Assembly (NCBI GenBank): GCA_963693315.1
Contig: OY856186.1
Location: 284,476,492-284,540,491, forward strand
Direction: 5' to 3'
Source: Diogma glabrata
Lineage: Eukaryota > Arthropoda > Insecta > Diptera > Cylindrotomidae
Length of the DNA stretch: 64,000 nucleotides
The stretch's first letter is position 1, and each line of letters starts with the position of its first letter. Positions 1 through 64,000 of this stretch are shown here, one piece after another. Below the pieces are notes generated by a model. It saw only the letters and a list, made by a program, of their open reading frames with translations, was not told where the DNA came from and searched no databases. The translations under genes and the position numbers were made by a program.

Positions 1-2280
1 TGACCTATAATGGCTTGTAATCAGTCATAAGCTCGTGTTCGTAATGTATAGCCAGGCTTCATTTAATCACTTTAAAAATAAAATCAGCAAAGAACCAGGC
101 GAAGGATTTAAATCTTTTAGAATACGACGAAAGTTAAACAAAGAACAAAACCTGTTTAACGGGACGGCCAAAATATTAAATTTCTTGAGAAAATAAGCCC
201 AAACTTCAAAAAATTATTTGTTTTTCCTCAGTTTTGTTACTACTCGGCAGTTTCTGGTTTATTGAGTTATGATACAAATTCTTTAAAACATTATTCTTTT
301 GCTTAATATGGCAACATTCATTATCTTAAGAATAAAAAATTTGTTTTTGTTTAATTTTTATAGAATTGAATTCTTATAGTAACCGGTTTAAAATGGATTT
401 CTTGAACTTAAAGTTGAAAATTCAAAATTGGCTGTTCTAGGAATATCCAGTATTTTTATTTTAAATTGCTATGTGAATTTGAGTCTGTTATTGGCTTCTT
501 GTGTCAAGTTTTGCTCATATTTTGAGAAAAAATAAAGTATTTCAGTGTGATTCTGGGTTCTTACAGTTCTAACTGGGTTCTTAACTTTGAAGTTAAGAAA
601 ATTATCTCTAGAAATAGTGATTAATTTAATTTATCTAATCAAAAAACAAAATTAAGATGTTGCAAAAAAAGGAAAACAATGTAACTTCTGATTTCTGAAT
701 ATGAGAAATTCTATAGAATCTTCCTTTGCGAAAACATCAAAAGTTGAATCTCCCGATTAGCCCTTTGTTAAGGGATGCAAATCATATATGATTTTCCAAT
801 TAAGGTGTGCTCTATTTGACCTGATCTGAACCCTATTTCATTTGAATAAATTTTATTTGGTTAAAATTCACTATAGAGTGATATTCATTTTAGATATACA
901 ATAATTTCGCAAACTCAATTTCACATATGCTTTAGGTATCGCTTCTCTGCGAGATCTGAACCCTTACATAATGCTAGTCGGGATGGTGTGAAATGTTTGT
1001 ATCTAAAACTAGTTTGTATAAAAACTCGAAAGCATTATATTCTTCAAACTGGCCGAAAACATTAACAAAAATAACAGCAACAAAGTTTTTCACTATTGTT
1101 TTTGAATTTTTAAATAAATTATTTCATATTTTCTAAGTTCTAAACAGTTAATATTATAATAACAAACGGTTACAAATTATTGCAAAATGTACGATTTATA
1201 TTTATCTTGAAAGTGAACGCGTGGGAAATTTTAGAATATGTAAACAAGTTTTCATTTATTTTAAGTTTTAATAGTTTTAAGTTTGTTATTTCCTTTTTAA
1301 TGCTAAAAACATTTTGAACGTGAATGGGAATTAAATTGTTTACAATTCGGTTCATTTTTGATTAAAATAAATACATACTATAAAGGTTGTGTTTAACATA
1401 GGTAATATCAAGCGGTGCGTATTTGGAAAAAGAACCAAGAAAGCTCAGTCAGTGAAGTGCATACACATGCCAAAACAGACAGCCAGTTTCACGGTAATTG
1501 GGAAAACTGCAACTAACCATTTGCCCTGACAATAGAATGAGATTGATTTAAAATATAAAGTGTTACATCTACAGTATAACGGAAGTTGAATGACGTTAAT
1601 AATTATTTCCGTGAAAGAAATTGACTTTGGCTTTACATCATGAATTTTTTATTTGAAAACAGATTTATTTGAAATTAGTTTAACTATATTTAAATTTCAC
1701 AAAAACATAACGTGCGGTTTTTCCAACAACACCGTTCTAATCTGCAGCAAAATGTTGGGCATCACTAAATAATTAGATCACCTTCACCTATCGAATCGAA
1801 AAATTATTACACATAAATTTTTGTCCAACATACCAAAATCATCGATTTTTATGATAAATCATCGAAGATCGAAAATTCGATGATTCAAACATTTTGCTGG
1901 TGTACAGTTGTTAAGACAACCCTAACGTGGTTAAGACAACTTCATGTCGATTGAAAATAGAACATATTTTTCGGGGTGGGATCCACTTCAGTCTTTTATT
2001 GTTGTTAAGTTAATTTTTATTCTAAGAGCTATAAATTGTGTCCTAATTATTTGCTGTCCAAATTTTCCATTGTAGAGTTGTTTCTTTCCGAACGATTATT
2101 TCAATATAGTAGCCAAGTTGTGGAATTTAATTTCTAATAAGCTACTCACTATATCTATAACAGTTCTCCTGCCACACTTCCAAATTTCATCCTAATCTTC
2201 GTTATTTAAAGAAACAAAATAATAAATATTTTATAGGCTAAACATGAACAACTTCAAACTTCCAAATATTAGTATGCTAA
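1..2280. other. AT-rich intergenic DNA
   Basis: No reading frame longer than about 60 codons has any recognisable motif, and I see no RNA gene. Around 1,760-1,900 there are a few short partly self-complementary stretches rich in ATCGAT-like words, but nothing with clear element boundaries. Confidence 0.6.
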
Positions 2281-2287
2281 ACATGTC

Positions 2288-2500
2288 CAACTTTGAAATA
2301 GTCATCGCCTCGATGCTGTAATTGATAAGCATGTCTTCCATAACAGGATTTGAATCACTGCACTGACGAGGAAGGTTTCAATTCGGCACGAAACACCACA
2401 AAAAAACAAAAAGTGGAGTTCTTCTCTGGGAACAAAAATTAAACCTTGCCTTTGAATTGAAAACACTTTAATTATTTCTTTACTTGAGTTTAATTGTTTA
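2288..2500 (+). mobile_element. tRNA-derived SINE, copy 1 (diverged)
   Basis: This stretch matches, over its whole length, a second copy on the other strand at 41,186-41,385. Both begin with CAACTTTGAAAT, pass through a tRNA-like head (TCATCGCCTC..., then a B-box region that here has decayed to GGTTTCAATTC), continue with a shared body containing AGTGGAGTT, and end in TTTGAATT...TTTACTTGAGTTTAATTG. A pol III-type head plus a shared unrelated body is the hallmark of a tRNA-derived SINE. The B box is intact only in copy 2. The tRNA parent cannot be named. The small reading frame on the opposite strand is incidental. Confidence 0.6.
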
Positions 2501-3279
2501 CAAAAGTCCCCAAAAATGCCCAACTAATTTATAAAACTAAAATATAAATATATAAAATAAATATACAAATGATTATATTTAGTTTTTAATATGATAATTA
2601 CATTGTGGTCGTACAACAAATAGTACAAACACCTTAGGAGAGAGCGTGTCAGCGATATGCAGCTCGAGCTCCAAACACACCTCGGGAGAAAAACATGCAC
2701 CTCTCTCTCATGGTGTATAATCTACTGTTATGAAAACAAAAACATGTACAATAAATTCAAACAAATAATTATAAAAACCACCTACTATGATGAAAATTTA
2801 AATTTATAATTTTCGTTTTCTTTAAATGATTCGATTTTACCCGCAGGACTTCGCCAACGGACTCCAAACACACCTCGGGAGTAAATGATGCTCTTCTCTA
2901 TCTTGGTGTATAATCTACTATTTTTTACTACTAGGCTGAAAAATCATCAGTATATGCTCAATTTCTCCAATGAGAAGTAATTTTTCTCTTTCTAGGTAAA
3001 TAATAAAAATAAGCACTAAATAATAATAATAGGACAGTACAAAAAGTATTTGAACAACAAAAAAATTCGTTACAGCAATCTGATAGCGGGATATTGTAGA
3101 ATTGTAGAACAAGATATTATAAAAGAGGGGAAAGTAAATCGAATCGACAGCTGCGGAATGGGGTGGGTTTTAGGGGTTGAAAACATATTTCCGCTATTTC
3201 TGGCTAAACCGTGCATCCTATCAAAAAAAGTTACGCATAAAAGTTGTAGGGAATAAAAAGATCTACAACTTTTGGATCA
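2501..3279. other. AT-rich DNA with a duplicated ~60-bp segment
   Basis: A segment starting CTCCAAACACACCTCGGGAG and ending TGGTGTATAATCTACT occurs at about 2,669-2,728 and again at 2,862-2,921, as a diverged direct repeat. The end of the motif resembles GTGGTATATAATGTACT at 14,155, on the far side of the inverted-repeat complex. No coding sequence is recognisable. Confidence 0.5.
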
Positions 3280-3775
3280 ACTATTTTTACCCTATCCTCA
3301 AAACTTTTCGAAAAAAATGCGAAAAACTAATTTTACGGTTTTTAATTTTTTTCTTTGACAAAAAAAACTTTATGAAGCTCAAACATTGGCAAAAGATACC
3401 TCTATTTATTTAAAAAAAGGTAGCAATTTTTTCGGACGGAAATATTTAGAGGTTGTTGTTAAATTTAATTTAACTGCGATTCCTCTTAAAACTACGCCTC
3501 CTACAGAGTTCTGTTTTGGCTTACTTTCTTGTTGTTACGTCTACTTTCGATAAATGGTAAAAAAGGTAACCTGAAATGGAAAAAATGGCGGGAAATTAAA
3601 AAACCGAAAAAATCCCTTTTTTCGTGGTAATTTGCATATTTATAGTTGAATAATTGTTATTAATATATAAAATCATTTTTAATTTTTTTATGACTACGTA
3701 AACGACGATCATTCGGAAATACATTTATGAATGCTTTCGTTACTTTTAGTTTATTTAAGTAACAAAATAGTAGTT
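3280..3775. repeat. outer fragment of the inverted-repeat complex
   Basis: The part from about 3,430 to 3,775 repeats, in direct orientation, the sequence at about 11,330-11,710 and is therefore inverted relative to 7,985-8,340. It includes the words TCGGACGGAAATATTTAG, CTACAGAGTTCTGTTTTGG and GACTACGTAAACGACGATC. The part at about 3,290-3,370 is inverted relative to 14,020-14,105. These are older, diverged pieces of the same repeat family as the large palindrome. Confidence 0.65.
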
Positions 3776-3779
3776 TAAT

Positions 3780-4060
3780 CAATGAGTGTATAATGAAATA
3801 GTTTATTCTCAAGCAAACGTTTAAAATTTGAGCGAGGCACGAGCGAGAATTTTAATTTGCGAGAGAATAAAATTCATTAAACACGAATCGATTACAATAC
3901 TTTATTCTCTGACAAAGAATTGTGTATTATAAAAAATCAAAACATTTTCTTCAATTAAAACAATAAATCAAATTTCTTATTAAAAAAAACCCTGATAATA
4001 AAAACGCCCATCTCATACAATCAACCAAGTTCAACTAAACGAAATAAGAGAATGTAAAGC
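3780..4060. repeat. dispersed hairpin-containing repeat, copy 1
   Basis: It starts with an imperfect hairpin whose arms are GTGTATAATGAAATAGTTTATTCTC and its near reverse complement around GAGAGAATAAAATTCATT, then continues through TTATTCTCTGACAAAGAATTG and CATACAATCAACC. The same sequence is present in three separated blocks at 39,130-39,256, 41,085-41,170 and about 41,545-41,625, so this copy is the uninterrupted version. Confidence 0.55.
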
Positions 4061-4200
4061 TGCAATTAGACTGTTGCAGAACTCTACAATATTTCTGCAA
4101 TGGTAGTGTGTAAAATATTCATTGCAGAAAAGTTTGGCAATGAAAGTTTTCGGCCTAATGATGCCTTCCGCTGTTTGTTTCCAACCCCAATCTGTTGCAA

Positions 4201-7200
4201 TTATTTCATTTCCAAGTTGAAGCTGATAATACGCTCTAAAACAATGTTGTTTTGCTGCCCCTGTTGTTGGAGCTTATTTTTGCAATTTAAAAGTGGATTT
4301 AACGTGCCTGTTTTATAAATGATAAACCGTAAATCATGCAGAGCTAAATCATGCTTTTTACTGTACATCCATGCTATTAATTTATTGCCATTTTCTGCTA
4401 TCATCTCTTTATTAGCATTGTTTTGGTAAAAAGGATCAGCCAATCGAGGAAAATCTTTATTTTGTAAAATTCTTTTTATTGATCTTCCTTTCCTTTTTCC
4501 TTCTAATCCTGAGGTAGTATCAGAACCTGTAAAACAATGTAGGAATGCCAAATACTTTTGTTTCGATGGATCTGTAAAGCTATTAGACGTATAGAAAGAA
4601 TCGCGAACATTACCCGTCGATGGTTTGTCAAAGAATATATCTAAATTTTTCGCATTTAACTTTATCTTGCCCAACAACTATCACCATTTTATCATCTGTG
4701 GCGACTTCACATAGAAACCCTGCTGTTCGGAGCTCTTGCGATAATATTTGTATTACATTCATTTGATAAAAATGTTTCTTGCAAAGAGGGTATAGTGGTG
4801 TGATCTTGAAAATAGTTAATACCCGGTACCATCACTGATTTTTGTCGTCCAAGACGTTCTGTCGTTTTTGTGGCAATCGAAGTGGCCGTATACGTATTAT
4901 CAACATTAGGGTATCCATCAAAAATTATATAACTCTTCGCTGCGTAATGACTGCGTACATATCGAAGGTATGTACCGTCCGCTATATTCACCTAAACAAT
5001 AATAAAACCAATTCATCTTCTGTTTCTAATTCAATAAAAATTTATTTCAATACTTTCAGTTCATTTTTACATCAATAATAATTTTTTTTTTAAATTTTTA
5101 AATAATTAACGGCCAGCTAAATTTCGAATATATTATAAAAATAAACGAACGTACCAATTTTATTTTCATTTCTAACGAACAGATGTCGTTACTAAATTTT
5201 TGCTGAATCTTGGTGTTGCACGATTTTCATTAGAAGATGTCAAAAAAATCACATTTTTTGTTTTTTATGAAGTCGATGTTTAAAAATTTGATATATAAAA
5301 AGATTCATTCCGGTTTTGGTTTTTCAAGAGATCACATCTAGTCAAAGTAAAAATAGTAAAAATAATGCAATTAATATAATTTCAATATAAAAGTGATTGT
5401 ATGTCTTATCATTATATTTTTTTATAATAATTACTTGTGAAAAATAATAGTGAAATTTTGAAAATCGTTTAAACAAAGAAAAGGATAAATTATTCATATA
5501 TGTAGTGACGAAGAAAATTTTCCTTGATTTTATAAAAATAAAAATAACCTTGATTTGTTAATGTTAAAAATATTTGTGATACGTCATTTGTCTTAAAACA
5601 AAAGAAATAAAAATTATTGAATAAAGAAAAATAAATGATTTTGCAATCATCATTTCGAATTGGAATAAATAAATAAAATAAAAGGAATAAATCAAGCCAG
5701 ATATAAATAAAATAATTATAATTACTTAAAGGTGACATCATCAATAATTAGAAAACGAAATACATTTTTAATATATAAAAATAAAATAATAAAACTAAAG
5801 GAAAATATGTGTTGTACGGGATTCTGGGGAACAATTTCGGATTTCATCAGTCTCAACGATCTTTAAGATAAGTTTCTATTTTTGTATAATTAATGTTACT
5901 AAATTATATTATTCTTTGTATTCTTGGTAGTCCTATGCAATGATAGGCTAATTTTATAAAAGTTAAGAGATTCCCAAATTTAGGATTCGTGTGGGGACAA
6001 ACCGCATCCCGTGTATATTTTTTTTATATTTTGTTAGCAAAAGTCCAAGCCATTATACAGTGGCAGAACAAATATTGGTCCCTGTTTCGGCGCCAATTAC
6101 TATTACAATTACTATTTTTACTTTGACTAGATGTGATCTTTTGAAAAACCAAAACCGGAATGAATCTTTTTATATATCAAATTTTTAAACATCGACTTCA
6201 TAAAAAACAAAAAATGTGATTTTTTTGACATCTTCTAATGAAAATCGTGCAACACCAAGATTCAGCAAAAATTTAGTAACGACATCTGTTCGTTAGAAAT
6301 GAAAATAAAATTGGTACGTTCGTTTATTTTTATAATATATTCGAAATTTAGCTGGCCGTTAATTATTTAAAAATTTTAAAAAAAAATTATTATTGATGTA
6401 AAAATGAACTGAAAGTATTGAAATAAATTTTTATTGAATTAGAAACAGAAGATGAATTGGTTTTATTATTGTTTAGGTGAATATAGCGGACGTTACAGGT
6501 ACTTTTTTTTTATTACTGCGACTGTATCGTTTTTTGCTTCACACCACTTCATGTAATAGGAAACCCCCATTGACAACATGCACTACTATATTATTGTACT
6601 CCGGCAACTCATTAACGCTCGTAAACAATTTATACAAATCTGATTTGACACTTTGTTAAACCCGTTTTCGGCAAACAGTGATAGTGAGTACGGAGCAAGT
6701 TCATGTTTGAGGTGATCCTTCATATCATTTTTATTACTGATCTGTAGAGAAATTCTTTGAAATAATAGTAAAGGGTTTATTGTCACCTTTTCATCACTTA
6801 CTTTAATCGAAGAGTCAATACTTTTTAACGACAAAACTTTGTTTTTGCGTTGGAATTATACGCTGCCGAAGTCCTTGCCAACTATTGATTCTGCCAATTT
6901 TTTCTGCCGATTTTGTAGGCTTTGTGGCAGTTGATAGAATTGACTCCAGAAAAAATTGACATGATATTGGATGATTCGGGAAACGGATTGTATCGATTAA
7001 AAAATCAGATAACTTTTTTATGTCACTCTCGTCTCTCATTATGCGAGACTCTCTTGCATCAACGTGCTGCTCTGATGTAATAATGACACATTGCAAAAAT
7101 CTTCTATTTCATTGCTTTGCTTGCTTATTAGTCAAAACACTTTCCGAAACCCCACGGCCGTGTGTTACTCCTCCTTAACTATGCATGCACCTAATCAAAA

Positions 7201-7270
7201 CCTGCTCGATAGTAATGTCAGACCATATTCCAGACCAGAATTTGCAAGAACGCCACTCTGCAAAACCCGT
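4201..7270 (-). pseudogene. broken transposon-associated gene with PIN/XPG-like C-terminal region, left copy
   Basis: Read on the minus strand, this relic runs from about 7,270 to 6,498, is interrupted by a TIR element (6,497-4,971), and resumes at 4,970 to a stop at 4,201. The first part has SDITIEQVLIRCMHS, GRGVSESVLTNKQAKQ and ITSEQHVDARESRIMRD; the middle has ELAPYSLSLFAENG and YIIFDGYP; the end has HCFTGSDTTSGLEGKRKGRS. I recognise this series from a large, mostly uncharacterised animal protein family that spreads with mobile DNA. The GSDTTS..G..KGR region resembles the acidic/helix-hairpin region of XPG/FEN1-type nucleases, which is inference. There are several frameshifts, for example at about 4,690-4,720, and in-frame stops, so it is not functional. 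Confidence 0.6.
4971..6497. mobile_element. 1.5-kb non-autonomous TIR element inserted in the relic gene
   Basis: The element has terminal inverted repeats of about 390 bp (4,971-5,362 and 6,108-6,497) starting TGTACCGTCCGCTATATTC on the left and TGTAACGTCCGCTATATTC, inverted, on the right. It is flanked by GGTA at 4,967-4,970 and 6,498-6,501, a 4-bp target-site duplication; a 5-bp AGGTA is nearly as good. Removing the element and one GGTA restores a continuous minus-strand reading frame KKYLRYVRSHY in the host gene, which fixes the boundaries. No transposase is encoded. The superfamily is not clear from a 4-5 bp duplication. Confidence 0.75.
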
Positions 7271-7464
7271 ATATATCATTGTAGATCTACTACACTACCT
7301 ATTGTATGATTATATTTTGTTTAGTAAACTAATTGATTTCGAGTAAAAAACTAAAATTGTTCTTAAATGCATATTGGGAATGTGCATTTTTTATGTTTTG
7401 TTTGATAGTAACAATCCCAATTCCCATGTACGACGATCGTAGAAGTCATCAAAATACTTTTTGT

Positions 7465-7548
7465 ACGAGTAAACCGTAAAATTCACTTTTGCGATTCAAA
7501 AATTGTACATAAAGCAGGCCTTTTTTTCTATTGAAATAACAATGCTAA
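7465..7548 (-). repeat. dispersed ~80-bp repeat
   Basis: The block with TACGAGTAAACCGTAAAATTC and GAAATAACAATGC recurs at 12,127-12,208 (right arm), 18,282-18,352 and 20,107-20,195 with moderate divergence. It is often followed by the motif around TTAATACATAAATAGCTATTT (about 7,960-7,990, 11,705-11,725 and 18,180-18,195). Confidence 0.5.
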
Positions 7549-7560
7549 AGCCGGGCATTC

Positions 7561-7677
7561 ACATACAACGGAAACAGAAACAGAAACCGAATTTCATACA
7601 AATTTGACAGATAAAAATTCGGTTTCTGTAAAATTTGTATGAAATTCGGTTTCGGTTTCTGTTTCCGTTGTATGTGG
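7561..7677. mobile_element. ~117-bp palindromic MITE
   Basis: The element is almost entirely self-complementary. It begins ACATACAACGGAAACAGAAA, passes a short centre around GACAGATAAAAATTCGG, and returns as TTTCTGTTTCCGTTGTATGT. The same element lies at 11,998-12,114 in the other palindrome arm, and a partial copy lies at 30,397-30,455, which shows that it is a dispersed family. Confidence 0.65.
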
Positions 7678-8464
7678 TTTCAAGCCTTAAAAGTGAAATA
7701 ACGCTAAAGCCTAAAATAACGAAATAGCCTAAAGTTATTATATCACTATTATTTCGAAAAACTACTTTGTGAAAATAATTTTCGAAAAAATATTTGACTA
7801 TTTCGTGTAAATATATGTAGTTTTATTTATGCAAATAATACAGAATCTTACTCGTACAAAAAATCTTGTATGCAATTCAGGCATAAAGTATCTTTTTTGC
7901 TTTCGAGTGATTGTTTCTCTCGAGCAACAATTTCACTCTCAAGCGGAAAAGACATACTTTATGCCCTTAATACATAAATAGCTATTTTTGTTACTTAAAT
8001 AAACTAAAAGTAACGAAAGCATATAATTATTCATAAATGTGTTTCCGAATGATCGTCGTTTACGTAGTCATAAAAAAATTAAAAATGATTTTATATATTA
8101 ATAACAATTATTCAACTATAATTCAACTATAAAAAAGGGATTTTTTCGGTTTTTTAATTTCCCCATTAATAAATAACAATTATTCAACGATAAATATGCA
8201 AATTACCATGAAAAAAGGGATTTTTTCGGTTTTTTCAATAAGTGATCCAAAACAGAACTCTGTAGGAGGAGTAGTTTTAAGAGGAATCGCAGTTAAAACT
8301 TTGGTTGTTTTTTTAAAAATATTAAATTTAACAACAACCGCTAAATATTTCCGTCCGACAAACTTACTGCCTTTTTGGAATAAATAGCGGTATATTTTGC
8401 CAAAGTTTGAGCTTCATAAATAGTGGAGTCATATTAGCATTTTATATTACATCAATATGAGCAA

Positions 8465-9215
8465 AGTTGAATTTTTTTTTTGTTTTATGTTAAGGACATA
8501 AAAGTTAGTGGGCATGTAATTATTTAGCAAATTTGGAGGTCCAGAAGTGCCTCAAAAATGGCAAAAACTGGTTTTTTGGTGCTTTTTGAGTAGGTCGCTT
8601 CACTGTTTTTGAAATATTTCGGGCTCTAATGATCATAAAAAAAAAAATGAAAAATGTTTGTGATTAAATTTCAAATCCATCTAGGGGGGTTAGATACTTT
8701 AAAAGTGTAACCTAACCTAAAAAAAACAAATCGCGTGACTTTTTTTTTTTACTAAATCTATGATAAGGGGCGGAAAAATCGTCGAATTTTCATGAAAATT
8801 TCAGGAAACATGTATTTTAATAGTCTTAATAAGGGATTTAATTTTTATGAAAAAATTTTAATTTTTTCGGCCACAATTGGCATTTTTCGTTAAATTTGGC
8901 AAATGGTGCCATTTTTTGCGAAAACATCCAAAATAAAAATTTTTTTTTAATCTGTACTTTTTTTATCTACTTTAACCTAAACAGAATTAAAATTATGTTG
9001 CCTTAATTTAAATGCCCATTTTTGGGCATGAAAAAAAACACTAATTTTTTTGACATTTTACCATATATACGGTATTATTTATGCTATTATCATGTATTTT
9101 GCATAAAAGTGAAATATGCAATTCAAATTAATAAAAAATATTTTTTAAAATTATACATAACCTACAAAACATTTTTTTCTTGCAATGGCCTAAATTGCTT
9201 TTGGTAAATAATTAA
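8465..9215 (-). repeat. repeat unit U, copy 1
   Basis: This ~750-bp unit runs (on the minus strand) from TTACCAAAAGCAATTTAGGCC to ATGTCCTTAACATAAAAC and includes GTATCTAACCCCCCTAGATG. Further copies are at 9,660-10,415 (+), 10,775-11,222 (+, internally deleted) and 13,566-13,980 (+, partial). No conserved reading frame is present across copies. Confidence 0.75.
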
Positions 9216-9568
9216 AATTAAACTAACAAAATATATGTCATAATAATCAAAAATAGCAGTTGAAGTAGTATATAAGTAATAGTTTAAGCAAAAATTGTAA
9301 TAATAATTTAAACTGAGGATGAGGTAAGTCGAAATCGATATTCAATAAAATAAAAAATCAAATTCAAATTGTTACTATAAGGAAGCTTATATTATTATTA
9401 ATAAAATAAAAATTTTAAAAATAAACAGCAAAAAGTATATTTTTAAATATTGCATTTTAATTCAAAAGTGACAAAAGCACACAAACAGTGAATAATATGG
9501 AAAACCATAATAACACATATAGAATTTTCAATTGAAAATATAATTGGCGTAAAATTATTTATGCTGTG

Positions 9569-10417
9569 TATTTTATATGTTTGAAAAATGTTTGAAAAAA
9601 ATTGATATTACGTTTTTTCAAAATCTTATATCAAATATTTACAACAATTGTAATAACATTTTAATTATTTACCAAAAGCAATTTAGGGCATTGCAAGAAA
9701 AAAAAGTATTGTAGGTTATGTATAATTTTAAAAAATATTTTTTATTAATTTGAATTGCATATTTCACTTTTATGCAAAATACATGATAATAGCATAAATA
9801 ATATCGTATATATGGTAAAATGTCAAAAAAATGCAAAAATTAATGCTTTTTTTTTCATGTCCAAAAATGGGAATTTAAATTAAGGCAACATAATTTTAAT
9901 TATACTTAGGTTAAAGTAGATAAAAAAAAGTACAGATTAAAAAATTTTTATTTTGGATGACTTCTCATAAAATGGCACCATTTGCCAAATTTAACGAAAA
10001 ATGCCAATTGTGGCCGAAAAAATTAAAATTTTTCCATAAAAATTAAATCCCATATTAAGACTATTAAAATACATGTTTCCTGAAATTTTCATGAAAATTC
10101 GACGATTTTTCCGCCCCTTATCATAGATTTAGTAAAAAAAAAAAGTCACGCGATTTGTTTTTTTTAGGTTAGGTTACACTTTTAAAGTATCTAACCCCCC
10201 TAGATGGATTTGAAATTTAATCACAAACATTTTTCATTTTTTTTTTTATGATCATTAGAGCCCGAAATATTTCAAAAACAGTGAAGCGACCTACTCAAAA
10301 AGCACCAAAAAACCAGTTTTTGCCATTTTTGAGGCACTTCTGGACCTCCAAATTTGCTAAATAATTACATGCCCACTAACTTTTATGTCCTTAACATAAA
10401 ACAAAAAAAAAATTCAC
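9569..10417. repeat. loop of the palindrome, filled by a second copy of unit U
   Basis: The 849-bp spacer is itself mostly unit U (9,660-10,415) in + orientation, inverted relative to copy 1 and direct relative to the copy in the right arm. It is more diverged than the two arms are from each other, for example GGGCATTGCAAG in place of GGCCGTTGCAAG, so it was present before the arms were duplicated. Confidence 0.75.
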
Positions 10418-11997
10418 ACAGCATAAATAATTTTACGCCAATTATATTTTCAATTGAAAATTCTATATGTGTTATTATGGTTTTCCATATTATTCACTGT
10501 TTGTGTGCTTTTGTCACTTTTGAATTAAAATGCAATATTTAAAAATATACTTTTTGCTGTTTATTTTTAAAATTTTTATTTTATTAATAATAATATAAGC
10601 TTCCTTATAGTAACAATTTGAATTTGATTTTTTATTTTATTGAATATCGATTTCGACTTACCTCATCCTCAGTTTAAATTATTATTACAATTTTTGCTTA
10701 AACTATTACTTATATACTACTTCAACTGCTATTTTTGATTATTATGACATATATTTTGTTAGTTTAATTTTAATTATTTACCAAAAGCAATTTAGGCCGT
10801 TGCAAGAAAAAAATGTTTTGTAGGTTATGTATAATTTTAAAAAATATTTTTTATTAATTTGAATTGCATATTTCACTTTTATGCAAAATACATGATAATA
10901 GCATAAATAATACCGTATATATGGTAAAATGTCAAAAAAATTAGTGTTTTTTTTCATGCCCAAAAATGGGCATTTAAATTAAGGCAACATAATTTTAATT
11001 CTGTTTAGGTTAAAGTAGATAAAAAAAAGTACAGATTAAAAAAAAAATTTTATTTTGGATGACTTCGCAAAAAATGGCACCATTTGCCAAATTTAACGAA
11101 AAATGCCAATTGTGGCCGAAAAAATTAAAATTTTTTCATAAAAATTAAATCCCTTATTAAGACTATTAAAATACATGTTTCACTTTTATGTCCTTAACAT
11201 AAAACAAAAAAAAAATTCAACTTTGCTCATATTGATGTAATATAAAATGCTAATATGACTCCACTATTTATGAAGCTCAAACTTTGGCAAAATATACCGC
11301 TATTTATTCCAAAAAGGCAGTAAGTTTGTCGGACGGAAATATTTAGCGGTTGTTGTTAAATTTAATATTTTTAAAAAAACAACCAAAGTTTTAACTGCGA
11401 TTCCTCTTAAAACTACTCCTCCTACAGAGTTCTGTTTTGGATCACTTATTGAAAAAACCGAAAAAATCCCTTTTTTCATGGTAATTTGCATATTTATCGT
11501 TGAATAATTGTTATTTATTAATGGAGAAATTAAAAAACCGAAAAAATCCCTTTTTTCGTGGTAATTTGCATATTTATAGTTGAATAATTGTTATTAATAT
11601 ATAAAATCATTTTTAATTTTTTTATGACTACGTAAACGACGATCATTCGGAAACACATTTATGAATAATTATATGCTTTCGTTACTTTTAGTTTATTTAA
11701 GTAACAAAAATAGCTATTTATGTATTAAGGGCATAAAGTATGTCTTTTCCGCTTGAGAGTGAAATTGTTGCTCGAGAGAAACAATCACTCGAAAGCAAAA
11801 AAGATACTTTATGCCTGAATTGCATACAAGATTTTTTGTACGAGTAAGATTCTGTATTATTTGCATAAATAAAACTACATATATTTACACGAAATAGTCA
11901 AATATTTTTTCGAAAATTATTTTCACAAAGTAGTTTTTCGAAATAATAGTGATATAATAACTTTAGGCATTGTTATTTCACTTTTAAGGCTTGAAAC

Positions 11998-12114
11998 CAC
12001 ATACAACGGAAACAGAAACCGAAACCGAATTTCATACAAATTTTACAGAAACCGAATTTTTATCTGTCAAATTTGTATGAAATTCGGTTTCTGTTTCTGT
12101 TTCCGTTGTATGTG
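11998..12114. mobile_element. palindromic MITE, right-arm copy
   Basis: Counterpart of the 7,561-7,677 element. It begins with ACATACAACGGAAACAGAAA and ends with the inverted form. It duplicated passively with the palindrome arm. Confidence 0.6.
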
Positions 12115-12404
12115 AATGCCCGGCTTTAGCATTGTTATTTCAATAGAAAAAAAGGCCTGCTTTATGTACAATTTTTGAATCGCAAAAGTGAATTTTACGG
12201 TTTACTCGTACAAAAAGTATTTTGATGACTTCTACGATCGTCGTACATGGGAGTTGGGATTGTTACTATCAAACAAAACATAAAAAATGCACATTCCCAA
12301 TATGCATTTAAGAACAATTTTAGTTTTTTACTCGAAATCAATTAGTTTACTAAACAAAATATAATCATACAATAGGTAGTGTAGTAGATCTACAATGATA
12401 TATA

Positions 12405-13176
12405 CGGGTTTTGCAGAGTGGCGTTCTTGCAAATTCTGGTCTGCAATATGGTCTGACATTACTATCGAGCAGGTTTTGATTAGGTGCATGCATAGTTAAG
12501 GAGGAGTAACACACGGCCGTGGGGTTTCGGAAAGTGTTTTGACTAATAAGCAAGCAAAGCAATGAAATAGAAGATTTTTGCAATGTGTCATTATTACATC
12601 AGAGCAGCACGTTGATGCAAGAGAGTCTCGCATAATGAGAGACGAGAGTGACATAAAAAAGTTATCTGATTTTTTAATCGATACAATCCGTTTCCCGAAT
12701 CATCCAATATCATGTCAATTTTTTCTGGAGTCAATTCTATCAACTGCCACAAAGCCTACAAAATCGGCAGAAAAAATTGGCAGAATCAATAGTTGGCAAG
12801 GACTTCGGCAGCGTATAATTCCAACGCAAAAACAAAGTTTTGTTGTTAAAAAGTATTGACTCTTCGATTAAAGTAAGTGATGAAAAGGTGACAATAAACC
12901 CTTTACTATTATTTCAAAGAATTTCTCTACAGATCAGTAATAAAAATGATATGAAGGATCACCTCAAACATGAACTTGCTCCGTACTCACTATCACTGTT
13001 TGCCGAAAACGGGTTTAACAAAGTGTCAAATCAGATTTGTATAAATTGTTTACGAGCGTTAATGAGTTGCCGGAGTACAATAATATAGTAGTGCATGTTG
13101 TCAATGGGGGTTTCCTATTACATGAAGTGGTGTGAAGCAAAAAACGATACAGTCGCAGTAATAAAAAAAAAGTACC
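12405..13176 (+). pseudogene. transposon-associated gene relic, right copy (5' half only)
   Basis: Inverted duplicate of the first half of the relic gene. It reads TIEQVLIRCMHS, then ITSEQHVDARESRIMRD, ELAPYSLSLFAENG and VHVVNGGFLLHEVV before ending at the TIR element boundary at 13,177. In-frame stops (after CMHS and within the AKQ.NRRFL segment) and frameshifts match those of the left copy, so the gene was already dead when it was duplicated. The PIN/XPG-like second half is absent. Confidence 0.6.
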
Positions 13177-13559
13177 TGTAACGTCCGCTATATTCACCTA
13201 AACAATAATAAAACCAATTCATCTTCTGTTTCTAATTCAATAAAAATTTATTTCAATACTTTCAGTTCATTTTTACATCAATAATAATTTTTTTTTTAAA
13301 TTTTTAAATAATTAACGGCCAGCTAAATTTCGAATATATTATAAAAATAAACGAACGTACCAATTTTATTTTCATTTCTAACGAACAGATGTCGTTACTA
13401 AATTTTTGCTGAATCTTGGTGTTGCACGATTTTCATTAGAAGATGTCAAAAAAATCACATTTTTTGTTTTTTATGAAGTCGATGTTTAAAAATTTGATAT
13501 ATAAAAAGATTCATTCCGGTTTTGGTTTTTCAAAAGATCACATCTAGTCAAAGTAAAAA
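13177..13559. mobile_element. solo TIR of the 1.5-kb element
   Basis: This is the single inverted-repeat end carried along with the right arm. It starts TGTAACGTCCGCTATATTC next to GGTA-containing gene sequence and is nearly identical to 4,971-5,357 and to the inverse of 6,115-6,497. The rest of the element is missing. Confidence 0.75.
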
Positions 13560-14110
13560 ATGAAAAAAATGAAAAACTAAAATTTTTCCATAAAAATTAA
13601 ATCCCATATTAAGACTATTAAAATACATGTTTCCTGAAATTTTCATGAAAATTCGACGATTTTTCCGCCCCTTATCATAAATTTAGTAAAAAAAAAAAGT
13701 CACGCGATTCGGTTTTTTGAGGTTAGGTTACACTTTTAAAGTATCTAACCCCCCTAGATGGATTTGAAATTTAATCACAAACATTTTCCATTTTTTTTTT
13801 TTATGATCATTAGAGCCCGAAATATTTCAAAAATAATGAAGCGACCTACTCAAAAAACACCAAAAAACCAGTTTTTGCCATTTTTGAGGCACTTCCGGAC
13901 CTCCAAATTTGCTAAATAATTACATGCCCACTAACTTTTATGTCCTTAACATAAACCAAAAAAAATTCAATTTTGCTCTTACATCAAATATATCACTTTT
14001 TTTTACTAATATGACTCCACTAAAAGTGTTTTTTGTCAAAGAAAAAAATTAAAAACCGGAAAATTAGTTTTTCGCCTTTTTTTCGAAAAGTTTTGAGGTT
14101 AGGGTAAAAA
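13560..14110 (+). repeat. partial unit U and outer fragment
   Basis: The segment 13,566-13,980 is a partial, diverged copy of unit U, containing GTATCTAACCCCCCTAGATG and ATGTCCTTAACATAAACC. The segment 14,020-14,105 is inverted relative to 3,290-3,370. These close the right edge of the inverted-repeat complex. Confidence 0.65.
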
Positions 14111-14534
14111 TAAAAGATATAAAAATTCTCTATTATTATAGCTCAATTCTCAACCGTGGTATATAATGTACTATTATTAATAAAAACTGTAAATCAAAAA
14201 TTGAACTATGCATTTATATCTGTTTAGAATACAATGAACTGTAACCTTCTAAAAATAATACTATGGTTATAGTAAATGATAAGATTACTTAAAACTTTTA
14301 GCGATATTTTGAACTTAAATAATTTCGTAATATGTTTAAAATATGATCTTGAACGAGATTCGAAAATTATCGCTATGCAATATTATGTAAATACCATTTT
14401 TAAATCATTAAAAGGGTTAAAATAGGGCACAAAATTATAAACGTTGATGAGTTTTTTTTATAAAATCTGGTAATTAGTAGAAAAGATGCACGGCTTTCTG
14501 CTGCTCACAGATGTTAAGAAGATGTATGGAGTAT
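14111..14534. other. intergenic, nothing recognised
   Basis: AT-rich sequence without a reading frame or repeat that I can identify. Confidence 0.5.
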
Positions 14535-15035
14535 TGAATATTGCTGTCAAGTTTCAGTCGCTCAATCTGTTTCCATCCTAACTTTTTGGACTCGGTCCAA
14601 AAGCGTGCTATACGAATTGTTGGTGATCAAAATTTAACATCAAATCTTGATTCTCTACAACATCGTCGCACTTTTGCTGATCTCGTTGTTTTTTAAAAAT
14701 ACAGTCACCAGCAGTGCTTGGATGAAATTGGAACCATATTCTTTTCCCCATTATACACGACAATCGGTTTGTGCAAACAGTCAATCTGTTGAGATAACTC
14801 ACTGTCATAGTGACAGAATGCAGAGAGATTTCTTTGTCCGTACATCGTAGTCGTACACATAGAATGCTTTACCCGTATCAAATATCAATAATCTCGGCGG
14901 TGTTTAATCCACAAAAGTTTATAAAAACTTTCATAAACACCTCAGAATGCATGTTGTTGTGCGGTCTTAAAAGATGTCTATGTGTTGTTGTGACACATAT
15001 TGTAATTCCTATAACATAACACTTTTGATTAAAAA
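14535..15035 (+). mobile_element. 5'-truncated non-LTR retrotransposon, 3' end (copy 1)
   Basis: The + strand encodes, across two frames, FLDSVQKRAIRIVGDQNLTS, LDSLQHRRTFADLVVF, then RMQRDFFVRTS and FNPQKFIKTF. This is the typical C-terminus of CR1/Jockey-type reverse transcriptase ORFs. It is followed by a 3' UTR with ATGTGTTGTTGTGACACA and a terminal A-rich tract from 15,030. It is 5'-truncated and carries stops and frameshifts. Related 3' ends lie at 17,050-17,400, 33,085-33,310, 43,684-43,728, 50,640-51,010, 54,755-54,970 and 58,508-58,632. Confidence 0.75.
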
Positions 15036-15059
15036 AAAAGAGAAAAAAAATAAAAAAAA

Positions 15060-15965
15060 AACAAAAAACAAAAATTAAATAAAAAGGGTTAAGAAACCCT
15101 GAAAATAAAATCTTTTAAAAAAAACAAAAAAAAAACAAAAGCGCACTGAAAAGGAAAAAATAAAATAAAAATATTCGAAAAAAATAATGCAAGAGAGTTT
15201 CGAATAGGAATAGCTGACTTAAAAGTAAAAAATAAAATAAAAATTCAGGAATGGTTGAGCCAAAAGATAACTCGGGCCGCATATTGATGCAAGACCTTAG
15301 TGGTCGCATAGGGGTCTTAAATAAAGTAAAGGTCACAACACATTTTGAACAAAAAAGATTTCGGCTCAGCCTCCGACACCAGCAATGGTGATAATTGTTC
15401 TGCGGGTGTGAAAACAAGGAACATCTGAGAGTTCTTTATTTAGAGAATATAAAATATGCATAACAACGATATAAAAATACACTCGTTTAAAATCTTTTTT
15501 GTTCAAAATGTGTTGTGACCTTTACTTTATTTATTATTTTTTTCGAATATTTTTATTTTATTTTTTCCTTTTCAGTGCGCTTTTGTTTTTTTTTTGTTTT
15601 TTTTTAAAGATTTTATTTTCAGGGTTTCTTAACCCTTTTTATTTAATTTTTTTTTTTGTTTTTTTTTTATTTTTTTTTAATTTTTTAATTTTTATTTTAT
15701 TTTTTCCTTTTCAGTGCGCTTTTTGTTTTTTTTTGTTGTTTTTTTAAAAGATTTTATTTTCAGGGTTTCTTAACCCTTTTTATTTAATTTTTTTTTGTTT
15801 TTTTTTGATCTTTTTTATAATTTTTTTATTTTATTTTATTTTCTCCTTTTCAGTGCGCTTTTTGTGTTTTTTGTTGTTTTTTTTTTTAAAGATTTTATTT
15901 TCAGGGTTTCTTAACCCTTTTTATTTAATTTTTGTTTTATTTTGTTTTTTGTTTTTTTTTTAATT
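15060..15965. repeat. T-rich inverted and tandem repeats
   Basis: A block with CAGTGCGCTTTTGTTTTT and CAGGGTTTCTTAACCC is present once inverted at 15,075-15,190 and then in tandem on the + strand at about 15,540-15,650, 15,680-15,785 and 15,835-15,930, with a period of roughly 140-150 bp. A second inverted pair, AAGTAAAGGTCACAACACA at about 15,323 and its complement at 15,505-15,530, lies inside. The apparent FFFLLF-rich peptides are translations of T runs. Confidence 0.7.
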
Positions 15966-15996
15966 TTTTTTTTCAGTTAACACAACAAAAAATGTT

Positions 15997-16733
15997 AAAT
16001 GGATGCTCCCTTAGTGTCATATTTGACATTTGAAAGGTTTTTGCACTATACAATATGGCCGCCGGTCCAAAATGGCGGCAATTATAGTGTAAGAACCTTT
16101 CTTGGTCTGAGACCTTTCCAACGATATATCATATGTGGTTTCTGCGGTGGAAAATTAATGTCATATTTGACATTTAAAAGATTTTTGCAAAATTCAATAT
16201 GGCGGCCAGTCCAAAATGGCGGCGATTATAGTCTAAGAACCTTGTTTGGCCCGAGACCTTTCCAACGGTATATCATATGTAGGGTCTGCGGTGGAAAATT
16301 AATGTCATATTTGACATTTAGAAGAACTTTGCAAAACTCAATATGGCGGCCAGTACAAAATGGCGGCAACTATAATCTAAGAACCTTCCTTGGCCCAAAA
16401 CCTTTACAACGATATATCATATGTACGGGGTCTGCGGTGGAAAATTAATGTCATATTTGACATTTAAAAGATTTTTGCAAAATTCAATATGGCGGCCGGT
16501 CCAAAATGGCGGCGATTATAGTCTAAGAACCTTCCTTGGTCCAAGACCTTTCCAACGATACATCATATGTAGGGTCTGCGATGGAAAATTAATGTCATAT
16601 TTGACATTTGAAGGGTTTTTGCAAAATTCAATATGGCGGCTGGTCCAAAATGGCGGCGATTATAGTGTAAGAACCTTCCTTGGTCCAAGACCTTTCCAAC
16701 GATGTATCATATGAGGGGTCTGCGATGGATCAT
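15997..16733 (+). repeat. 144-bp satellite, five units
   Basis: Units start at TGTCATATTTGACATTT at 16,015, 16,159, 16,303, 16,449 and 16,593, which gives periods of 144, 144, 146 and 144 bp, and end in a partial unit. Four units have two sites ATATGGCGGC and AAAATGGCGGC about 15 bp apart; in the first unit the first site is altered to ATATGGCCGCC. These match the published YY1/Pho-type consensus (core ATGGC). Because 144 is divisible by 3 the array stays open as a 48-residue repeat until the 2-bp insertion in unit 3-4; I read this as a by-product, not a gene. Confidence 0.85.
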
Positions 16734-17049
16734 ATGGGCTATACGCGAGGACAAAAAAGCGTTACAAACCCATATATATATATACATATATCTGGAAGGA
16801 CTGAATAGAAATAAAAGATTTTAAAAAGAGTGATATGCGAAAAAATGTTTTTCAACCTGTGGCTTTATAACGGATTGATGCCTCTTCTTTATAACATTAA
16901 TTTATTGAAAGATATTAAGTCATTGATTGCCTTGTTAAAGCTTTTAATGAAAGTTTCATAGCTTCTAAATTTCTTAATATTTTTTATATTAGTTTAGTTA
17001 GTTTTAGCAGTAAAATTTTAAATTTTCTTTTTTAACACAAAGTGTTAAA
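16734..17049. other. spacer
   Basis: AT-rich spacer with a short TATATATATACATATAT tract near 16,775. Nothing else is recognised. Confidence 0.5.
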
Positions 17050-17400
17050 AACAACGCATAGCTTTTAAGGCCTATATCCCACACCAACATGTGTCTTGAG
17101 GTGTTGATTTACACATTTTTAAACCATTGTAGAAATTGAAGCCACTCGAGAATCGAGACAAATCATTCCATTTATACGCAATTCGGACAAAGAAATCCCT
17201 CTTGTATTCTGTAACCAGTGAGAGATCTCGAGAGTTTGGCTGTTTGCATAAATCGATTGACGAGAAAAATGAGAAAAGAGACATGATCGATTTCATCCGA
17301 GCTCTGACGATATTTATCTTTTACTTGGTCAAAATCCGATAAAGTTTGAAAATTTGAGAAAATAGGAGTAGTGTGTCGTTTCTTAGACATTTAAAAAGTG
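17050..17400 (-). mobile_element. non-LTR retrotransposon 3' end (copy 2)
   Basis: The minus strand encodes SSIDLCKQPNSRDLSLVTEY, then KRDFFVRIAYKWNDLS and a stop after CWCGI. This aligns by eye with the RDFFVRT..KWN C-terminal segment of copy 1. It is 5'-truncated and has a shifted frame near its upstream end. Confidence 0.7.
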
Positions 17401-17871
17401 GGTAACTCTTCAAAACACTTAAAGTTCACAGGCAAACTTTATATTTTTATAACATAATGTTGATCACTTGTTATACTTTACCTTTAATAGTTAATTAATA
17501 CGAAAAAGATAGATAATACATGACTGCAGTTACCAGAGTAAAGAACAAAGAAAAAAGCAGCAATTTTTTTGCCTAATTATCTCTGTGGAGTGATTGTTTT
17601 TACCTAATTGAGTAAAATATGTGAGAAGCGTGGTAATAAAAATTGTATTACAAAACTAATTGTTTTGAATGCAAAGTTTTATTATGTAGCTACTTGTATA
17701 GTTTTTTTCAAGTCATAGTGAATGTGGGCGTAAACGCTCTACAAATTATTATTGCCTAAAAGTTCAAGACACAAAAAAAGATAAAAGAAAAACTAAACGA
17801 AAAAACAAAAAATAAAAATCAAAAACTTTAAGTTATTGAAGTTTCAAATAAACAGTTCCTCAGCAGAACTT
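17401..17871. other. intergenic, nothing recognised
   Basis: AT-rich, without a clear repeat or coding signal. Confidence 0.5.
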
Positions 17872-18165
17872 CACCATTTTATTCAATTTGATCCAAAATC
17901 TATTCATTTCGTGGGTGTACAAATTTACGTTTGATAAAAACTCGTTTTCTAACTCTATCTTTGCTATTGGCATAATACGATAGTATTGCATAGTTAAACC
18001 ATGAGCAACAGTCCCATAATTCCAGCTACCAAATCTTACGCCATAATAGATGCAACTTTCACACGATAGTTTCGTGACGCTCAATCAAAAACTTATATTT
18101 CCTACTTTTATATCAAAACCATTAGTAAATGATGTACCGATAAGGTTACTAAATTCAAACATAAG
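17872..18165 (-). pseudogene. unrecognised reading frame with one internal stop
   Basis: One minus-strand frame stays open from about 18,165 to a stop at 17,872 apart from a single TGA at about 18,079. It encodes FEFSNLIGTSFTNGFDIKVG upstream and CESCIYYGVRFGSWNYG and RFWIKLNKMVKFC downstream. The composition (Cys, Trp, Tyr, Gly rich) is unlike translated AT-rich junk. I do not recognise the family. The FGSWNY piece recalls the Cys-loop receptor motif FGSWTY, but the rest does not fit. It could be an exon of a decayed gene. Confidence 0.3.
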
Positions 18166-18520
18166 AGTGCGGTTATAGCTATTTATGTATTAAGGGAGTA
18201 ACGTAGGAATTTTAGCTTAAGAATTAAGCTCGTCACGTATTAGCCGAGGGCAACAAACACTCGAAAGCAAAAGATCCTTTTTGTACGTGTAAAATGCAAT
18301 TTTACGATTAAAAAATTGGATGTAAAGCAGGCTATTTCAATTGAAATAACAATGCGTAAAATTACTTTTTTACGCCCTATAAAGCGAAAATATTTCAGAA
18401 AACACACTCAAAAGTAAAAAAAATACAATATGCCTATTTCCAAAAAATCATGCATATATTTACAGATATATGTTTTGTGAAATTTTATTTTGAGAAATTG
18501 CTAAAGAAATTTAGAAAAAA
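18166..18520. repeat. diverged dispersed repeats
   Basis: Contains diverged copies of the 7,465-7,990 repeats: TATTTATGTATTAAGGG at about 18,181, TTTTTGTACGTGTAAAATGC at about 18,280 and TTCAATTGAAATAACAATGC at about 18,335. Confidence 0.5.
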
Positions 18521-18529
18521 AAATAAAAA

Positions 18530-19050
18530 TGAAGTGCGTAATCTTTACACGCTGTTGAAGTAAAACTTCTTTGGCCACTGCAGCAGGTATTACTAAAAAT
18601 ATTAAATATAAAATAAAATAGATATGTCATATTGAAATTTAGAGTTTCTTCCTAATATTCTTGATAATATAATTTACAACAATGTGTAATAAAAAGCCAT
18701 ATTTACATGTTTTACAAAGTCTTACAAATTAAATTTCACGATGAATACATATCCACTTAATTTAACAAAAAGATTTGGTACAAAAATTGAGGCAGTTTTT
18801 CAATAAATTTAGCAAATTTGTCATAAACCTCTAACTTCATATTTCAATTAAATGATAATAATTGAATTGACTTTGTAATACATTTTTTAAATATTGCTTG
18901 TTATTACACATGCTGTAAATTATATTATCAAGCAATGCAACTCTAAATTACAATATGACATATTTGTTTTATATTTAATCTTTTTATTAATACCTGTCAC
19001 AGTAGCCAAAGAAATTTATTTCACCCACGTGCAAAGATTACACGCTCTCA
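18530..19050. mobile_element. ~520-bp MITE with ~160-bp inverted repeats
   Basis: The left arm, from about 18,533 (GTGCGTAATCTTTACACG) to 18,690 (TTACAACAATGTGTAATAA), is repeated inverted at about 18,893-19,048 (TTATTACACATGCTGTAA to GTGCAAAGATTACACG). The centre is non-coding. The exact ends and the target duplication are unclear. Confidence 0.7.
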
Positions 19051-19605
19051 TATTTCTATTTAACAAAACAAATTGAATCAGCAGAAATATTTTTATTTAA
19101 AAATAAACTTTTGAAAAAACGGCATATTTTTAGTCATAGAGTGTTGTATACGACCACCTCGAAACCTATAGCAATATAATACAACTCAAACTATCCAAAC
19201 AGATTAAGACGTTTTGACGAAATCGCCTAAAATACATAAAAAAACGGGTTTTTCCTATTTGCTGAAAAACGGTATTTTACACACCATAGAAAACTATGGG
19301 GCCCACTCGGAATCAATCCAAATAGAATACAATTTAAATCATCCAAATAAAAACTAAAACAATTCAAAATATATATATTAAAAAAATTAATTATTAGATG
19401 TCAATTATCTTGTGAAACTTACTAACCCTCGGGCCAGAGGCCCTCGGGTAGTAAACGTTTCCCGCGGGAATTAACATCCTTATAATTTCCTTGATACATA
19501 AATAACTATTTTGATCCAAGCAGGTTTTTGTTATTTGTTATTTTTATCTAAATTTCTACAGAAAATTATTTAATTAGTCATTGCTTATTGGCCATTTTGA
19601 TTAGC
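19051..19605. other. intergenic, nothing recognised
   Basis: No reading frame or repeat structure identified. There is a small GC-richer patch, CCCTCGGGCCAGAGGCCCTCGG-like, at about 19,425-19,450. Confidence 0.5.
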
Positions 19606-19608
19606 TAT

Positions 19609-19935
19609 TGGCCCTTTCCACACTTGTATGCAGTACAACGCATCACTCCTTCGTTTCTTACCTCTTTGCCTAAAAATTAACTATAAACTAAATTGGCGTT
19701 ATTTAAATTTGAATTTAGTTTATAGGGCAAAGAGGTAAAAAACGTAGAAGAGATGGGTTGCACTGCATACCAGAGTGGAAAGGGCAATTTGATTGGCTTT
19801 TTTCGTTTCTTATCTCTTTTTCCTATAAACTAATTTCAAATATGGCAACTCCAATTTAGTTTATATGTAATTTTTACGGAAAGAGGTAAGAAATAAAAAT
19901 GATGCGTTACACTGCATTCCAGTGAGGAAAGTGAC
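19609..19935. mobile_element. two tandem foldback MITEs
   Basis: The first, about 19,609-19,788, begins GCCCTTTCCACACTTGTATG and ends with its near complement CATACCAGAGTGGAAAGGGC; its arms include TTCTTACCTCTTTGCC and GGCAAAGAGGTAA. A second, more diverged unit (about 19,800-19,935) has TTCTTATCTCTTTTTCC and GGAAAGAGGTAAGAAA, ending CATTCCAGTGAGGAAAG. Confidence 0.7.
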
Positions 19936-20590
19936 ATTGAGAAACCAAAAAATGGTTGGAATGAAATTTCTGAAAAAAAATTTTACAAAACATAAATCTG
20001 TATATATGTATGTTTTCTTTGAAAATATGGTTATTATCGTTTTTCATTTTAAGTGTAGTATATTGTCAAAAATACTTACACTTTAGGTGGTACAGTAGTA
20101 ATTTTACACATTGTTATTTCAATTGAAAAAATAGCCTGCTTTACACCCGATTTTTGAATCGTAAAATTGCATTTTACGGTATACTCGTACAACAATATCA
20201 TTGTAAAATAGTTTAAAATTAATTATCATATTTTGCTTGCTTTTATGATTGCGTAAAAAAGAGAGCATCTTGAATGACTTCAATTCACAAACATTTAAGA
20301 ACGGCATCCCGTCCCCAAAACGCATGTTTGTTTAAAAGATTTATATATTTTTTTGTGACATAATATATTTAATTTCAATTATACAACACTTTTTATAAAA
20401 AAAGTAAACATTTTTTTCTATGATAACAAATGAAAAGTCTATTCCACTAGTGTAAAAAGAATAACAAATTGTAGTTGCTATGGTTTTTCATATAATTTTA
20501 CAAAGTATTTTAAACAACGCAACCATGAAAAATGAATTTTGAATGTTTTGTTGTCGATTTCTAGCTTTATAATTTATAGTAAATATCGAT
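19936..20590. other. intergenic with one dispersed repeat
   Basis: Positions 20,107-20,195 repeat the 80-bp element seen at 12,127-12,208, including TTTTTGAATCG and TTTTACGGT(A/T)TACTCGTACAA. Nothing else is recognised. Confidence 0.5.
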
Positions 20591-20617
20591 TATATATTAC
20601 TATCATAGAAAAAATTG

Positions 20618-20742
20618 CATTTCCTACGCGAGATGAAAACGTTTTTCGTTCGTGAACATGTCTCACTCGACGCCAGCGCGTCTCGTGAACAAATGTTTAC
20701 TCACGAAAAAAACAATGTTTTCATCTCTTGTAGGAAAATATA
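20618..20742. mobile_element. ~125-bp foldback hairpin
   Basis: Arms TTTCCTACGCGAGATGAAAA and TTTTCATCTCTTGTAGGAAA enclose a second inverted pair around GTTCGTGAACA and CTCGTGAAC. It is compact and non-coding, and resembles a MITE. Confidence 0.5.
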
Positions 20743-21365
20743 CTATTTTAGTAAACGTACAACACAGAAAATTTGTTGAAAAAACTACAAAAGTTTTTCT
20801 TCAAATCAAAAAATAATTTGTAGCTAAAATATATAATTAGATTAGTTTTTTGAGTGTATATTCTTATTTCAAATCACTTTCGCCGCTTGTAATGGCACAT
20901 CAATGTTTGTTGTCGTTCGACCAATATTGTAGAACAGTTTCAAAAACATTGAATATGGATTCTCGAATGCAAAGTAAATAAAAAAAACTCTAACAACCAG
21001 TAGCCTAACTGACTAAAGACGACGTACAATTAAAATCTCAATCAATATCTTAAGTAATAATAAATAACACAAATGAGCAAAAAAATATTTATTTATAATA
21101 AACGTTAATATGCCAGTTTGACATGCATAACCTAAACATTATCATTAAAGCTATTAAAAAAATAAGCAAAATTATTAATAAGTTACAATAATATTAGTAA
21201 TCTGTGAATGGAATATTATTCTTATTACATAAAATTTATAACACTATCAAGCCGATCCTTGATTTGTCTACTTAATTTGATTGTCATTAGTTGGAATTTT
21301 CTCATTCACTTGGCCACAACATAAGTGTTCACATCACAATCTTGTAACAGATTAATTGTAAAAAT
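20743..21365. other. upstream region of P450 gene A
   Basis: AT-rich, with no unmistakable TATA box or initiator. Nothing further is recognised. Confidence 0.4.
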
Positions 21366-23816
21366 ATGGTGTTCGAATTAGTGCTTATTATATTAATATT
21401 AATCTTTGTCTATTTAAAATGGCACTATAGTTATTGGTCGCGACGCAATGTCGATGGACCAAAACCTATGCCATTATTCGGCAATTTATACGATTTTATA
21501 GCATTTAATAGACACTTCGGCTCAATTTTTTCTGAAATTTATAAGTAAAAAAATCAACAAATAGTAGTTAGTAATAAATAAATAAATTTAATTATGTTTA
21601 TGTTTTGTTTATTTAAGAAAATATTCGAACGCAAAATATGTTGGATTTTATAAACTTCACAAGCCTGCGATACTTATTCGTGATATAGATTTAGTGCAAA
21701 AAGTTTTAGTAAATGATTTTACTTCATTTATTGATAATGATTTTCATATAAATGAATCCCTGGATCGTTTTCAATCGGTTAGTCCGTTTGTAACAAATGG
21801 ATTAAATGGCAATAAATGGAGGGTAACTAGAAAAAATGTTGTGCCCGTATTTGCTGCATCGAAAATTAAAGCAATTTTACCAAACTTAATTGATGTTGGT
21901 GATAGACTAGTGAAGTATATTGAAAGTGGGCATAAACATAATCCAGATGGATTTGAAGCAAAATTGGTAAGTTTTCAATTTTAATTTTGTTATTTTGTGT
22001 TATGTAAATGTCGATTATCACTAATTTTTTTTCGTGAATTTTGATGAACTGTAATGTCAGATAGTCAATTATATTTTAATGGTAATGTTAATCATTTATT
22101 GCATCATCCGTAGACAGTTTAGTTTAGTTAGTTTTGATAATAATGTTTAAGGACCTGTATTCGTACGACATCAAAAACAAATTGCATTAGCTAAAAACTG
22201 AAACCTGTTTTTTGCGCTTTTTTATTGTGCGATTTTGTATTTGTACGATTTTTTAGTACCTTGTATGAAAATTTCAATCAAATTTTTTTTTCTTTTATGT
22301 GGTCCCGATGCCAAAAAACAAGTTTCAGTGTATTTTGATTTGCAAATATTTTTGTCTGTGGCTTATTTCTACGAAATTTTAATTTTTAGAATTAATTTCT
22401 ACGTGAAATGATCAAAAATTTACTGACTAACATTTTAATTGCTTTATTAATTTTCAGTTATGCACTCAATATGCAATAGAAAATCTTGCTACTGCTGGTT
22501 TTGGAAATGAAGGTGATACATTTAAAAATCCTAACTCTGAATTTTATCAAAAAACATCAAATATTTTTGAGCCAACCGGAATGCATTTTGTTCGTATATT
22601 AACAGTATTATTTTTGCCTATACTGGGAAAACTGTTTCGTATTTCGTAAGCGTATTCTCAAATTGGATATTCACTTTATTTATTTCAGAAAGGAAGAAAT
22701 ATTTTGTTTATTTGTAGATTTGTGCCACCAAGTAGTGAAAAATGGATTGTGGATTTTATTAAATCTATTAAAAAATATCGCGAAGAGAACAATATTAACC
22801 GGGATGACTTAATACAATATTTTCTACGACTCCATGATAAGAAATGTAAATAATTAGTTCGGCAAAATTACAAAATTTTATCAATAACTAATAACTATTA
22901 TACGTAATTTTAGTAATCAATGAAAGATTTTTATATGGCTATGGAGTGTTAATTTGTGTGGAAGGATATGAAACATCAGCTTCGGTTATGTCAAACATGT
23001 TATTTGAGGTAAAACTTAGTTTTTCGAAATAGTTTCAATTTATTTTAATGCATAATATCATTTTAGATGTGTGTTAATCCAGATATACAAAAAAAAGTTC
23101 GAGATGAACTTATTCAGGTGCGTGAAAAATATGGAAATGAGTTAACATATGAAGCTTTGAACGAGTTGACTTACATGGATATGGTTTTCAATGGTACGTA
23201 TTATAGGTAATGGTTTAATTTAATTTTTTTGGAATGGTTTATAAGTAAAGGAGCAATTTTTAGAAACTCTACGGAAACATAGTCCAACTTTGACCCTACC
23301 AAAAATTTGTACTAAGCAATATGAATTGCCTCCACAATACGGAACAGGGAAAAGTGTTATAATTGAACCTGGGACTCCAATACTCATTCCATTACAAGCG
23401 ATTCATGAGTAATTTTAAATACTAAATAATAAATGAAATAAAATAATATTTGTTTCCTATTACAAACAGAGACCCTGCCTACTATGCAAACCCTTTTGAA
23501 TTTAATCCCGAACGATTTTCAGAAGAGAATAAAAAATTGCGAAATAAGTATACTTTTTTGGCATTTGGAGAAGGACCAAGAATATGTGTTGGTTAGTTTT
23601 TGTTTGTATAAATATTTAACAAGAATTAAATTTTGTCTTAAAATTTTAGGAATGAGATTTGCTATGGTACAAGTTAAAATTGGTATAGCATCGTTATTAA
23701 TGAATTATGAAGTGTCATTATCGCCACGAACTGTTTTACCACTTAAAATTGCCGCAAAAACATTTTTGCTTGCAACGGAAGGTGGCATTTGGATTAAATT
23801 TAAGAAAATAAAATGA
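21366..23816 (+). CDS. cytochrome P450 gene A (CYP3 clan, CYP28-like), nine exons
   Basis: Endoplasmic-reticulum monooxygenase, probably a detoxification or secondary-metabolite enzyme. Exons: 21,366-21,544; 21,618-21,966; 22,458-22,645; 22,718-22,845; 22,914-23,008; 23,067-23,193; 23,264-23,408; 23,470-23,591; 23,650-23,816. All introns are GT-AG and splicing gives 499 residues without a stop, the normal length. Visible landmarks: N-terminal anchor (about residues 3-20) followed by SYWSRR and a proline-rich GPKPMPLFGN hinge; helix C WRVTR at 127-131; helix I EGYETSA at 298-304; helix K ETLR at 356-359; FNPERF at 415-420; haem loop FGEGPRICVG with axial Cys443. Phrases such as IIEPGTPILIP and GGIWIKF are most like dipteran CYP28. 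The start is the first ATG ahead of the membrane anchor. AATAAA follows the stop. A paralogue lies at 43,077-45,929. Substrate unknown. Confidence 0.9.
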
Positions 23817-24342
<526 letters not shown>

Positions 24343-24486
24343 CTGGTCGTTAAAAACTAAATTTTCCGAGACGCCCCCCAGAAAAATTCTTTGTGGTCAA
24401 AAAACCATAACGGCTTTATTTTTTTTTTTTAAAGTGAAAAGAACACGTGCCGCAAAATCGTCGAAGTTTATTTTTTGATAAAATTG

Positions 24487-25107
24487 TTAATATCTCATTA
24501 AATATGCAGATGTCAAAAAAATTACTTAATCATTTTTGCAGGAAATTTAATTCTCAAGACAAAAAAGGTCCAGGTCATTTTTTTCCTAAAACCTATATTT
24601 CTGATGATATTTTGAAATAAAACGTGAAATTCTTCGAAACTCGTAAAACCAAATGATGAAAATTTCGACGAAAAAGTACTAATTTTGATTTTTTTTGTCA
24701 CGATTATTTTTTTATACATTTCATTCTATAGCATAAGAAGAAAATTAGGAGATTTTCGTCATCTTTATTTTTTATGTTTTTTAAAAATTACGAAAACTTA
24801 CAAGTTCATTTTCAAAATATCATGAGAACTATACGTTTTCGGGAAAAAATGCCTTGCACCCTTTTTGTAGAGAATTAAATTTCCTACAAAAATGGTTATG
24901 TGATTTTTTTTGACATCTGCATATTTTATGACATCTGCATATTTTGACATCTGCATATTTTTTTTTTTTTTCAAAATATCATGAGAACTATACGTTTTCG
25001 GGAAAAAATGCCTTGCACCCTTTTTTTTTTTTTGTAGAGAATTAAATTTCCTACAAAAATGGTTATGTGATTTTTTTTTTTTTTTTTTTTTGACATCTGC
25101 ATATTTT
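24487..25107. repeat. ~130-bp modules, one inverted and two tandem
   Basis: Module with ATATCATGAGAACTATACG, AAAAATGCCTTGCACCC, TTAAATTTCCTACAAAAATG and TGACATCTGCATATTTT at 24,810-24,960 and 24,970-25,107. A diverged inverted copy lies at 24,487-24,625. The spacers contain T runs. Confidence 0.75.
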
Positions 25108-28100
25108 ATGAGATATTTGGGGTGTGTGAAATAGATAAGCTCCTCGTGCTGCACCCTGGATTACGCAAATAGTCTATTTCAACTTGGTAACCAAACATTT
25201 CATTTCGAACTCTTGGCTGTGATACAAAAAAAAACAAAAAAAAAAAAAAATAAATATGAACCAAAATCACAATAACAACGGTACTTTTCAGCACCATAAG
25301 ACAAAAAATATTGGACCTTCAGTCCGTATTTTGCAATTGAACATTGAAGGCATAAGCAAGTCAAAAACTGAACATTTACAAAGATTATTAAAAGATTACG
25401 ACATCGACGTTATAATTCTGCAAGAAACGCATGCAGCAGATGAAGCGCAACTTACCTCTAGAGGAAACATTGTTGGTTACAAATTAATTAGTGCTATTTA
25501 CCATCAATCATATGGATCTGCCACGTATGTTAAGTCAGAAATCCTGAACTGCACGCACGTACTTACACAGACGGACAACGATATACATCTTATTGTTGTT
25601 GATATATCGGACACGAAAATTGTAAACGTATACAAGCCTCCAAATACAGGATGGCCAGCTGCTACTCTACCATTGTTTTATCATCCAGCAATATATGCTG
25701 GTGACTTCAATAGCCATCACACTCAGTGGTCCTACTCAAATAATAATACCAATGGCGTGCAACTGACCGACTGGGCGGATGATAACAACATGTTCCTGGT
25801 ATATGATGCGAAAGACTTGAAAACCTTTAGATCTGCAAGATGGCGACGTGATTACAATCCCGACCTCTGTTTTTCCACAAAAAACGGACAACGTAACCCT
25901 ATTCCAATATCTAGGGCTGTCTTACAAGGTTTTCCACGCTCTCAACATCGTCCAGTAATTCTTGAGGTAGGAATCCAAATTCCACTCGTTAATTCTACTC
26001 CTCAACCTAGATGGAATTTTAACAAAGCTGATTGGGATAAATATAGGATGAAGTTGGATGCAGTGATTCGCTGGATCCAACCCATTCCTAAAAATTACGA
26101 TAGATTTGTTGGAGCCATCATCTCAACTGCAAAGAAATGCATCCCAAGAGGCTTTCGTGAAGAATATATTCCTGGCTGGAGTAAAGAGAGCGATATATTA
26201 TATGAGGAGTACCTTAGTAGTGGTGAGGCAGACGTGGCTGATGACTTAATATACTCACTGGACGCCGCGAGAAAACAAAAGTGGATTAACGCTGTTGAAA
26301 ACATTGATTTTTCCCATTCAAGCAGGGAAGCATGGAGTCTCCTTCGGAAACTGGGTGGCTCAAACTCAATTACTCGTGCTAACAATGAAATAAATCCAGA
26401 AGACATCGCAAATCACATAGTAAATATGTCTCGTGCTTCTATTAATCGCCTTCATAAGAGAACAATTAAACGCAAATTAAGAGAAATGAAGCGCAATTGC
26501 TCGTCTCTATCCAAGTATGCGAACTCTTTTAGTAGCGAAGAACTAGAATCAGCTCTGTCCCAAACAAAAAACGGAAAAGCAGCTGGCTACGATGGCATTT
26601 TTCCAGAATTTCTTAAGAATGCTGGAAAAAATGTAAAACAGTGGCTAACTAAATTTTTCTCGAATGTCCTAGAAACCGGCAACCTACCAAAACATTTTAA
26701 GACTACGAAAGTGATAGCGATACTTAAGCCAGGTAAACCATCCAATGAACCAGGAAGCTATCGCCCGATTGCCCTTTTAAGCACCTGCTATAAATTGCTA
26801 GAGCGGCTCATATACAATCGTATCGCACCGATATTGAATGACCAGATCCCAGTTGAACAAGCTGGTTTTCGTCCCAATCGCAGTTGCACTGACCAACTGC
26901 TCGCTCTAACATCCTATATCGAAGCTGGGTATCAAAAACAACTAAAAACAGGCGCAGTATTCATCGATCTTACTGCAGCATATGACACGGTCTGGCGAAT
27001 TGGGATTATATATAAGCTGTTCAATGCAATACCTTGTAGCACCATCTCGCGTTTAATTAACAACATGCTGAGTAATCGTGTATTCAAAGTTCATCTAAAT
27101 AATTCCTGCAGTAGGTCTAAAATGCTTAACAATGGTTTACCACAGGGTTCCGTCCTGGCGCCATTACTTTTTAATCTGTACATCCATGACATTCCTGACA
27201 CAACATCAAAGAAATTTGGTTACGCTGATGATTGGACCCTGGCCACTCAAAACAAAGACATGGGTGTTTTGGAGGATTTGCTCTCAACTGACCTAGCGAT
27301 AATGAATGACTATTTTCGAACGTGGAGTTTATTTCCCAATCTAAGTAAAACCGAGAGCTCCTGTTTCCACTTAAACAACAAACTGGCAAAACACGAACTA
27401 TCAGTGTTATTTAACGGCACTGTCATTAAATACAATCAACAGCCAAAGTACCTGGGCATTACTCTCGATAGAACTCTTTCTTTTAAACTCCACCTAGAAA
27501 ATACGTCACAAAAACTTAAAACGAGAAACAATATATTGCACAAACTGGCAGGCTCTACATGGGGTGCTACTCCAGCTACCCTCCGAACAACTGCTCTAAG
27601 TCTGGTTTACTCAGTGGCTGAGTATGGCGCACCAGTCTGGTTGAATAGCACACATACTCAAAAAGTTGACTGCCAGCTGCATGCTACGATGCGTACTATA
27701 AGTGGTACTATCAGATCCACCCCTTTACCTTGGCTCCCTGTGTTAAGCAATATCGCTCCACCTGCACTCAGACGCTCGCATGCTCTCATGCGTGAACATA
27801 AAAAGGTAACCAACAACACCACGTTACCCTTGCACGAATATTACGGTGACCACACTCGTTGTCGATTGAAGTCAAGAAAGCCTCCACATAAAACTGCCAG
27901 CAACCTGCTGGCAACTGATTTTAATATCTTGGATGCCTGGGACACCTCCTGGCAACATTACAACACAACTGGCCTTTCTATTACTAACCCGACTTCTACC
28001 CAACCTGGTTTCGATTTGCCACGTCATACCTGGACTACATTAAACCGAATAAGAACGAATCATGGACGTTGTGCTGATTCTTTCTACAAGTGGGGCATTT

Positions 28101-28460
28101 CAGAGTCCCCTGAGTGTGACTGCGGCGCTCCACAACAAACTATAAAACACATTGCAACTGTGTGTCCAATTCGACGTTACAATGGCAACATCTCAGACAT
28201 CCATTTGGCAACTCCCGATGTAGTAGCATGGATAGACTCGCTCGATGTAAACATCTAATGTTCAAATGTACTGCCCAATGTTCAAATATTTTACTTTTTA
28301 ATTTACTTAAAAGACACGCAATCAAATCGATTGTAAGTTCATTTAATGTGTATCCATGTATTGTTTTAGGTAGATTTCACAGAAGAGTCTACCTATTTTT
28401 AAGTTTAATTTTTTTAATGTGTCACAAAAAAAACCATACGCTAAATAAATGAGATATTTG
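25108..28460 (+). mobile_element. complete 3.3-kb non-LTR retrotransposon with 12-bp target duplications
   Basis: The sequence ATGAGATATTTG occurs at 25,108-25,119 and again at 28,449-28,460. Between them lies an element (25,120-28,448) beginning GGGTGTGTGAAATAG and ending CGCTAAATAA, with one long ORF. The perfect duplication in the non-coding host repeat fixes both ends and implies a recent target-primed insertion. The 3' UTR (28,259-28,448) has a hairpin AGGTAGA...TCTACCT at about 28,368-28,395. There is no second ORF for a Gag-like protein, and the 3' tail is short and A/T-rich, not a long poly(A). Confidence 0.9.
25256..28258 (+). CDS. non-LTR retrotransposon ORF: AP endonuclease + reverse transcriptase, 1,000 aa
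   Basis: The encoded protein nicks target DNA and reverse-transcribes the element RNA. An N-terminal exonuclease/endonuclease/phosphatase domain (about residues 20-245) shows LQLNIEGI, LQETH, VNVYKPP, YAGDFNSHHTQW and SQHRPVIL. The reverse transcriptase domain (about 440-720) shows GKAAGYDGI, SYRPIALLS, AGFRPNRSCTDQ, FIDLTAAYDTVW, NGLPQGSVLAP and the catalytic GYADDW. A C-terminal zinc-knuckle-like CDCGAPQQTIKHIATVCP lies near 960. All catalytic motifs are intact and there are no stops. It is a Jockey/I-group relative by motif style; the exact clade needs a tree. The start is the first ATG after an A-rich stretch. Codon use and GC content are clearly richer than the surroundings. It is likely active or very recently active. 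Confidence 0.92.
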   Translation: MNQNHNNNGTFQHHKTKNIGPSVRILQLNIEGISKSKTEHLQRLLKDYDIDVIILQETHAADEAQLTSRGNIVGYKLISAIYHQSYGSATYVKSEILNCTHVLTQTDNDIHLIVVDISDTKIVNVYKPPNTGWPAATLPLFYHPAIYAGDFNSHHTQWSYSNNNTNGVQLTDWADDNNMFLVYDAKDLKTFRSARWRRDYNPDLCFSTKNGQRNPIPISRAVLQGFPRSQHRPVILEVGIQIPLVNSTPQPRWNFNKADWDKYRMKLDAVIRWIQPIPKNYDRFVGAIISTAKKCIPRGFREEYIPGWSKESDILYEEYLSSGEADVADDLIYSLDAARKQKWINAVENIDFSHSSREAWSLLRKLGGSNSITRANNEINPEDIANHIVNMSRASINRLHKRTIKRKLREMKRNCSSLSKYANSFSSEELESALSQTKNGKAAGYDGIFPEFLKNAGKNVKQWLTKFFSNVLETGNLPKHFKTTKVIAILKPGKPSNEPGSYRPIALLSTCYKLLERLIYNRIAPILNDQIPVEQAGFRPNRSCTDQLLALTSYIEAGYQKQLKTGAVFIDLTAAYDTVWRIGIIYKLFNAIPCSTISRLINNMLSNRVFKVHLNNSCSRSKMLNNGLPQGSVLAPLLFNLYIHDIPDTTSKKFGYADDWTLATQNKDMGVLEDLLSTDLAIMNDYFRTWSLFPNLSKTESSCFHLNNKLAKHELSVLFNGTVIKYNQQPKYLGITLDRTLSFKLHLENTSQKLKTRNNILHKLAGSTWGATPATLRTTALSLVYSVAEYGAPVWLNSTHTQKVDCQLHATMRTISGTIRSTPLPWLPVLSNIAPPALRRSHALMREHKKVTNNTTLPLHEYYGDHTRCRLKSRKPPHKTASNLLATDFNILDAWDTSWQHYNTTGLSITNPTSTQPGFDLPRHTWTTLNRIRTNHGRCADSFYKWGISESPECDCGAPQQTIKHIATVCPIRRYNGNISDIHLATPDVVAWIDSLDVNI

Positions 28461-28615
28461 AAAAAATCTACGAATTTTTCAAAAAATCAACTTCAACGAT
28501 TTTGCGGCACGTGTTCTTTTGATTTTAAAAAAAAAAAAATAATGCCGTTGTGGTTTTTTGACCCCAAAGAATTTTTCTAGAGGGCGTCTCGGAAAATTTA
28601 GTTTTTAACGACCAG

Positions 28616-28926
<311 letters not shown>

Positions 28927-29589
28927 CAATTTCACGCAAGTTCAGCAAATTTTTGGGAAATTTTGACTTGACCCCTTTTAATTTTGATTATTTTTTGTTT
29001 ATGGATAGTCTTTCATAAATAAAAAATACAAGTTCTCTTAGAATTTTTTTTTTCGACCAGGGGTCTTCACAGGGTGCCCCTCAAGTTTTTGTTATTTTGT
29101 GATGTGAGTGCATTTTGACGAGCGATTGAATATGTATACATAAGAAAAAAACATAATATATAATATGTAACATAAGAAAAAAACGGTGTAATTGAAAAAA
29201 AGATGGCATAGCCTTTTTTTTTTTTTTTTTTTTTTAAACAAAATTGAAGCTTATTTTATATCTAACCACTTGTGAAGGTTTAGGAGATGCGTTATTTTTT
29301 GTTTTACAGATAAAATTCGTTGTGCATATGGCTGTCGGGAATCAGTTTTTTTTGTTCTGAAGGAAAATTATAAAAATGGCGATTTTTAGATACAGATTTT
29401 TTTTTTATGTTAAATATCAAATATTTTATTATTAAATGAACTTTTTAAAAAGCAATTTCAGTCAAGTTCAGCAAAATTTTGCGACATTTTGACTCGACCC
29501 TTTGTAATTTGGTTTATTTTTAGTTTATAGATAGCCTTTGATAAATGAAAAATACGGCTTCAAGTAGAATTTTTTTTAAATATAATAAT

Positions 29590-30300
29590 ATAAATTACAG
29601 TAAAACTCGCTTTTAGCGTACACCATATATAAAGTACACTTGGTCTATAAAGTACAGCAAATTTTTTTCTTACATCTATAAAAATTTTACGAACAAATTA
29701 TCCTTCTTATAAGGTACTTCGGCTTATAAGGTTATAACGTACACACGTTTAGTCCCGTGAACTATTTTTCTGTGTAATTTGCCCAGTTTATAAAGTACGA
29801 ATAGAAAATAAGAATACAAAATAAACATAAAAATTTAAAAGTCGTAAGTATTCGGTGCTTTACGATATTTATTATTTTTTTACGAAATGTTTCTGCTTCC
29901 TTTCATTAATTTGTTGTGGTTCATTAAAGGGTCCATTGTTGTGGTTTATTAATTCGCAAGTAAGTGTTGAGAAAATATTTGCTAATTTATCAGTTTGAAT
30001 TCTTTAATGCTTTCATGTTTTATAAACATGCTAAAGGTGCGACACCGCCCCAAATCAAATTAAAATGCAAGTGATCACTTTGGCCAATAAATTAAAATGT
30101 TTGGCGGAAGTCGATCAAAAGAAGTCTTTCTCAAGTTAGGGTTTGGATTGTAGAAAAATTTCTTCGATTGTGCGCAATCGCTTAGAAATTGAAGCAGTTT
30201 GTTTGTTCATTGAAACGTAAAAAAATTAAATGTGTTAAATTTCAAAGTAGAGGAAGCCGTTAAAAATGGATCAATATAACGAGCTCTTAAAATGTTCCTC
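29590..30300 (+). pseudogene. pogo/Tigger-like transposon relic
   Basis: It starts with CAGTAAAACTCGCTTTTAGC, like the CAGT(A/G)AAACCTCG end typical of pogo/Tigger elements. Around 30,075-30,215 a broken frame reads TLANKLKCLAEVDQKKSFS, then after a stop ISSIVRNRLEIEAV, which fits the CENP-B/pogo-type helix-turn-helix start. The DDE catalytic domain is gone. It ends somewhere before 30,390. Confidence 0.5.
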
Positions 30301-30396
30301 TTAAAAATATTGCTCTACAGTCTACACTATAAAGTTCAAATTTAGGATTTTGTAAACTCTAGTGTATCGAACCTTAAAGATAGAGCGAAAACACTC

Positions 30397-30455
30397 TTAA
30401 GGCTTGAAGCCACATACAACAGAAACAGAATTTCATACAAATTTTACAGAAACAT
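30397..30455. mobile_element. partial palindromic MITE
   Basis: Partial copy of the 7,561-7,677 MITE, with GGCTTGAAGCCACATACAAC and AATTTCATACAAATTTTACAG. It lacks the second half. Confidence 0.6.
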
Positions 30456-30782
30456 AACCTAATTAACTTATGCCACCATAAAAAAAAATTTAAGGTTGAT
30501 GCTAAATGGCATTTTCATGCTACCAGCCATGGAAAGGGACCTTGTGATGGAATTGGTGGTACACTGAAGCGTCCTGCACACCGTTATAGTATGGCGAGCG
30601 AAGATAATATTATTGCTACACCAAAAAAACTTTTCGAATGAGCTTTAAAATGGGAATCTACCATGAACTTTGGATACGCCGATAAAAATGAATATCAATT
30701 AACAAAAGGAAAATTACAAAATCGATATAAAAATGCGATTACTATAAGTGGAACTCAGAAATTTCATTCTTTTGTACCAGTA

Positions 30783-32067
30783 AGGTCATTCAATAAGTCC
30801 GTAGGATAAGTAAGAAAAAAACAACATTTTGACAAAACTCGATTTTTTTATTCAACATAGTTGCCTTCGAGGGCGATACAACGAGTATAGCGATTTTCCA
30901 ACTTTTCTATACCACTTTTATAGTATGACTTCTCTTTCTCGTCAAAATAGGCCTCAGTTTCAGCGATTACTTCATCATTGGACTTAAATTTCTTTCCAGC
31001 AAGCACTCTCTTGAGATCTGAAAACAGGAAAAAGTCGCTAGGGGCTAAATCTGGAGAATATGGTGGGTGGGTAAGCAATTCAAAGCCCAATTCATTCAAT
31101 TTGCCATCGTTTTCATCGATCTGTGACACGGTGCATTATCTTGGTGAAACAACACTTTTTTCTTTTGCAATTGTGGCCGTTTCTTTGCGATTTCAGCCTT
31201 CAATCGATCCAAAAGTTCACAGTAATAGTCGCTGTTGATGGTGGTTCCTTTTTGGAGATAGTCGATGAATATTATTCCGTTCGTATCCCAAAATACAGAC
31301 GCCATCACCTTACCGGCCGACTGTTGCGTCTTTGCTCGCTTTGGATTCGTTCGTCGACTGCTGTCCACTCAGCTGACTGTCTTTTGGATTCTGGTGTGTA
31401 ATTATGAAGCCATGTCTCATCCATTGTCATATATCTACGATAGAATTCCATTTTATTGCGGTTTAACAGTGCATAGACTCCTCCGAAGCATCGATTCGTT
31501 GTTGTTTTTGGTCGACTGTGAGCTCATGCGGCACCAATTTGCACAGAGCTTTCGCATACCCAAATGTTCATGTAAAATGGTAAAAACACTACCATCTGCT
31601 ACCTTTACAATGTCAGCTATTTCGTGCACCTTCAATTTGCGATCGTTCATAACCAATTTGTGGAGTTTTTTTATGTTTTCTGGAATAACAGCCTCATTTG
31701 GGCGTTCACTGCGCTCTGCATCTTTTGTGCTGGTACGACCACATTTAAATTCAGCAATCCACTTCTCTACCATTTGTCTCGATGGAGCAGAGTTTGGATA
31801 ATGTTTATCAAGCCATTGTTTGGTTTCCACTGTATTTTTTTTCATCAAAAAGCAATGCTTTATTAAAATTCGAAATTCACTTTTTTCCATTTTTTTTTTC
31901 AAAAACAAAAGTTGCTTCACACAAAATGCTATAACTCACGAATCAATAGTCAGATTGCTGTCAAATTTATACACGTATCGTTTGAAGGTTAGTACTAAAT
32001 AAAATCATATGGAAAAAATTCTAGTAACGCCATCTATGTGTCATCCTACGGACTTATTGAATGACCT
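30783..32067 (-). mobile_element. mariner element
   Basis: About 1.28 kb with inverted ends AGGTCATTCAATAAGTCC (left) and GGACTTATTGAATGACCT (right), and TA beside both ends (30,781-30,782; 32,067-32,068 or nearby). It encodes a defective mariner transposase on the minus strand and sits inside another relic gene, which identifies it as the younger insertion. Confidence 0.88.
30848..31890 (-). pseudogene. mariner transposase with frameshifts
   Basis: The transposase would cut and paste the element at TA sites. The minus strand starts MEKSEFRILIKHCFLMKKN, with the HTH-bearing part followed by TMDETW (first catalytic Asp), VLFHQDNAPCH (second) and YSPDLAPSDFFLF (third), i.e. the D,D34D signature of mariner. 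The ending is CIALEGNYVE. Frameshifts occur near 31,540, 31,370 and 31,110, so it cannot make a functional protein, but all three catalytic Asp codons are still present. Expected length is about 345 residues. Confidence 0.88.
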
Positions 32068-33010
32068 AGTAGATACTAAGACAATAAAAGCAAAAATGTT
32101 TTCCAACTCAAAAGAAACTTTTGAATGTAAAATAAGTAAATAATTTTTAATAACTATATTTATTTTCACATATATAATTTGTATGATATTTTAAAAAGTT
32201 TATTCAATAATAAAAATATTTGTAATTTAATGTTGAAAAAACAATCTTTTACTTTATGATTCCATAGTAACATAATACGAATATAATGCTTCTCCAGTCA
32301 AAAGTTCCTAAATAGATTTAGTTATTTATACAGCTTTTTTGTTTGCAGTCGAGACTGTCAAATTATTTTTTATAAGAGTGACAAGTGATTACTAAAAGTG
32401 ATAAATAAACATTTCATTTTTATGCCATCTAATACAAAGAAAATAATTGCAGAAGTGCTTTCCTATTCAAAAGAAACTTCTGTTTGTAAAATAAGTAAAT
32501 CATTTTTAACAATTGTATTTATTTTATTTATTGTACTACATATATAATTTTTATAATATTTTGAAAGTTCATCTAATAATAAAATATTTGATATTTAACA
32601 TAAAAAAAAAATCTTTTAGTTTATAACGCATTTTTATAATTTTCCTTCAGAACAAAAAAAACTGATTCCGACAGTCATATGCACAACGAATTTTATCTTT
32701 AAACAAAAAATAACGCATCTCCTAAACTTTCACAAGTGGTTAGATATAAAATAAGCTTCAATTTTGTTAAAAAAAAAAAAAAAAAAAAGGCTATGCCATC
32801 TTTTTTCAATTACACCGTTTTTTTCTTATGTTACACCGTTAAAAATTATTTCAAAAAATTAACAGTGTACACGACATATCATTTATGAAAATCGATTCAG
32901 TAGTTTTTCTACAATCGCTCGTCAAAATGCACTCACATCACAAAATAACAAAAAATTGAGGGGCACCCTGTGAAGACCCTGGTCGAAAAAAAAAATTCTA
33001 AGAGAACTTG

Positions 33011-33012
<2 letters not shown>

Positions 33013-33083
<71 letters not shown>
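33013..33083. repeat. (TA)n array
   Basis: About 70 bp of TA repeats between the right arm of the second foldback and a non-LTR fragment. Confidence 0.9.
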
Positions 33084-33086
<3 letters not shown>

Positions 33087-33310
33087 TTTAATAAAATGTG
33101 TTGTGAATAGGGTTTAGAATATGTGTCACAACAACACATAAATACCTTTTAAGATCTAGGTCTAGACCTGGGTCCCACAACAACTAGCGTTCTAAGGTGT
33201 ACATTAACGCTTTTTTTAAACATCTGTGGGTTGAAGTCACCTGAGACTAAGTGTTCCGGCAAACTATTCCATTTGTACGCAGTTCGGACAAAGAAGTCTC
33301 TCTGCGATCT
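33084..33310 (-). mobile_element. non-LTR retrotransposon 3' end (copy 3)
   Basis: The minus strand encodes QRDFFVRTAYKWNSLPEHLV, then NPQMFKKSVNVHLRTLVVV and a 3' UTR with ATGTGTTGTTGTGACACATA and a terminal A-rich tail against (TA)n. This is the best-preserved C-terminus of the family in the window. The 5' truncation point is duplicated (see the 33,293 repeat). Confidence 0.75.
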
Positions 33311-33363
33311 GCCAGTATGACGATCTCTCTGCGATCTGCCAGAAGTCTCTCTGCGATCTGCCA
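33293..33363. repeat. triplicated ~20-bp segment
   Basis: TCTCTCTGCGATCTGCCAG occurs three times in a row, separated by TATGACGA and AAG. The first copy is the end of the non-LTR coding segment; the others extend it up to the (TA)n array. Confidence 0.85.
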
Positions 33364-33655
<292 letters not shown>

Positions 33656-33867
33656 GTGTCCCAAGACATAGAGAACAAAAAATTTTTTGCAAAATTTTAT
33701 ACGCATACCCGCTAAATTTTCTCCAATTGACCTTAAAAACTTAAATTAAAAGTTTTACTGCGATTGGATGACGATAACCGTGCCAACTTTAAGTTGAACT
33801 TTAGCATACGAGCTTTTACTGCGATTACTGCGTAATTATTTGAGAAATTATTTTACTCTCATTAAAT
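33656..33867. other. spacer
   Basis: Starts GGGTGTCCCAAGACATAG directly at the (TA)n end, which suggests another element end of the kind that abuts TA arrays. Contains two similar GTTTTACTGCGATT and TTTTACTGCGATTACTGCG pieces. Not identified. Confidence 0.4.
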
Positions 33868-34515
33868 AAAACCGTCTGAAAGTCCTAAGTATTACATTCT
33901 CGAGCCAAAAATGAAATTCTTACCCCATTTATCGGCATTTCTCGACGTTTAGGACTTATTGATTCTAAAAAAAACTGTATGTCTATCTGCCGTCACAACC
34001 GACGAAATCTAGAAAACCGCTGGAAGGGATTCAAAAATTTTTGTTTCTAAAAATAAGGTTACTCAATTGTAAGAGCCAAAAGGACGATGTGTTCGATAAC
34101 TGTACGGGAAGTGTGTCAAAACAAGGAAATTTGCATATTTTTTACTTAAAAACGTTCATTTTAAGTGATTACAAATAGGAACATTGAATTTGGAGAAATT
34201 TTGATGGTCGGTATTGGTATGTGAAACCTAAATCTAGATTATTGTATTATAAGTTTGTCAAAAAAATGTTGTCAAGTGTGTCAAAAGAATGATTTTCATT
34301 TTACTTAATTTTTTGGAACAATATGAAATTAATTATTTGTTTGACATGAAATGTTATCGAACATGAAATTGGACATGGAAATTTTTGATTTTGTTATAAT
34401 TTTTGGAATATTTTAAAAAATTTTGAATTTTGAAAAAAGTTTCAATCTTTGATTTTGTAATAATTTTTGGAATGTTTTTAGAACTTTAAAATTAATTAGC
34501 GTTGACATTTTTTGG

Positions 34516-34606
34516 TAGAGTTTATCTAGTCGGCTAGCCCTGATGAGAATGATAAACTTTTTTAAAGTTTAAAATTTTCTCATTGGTTCGAAACTAGATC
34601 GCTCTA
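34516..34606 (+). ncRNA. hammerhead ribozyme, satellite unit 1
   Basis: Self-cleaving RNA motif. In order: ATCTAG (34,524-34,529), cleavage dinucleotide TC with the cut expected after 34,531, stem I GGCTAGCC (34,532-34,539), core CTGATGA (34,540-34,546), stem II GAATGAT paired with ATTGGTTC (one bulged G) around a loop that holds an AAACTTT/AAAGTTT hairpin, core GAAA (34,590-34,593), then CTAGAT (34,594-34,599), which is the exact complement of ATCTAG. Stem III is prolonged beyond a small internal loop by TAGAG with CTCTA. All invariant core bases are present. Stem I can make only 2-3 bp within one molecule, so dimer pairing is plausible. Confidence 0.85.
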
Positions 34607-34970
34607 AAATTGTATGGATTGCAAAAAGTTTCATAATTTGCACCATAATTTTTTAGATTCAGTTCTTATATTATTCTTGATGGGAGATTTTCCATCGGGG
34701 TGATGTTATATCACAAATAATTTACTGAATTAATTGTTGATCATGTGTCAATAGACACAAGTGAAGACTAGTCATCTTCCTCTCACCGATACAAGTTTGT
34801 TATTCAATACTAGAATGTCTAGAGTATAACAAAACAGTGATCACCAGAGAAATTAATTGACTAAACCTGAATTTATTAAATGTATGTTTATGTAAATTTT
34901 TTGTTTTTACACTTCGCTAGAGTTGTAACCTAATTTTTGGTTTATATACATTAGCGTTGACATTTTTTGG

Positions 34971-35061
34971 TAGAGTTTATCTAGTCGGCTAGCCCTGATG
35001 AGAATGATAAACTTTTTTAAAGTTTAAAATTTTCTCATTGGTTCGAAACTAGATCGCTCTA
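34971..35061 (+). ncRNA. hammerhead ribozyme, satellite unit 2
   Basis: Identical core and helices to unit 1, shifted by 455 bp; predicted cleavage after 34,986. Cutting here and at unit 1 would release a 455-nt monomer. Confidence 0.85.
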
Positions 35062-35425
35062 AAATTGTATGGATTGCAAAAAGTTTCATAATTTGCACCA
35101 TAATTTTTTAGATTCAGTTCTTATATTATTCTTGATGGGAGATTTTCCATCGGGGTGATGTTATATCACAAATAATTTACTGAATTAATTGTTGATCATG
35201 TGTCAATAGACACAAGTGAAGACTAGTCATCTTCCTCTCACCGATACAAGTTTGTTATTCAATACTAGAATGTCTAGAGTATAACAAAACAGTGATCACC
35301 AGAGAAATTAATTGACTAAACCTGAATTTATTAAATGTATGTTTATGTAAATTTTTTGTTTTTACACTTCGCTAGAGTTGTAACCTAATTTTTGGTTTAC
35401 ATACATTAGCGTTGACATTTTTTGG

Positions 35426-35516
35426 TAGAGTTTATCTAGTCGGCTAGCCCTGATGAGAATGATAAACTTTTTTAAAGTTTAAAATTTTCTCATTGGTTCG
35501 AAACTAGATCGCTCTA
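35426..35516 (+). ncRNA. hammerhead ribozyme, satellite unit 3
   Basis: Identical core and helices; predicted cleavage after 35,441. Confidence 0.85.
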
Positions 35517-35879
35517 AAATTGTATGGATTGCAAAAAGTTTCATAATTTGCACCATAATTTTTTAGATTCAGTTCTTATATTATTCTTGATGGGAGATTT
35601 TCCATCGGGGTGATGTTATATCACAAATAATTTACTGAATTAATTGTTGATCATGTGTCAATAGACACAAGTGAAGACTAGTCATCTTCCTCTCACCGAT
35701 ACAAGTTTGTTATTCAATACTAGAATGTCTAGAGTATAACAAAACAGTGATCACCAGAGAAATTAATTAACTAAACCTGAATTTATTAAATGTATGTTTA
35801 TGTAAATTTTTGTTTTTACACTTCGCTAGAGTTGTAACCTAATTTTTGGTTTATATACATTAGCGTTGACATTTTTTGG

Positions 35880-35970
35880 TAGAGTTTATCTAGTCGGCTA
35901 GCCCTGATGAGAATGATAAACTTTTTTAAAGTTTAAAATTTTCTCATTGGTTCGAAACTAGATCGCTCTA
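35880..35970 (+). ncRNA. hammerhead ribozyme, partial satellite unit 4
   Basis: Complete ribozyme motif within a truncated unit; predicted cleavage after 35,895. The array ends about 65 bp downstream in AT minisatellite. Confidence 0.85.
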
Positions 35971-36428
35971 AAATTGTATGGATTGCAAAAAGTTTCATAA
36001 TTTGCACCATAATTTTTTAGATTCAGTTCTTATATTTAAATTTTTTATTTTATTTTAATTTTCAGAATATTTTTTGAATTTTGAAAGAACCATGAATATT
36101 TGGTTTGTAATATTTTTTTGAAATGGAGCGGTTTTTGAGTAGTTTGCTGGGTGTTTAATCTTTTCACTAAGTTATATTAATTTATGATCTGTTATAATTT
36201 TCCGGCACTTATTAATATTTCGTGTTAGTTTTGTAATAAATTTCTAAACAGAAATAAAAAAATATTTATACTTTAACAAAGAGTTTTATGTTTGATATTA
36301 CATTGCTGCCCAAAACTAAAAACCATGTCGTCATAAAAGTTTTTTGCCGAAAACTATATCAAAATCCTTAACCCAGACCGAAGTCTTGATATCTCAGAGC
36401 TTGAGATTTCAGTCCCTCCATATTTTAA

Positions 36429-38664
<2,236 letters not shown>

Positions 38665-39118
38665 TTGGACTTTATTTTTTATTTATTTACCATTGTAACT
38701 TTTTTTAGAGATCCTGAACATTATGAAAACTCTTGAGTTTAATTCATAACGCTTTTCAGAAGAAAATAAAAAAATACAAAATAAATATACTTTTTTGGCA
38801 TTTGGTGAAGGCCAAAGAATATGTTTTGGTTAGTATATTAATATACCTTGTTAATTTGTTTAATATTTTTTGTATTTCAGGAATGAAGTATGCCATGACT
38901 CAGGTCAAAATTGGAATTGCATCAATTTTATTAAATTATGAGATAACGTTAGCTTCAAATAGCTTCAATAGCTTCAAATAATTTTGTTTTGGTTGCTGTC
39001 CGCTGAAGGTGAAATTTAGGTCAAGTTTCAGAAATTAAATAAATTTTCATTGAACCGCGATACAACTTTTAAAAAAAATAAGTTTCCAAATTTTGTTATG
39101 CATAACAAACGCACAACA
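38665..39118 (+). pseudogene. P450 pseudogene: last two exons plus 3' flank
   Basis: Collinear with 45,541-46,020 of P450 gene B. It keeps intron 7's end, exon 8, intron 8, exon 9 and the start of the 3' flank, so it arose by DNA duplication, not retroposition. Exon 8 (about 38,709-38,828) has a frameshift and stops after DPEHYEN and reads FGEGQRICFG where Pro is expected before the haem Cys region. Exon 9 opens GMKYAMTQVKIGIAS and then degenerates in a short SNSFNSF duplication, losing the normal ending. Exons 1-7 are missing. Confidence 0.9.
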
Positions 39119-39129
39119 TACTACTATTA

Positions 39130-39256
39130 ATAGTATTTTAATCGATCAGTGTGTAATGAAATAGTTTATTCTCAAGCAAAAGTTTTAAATTTCAGCGAAG
39201 CACGAAAGAAAATTTTAAATTTGCGAGAGAATAAAATTCATTACACACAAATTGAT
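39130..39256. repeat. dispersed hairpin repeat, copy 2 (first block)
   Basis: Hairpin arms GTGTAATGAAATAGTTTATTCTC and GAGAATAAAATTCATTACACA. It matches 3,780-3,890. The continuation of the same repeat is found at 41,085-41,170 and 41,545-41,625, so it has been split by later insertions. Confidence 0.6.
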
Positions 39257-40110
39257 TATGTGGCGAACACTGGTAGTATAATTTTAACATTTTTTTTTGT
39301 GTTGGTAACACACCTTTTATTTTCATTTTTTTTTTAAATCAAGAGTGCGTTGAAAAATTTATATTTTGAAATGTTTTAAGTTTTTGTTTTTAGAAAAAAA
39401 GTTGTTCACACTATTTATCTTGAACTGGTGTGTTAAAATGTTGGATTGCGTAAATAAAATTTTGTAATAGAATTAAAACAGAACACTTCCAATTAAAATG
39501 CAATATTTAAATTAAAATGCAATATTTAAAAATATACTTTTTACTGTTTATTTTTAAAATTTATTTATAATAATAAAACTTCCTTATAGTAACAATTTGA
39601 TTTTTATTTTTTTTTTTTTTTTTATTTTAAAGAATATCGATTTCGACTTACATCATCCTCAGTTCTTAAATTATTATTCTTAACTTAACTGAAAGTTAAC
39701 TTAACTGAAAAATTTATAAAACAAATTGCAGATTTTAAAATGAATATATGAAAACCGTGTTCGTGGAAACCTGGTACGTCCATTCAAGTACGTACCAGGC
39801 AAAAGGTACGTAGAGCGGACTAACAGTTCACATGTTTTAAAATTTATTGGCTTAACCATAACTAATTAATTTTTACTACCTTTTAATTTTGAGAAGAATA
39901 TAAAATGGCAGTATAAAACAACTACATAAAATAAGGATTAAAATTATAAAACAATAAGTTCAACAAAATAACGTAAAGATAATTAATTAAAAGTTCAAAC
40001 AAAATACAACTTTGATGATAATCTATCAAAACCATCAATGACAAACGAGAAACGGTTTCATTTCAACCAAAATAAAATATTTTTCAAGAACAAAATATTC
40101 AAGACTAAAA
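39257..40110. other. inserted DNA with a fragment of the palindrome family
   Basis: Positions 39,487-39,690 match 10,522-10,690 of the palindrome, including TTGCTGTTTATTTTTAAAAT-like sequence and ATCGATTTCGACTTAC(A/C)TCATCC. A small inverted pair CCTGGTACGT/ACGTACCAGG lies at 39,770-39,800. Confidence 0.5.
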
Positions 40111-40129
40111 ATTGCCGTACTGGATCAAA

Positions 40130-40890
40130 CAGTTGAGTCCGAATCGAAGCTTATTCAAGGCCTCATATGAAAGGTTGACATGGGAAACGAGTCTCCCTTA
40201 AGATTCTACCGACGACTTGAACAAAAAGCCGGTTCCTCACAGCAGTAACAGAGTTTGTTGTTTAACCTCTGGATATCTAGATTACCACTTCGCATAAGGG
40301 ATATAATTCTAGGTTTCAAAGAAGTTTCAATGGAACAAAAATTAAAACTGGCTGACAAACTTTGGTATGCCACACGTTCCAACAGTGGTACCCCTTTCTG
40401 TGACAACGTAGATAATAATAAACCTTGAACTAGTCAAAGTTCCACGTCACGCACACTAGACCCACTTGAAACAATGGTAAGAGATCTTACTTTTTCAATA
40501 AATGAACTTCGTTCTCGATTGGACCGTTTCGAACGTAATCGCTCAAATAGTTCACATGGAGGCGATCGAAGTTTATCATTTCGAAGAAGCCAAAGTAGAT
40601 CGAACAGATCGTTTAGTCCATCTGCCAAAAATATATGTTGGTGGCATAGACGTTTCGCCCAAAAAGCCAAACTTTGCACGAAACGATGCCAATTTTACAA
40701 ACATGATTTAACAGCATTGGATTTGGAAAACTAAAACGCCCCACCACATTTGCGGCAAATGACGGGACTTTTAACAATCGCCGCATGTTCGTCCTTTGTT
40801 GAAAAAACAAAACTCAGTTTCTCATAGATACAGGTGCTGATATTTTAGTAATTCCATTCGGATACATATATCCGAATTAACAATAATTTT
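40130..40890 (+). pseudogene. gypsy (Ty3)-type gag and protease relic
   Basis: The + strand encodes SLLFNLWISRLPLRIRDIIL and EQKLKLADKLWYA, then ELRSRLDRFERN and a CWWHRRFAQKAKLCTKRCQF segment, matching the C-terminal part of insect gypsy-type Gag with its C..H..FG..A..C..C pattern. After a shift it reads FLIDTGADILVIPFGY, the aspartic protease active-site region. Stops and frameshifts are present, and there are no RT or integrase remains and no LTRs I can pair, so it is a fragment. Confidence 0.7.
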
Positions 40891-41185
40891 ATTTTATTTT
40901 GAAAACAATTTCATTTGGTGCTATTTTCAATTTTGATTAAAGTGGTTGAAACCCAACAATATAAATTAGAATCTACATTTGATATTATCTACAGACCAAG
41001 AAGTTAATTTGAAGATCGAAAAAAGCTAACCTAATACAGGAATACATTATCTTAAATTTGGAGTCTATAATAGTATAGTTATAATTACACTACTTTATTC
41101 TCTGACAAAGAATTGTGTATTATATAAAATAAAAACATTTTCTTCAATTAAAACAATAAATCTTTATTTTGAATTTTTTTGAGAT
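40891..41185. other. spacer with a split repeat block
   Basis: The block at 41,085-41,170 (TTATTCTCTGACAAAGAATTG, ATTTTCTTCAATTAAAACAA) continues the hairpin repeat begun at 39,130-39,256. The rest is not recognised. Confidence 0.5.
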
Positions 41186-41385
41186 CAATTAAACTCAAGT
41201 AAGTAAAGAAGTAATTGGAATATTTTTAATTCAAAGGTATGGTTTGAAGTTTCTCAGAAAAAAACTCCACTTCACATTTTCGTGTTTCGGATGGGATTCG
41301 AACCTACTTCGTCAGTGCCCGGCTCGAATCCTTGGGCAGACACGCTGTCGATTACGCCGTTGAGGCGATGAGAATTTCAAAGTTG
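41186..41385 (-). mobile_element. tRNA-derived SINE, copy 2 (intact B box)
   Basis: On the minus strand: CAACTTTGAAATTCTCATCG, an A-box-like CGCCTCAACGGCGTAATCG, then a perfect B box GGTTCGAATCC (41,304-41,294) and a body ending TTTACTTGAGTTTAATTG-like. It matches copy 1 at 2,288-2,500. The two boxes are spaced as in a tRNA gene, but no cloverleaf is retained. It interrupts the split hairpin repeat. Confidence 0.7.
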
Positions 41386-41875
41386 AAACTTCTTCATCAC
41401 TTATTTATTTTTACTTAAGTTGAATTTTTCCACTGTCATTCGACTCCATATTATGGAAATGTTTTTACATTATATGGGATTTGGTGCATTAAATTTCTAG
41501 ACGATACTTTGTGTGAATTCATAAACCTTTATTGTTTTAATTGATAAACCAAATTTCTTATTAAAAAAAACCACATCCCATACAATCAACCAAATTCAAC
41601 TAAACGAAATAAGAGAATTTAACTTTAAATTTGAACAAAACGTATCAAAGCCATTATGATTATAATTTGAAAATAACTTTAACAAAATTAAAATAATTTG
41701 AACAATTGAAATCATACCAATTGAATAATGATAATTTTTTATAGGAAAATTTTCATTAGACAATAGGTTAAGCTCATTAGGCTATAGGCTAGAAAACAAT
41801 ACAATACTACTATTATTATGGCAAAAACATACAAATAAAGCTGATATTAATAAATGAAAGAGAATAAATATATGT
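41386..41875. other. spacer with the last repeat block
   Basis: About 41,545-41,625 is the final block of the hairpin repeat (AAATTTCTTATTAAAAAAAA, CATACAATCAACC). The rest is AT-rich and unassigned. Confidence 0.5.
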
Positions 41876-42060
41876 AAATAACCAATTTATTCATTTTATT
41901 CAATCAATCACAATTATCATCAATTCCATCCTCTATCATAATAAAAAACGTATATTTTAATTTTATAATATATTAATTATTCAACACATTTAAATAACTG
42001 TTATACCCGCATTATATTTTTAATCTTATTATTTCTTCGTTTAATTTTCAATTATTATTT
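41876..42060 (+). repeat. duplicated downstream flank of the P450 gene
   Basis: It matches 46,035-46,205, the flank of P450 gene B (TTTATTCAATCAATCACAAT, CAATTCCATCCTCTATCATA). It belongs next to the pseudogene at 38,665-39,118 but is now 2.8 kb away because of inserted mobile DNA. Confidence 0.85.
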
Positions 42061-43076
42061 TTGACTGTAGATGGCGAAAAGATCAAAAACTGCAAGAAAA
42101 TAAAAATGATTTTACGAAGTAATAATAATTTTTAAACAAAAATTTCTAAAAAAAATCATTAGTTATTTAGTATTAATATTATATTATATAATCGATTATA
42201 TCTAAATTGGTGGTATATAAATTGTAAATAAATTATATACTGTAAAAGTAAATGAAACGACAAATTGACGACAACACATTATAGAGCAATTGTTCTAGCT
42301 TGTACAATAAGAAAATGCGCTAACATTTAAAAAAAAAATGTGAATCGAAAATACTTAAAGAAAACGTAAAATTTTTACATTAAAATCTTGAAAATATGTA
42401 TTTAATCATTTTATACCTAATATAATATAATTTTTATTATGATTTTAATATGAAAATCAATTAATGTGAAAATCGGTTTTAAGCTGGTTGAATTTGAAGA
42501 TGAAATCATTGACAATTTTCTAGCAGTAATTGGTAAACCAAATAATTTTTCAAAAAGTCAGTTGCTATCAGCTAACTTTTCTTGCAGTTTTTATATCTAT
42601 CTTGCGCATGCTATCCCTTTTTTCTCATACAAAATATTTTTCATCAATTTTTCAGATTATGGTAACTGCAAAATTGATTGTGGGAGCTGAATTTGTGTGT
42701 AATAGCACCATTATAATGTCAAATAGAATATTGTTATATAGAATATATTGGTAAAATATGATTGCTTTTGCGAATGACTTAAATTAAAACTGGCAACAAA
42801 CAAACTGATTTTAAGTAATTGTACATAAATGAAGGGTGTGCAACAGTGTTTTTTCGAATAATGCTTTTCGTAATATGTACACGAGCAATGATAAGAACAG
42901 ACATAATAATAACATTTTGGAGATAATGTTTACTTGTTAACTTGCCTGACCTCCGGTTCAAAATTTGTAATCTTTGTTTGTTAACTATAATTTTGCAAAT
43001 CATAATTTTAAGGCATTCAGATAGAATACTTTCGTGGGTTAACATTTGTGTTAAATTTTAATTAAATAAAATTGGA
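42061..43076. other. upstream region of P450 gene B
   Basis: No gene and no repeat recognised; no clear core promoter element. Short reading frames here have no motifs. Confidence 0.45.
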
Positions 43077-45929
43077 ATGATTTGGGCATTTATTTTAGTG
43101 TTGATTGTATTAATTTGTGTTTATTTTTTATGGTTTTATAGTCATTGGTCACGTCGAGGTATAGATGGACCAACTCCGCTACCATTATTTGGCAATTTAT
43201 TCGATTTTTTAACAGCAAAACAACATTACAACTTAATATACGGGAATATTTACAAGTATGTTGAAAAATATTATAAAATTCAGATCCTACAAGTTTTGTT
43301 AATTCTAGGCAATATTCAAAAGCAAAATATGTTGGATTTTTCAGACTTCATAAGCCTGCAGTTCTGATTCGTGATATTGATTTAGTACAAAAAATTTTAG
43401 TTAATGATTTTACGTCATTTCTAGATAATGATTTTCATGTTCACCAATCAGTAGATCCGTCACAATCTTGTAGTCCTTTCTCATCGAACGGTGACAATGG
43501 TGATAAATGGAGAACAACAAGAAAAAATATTGCACCAGTTTTTTCAGCGGCAAAAATAAAAGCAGTATTGCCAAATTTACAAGAAGTGGCTGGAAGGCTG
43601 GTTAAATATATTGATGAACTTAACAATGATCTTTCACATGAGTTTGAAGCCAAAAAGGTTTGCACTTTAGATTTCATGGTTAATTTTTTTTTAAATAAAA
43701 TGTGTTGTGCAGTAGAAATTATACAATGCCATATTCAAAAATAATGAACCTTACCAAATGCAAAATTAATGTTTTTTCAAAATATTTTTTAAATTGAGTT
43801 TTATATTTCAAGATGGCCTTAAATTTTTTAAATTCTGTTTTATATGACGTTTTATGTTGAAAAATACCAATTAAAAAAATAATAATTTTATGCTAATTAA
43901 ATAATCAGCGCAAAAGAGTATTGTTTGTGAAGGAAATGAAAATGAATAATTAATTTTAGTGATTCAAAAACATTTTCTTTCTTTGACATTTTTGTTTGCC
44001 AGTTTTTCATGTTGGTTAACTGATATTTAAATTTATTTTTTATAATATTAAGAAAATTGTGGCAAATTAATATTATTTTTTATATGTAAGCTAAATATTT
44101 AAATTTTTTGAATTCTAATTATTTTTCATTTAAATTTACTTTTAAACAATGGACGCCTCATTTACAAATGCAATCATACACATACATTTTCATTTTGCAA
44201 CTTAAAAATTCGACCGCAATTTTCATTTATTGTAATGATGTTACTAAAAACATTAGTCATAGGAAAGATTCATAACGCTCTAGAAGATCCTAGGTAGTCA
44301 TAAAAATCATACAACCAATATTTTTCTATTTATGCCTGAAAGTTCTATGCACATTTTGTATGCATGTTTATTGTTTATATGATTTTAAAATTTTAAATTA
44401 AAACAAATAGGTATGACGTCAAAAATCCTAATTATATTAGGATATTTAAAAAAAGACTTAAAAATTAGCAAAACAAAAACGCGCACGAAATTTAGATAGA
44501 CCTGTGCACCATGCACATAATGTTTGTTGGGGCATAGTATTTTAAAGCGTCAAAATGTTGATATGACTGTTTGAATTCAACCATTTAATTTTAAATTATG
44601 GTTTACAGCTGTGTTATCAATATACGATAGAAAATATTGCAGCCGCTGCTTATGGTATTGAGGGCGACACTTTTAAAAATCCAAATTCTAAAATGTATGA
44701 AGCTGCTACAAGGATTTGGGAATCAAACACTTTCCATTTTATTCGTATAACTTGCGCTTTGTTTCTGCCGTTTTTAAGCAGTATTTTTCGTATTTCGTAA
44801 GTATGTTTCGCAAAATTACAATATAATAATAACAAAATACAATTTAAAAATTTAGATTTATACCACCAAAAAGTGAGAAATGGATTATTGAGCTTGTTAA
44901 ATCTATAAAAAAATATCGCGAAGAGAATAACATTACACGAAATGATTTCATACAGTCAATTTTACAATTATATGAAAAGAAACGTAATAATATATATATA
45001 TATATTTTAAAGTCTTGATTAAAAATCTGATAATCTTTAATTTTGTTCTAGAAATAACCGATAGATTTTTATATGGATATGGTGTGTTAATTTTTGTTGA
45101 AGGATATGACACTTCCTCTTCAGCGATGTCCAATATGTTATATGAAGTGAGTTACATTCTCAGTTACATTCTGAAATAATTCTGATGAAAATTTTAGATG
45201 TGTGTTAATCCAGAAATCCAAACAAAAATGCGAGAGGAAGTTTTCAGTGTATATGAAAAATACGGAAATGAGCTGTCGGATGAATCGTTAAACGAGCTTA
45301 CCTACATGGATATGGTATTCTATGGTAATATTAAGAAAAACAATATTCTCAAACATAACAATAATTTTTACATATCTAGAAACTCTTCGGCTACATAGTC
45401 CGTTATTTTCCTTACCAAAGATTTGTACAAAAAGATACGAACTCCCACCACAATATGGAACATCTGGGAAAGGGGTTATAATTGAACCTGGAACGCCTAT
45501 TCTAATACCATCACAAGCAATTCACGAGTATTATTTAAATCTTTATGTGCAGTTTTTTTATTTATCTATCCTTGTAACTTTTTTCAGAGATCCTGAGCAT
45601 TATGAAAACCCACTTGAATTTAATCCTGAACGTTTTTCAGAAGAAAATAAAAAAATACGAAATAAATATACGTTTTTGGCATTTGGTGAAGGCCCAAGAA
45701 TATGTTTTGGTTACTATATTAGTATATCTTTTAGAATTTGTTTAATATTTGTTGTATTTTAGGAATGAAGTACGCAATGACTCAAGTCAAAATTGGAATT
45801 GCATCGCTTTTATTAAATTATGAGATAACATTAGCACCACGTACGAGAGTTCCACTGAAAATAGCTTCAAATACGTTTGTTTTGGTTGCTGAAGGTGGAA
45901 TTTGGATCAAGTTTAAAAAAATTAAATAA
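43077..45929 (+). CDS. cytochrome P450 gene B (CYP3 clan, CYP28-like), nine exons
   Basis: Paralogue of gene A. Exons: 43,077-43,255; 43,309-43,657; 44,609-44,796; 44,856-44,983; 45,052-45,146; 45,198-45,324; 45,380-45,527; 45,588-45,709; 45,763-45,929. All introns are GT-AG, and exon lengths equal those of gene A except exon 7, which has one extra codon (TSGK). The product is 500 residues with no stop: N-terminal anchor then SHWSRRGIDGPTPLPLFGN; WRTTR at 127-131; EGYDTSS at 298-304 (helix I); ETLR at 356-359; FNPERF at 416-421; FGEGPRICFG with axial Cys444. Intron 2 (951 bp) is longer than in gene A and contains a fragment of a retrotransposon tail at 43,684-43,728. It is expected to be a functional microsomal monooxygenase of unknown substrate. 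Confidence 0.9.
43684..43728 (-). mobile_element. non-LTR retrotransposon tail fragment (copy 4) in intron 2
   Basis: TTTTAAATAAAATGTGTTG followed by AGTAGAAATTATA matches the 3' terminus at 58,508-58,550. Very short 5'-truncated insertion inside P450 gene B. Confidence 0.55.
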
Positions 45930-46796
45930 ATTTTCATTAAACCGCGATACAACTTTACAAAACAATTAGTTTCGCAAATTTTGTTATGCATACAGTTAAC
46001 AATACCCACAACCTACTAATATTAAATCTTTAAAAATAACCAACATTACTCATTTTATTCAATCAATCACAATTATCATCAATTCCATCCTCTATCATAA
46101 TAAAAAATGTATATTTTAAATTTTTATAATATATTCAAAGAACAGTTTTGCCCTGATTCCATTTTAATCTTGTTATTTCTTTTAATTTTCAATTTCTTTT
46201 TTTATTGTAAAACTATTAATTAATTAATTTCTTTTTCAATAACAAAAGAAAGAACCAAAGTTTTATAATTTTATTATTATTAAAATGTTTCAACTTATTA
46301 TAAACATCAAAATTTCTTATATTTTTATGCACTATGCATATTGTAGATTGTATTTTCGAAAAAATAACGGATAACCTTTCTATATAGAAAATATATTTTT
46401 TTACAGGAAATGTATTTACTTAATTATAAATTCGATAAGCAAGAACTTATGGTATACCAAAAACAATTAAAAAGGTATTTACCAATAGTTTGATGACAAT
46501 AAAATTCACAAATAATTTATGTGAATATCGCCCACCAAATAAATGCGAAGATGTGTTGTGAATCATGTAATGATGTAATATCAGAAAAGATGAATTAAAA
46601 GAAATATTAAGTAAAAAAGTATTAAGTAAGTAAAATAAAGATTGATAAGTAAATAAGTTTTAATTTTTCATTGAAGAAAAGTTAACCTAACCTTCGACTT
46701 AAGTTTGATTTTTGTACATATATATTAAAATCGTCTAGGACAAGTGTCAGTTAATTGTTTTTCGTTATAATAGGTTTTGTTTTTGAAAAACAATAA
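45930..46796. other. 3' flank of P450 gene B
   Basis: Holds the flank sequence (46,035-46,205) that is duplicated at 41,876-42,060, and AT-rich DNA without recognisable features. Confidence 0.5.
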
Positions 46797-48980
46797 AAAA
46801 AATATGAAGAGACTAAAATCTCACAGCTCTGAGATATCAAGACTTCGGTTTTGGTTCAGGATTTTGATATAGATTTCGGCATAAAACTTTTATGACGACA
46901 TTGTTAGCTATCGGCAGCGATGTATATCAAACATAAAACTCTTTGTAAAAGCACAAGTATTTTATCTCTGTTTAGAAATTTATTACAAAACTAATACGCA
47001 ACATCAATTCGTCGCCGGAAAATTATAACAGATCATATATTAACATAATTTAGTGAAAACACTCAGCAAACTACTCAAAAACCTCTCCATTTAGCGTTTC
47101 GAGAAAAAATTACAAAATCACAAATTCATATTTCTTTCAAAATTCCAGAAATATTGTAAAAATTAAATAAAATCAAACTTTTTTCAAAATTCTAAAAATA
47201 TTCCAAAAATTATTACAAAATCAAAGATTAAATCTGTTTCCATAAATTCTAAAAATATTGCAAAAATTATAACAAAATCAAAAATTGAAACTTTTTTCAA
47301 AATTCCAAAAATATTCCAAAAATTAGAATAAAATCAAATATTTAAACTTTTTCTAATATTCCAAAAATTCTTAAAAATTCCAAAATTCAAACTAATTCCA
47401 ATATTCTAAAAATAATGCAAAAATTATAACAATATCAAAAATTGAAACATTTTTCAAAATTCCAAAAATTATAATAAAATCAATAATTTAAAATTTTCAA
47501 AATTCTAAAAATATAAGAACTGAATCTAAAAAATTATGGTGCAAATTAGTACTACGTACTAGTATTGAATAACAAACTCGTATCGGCGAGAAGAAGATGA
47601 CTAGTCTTCACTTGTGTCTATTGACACATATTCAACAAATAATTCAGTAAATTATTTGTGATATAACATCACTCCGATGGAAAATCTCCCATCAAGAATA
47701 ATATAATATTTACTGAATTATTTGTTGAATATGTGTCAATAGACACAAGTGAAGACTAGTCATCTTCTTCTCGCCGATACGAGTTTGTTATTCAATACTA
47801 GTACGTCTAGAGTATAACAAAACAGTGATCACTAGAGAAACTAATTGACTAAACCTGAATCTATTAAATATATGTTTATGTAAATGTTTGGTTTTTTATA
47901 CTTCGCTACAACTGTTGTAACCTAATTTTTGGTTTATATTTAGCGTTGACATTTTTTGTTAGTTTATCTAGTCGGCTAGCCCTGATGAGAATGATAAACT
48001 TTTCTAATGTTTAAAATTTTCTCATTGGTTCGAAACTAGATCGGTCGAAAATTGTATGGATTGCAAAAAGTTTCATAATTTGCACCATAATTTTTTAGAT
48101 TCAGTTCTTATATTATTCTTAATGGGATATTTTTCCATCGGAGTGATGTCATATCACAAATAATTTACTGAATTATTTTAAAAATATTCCAAAAATTCTT
48201 ACATAATCAAAATTGAAACTTTTTTCAAAATTCTAAAAATATATACATATATAAAATTCACATATTCAAAAATTCTATTTTTTTCCAAAATTCTAAAAAT
48301 ATTGCAAAAATTATAACAAAATCAAAAATTAAAACTTTTTCCCAAAATTCAAAAAATATTACAAACAGTCTGAAACAAAAGAGGTCTACTTTACTCCCTT
48401 AATACATAAATAGCAATTATTATTTTTATATATTTCTAGTCGAAAACCGAAGTAATGTTTCCCATAATATGTTTCTCAAAAAAATTGTGAAACAAAATAT
48501 ATGAAAATCTGTCTTTTGACACACTTAACGATTTTTTTTTGACATATTTCTAAAACAATAATTACATACGGATGCCTTACATACGGATGTCAATCATCCA
48601 GATTTCTCCAGATTCAAATTTACTACTCATTATCACTGAAAATAAACGTTTTTTTAGATAATCAAAAATATGAACATTTGCTATTTTTGACACACTTAGT
48701 GATTTTTTTGACACACTTCCGGTACAGTTATCAAACACATCGTCCTTTCGGACCTGACCATTGAGTACACCTATTCTTAGAAAAAAAATGTTTGAAATCC
48801 CTCCGGTTTTCTAGATTTCGTAGGTAATTACGGACGGACGGACGATAGACAGACATACATTGTTTTTAGAATCAGTGGGTCCTAAAACGTCGAGATATGC
48901 CAAAAAAGTGGGGATAAGAATTTCACTTTTGGCTCATGAATTAATTCAATACTTTGGTTTTTTTCAAAACCAAAGTAATT
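46797..48980. mobile_element. family R repeat, copy B (2.2 kb)
   Basis: The left end carries CTCACAGCTCTGAGATATCAAGACTTCGG-type sequence and the right end GACAGACATACATTG, AACGTCGAGATATGCC and a terminal hairpin CTTTGGTTTT...AAAACCAAAG at about 48,952-48,977. It is in the reverse orientation to copy A. The interior is an AT minisatellite (47,100-47,540 and 48,175-48,370) around a diverged 455-bp satellite unit, which is present as an inverted piece (47,545-47,705) and then a direct piece (47,706-48,175). Confidence 0.65.
47966..48041 (+). ncRNA. hammerhead ribozyme, diverged copy
   Basis: Stem III ATCTAG (47,966-47,971) with CTAGAT (48,036-48,041), cleavage expected after 47,973, stem I GGCTAGCC, core CTGATGA (47,982-47,988), stem II GAATGAT with ATTGGTTC, core GAAA. 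The loop of stem II and the outer flanks have changed (AATGTTT for AAAGTTT; the TAGAG/CTCTA extension is lost), while every core base and all three core helices are kept. Confidence 0.85.
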
Positions 48981-49342
48981 GCAATATATACGAAATTATT
49001 TCTGCATTGAATTATATTATGAAAAAATAATTGTGCAAAAATACTACAAAAATGGAGTCATGTTAAGTTCATTCGAATTTTATTTTCATCATACATCAAT
49101 TACACGAAAAAGGTTTTGCCTCGCTCGCTCGCCCAAGGTGTCGCACCGCGTACATACAAATGTAAAAAAACAATTTCTTTTATTATAGTTTTACGTTAGG
49201 TTGAACCTTGAATCATGGCTGTGGCGAACATTTGTATTGGACTATTATTTTGAAAACGTACATCAAATTTTCTAATAGATCCCACAAATGTCATGCGATT
49301 TACTTATATTTTTGCAAGTAAGAAGAAAAATAGTTGAATAAT
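48981..49342. other. spacer
   Basis: Contains a local GC-richer patch TTGCCTCGCTCGCTCGCCC at about 49,116. No gene recognised. Confidence 0.45.
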
Positions 49343-49750
49343 CGAAATGTGTAAGTTGGTAATTAATCGCCTTTAAGGCAGCAAGGTGGCGTTAAACCTT
49401 GGTGTACTTCAAAGCCCATATCTCATCCTTTTTTTTGTTTTTCCCAAATTTTAAAGTAAACACCTAAAGTGAAAGTGACTAGATTCACATTTAGTAAAGG
49501 ATAATTAATTTGATGAAAAAACACATGTGAATTTTTCATATACTAAGCTTTAAAAAATCGTATAAAAAATCCATATGGAATCTTTCACTTTTTTTTGTAA
49601 TTTCATAGCTGCATGTGTTTACTTTAAAATTTGTAAAAAACAAAAAATGAATGATTTTTGAGATATGGGCTTTGAAGTAAAACAAAGATTAACGAGCCAC
49701 CCAGCGGAAAAAAAACATAATTAATTCCCAACTTACACATTTTCGATCAA
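49343..49750. mobile_element. ~405-bp MITE with ~125-bp inverted repeats
   Basis: Left arm CGAAATGTGTAAGTTGG...ACTTCAAAGCCCATATCTC...TTTTAAAGTAAACAC, right arm its complement ending CCAACTTACACATTTTCG. The interior is non-coding. Confidence 0.75.
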
Positions 49751-50639
49751 AACATCGTGAAAAGCCTCAAAAATTCACGCGCGCATAACTCCTTCCGATT
49801 TAAGAGTACTCCAAAAAAAATCCAGAAATTTTTTTCTTACGTCAATACGAACAATATATCAAAATTTCAGAATTTTTAAAAATCAAAATTTTAAAAATCG
49901 AAAAAAATTTACGTTTTCAAAATAATAGCCCTTTTAATTTTCAAAATTTTAAATACAGCATGCGATGTTTTTCGTTAAAAATAATAAATGAAGAGAGTCA
50001 GGTCTGGCTAGCCAAAACTTAAGAACGTAACAAACGTCAAACTCTATTTTTGAAATATTTATTTAATTGATTATTTAAAACAACAAAAGAATTATTATTT
50101 ATGTTCATTTTTTTTTTGAAATTTGTAAAAAAATAATAATACAAAAATTAAATAGCGTTTGATAAAGTTTTTAGGTTCCAAGCAAATTATTAAACAAATA
50201 ATAAATTACATAGTTTAAGTTTAATTATGTTAAAACACTAATAAACACTAAACATATTTTACAAAACTTTTGATTTTTCACATTAATGTTATTTAAAATA
50301 TTCACTTGATTGAAACTTGATTATTTTTAGGTTATGAAAAAAAACTTTAATTGATATAAATAAATTTTAAGCAACATTTTTGAATTTTAATATTTAATTA
50401 TATTAAAATAATAAATTAAAAACACAATCTTAAATTTATTTAAAGAAAATTACTGTAATAACGTGAACACAATTATATATTTGTAAAATAAATAGTGATT
50501 GTTGCGTTTTTGACATTCTTTAAGTTTTATACGCAAATTTTCGCTTTCTTAAGTTTTTCGTTAAAGTTTAATGTGACAATTCAATTCAACTGAACGAAAT
50601 GTTCTTAAGTTTTCAGTGGTCGATTATATGTTAAGTCAA
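49751..50639. other. intergenic, nothing recognised
   Basis: Very AT-rich; no reading frame or repeat identified. Confidence 0.5.
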
Positions 50640-51010
50640 TATGTCGCGTTATTTTTAGACTTTTGTGAATGGAACGCCCCGAGATTATTGATTCGGTCAA
50701 AGCATTCCATTTGTACAATGTACAGACAAAGAAATCCCACTGCATTCTGTCACTATGACAGTGGGTGATCTCAACAGTTTGACGGTTTGCACAAACTAAT
50801 TGACGATTAAAATGGGGAAAAATATGGCTGATGCATGATTGATCCGAGTTCATCCGAGCACTACGTTTCAGGCTATTTATAAAAAACAAAGAGATCAGCA
50901 GCAGTGCAACGGTGTTGTAGGGAATCAAGATTTGATGTTAAATTTCGTTCACCCACAATTCGTATAGCACGTTTTGAGTCCAAAAACGTTAGGATGGAAA
51001 CAGATAGAGC
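50640..51010 (-). mobile_element. non-LTR retrotransposon 3' end (copy 5)
   Basis: The minus strand encodes KRAIRIVGERNLTSNLDSLQ, then (other frames) LVCANRQTVEITHCHSDRMQ, WDFFVCTLYKWNALT and IHKSLKITRHIDL. Same C-terminal segment as copy 1, with stops and frameshifts. The A-rich tail is missing. Confidence 0.7.
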
Positions 51011-51889
51011 GTCCCAAATAATTTTTGGAGGCAGAGTTTTTTTGACGCGCTCTTTGCCATCACCATTATATGATGGTTCTAGTCTAGGTCATTGGAAATT
51101 GTGACGATAGGGAAAATTGACGATAGGGAATACTATTTGAAGATATAGGGAAACGATTCACTTGTGCAGCTAATCAAAATCAAAACTTTTTATTGGGCTA
51201 CTGATAATTTGCAACAGTTCGTTGATAGTGAGGTCGTTCGTATAGAGTGTGGGATAAAACTGAGCTTTGGGGTACACCAGCGTTAATTAATTTAGGATCA
51301 GAAGAAATGGATACCGAAATGTATCGGTCGGTAAGAAAATTTAGAATCAACTATTTTGATACGAACGAATTTATCATAGTTATATTATAAATAAATGGTG
51401 AAAGGAATTACAAAAAGATTAATTAGAAGAAGTTAAATCTTATTCAAATGCGGTCAATAAAACGCCTGTCTGGGACATGTTTTGGGTAAAAGGTAAATCT
51501 TTAGAAAACCCAAAAACAAGAAAAAAGAAAAAAAATTTTTTGGTTAAGGCATCTTTGAAAACTAAATTTTTTAAAATTAAAACTAAAGTATTTATGTAGA
51601 ATAAATATATAATTTTATGCATCAGCAAACACGTTCGTAAGGCGCTCAAAACGTTCAATTTAAAGTTTATGAGCACTACTAATACAGAAATAGAGCATTC
51701 CGAGGATATCATTACTGTTCTAAAACCTACAAGATGTTACTGTGGAAACTCTTAGTCGCCAAAATGTGAACTTATACTCGCTGGGAATACCAATCTTCAG
51801 TTTTTGTTTACAAAATTGTAGAATCAGCGCACTGAATTGAGCAACCAGCTCTTCTCAAGCTTAAAAAGAAAACTAAAAGATCGTAGATC
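51011..51889. other. intergenic, host sequence of the LTR element
   Basis: Short frames without motifs. The sequence next to the LTR element, ending GATCGTAGATC, resumes after the element at 54,586. Confidence 0.45.
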
Positions 51890-52501
51890 TGTGGCGAACA
51901 TCAAAACTAAAATCATTTTTCAAAAAACTAAAAATTTAGCAGGCGATGATTTCGTTAACATTTATTAAAAAAACAAAAAATATATTTTTATTATTCGGAT
52001 TTTGTTTTTTTCAAAAAACTATTTTAGTTTTTGTAAAACGTAACATACATTTTTGAATTAATAATTAAAAGTACAAATTTTTAGTATGTGTGTAACAAAA
52101 TCATATCTCTGTATAATAATAAGATAGACAATTATTTTTACTATCAATGGTATTCTTTTAATGTGAAAATAAGTCAAAATTCATTCGTATATGTCAATTT
52201 GATATAACACTAAAAAATTTATTGTAAACAAATTTGGCTTTCAATATATTATATTTAAAAATCAGCAATGGATATACGTTATTATATAATGATGAAGATG
52301 ATTAATTATCAGAAGGTGACAAAAAATTTAATAGAACCTGCCAAAAAAGAAATTACTGAAATTCAAGTTATGATGGATGGCAAAGTGTTAATAGAATCGC
52401 AACGCTATTTTTCTCTACTCTGTTCTACACAACTCTACTCAGCTTTACCCTACTCTGCACTACTTTATTTGCTCTATACACTAGCGAGAATAACAAGCTA
52501 T
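51890..52501 (+). repeat. 5' LTR
   Basis: About 612 bp. It contains a small frame beginning MDIRYYIMMKMINYQKV that is present in both LTRs but has no known motif, and a CTCTACTCTGTTCTAC / CTACTC-rich stretch near its end. Confidence 0.85.
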
Positions 52502-52504
52502 ATT

Positions 52505-52517
52505 TGGTGACCCCGAC
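52505..52517 (+). promoter_or_regulatory. primer-binding site
   Basis: TGGTGACCCCGAC, starting three bases after the 5' LTR. This is the place and style of the tRNA primer site used to start minus-strand DNA synthesis. Confidence 0.7.
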
Positions 52518-52848
52518 ATAGAACAACTCCAATGGAGTCAACTTTAAGAAGCTTAAAATGTATAATTTAATTAATTTTTTTTAAATTAGTGCTTCATTTT
52601 GTTTTAAATAATTTAATTTTATTATAATATTTTCTATTTTTTTTTCACAGCGACACAACACTTTTCCCTTAGTGACCACATATTCTTCCAACTAGTCGTT
52701 TCGACTGTTAAGCCATAATCTAGTTTTCTCCTAGCGACACATTCTTTTTTTTTTCTCCAAATTCTTATTTTTCGGCTTTGAAGGCACGCCAACTTCTTGC
52801 AGTGCGATCAATTTTTTAAAATTTTCTTTTTGTTTTTAAATCGATACC

Positions 52849-53400
52849 ATGGGCCGAAGTTTAAGATCTCCTTCCTTCGTAAGACCCATTACACTCTCCT
52901 TTACTCATGGGCCGAAGCTTTACAACTCTTTTCTTCGTAAGACCCACTACTCTCTCTTATACTATGGGCCGAAGCTTCACAACTCTTTCCTTCGTAAGAC
53001 CCACTTCATTGTCTGTTACTCATGGGCCGAATTAATCACCTTCTTTCTTCGTAAGACCCGCTCCAATCTCCTTAACTTATGGGCCGAAACAAATTTTTCG
53101 AATTTTCTGATTTTTTAATTTCTATCCCTAACGTTACCCATATGTTACCATAACGTTAACCATCTATCTGTTGACAAAACAGATATGGTCCTTATGGATA
53201 TAAAAATCAGATTTCATCTAATTAAGCAGAACCTCCAAATATCTGCTCTTAAAGGAATATCTCCAACGTTACCCATATGTTTTTACAACATGAACATCTT
53301 CTGACATTAACCATTTATCTGTTGACGAACAGGTATGGTTCTTATGGATATTTAAAACGACATTTCGTCGTTAATCAGATATTTCTTCTCAAAGCGATCT
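52849..53400 (+). repeat. internal tandem repeats of the LTR element
   Basis: ATGGGCCGAA recurs at 52,849, 52,907, 52,964, 53,022 and 53,079 (period 57-58 bp), each unit also having CTTCGTAAGACCC. Then a ~137-bp direct repeat with AACGTTACCCATATGTT lies at about 53,130 and 53,267. They replace the coding region expected of an autonomous element. Confidence 0.8.
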
Positions 53401-53959
53401 TTTTCTATGGTACACGTCTCCAAGGTAAACATTGGTTTCAGTCAACTTTGTACTGTCAGACTGTACCAAACTTGTGTTACCAAATGCACTCCTTTGCTTA
53501 CGCTAAATTTCTGCTTATTCTTGCTTTTAACAGCAACTTTTCGAAAAATGAGCTAATATTAACGTTTGTACATGCTAGTATTGTCTCAGTCAACTTTGAT
53601 CTGTCAGACATTCAGCATCACCGACGGTACTTTTCTGCTTCTCGTATTTTAAACGAACCTTTTAACCTATGGAACACATCTCCACAAATATTGGTCTCAG
53701 GCAACTCAGCTCTATCAGACCTATATCTCCACTCGTGTTACCATAACTCCATAATTGTTCGTTTCTTTTTCTTTTCTTTTTTTTTGCAGAAATCCAATTC
53801 GTAAGACCCATAATTTTTCTTCCACCAAATGGTATAGTTTTCCAAACAACATCACCAAACTTTTTCTTATTCGCTACAACTACTAAAGCAAAACTCTTTC
53901 CTTCTTTCCTCCTCAACTCTACCTAATTTCTTTATTTATATCGTTCCATCTTCAATGGC

Positions 53960-53975
53960 ACTAGGGGGGGAGTGT
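53960..53975 (+). promoter_or_regulatory. polypurine tract
   Basis: ACTAGGGGGGGAGTGT directly before the 3' LTR, the expected start point for plus-strand DNA synthesis. Confidence 0.75.
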
Positions 53976-54586
53976 TGTGGCGAACATCAAAACTAAAATC
54001 ATTTTTCAAAAAACTAAAAATTTAGCAGGCGATGATTTCGTTAACATTTATTAAAAAAACAAAAAATATATTTTTATTATTCGGATTTTGTTTTTTCAAA
54101 AAAATAGTTTAGTTTTTGTAAAACGTAACATACATTTTTGAATTAATAATTAAGAGTACAAATTTTTAGTATGTGTGTAACAAAATCATATCTCTGTATA
54201 ATAATAAGATAGACAATTATTTTTACTATCAATGGTATTCTTTTAATGTGAAAATAAGTTAAAATTCATTCGTATATGTCAATTTGATATAACACTAAAA
54301 AATTTATTGTAAACAAATTTGGCTTTCAATATATTATATTTAAAAATCAGCAATGGATATACGTTATTATATAATGATGAAGATGATTAATTATCAGAAG
54401 GTGACAGAGAATTTAATAGAACCTGCCAAAAAAGAAATTACTGAAATTCAAGTTATGATGGATGGCAAAGTGTTAATAGAATCGCAACGCTATTTTTCTC
54501 TACTCTGTTCTACACAACTCTACTCAGCTTTACCCTACTCTGCACTACTTTATTCGCTCTATACAATAGCGAGAATAACAAGCTAT
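53976..54586 (+). repeat. 3' LTR
   Basis: About 98 percent like the 5' LTR by eye; differences include ATAGTTTAG for CTATTTTAG, GTTAAAATTC for GTCAAAATTC and TTCGCTC for TTTGCTC. Confidence 0.85.
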
Positions 54587-54754
54587 AGATCTTCTCCTTT
54601 ATTATCTAGCTTTAAATATTTACACGATCCGGAGAAACCTTTTGTTACATATCTGAATTTTGTCAAACGTGTTCAAAAACAGAAGTTATTAAAGAAACCA
54701 AAACGTACTGGTTTCGTATTTTTTCTACAAACATTTAAAATGCCGTAAATTGAC
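54587..54754 (+). other. host sequence after the LTR element
   Basis: A frame reads SPLLSSFKYLHDPEKPFV and onward to a stop at 54,748. It joins the LTR frame only by accident. I do not recognise it. Confidence 0.35.
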
Positions 54755-54970
54755 ATTTTGTCCGAATTGCATATAGATAGAATGATTTGAGGATCCCATA
54801 TAATTTCATTTGATTTCAGTCGACAATGGTATAAAAAAGTATCCATTAACATCCGAGAACCCGTTGTTGTACAACCTAGGTCCTAAATATTAAGCCATGT
54901 ATTGTTGTGACACATTTTAATCTCTGTTTTTCTCCTCACGTTTATTTCAAATAAAAAATGTGTCATCCAT
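54755..54970 (+). mobile_element. non-LTR retrotransposon 3' end (copy 6)
   Basis: Encodes a decayed SFDFSRQWYKKVSINIRE then VVVQPRS and a 3' UTR with ATTGTTGTGACACATTTTAA, like copies 1 and 3. Confidence 0.55.
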
Positions 54971-56020
54971 ACAAAGTTTTTTTAAATCTAAACATTAACT
55001 CATTTTCATTTTTAATAATTATGTTTTACATGAAATACTTTTATCAAAAAAAAAATAATCTTCCCACCCTCTGACTGATTTAGATAAAATAAAAAATACC
55101 ATAATCTTAAGCAACAAACATAAAGAACATAGGTGTGACCCGTCACATAGCATACACGAATACGTGATCAGAATTATTATTTAAATTAAACGAAATTATT
55201 TAAAAGAAAATTTAAATTATGTAAAATAAAACAACTATTTCTTACTTTTAATTTTAGAAATAATAAAATATTATATTTTATTACTGAAATATAACTTGAT
55301 CGATAAAATTAAGCGTAACCTCAAATTGTTCTTCGTGATCTAGACAAAAATTTTTTTATTGTTGTCCAATACAATTTTAATTAATTTGATGCAGTTTTTA
55401 TCACTAATCATAATTAATTTGAAATATCTTTTATACATATTCGTCACTCGAAGGTTGAATAAGAACTATAAAAAGTATATTCTATAAGTTCTTAATAAAT
55501 AAATAAATAAATTAATAAATTTAACAGTTAAAATTATTATTGATTATTTAGTTTTACAAAAAAAATTTGTATATTAATAAATTTTGATTCGTTAAATTTT
55601 AACACAAATAAATAAATTTTATTGATCAAAATTAAAAATTTTAAAATAAATTCCGTAAAACTTTCCAATTTTGCAAATATGAACACAATTGAGCTCAATC
55701 GATTTTTTTACAAACGCCGATTAATTTATGTTCGATGAAAATCATATATTGAAAATAAATAATATTCGACGTTTGGATTGTAATACTCAAGACAATCTTT
55801 ATCATAATTATTTTCTTGGGCATCCTTTTTCTTGGAAGTCTCAAAAACTGAAAATCATTTTTATTTTATTTTTAAATTATTTAGTTTATTGATTTTATTA
55901 TACAATTTTTTATTTTTTGTTAAGAATTCACGATATATTTTTAAATTTGTGTAGATCTAAATAATATAGTGTGTGCGCTTTACAGTGTAGCCAAATCAAT
56001 TGGGTTAATTAAAATATTTA
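54971..56020. other. AT-rich intergenic DNA
   Basis: No feature recognised over about 1 kb. Confidence 0.55.
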
Positions 56021-56024
56021 AGCC

Positions 56025-56115
56025 GTGTTCGATTTGACTGAAGCAACTGAAACAACTGAAAAATTGAATGCAATTATTGTTGTTTTTTCAGTTGTTTCAG
56101 TCAAATCAAACTCAC
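56025..56115. repeat. ~85-bp hairpin
   Basis: GTTCGATTTGACTGAAGC...AACTGAAACAACTGAAAAA pairs with TTTTTTCAGTTGTTTCAGTCAAATCAAAC around a short loop. Probably a very short MITE. Confidence 0.55.
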
Positions 56116-56423
56116 CTATAATGATATTATAAAACATAGGAGACTTTTAATGTTTTTCTCCAATATGATGCGTAGAAAGTCTGATTCAAGCTTTAGAGGT
56201 AAATGTGTTGGTTTGGTTCCATAAGCTTTCGTCGATCCTACGTATTGAAAAACATTTTGAAAGGAATTAGAATACGCAAATTGTTTTTGAAGTAAAAACT
56301 CCCTTAGGCGCGTTGTGCAATTTTGTATGGGGAAAAATTTATATATTCGAGTTATCATTTTCACGCATCACGTACATATTTTTAAATATAAAATACCTCT
56401 ATCCGTTTGTAACGTTTCAAATT
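56116..56423. other. spacer
   Basis: Holds GTTGTGCAATTTTGTATGGGG followed by ATATATTCGAGTTATCA, repeated with small changes at about 56,690-56,750. A reading frame on the minus strand has no motif. Confidence 0.4.
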
Positions 56424-56490
56424 GCAATATGGATATCGCGGTCGACTGAGGTTCTATAGGTCGAGAGTTCAATTCCGGGAGTGGTACATT
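56424..56490 (+). other. tRNA-like sequence (possible SINE head)
   Basis: GCAATATGGATATCGCGG resembles an A box of tRNA-Arg type, and GAGAGTTCAATTCC resembles a B box, ending GGAGTGGTAC and then TTTTTTT, a pol III-type stop. The anticodon arm does not fold convincingly, so it is probably a decayed tRNA or the head of a SINE. Confidence 0.35.
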
Positions 56491-57229
56491 TTTTTAAAAT
56501 TTTTATTAAATACCATTAAAATTATAGTTTTTTGAAAATAATAAAATATTGGTTTTCCTATCATTATTTTCCACAATTTTAATCCCGTGTAGTAAAATAA
56601 GGAAAATAAAAACTACTATTTGAGTATGTTTCTCTTTCAATATGAGTTGACATCTTCCTTACAAAACATTGATTTAAACATAGAGGGCGTTGTGCGATTT
56701 TGTATGGGGCAAAATTTTTATATTTTATATATTCGAGTCATCAACAATTCCAGTCATCATGCTAAATAAATATTGAATATATATAAAATTGAAAGTATGT
56801 CTGTCTATCCTTTATGCATTAATACAAAATTCATCCGAGCATCATGAAAATCTATGAAGTTGTTGTGTACACTTGCCCAAATTTAACTAACAAATTTCCT
56901 TTTTTCAAAAACTGCACCTCAGGGCTCTTTTAATTATCTTAAGGGATTTTGCCTAAATGTTGATAATTATTTAATTTAGTTTTTATTTAAATATCGTTTT
57001 ATACGGTTAGTTTGCTTTGATTAATGTTTTTTTTTGTTGAACATAATTTTTACGAAATTGAAAAATGAAAGCATAATCGGAAACAATTACATTTGTATAT
57101 CAAAATTATATGTATTTAACACATCATGATGTTATAAATTTTAACATCTACACCAAATATGTTGTTGGATTGCAATGGTATGTAATACATGTTTCTATAA
57201 TTAAGTTAGGATAGTTGATAACATCGATT
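56491..57229. other. AT-rich intergenic DNA
   Basis: Apart from the short repeat at about 56,690-56,750, nothing is recognised. Confidence 0.5.
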
Positions 57230-57880
57230 ATATTGACTTAAAGCTCAAATTACGAGACGGAATTCGCTATTGTGGTCTATCACATCCAATTTATCGATGT
57301 TTTAAATTTCTAAAGCTCCTTCCACAAACACGTTTTGATACTGGGAACTACTTATCACTTTGTTCTAACTACCTCAGTGCTGATCACGATTTGCAGAGCT
57401 GCAAATTCAGTTACATATGCCTTAAATGTCAAAAACATCACACATTACTTCACGTTCAATATGACTTCAGTTTGCACAAGAAAATAACGAACAAACATGT
57501 GAAATTAATTCAGAAACAAACACTACTAATCACATTGTAACTAACACAAGTATAAACGATTCCGCTGATGTGCAACAGCAAATATTAATACCTACAGCAC
57601 TAGTTCAAGTTCGCGATAATAAAGGAAATTGGCAAACATGTCAAACGTCTCAAGGTTCTTTCGTCTACAACAAACTCGTGCTCAACTAAAGATAGATGGA
57701 TTACAAATCAATTACAATCTTGTCAAATCAACACCGAAGATTGAAGAAAGCTCAAACAAATCACACTAGCAGATGAAACATTTAACACTCCAGGACTCAT
57801 AGACATTCTACTAGGCGCCGATGTCTTCTTTAACGTTTTGAAGGAAGGTCAAATGAAATTGTCTAGCTCAACTAGAAACA
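57230..57880 (+). pseudogene. BEL/Pao-type gag-protease relic
   Basis: The + strand encodes GIRYCGLSHPIYRCFKFLKL, DHDLQSCKFSYICLKCQKHH and TLLHVQYDF, a Cys/His cluster like that at the end of BEL/Pao Gag, then ILIPTALVQVRDNKGNWQTC and LADETFNTPGLIDILLGADV with FFNVLKEGQMKL, matching the protease region. Frameshifts and stops interrupt it. RT and integrase are missing, and it is not related by sequence to the LTR element at 51,890. Confidence 0.7.
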
Positions 57881-58507
57881 GTCAATCTGTCACTCAGTAC
57901 CAATATCGAATCATGATTGATTTATATTTAAAACTTTTAATTAATATTGCAAGGAACGAAGTATAATGATTATATAAATATTTTCGTGTAGCTATGTACC
58001 TACAATATTGGTAAACATTTGTTATTTTTTAACAAAAAAAAACTTTTCCTTCATCTTGCAATTTGGCATTACTGTTTTAAACATATTGGAAGCTGAATCG
58101 AGTTATTTCATTTCATTTCAAATTTACTAAAGAAAAATTAATAAAACTTATTAGTTAATATTAGAGAAATTAATTACCCATATATATATAGTGAATTAAT
58201 TGATTGTCAACAACCAAACAGTGATCAACGAAATTCATAAATATATACAGTCCACTACTTACTGGGAAATCATTTGGTGCTCCAACTATCATCCCAGAAC
58301 AAACACTATGGGTGTGACAACCCCGCGTACTTTAGTCCCTACTATTGGCATATGAGTTAACTTGAGATATCGTATAACACTGGCAATAGCAGTGAAATAT
58401 CACTAGCCAAATTGATATCTGAGGGGTGCTGGAGGATCAAGTTTTTTTAATCAACGATAGCATCCCTTAGTTTTAGTTATGGAATTTTCTTTGATGACAC
58501 GCTATTT
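57881..58507. other. intergenic, nothing firm
   Basis: ATTTGGTGCTCCAACTATC at about 58,271 looks like a retroelement primer-site context but no LTR pair is visible. Confidence 0.35.
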
Positions 58508-58632
58508 TTTTTTTAAATAAAATGTGTTTGGTAGTAGAAATTATAATGTGTAACAACACATAAAAACCTTTTAAGAACAAGGTCCCACAACAACATGCTT
58601 TCTAAGGTGTTGATAGACGCAAATTTTTATTA
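58508..58632 (-). mobile_element. non-LTR retrotransposon tail (copy 7)
   Basis: On the minus strand: ...CAACACCTTAGAAAGCATG, TTGTGGGACCTTGTTC, TTTATGTGTTGTTACAC and a terminal AAATAAAATG-like A-rich end. Same 3' UTR as copies 1 and 3, truncated to about 125 bp. Confidence 0.65.
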
Positions 58633-58726
58633 ATGTTTTGATTATTTTAAATATAAAAATGTATATAATAGTTGCTTGGCATGCTAATAGATGTGAAACC
58701 CAGAATAATTTTAGTGATTTTAATTT

Positions 58727-60528
58727 AAAAAATATGAAGAAGCTGAAATCTCACAGCTCTGAGATATCAAGACTTCGGTTTTGGTTAAGGATTCTGATAT
58801 AGTTTTCGGCATAAAATTTTTATGAGGACATTGTTCTTAGTTATCGGCAACGATGCATATCAAACATAAAACTCTTTGTTAAACACAAGTATTTTTTTAT
58901 CTCTGTTTAGAAATTTATTACAGAACAAACACGAAATATCATTACGTTGCCGCAAAATTGTAACAGATCATAACTTAATATAACTTAATGAAAAGATGAT
59001 ACACCCAACAAACTGCTCAAAAACCTCTCCATTTAGCGTTTCAAGAAAATATTACAAAATCAAAAATTCATATTTCTTTCAAAATTCCAAAAATATTATA
59101 AAAATTACAATAAAATCAAAAACCTAAACTTTTTTTAAACTTCTAAAAACATTCCAAAAATTATTACAAAATGAAACTTTTTTAAAAATTCTAAAAATAT
59201 TGCAAAAATTATAACAAAATCAAAAATTGAATCTCTTTTTAATATTCTTAAAATATTGCAAAAATTATAACAAAATCAAAAACACAATTTTTTTTCAATA
59301 TTCCAAAAATTATAATAAAATCAAAAATTTAAATTTTTTCAAAATTTTAAAAATATGGCAAAAATTCACAATTCAAACAAACTTTTTTCAAAATTCTAAA
59401 AATATTTCAAAAATTAATTAACAAAATCATAAGAACAAACTTTTTTCAAAATTCCAAAAATTATAATAAAATCAAACATTTAAACTTTTTCAAAATTCTA
59501 AAAATATTCCGAAAATTCTTAAAAAATCAAAAATTGAAACTTTTTAAAAGCCTAAAATTATTGCAAAATTTCTTAACTCACAAATTCAAACTTTTTCCGA
59601 AATTCTAAAAATATTGCAAAAATTATAACAAAAACAAAAATACAAACTTATTTTAAAATTCCAAAAATATTTCAAAAATTATAACAAAATCAAATTTTCA
59701 AAACTCAAAAAATATTACAAAATCAAAAATTGAAACTTTTTCCAAATCGAAAATTCGAAATTCAAAAAACTTTTTCCAAAATTCTAAAAATATCGCAAAA
59801 GTTATAACAAAATCATAAATACGAACTTTCTTCAAAATTCCAAAAATTATAATAAAATCAAAAATTTAAACTTTTTCAAAACTCTAAAAATATTCCGAAA
59901 ATTCTTACAAAATCAAAAATACAATCTTTTTTCAAAATTCCAAAAATGTTTCAAAAATTAAAAGAAAATCAAAAATTTCTTGTTCGATAACATTTCATGT
60001 CAAACAAATTATTAATTTCATTTTTTTCAAACAAATGAGTAAAATGAAAATTATTGACACACTTGACACACATTGACACACTTGACAACATTTTTTTGAC
60101 AAACTAATAGTGTAATAATCTAGTTTTTTGTCTCACATACCAATCCCGACCATGAAGATTTCTCAAAATTTAATGTTCCTACTCGTAATCACTTAAAATG
60201 AACGTTTTTTAAGAAAAAAAATATGCAAATTTCCTTGTTTTGACACACTTGACGATTTTTTTGACACACTTCCGGTACAGCTATCTAACACTCTCTTACC
60301 ATTGAGTATACCTATTTTTTGAAACTCAAATTTTAGAAATCCACTCAGCCGTTTTCTAGATTTCGTCGGTTGTGACGGCTGGCCGGCAGACAGACATACA
60401 TTTTTTGTTTTTTGCTTTTTTAGAATCAGTAGGTCCTGAAACGTCGAGAAATGCCAAAAAAGTGAGTGTAGGAATTTAACTTTTGACTCGAGAATTCAAT
60501 ACTTAGGTTTTTTCAAAACCGAAGCAAT
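58727..60528. mobile_element. family R repeat, copy C (1.8 kb)
   Basis: The left end (58,727-59,060) is collinear with 46,797-47,110. The right end (60,040-60,528) has TGACACACTTCCGGTACAG, CAGACAGACATACAT and a terminal hairpin GGTTTTTTCAAAACC. The interior is only AT minisatellite (about 59,050-59,980) built from words such as AAAATTCTAAAAATATTGCA and ATTATAACAAAATC. No satellite and no ribozyme. Confidence 0.65.
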
Positions 60529-60771
60529 TGCATGATTTTATTAATTTTATTCAAATAATGTTTGAAAATTTCAATTTTCCGAAAAGTTCCATTAAGTAAA
60601 AGTAAGTCATCAACATACCTTGAATATGAAATATCCAAATTTGGATATTTATTAGAATTAGAAAGTGCAAATTAGGTCTAGTTTTTGCAAATAAAAATAC
60701 ATACTCTAATGTTTCATAGAATAACTAAAACTGGAAATAAATTTTCATTCCAAATAAAACAAGTTTTCCCA
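60529..60771. other. spacer
   Basis: AT-rich sequence between two family R copies; nothing recognised. Confidence 0.5.
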
Positions 60772-63393
60772 ATTACTTCGGTCTGAAAGACCTAAGTATT
60801 ACATTCATGAGCGAAAAGTGAAATTCTTACCCCCACTTTTTTTGGCATTTCTCGACGTTTTAGACCTACTGATTCTAAACAAGCAAAAAAAAAATGTATG
60901 TCCGACCCAATTTTTTGGAAAAAAATTAAATTAATAATTTGTATGACATGAAATTTTATTATTACTATAGAAAATTATGGCATTATAAGTTTGTCAAAAA
61001 AATAATGTCAAGTGTGTCAAAAAATGATTTCATTTATTTTTTTGCCAATTTTTTGGAAAAAATGTAGTCGTTTTTATGACGTAAATGTAATTGAAAATGA
61101 AATTGGACATGGAAATTTTTGAATTTGTACGCGTTTTTGAAATATTTTTGGAATTTTAAAAAAGTTTGTATATTTGATTTTGTAATAATTTTTGCAATAT
61201 TTTTAGATACATCGCTGCCCAAAACTAAAAACCATGTCCTCTTAAAAGTTTTTTGCCGAAAACTATATCAAAATCCTTAACCCAGACCGAAGTCTTGATA
61301 TCTCAGAGCTGAGAAATTTCAGCCCCTCCATATTTTTGAAAAAAGTTTCAATTTTTAATTTTGTTATAATTTTTGCAATAGTTCAAGAATTTTTGAAAAA
61401 TTTTAATCTTTGATTTTGTAATTATTTTTGCAATAGTTTTAGAATTTTGGAAAAAGTTTTAATTTTTTGATTTTCTTAGAATTTTGAAAAATAAATAGAA
61501 TTTATATATATTTTTAGAATTTTGGAAAATGTTTCAATTTTTTATTTTGTAAGAATTTTCGGAATATTTTCAGAGTTTTGAAAAATTTAAAATTTTTGAT
61601 TTTATTATAATTTTTGGAATTTCTAAGATCCAATAATGTTCCAAAAATTCTTAAAATTCAAACCTTTTCCAAAATTCTAAAAATATTGCAAAAATTATAA
61701 CAATATCAAAAATTAAAACTTTTTTCAGAATTTCAAAAATTTTAATAAAATTAAAAATTTTAAATTTTCAAAATTCTAAAAATATTCCAAAAATTCTTAC
61801 GAAATCATAAATTAAAACTTTTTTCAAAATTTTAAAAATACATAAATTCTATTTTTTTTCTAAATTCTAAAATAAAGCAAAAATTAAAACATTTTCCAAA
61901 ATTCTAAAAATATTGCAAAAACTATTGCAAAAATTGTAACTTTTTTCAAAATTCCAAAAATTATAATAAAATGAAAAATTTAAAATTTTTTAAAATTCTA
62001 AAAATGTTCCAAAAATTCTTACAAAATCAAAAATTGATACTTTTTTCAAAATTCTAAAATTATATATAAAAGAATTCTATTTTTTTCAAAATTCTAAAAA
62101 TATTGCAAAAATTATAACAATATCAAAAACTGTAACTTTTTCAAAACTCAAAAAATTATAATAAAATCAAAAATTTAAAATTTTTCCAAAATTCAAAATA
62201 TATTCCAAAAACTCTTACAAAATCAAAAATTGAAACTTTTTTCAGAATAATATTTTTTTTCCAAAATTCTAAAAATATTTTAAAAATTTTAACAAAATCA
62301 AAAATTAAAATTCTTCCAAAATTCTAAAAATATTGCTAAAAATATTGCAAAAATTACAATACAAACTTTTTTCCAAATACCAAAAATATTTCAAAAACTA
62401 TAACAAATTCAAAAATTTCCTGTCCAATCTCATTTTCAATTACATTTACGTCATAAAAACAGCTACATAGTTTTTTCCAAAAAACTGGCTAAAAAACTAA
62501 ATGAAATCATTTTTTGACACACTTGACATTAATTTTTTGACAAACTTATAATGCCATAATTCTCTATAATAATAATAAAATTTCATGTCATACAAAGTAT
62601 TAGTTTTGTTTTTCCAAAAAATTAGGAAAAAAATAAATAAAAATCTTTCTTTTGACAACTTTTTTTTGACAAAATTATAATGCCATAATTCTCAATAATA
62701 ATAATAAAATAAAATTTCATGTCATAAATAATTAATTTTATTTTTTTCCGAAAAATTGGGTAAAAAAATAAATAAGAATCTTTCTTTTGACACACTTGAC
62801 AACACTTTTTTGGCAAAATTATAATGCCATAATTCTCAATAATACTAATAAAATTTCATGTCATATAAATAATTAATTTTATTTTTTTTTTCCAAAAAAT
62901 TGGGTAAAAAAATAAATAAAAATCTTTCTTTTGGCACACTTGACAACATTTTTTTGACAAACTTATAATGCAATAATCTAGTTTTTGATCTCACATATCA
63001 ATCTCTACCATCAAGATTTCTCAAAATTCAATGTTCCTACTCGTAATCACTTAAAATGAACGTTTTTTAAGCCAAAAATATGAAAATTTGCTGTTTTTGA
63101 CACACTTAATGATTTTTTTGACACACTTCCGGTACAGTTATCAACACAGCGTCCTTTTGAACCTGTCTCTTGAGTATACCTGTTTTTAGAAAAAAAATTT
63201 TTGAAAACCCTCCAGCGGTTTTCCCTGCAGCGTAGGTAATGACGGCCGGCCGGCAGACAAACATACATTTTTTTTTGCTTTTTTAGAATCAGTAGGTCCT
63301 AAAACGTCGAGAAATGCCAAAAAAAGTTGGGGTAAGAATTTCACTTTTGGCTCATGAATGTAATACTTAGGTCTTTCAGACGAAGTAATTCTG
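60772..63393. mobile_element. family R repeat, copy D (2.6 kb, palindromic)
   Basis: Both ends are the same family R end, in inverted orientation: TTCGGTCTGAAAGACCTAAG at 60,779 and CTTAGGTCTTTCAGACGAAG at 63,367. Inversion extends inward (60,905-61,110 against 62,400-62,640, with GAAATTGGACATGGAAATTT-like sequence). The other family R end appears internally at 61,200-61,340. AT minisatellite fills 61,340-62,400, and a ~140-bp direct repeat with AATGCCATAATTCTC and TTTCATGTCATA is iterated three times at 62,545-62,950. Confidence 0.65.
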
Positions 63394-64000
63394 AAATTTT
63401 AATTTGCAATGCTACAATAATTGGAAGATACAAAAAAACACAGCTATTTCACAGTTTTAAGTTTTCACTTCTTTCGGCAGTTTTTTAAGACTGCCCTTTT
63501 TTTTATTGATATTAATATTCCTATAGATTGCTCTATTTTTATCAACTCGTATAACCTGGTATCGACTCCTAAATAAGCCAAAATCCGTTTATCTGAAACT
63601 ATCAACACCCACAGACATTCTGTAGTCTAATCCATCGTATAAAATTAATCGCATGAAACATTGATTATTAAAATTAATTTAAATCAGGGACATTTGTTAT
63701 CAGAGTATAACCTTGTTTTAAAGACATAAACTAAGGGGTGCCTTGTAATTGTGTATTCGTATCAGAGATAAATCTAATATTAAACATAATCACCCTGCGT
63801 GCTATTTTGGTCACACAAAATCCAATCCATTGAGAACTGCCATTTTGATTGATAAATAAAAGTAAATTTTGCTTTTTGTTAAGATTGCCACACCTGCTAA
63901 AACCATGATTTTAGAGAAATAAATATTTGCAATAAAAATTCCTGCTGATCACATTTCAAAATAAACTTGACCTTGGGCTCATCTTTTAAATAATAATAAA
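63394..64000. other. intergenic, nothing recognised
   Basis: A short hairpin GGCAGTTTTTTAAGACTGCC lies at about 63,476-63,496. No gene signal up to the end of the window. Confidence 0.5.

Follow-up and report, generated by a model that had tools for sequence, protein, structure and literature searches.

A dispersed, non-coding 455-bp repeat with a hammerhead-like motif in Diogma glabrata, most likely inserted by Penelope-type reverse transcription

Does a tandem repeat that carries the letters of a self-cleaving ribozyme in each of its units spread with the help of that ribozyme, and which enzyme puts it into the genome? The question is raised by a stretch of 64,000 nucleotides of the dipteran Diogma glabrata (contig OY856186.1, positions 284,476,492 to 284,540,491), which we call the window. 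A sequence-only reading had described there a tandem 455-bp satellite with a hammerhead ribozyme in every unit, and had proposed that its transcripts cut themselves into 455-nt pieces that could circularise and possibly spread by reverse transcription.

The repeat array and its surroundings

The tandem 455-bp unit was confirmed by Tandem Repeats Finder, which reports 3.4 copies with a period of 455 bp and 99% matches between 34,495 and 36,036. The features discussed below are the following, with positions given in the window.

34495..36036, plus strand: one-armed element copy, 3.4 units of 455 bp (Tandem Repeats Finder, blastn of unit 1)
34495..34949, plus strand: unit 1 (blastn)
34950..35404, plus strand: unit 2, 1 difference from unit 1
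35405..35858, plus strand: unit 3, 2 differences from unit 1
35859..36036, plus strand: unit 4, partial, stops at the 176 end site
34524..34599, plus strand: hammerhead-like motif in unit 1, bounded by the two arms of stem III, CTGATGA at 34,540 and GAAA at 34,590
34,979-35,054, 35,434-35,509 and 35,888-35,963, plus strand: equivalents of this motif, same letters, in units 2-4
34657..34735, plus strand: two-hairpin domain (unit positions 163-241), closed by ATTCAGT/ACTGAAT, fold of -23.0 kcal/mol
47507..48178, no single strand: older-subfamily element copy, pieces 91-98% identical
47966..48041, plus strand: fifth hammerhead-like motif, in the diverged older-subfamily copy
33884-34491, 36041-36459, 46765-47177, 47120-48380, 58727-60547 and 61332-62977: AT-rich repeat family (Tandem Repeats Finder and blastn)

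The array begins on its left at unit position 1 and ends on its right at the 176 end site known from copies elsewhere in the genome (see below). In the older-subfamily copy the inverted left-hand pieces end at unit position 181 and the plus-strand piece ends at 241. Unit 1 carries the hairpin region that is commonest genome-wide, 91 of 110 young copies being identical to it over unit positions 10-125.

The G+C content is 0.287 over 34,001-36,000, and a frame search over the array found no open reading frame of 150 aa or more. On both strands the unit folds better than its shuffled versions (z of -4.54 and -5.36). No tRNA gene was found in the window by ARAGORN, and searches up to E 10 with the array and a 111-base stretch gave only sub-threshold matches to box C/D snoRNA and other Rfam families; the unit also contains words that we take to be weak A- and B-box-like elements. 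Exact patterns of the unit are absent from the viral contigs searched.

Several other repeats share the window. The AT-rich family, which includes 55-56 bp minisatellites, borders both element copies. A foldback complex at 4971-13981 has inverted 2.4-kb arms (6115-8505 and 11182-13559) that are 98.5% identical, with more direct and inverted pieces within and beside the arms and with short frames only. We also see a 144-bp tandem repeat in 5 copies at 16011-16729, and at 51890-54587 a 613-bp direct repeat with an intervening 57-bp tandem repeat. An open frame of 1000 aa at 25256-28258 belongs to a non-LTR retrotransposon and has endonuclease and RVT_1 domains.

Hammerhead letters and their predicted folding

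A descriptor search upheld the letters on which the ribozyme had been proposed: CTGATGA, GAAA, and TC next to the 6-bp ATCTAG/CTAGAT helix are complete in four successive units on the plus strand, and the predicted cut after 34,531 is correctly placed relative to them. The conserved core (CUGAUGA, GAAA and UH before the cut) is present in all four window units and in the copy at 47,966, and on the minus strand of the window the same descriptor finds no match. Stem I, between the cut site and CTGATGA, has 2 bp and a CUAG loop, or 3 bp if the loop is reduced to 2 nt. The stem II between CTGATGA and GAAA, which had been called fitting, has 4 bp (G-C, A-U, A-U, U-G) and closes a loop of some 35 nt.

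To judge these letters against chance, we simulated 1.478e9 bases with a first-order Markov model of the dinucleotide content of the window, a model that does not cover hairpin-rich real repeats. The core with a 6-bp stem III is expected 0.013 times per window, and the core with stems III, I and II of at least 5, 2 and 3 bp 0.0004 times (5 simulated matches); the combination of 6, 2 and 4 bp seen here did not occur at all in the simulated bases. The hammerhead letters exceed everyday chance for one window, although some such cases are to be expected if very many windows are scanned.

Covariance models and predicted folds give a different picture. No Rfam hammerhead family reached its gathering score across the window, and none appeared up to E 10 in the array and the 111-base stretch, so that the check proposed for the units by the sequence-only reading came out negative. 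In the genome, RF00008 gave 4 matches, none over the cut-off (68 of 148,208 candidates scored) and none similar to the 455-bp unit; the best of them, L031 (31.4 bits, E 0.045), looks tRNA-like by eye and was set aside. RF00163 gave 2 weak matches, again none over the cut-off (73 of 133,527 candidates scored). The best predicted fold of the 76-nt motif has -21.1 kcal/mol, against -6.9 for the fold constrained to a hammerhead, a gap of about 14 kcal/mol. Stem III has a predicted ensemble probability of 0.65-1.00, while stem I has 0.0017 and stem II 0.00, and three helices adjoining the core are not found together in the ensemble. The motif at 34524..34599 is also the base of a long rival hairpin, in which CTGATGAGAA is predicted to pair with TTCTCATTGG instead. 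What stands of the claim of a hammerhead in every unit are thus the letters; a working ribozyme is not borne out by Rfam or by the predicted folds.

Potentially, the motif could act in another form. Since GGCUAGCC is a self-complementary palindrome (predicted duplex of -14.8 kcal/mol), a dimer sharing stem I is conceivable; the predicted dimer still leaves CTGATGA inside the rival hairpin. A type I, Penelope-like reading of the unit, with a cut after unit position 106, was rejected, since by eye its stem I has 3 bp in the older copies and 1 bp in young ones.

Sequence change among the copies speaks to both structures. The genome holds two age cohorts of the element that are about 95% alike, and the 44 older copies, several of which come from the same locus, differ little. 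Among them are two compensatory double changes, one in L063 (A9 to G, unit positions 52/86) and one in L064 (G10.1 to A, unit positions 53/85), which preserve the rival hairpin but disrupt the hammerhead; stems I and II of the hammerhead show no double change. Each of the two is confined to a single unit of its old copy, and in L064 the other of the two units lacks it. They could reflect selection on the RNA or, as likely because they are private to single units, template switching in the hairpin; they may be template-switch corrections of an imperfect palindrome. The 13-nt core is intact in 30 of the 44 older copies, and in decaying copies it is no better kept than its surroundings (15 changes in 572 positions vs 62 in 2768). 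On the other hand, none of the 15 differences between the old majority and the young sequence (453 covered positions) falls into the 76 nt, where 2.5 are expected, which might be taken as a weak sign that the motif is conserved.

These observations bear on a first explanation of how the repeat spreads, namely that it is a true retrozyme: the hammerhead of each unit cuts the array transcript, the resulting 455-nt circles form, and these are reverse transcribed. The weakness of the single motif might be rescued by a dimer with an 8-bp stem I formed by GGCUAGCC, by CUAG after GAAA serving as stem III as in small Penelope hammerheads, or by help from a protein. Precedents exist, since hammerheads in the pLTRs of Penelope elements are published, amphibian hammerheads are active as dimers and one Penelope hammerhead is inactive without its protein. 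This explanation is also favoured by the exact match to the 13-nt core next to three stems, a combination seldom produced by chance, by the palindromic GGCUAGCC and by the missing old-young differences; against it stand the empty Rfam searches, the energy gap, the improbable stem II, the hairpin that holds CTGATGA in the dimer and the double changes that favour this hairpin. We doubt that the letters cleave in the cell, and regard the full retrozyme pathway as possible but rather unlikely. It is compatible with the reading that we prefer below.

Dispersed copies, their ends and the enzyme that inserts them

Next, we asked how the element is arranged elsewhere. In the 1.328-Gb genome from which the window comes the unit has at least 291 matches (40 of 341 candidate places scored), and the matches listed are 99-100% identical. 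We read 20 loci of the young cohort and 12 of the older one, whose search scored 40 of 2053 candidates. Of the young loci, 18 (17 of them independent) are two-armed, with minus-strand units followed by plus-strand units; 6 of the older loci are two-armed with the same pair of ends, and the other 6 are one-armed or interrupted. Tandem units in head-to-head arms are therefore found in 24 of the 32 fetched loci.

The outer ends of these copies are fixed. In all 24 two-armed loci one end lies at unit positions 176-184 and the other at 239-252, as determined by blastn extension, which chance matches can carry too far. These ends differ in sequence and are not inverted copies of each other, and the junction at the second end varies by several bases. 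At the inner junction the 17 independent young insertions differ from each other: the arms overlap by as much as 26 bases or are separated by at most 49 extra ones. No poly-A or other simple tail was found at the element ends in the loci read. Both end sites, 176 and about 241, are surrounded by the two-hairpin domain, which on the evidence of its predicted fold and position is likely to be a start-site structure for reverse transcription.

The flanks are unrelated between insertions, except for L047 and L048, which lie 5 kb apart, share flanks and junctions, and differ in that L048 has one unit fewer. This pair is a local duplication with loss or gain of one unit, and because of this difference we conclude that the unit number can change after insertion. 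Of 23 two-armed insertions compared (17 from the young cohort and 6 from the older), 22 have a word of 9-14 bp in common between their own two junctions, part of which can be element sequence, whereas a word of at least 9 bp is found in 9 of 506 mismatched pairs of left and right flanks. The exception is L065, with a wrongly placed 7-bp word. The one-armed copy L042 has a 12-bp target duplication and an arbitrary 5' end, and an 8-bp duplication is seen by eye at the one-armed L061. No target duplication was found at the junctions of L041 or of the window array, and the one-armed copies L056, L057, L063, L064 and L066 lie outside the set with resolved duplications.

It follows that the name satellite does not suit the element: the window copy is one-armed, and the copies elsewhere are dispersed, mostly palindromic and flanked by duplicated targets. 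An ordinary satellite would have grown in place by unequal exchange without transposition, which agrees with the tandem order and with the change in unit number between the shared flanks of L047 and L048; the scattered places with unrelated flanks, the fixed outer ends and the duplicated targets speak against it. For the dispersed copies read this explanation is refuted, and for the element as a whole we give it practically no credit. The proposed spread by reverse transcription, by contrast, gains support from the arms, the fixed ends and the duplicated targets.

A foldback DNA transposon such as FB or Tetris, with tandem-repeat inverted arms and moved by a transposase in trans, would likewise give palindromic arms built of tandem repeats, arms of variable length and target duplications near 10 bp. 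We consider this very improbable: the outer ends differ in sequence instead of being inverted copies, one-armed copies have one arbitrary end (L042 with a target duplication as well), and the second-end junction varies by several bases.

What was the template? The arms cross unit borders and the predicted cut, and the longest, in L051, comprises six whole units and parts of others. This points to a multimeric or circular template, or else to growth of the array at a later time. That the arms run many times round the unit is what a retrozyme would give; yet no inner end lies at the cut itself (unit position 37/38), the nearest being at 31 and 54. Variants relative to unit 1 are mostly restricted to single units. 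One variant each is common to both arms in L040 and L046, and variants common to two units of one arm are found in L047, L051 and L054; among the insertions compared, none is common to all units. Variants that some units of an insertion have and others lack do not fit a monomer circle, unless changes came afterwards. The pattern agrees with a single template for each insertion, or with subsequent exchange between the arms, rather than simply with a monomer circle; a circular RNA template would be compatible with it.

We then looked at the Penelope-like elements of the host. Of 4129 first-look candidates for the GIY-YIG domain 150 were scored, and the domain is over the cut-off at all 150 places listed. 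Among these, 43 have a neighbour within 10 kb; the neighbour pairs at this distance are divergent in 16 cases, on the same strand in 9 and convergent in none. On one contig the same-strand spacing is 2868-2869 bp, and one open frame carries both RVT_1 and GIY-YIG. This is the tandem Penelope-like array on contig C598 at about 2.6-17.1 kb, with six GIY-YIG places at that spacing; the stretches L087 and L088 hold one unit of it. We also note the 241 end of a copy of the 455-bp unit at L091 1-55, in AT-rich DNA a few hundred bases from a Penelope-like insertion.

One divergent Penelope insertion could be read completely. Its ends lie at L087 positions of about 664 and 619, a distance of about 45 nt, and its two junctions have a 15-base word in common that is partly element sequence; a second insertion, of which one end was reached, ends at about 663. 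To judge from this single case, the 455-bp element follows the two-end rule of a host Penelope element. The unit has no significant match to the one Penelope family read. The Penelope stretch L087 is without CTGATGA, and by eye its positions 476-515 resemble a degenerate type I hammerhead-like stretch.

Since the two-end rule and the head-to-head grammar of the unit recur in the host Penelope elements, Penelope-type insertion is the best explanation. We think it quite probable that the 455-bp unit forms the repeats of a mobile element that is dispersed and non-coding and is likely copied from multimeric or circular RNA by a host Penelope-like reverse transcriptase. An array would be transcribed into multi-unit RNA, which is perhaps cut and closed into a circle. 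To judge from the ends, a Penelope-type protein would cut both target strands about 10 bp apart and start reverse transcription within the RNA, at unit position 176 on one strand and at about 241 on the other. As the copies show, each arm may pass unit borders before the two join head to head at a variable place, the junction word is duplicated at the ends, and both cohorts use the same two ends. The enzyme would be supplied in trans, because the unit has no long reading frame.

Some observations sit less easily with Penelope-type insertion. No similarity was found between the unit and the one Penelope family read; the end sites of the unit are about 65 nt apart, whereas that family has about 45 and published elements 30-40; for the host elements the two-end rule comes from a single fully read insertion; L065 has no placed duplication and most one-armed copies have no resolvable one; and some tandem order may have arisen after insertion, as the one-unit difference between L047 and L048 suggests.

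Alternatively, a LINE-type enzyme could copy the RNA by ordinary target priming together with twin priming on the second strand. The window itself holds a LINE frame of intact length with endonuclease and reverse transcriptase (25,256-28,258), the variable junctions show microhomology, and twin priming, which occurs in LINEs, offers a precedent. We find this explanation improbable, as both start sites are fixed and always paired one of each, the ends lack poly-A and any simple tail, and the same grammar is found in the host Penelope elements.

Within Penelope-type insertion, a more specific scheme can be imagined, to which we give limited credence. Each unit would carry a minimal hammerhead that is active only as a dimer, through the 8-bp stem I shared by GGCUAGCC, or together with the Penelope protein; the RNA would be cut and closed, and a Penelope enzyme would copy the circle repeatedly from both strands of one target at the two start sites, giving a palindrome of tandem repeats. 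If true, this would be the first insertion-level proof of Penelope elements moving hammerhead repeats, and new palindromic satellite DNA could arise from it in one step.

Relation to known systems

The mover of animal hammerhead repeats has been in question. In 2020, autonomous Penelope elements were called "a strong candidate" as movers of metazoan retrozymes, in the available part of PMC7229834, and the 455-bp element makes this proposal testable. It offers Penelope enzymes a 455-nt substrate with two predicted start sites and shows how a palindromic tandem array may be laid down in one insertion. Cleavage by the motif can be tested directly, alone, as a dimer or with help from the protein; if the hammerhead is dead, the case would show that such repeats can spread without cleavage. 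In the open-access literature, as far as its available text goes, we found no description of palindromic, Penelope-signed hammerhead repeats.

The closest likeness is to the Penelope/Poseidon clade. According to the parts of PMC11167929 available to us, the Anolis Penelope protein cleaves and extends both strands from two adjacent internal starts, which gives a "tail", and the Anolis hammerhead is inactive without the protein and dispensable for insertion in vitro. For rotifer Penelopes, the available text of PMC3846280 describes inverted pLTRs, a 31-bp tail and duplications of 8-10 bp. As far as these two sources go, the 455-bp element resembles the clade in its tandem and inverted copies, two internal starts, tail at one end, preference for AT-rich targets with short duplications near 10 bp, and hammerhead motif upstream of the starts. 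It differs from autonomous Penelope-like elements in lacking a reverse transcriptase or GIY-YIG frame, in its unit of 455 bp and in the about 65 nt between its ends; with the pLTR of the one Penelope family compared here it has no significant match.

With metazoan retrozymes, as described in the accessible parts of PMC7229834 and PMC7761336, the element shares a non-coding low-GC tandem repeat, hammerhead letters and target duplications of more than 4 bp. The unit agrees with their size of some 150-450 bp, low GC content and lack of coding capacity, and its junction words reach at least 9 bp in 22 of 23 two-armed insertions. Unlike the retrozymes in these descriptions, it has palindromic two-armed copies, and its letters are of a closed-stem-I (type III-like) form with a 2-bp stem I instead of an Rfam-recognised type I hammerhead.

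Tetris of Drosophila virilis, in the portion of PMC4079207 at hand, likewise has inverted arms of satellite-like tandem repeats; the 455-bp element is unlike it in that its outer ends are not inverted repeats and its one-armed copies have an arbitrary end. There is also a likeness to the W-elements of Schistosoma, which, so far as the available text of PMC8490949 describes them, are transcribed tandem repeats near 400 bp, some with hammerheads, and have a possible target duplication; their hammerheads are of type I and tested, whereas the 455-bp element has head-to-head arms and a putative hammerhead. Seen against these systems, the 455-bp repeat is a non-coding element that most likely owes its insertion to Penelope-type reverse transcription and carries a hammerhead-like motif of putative function.
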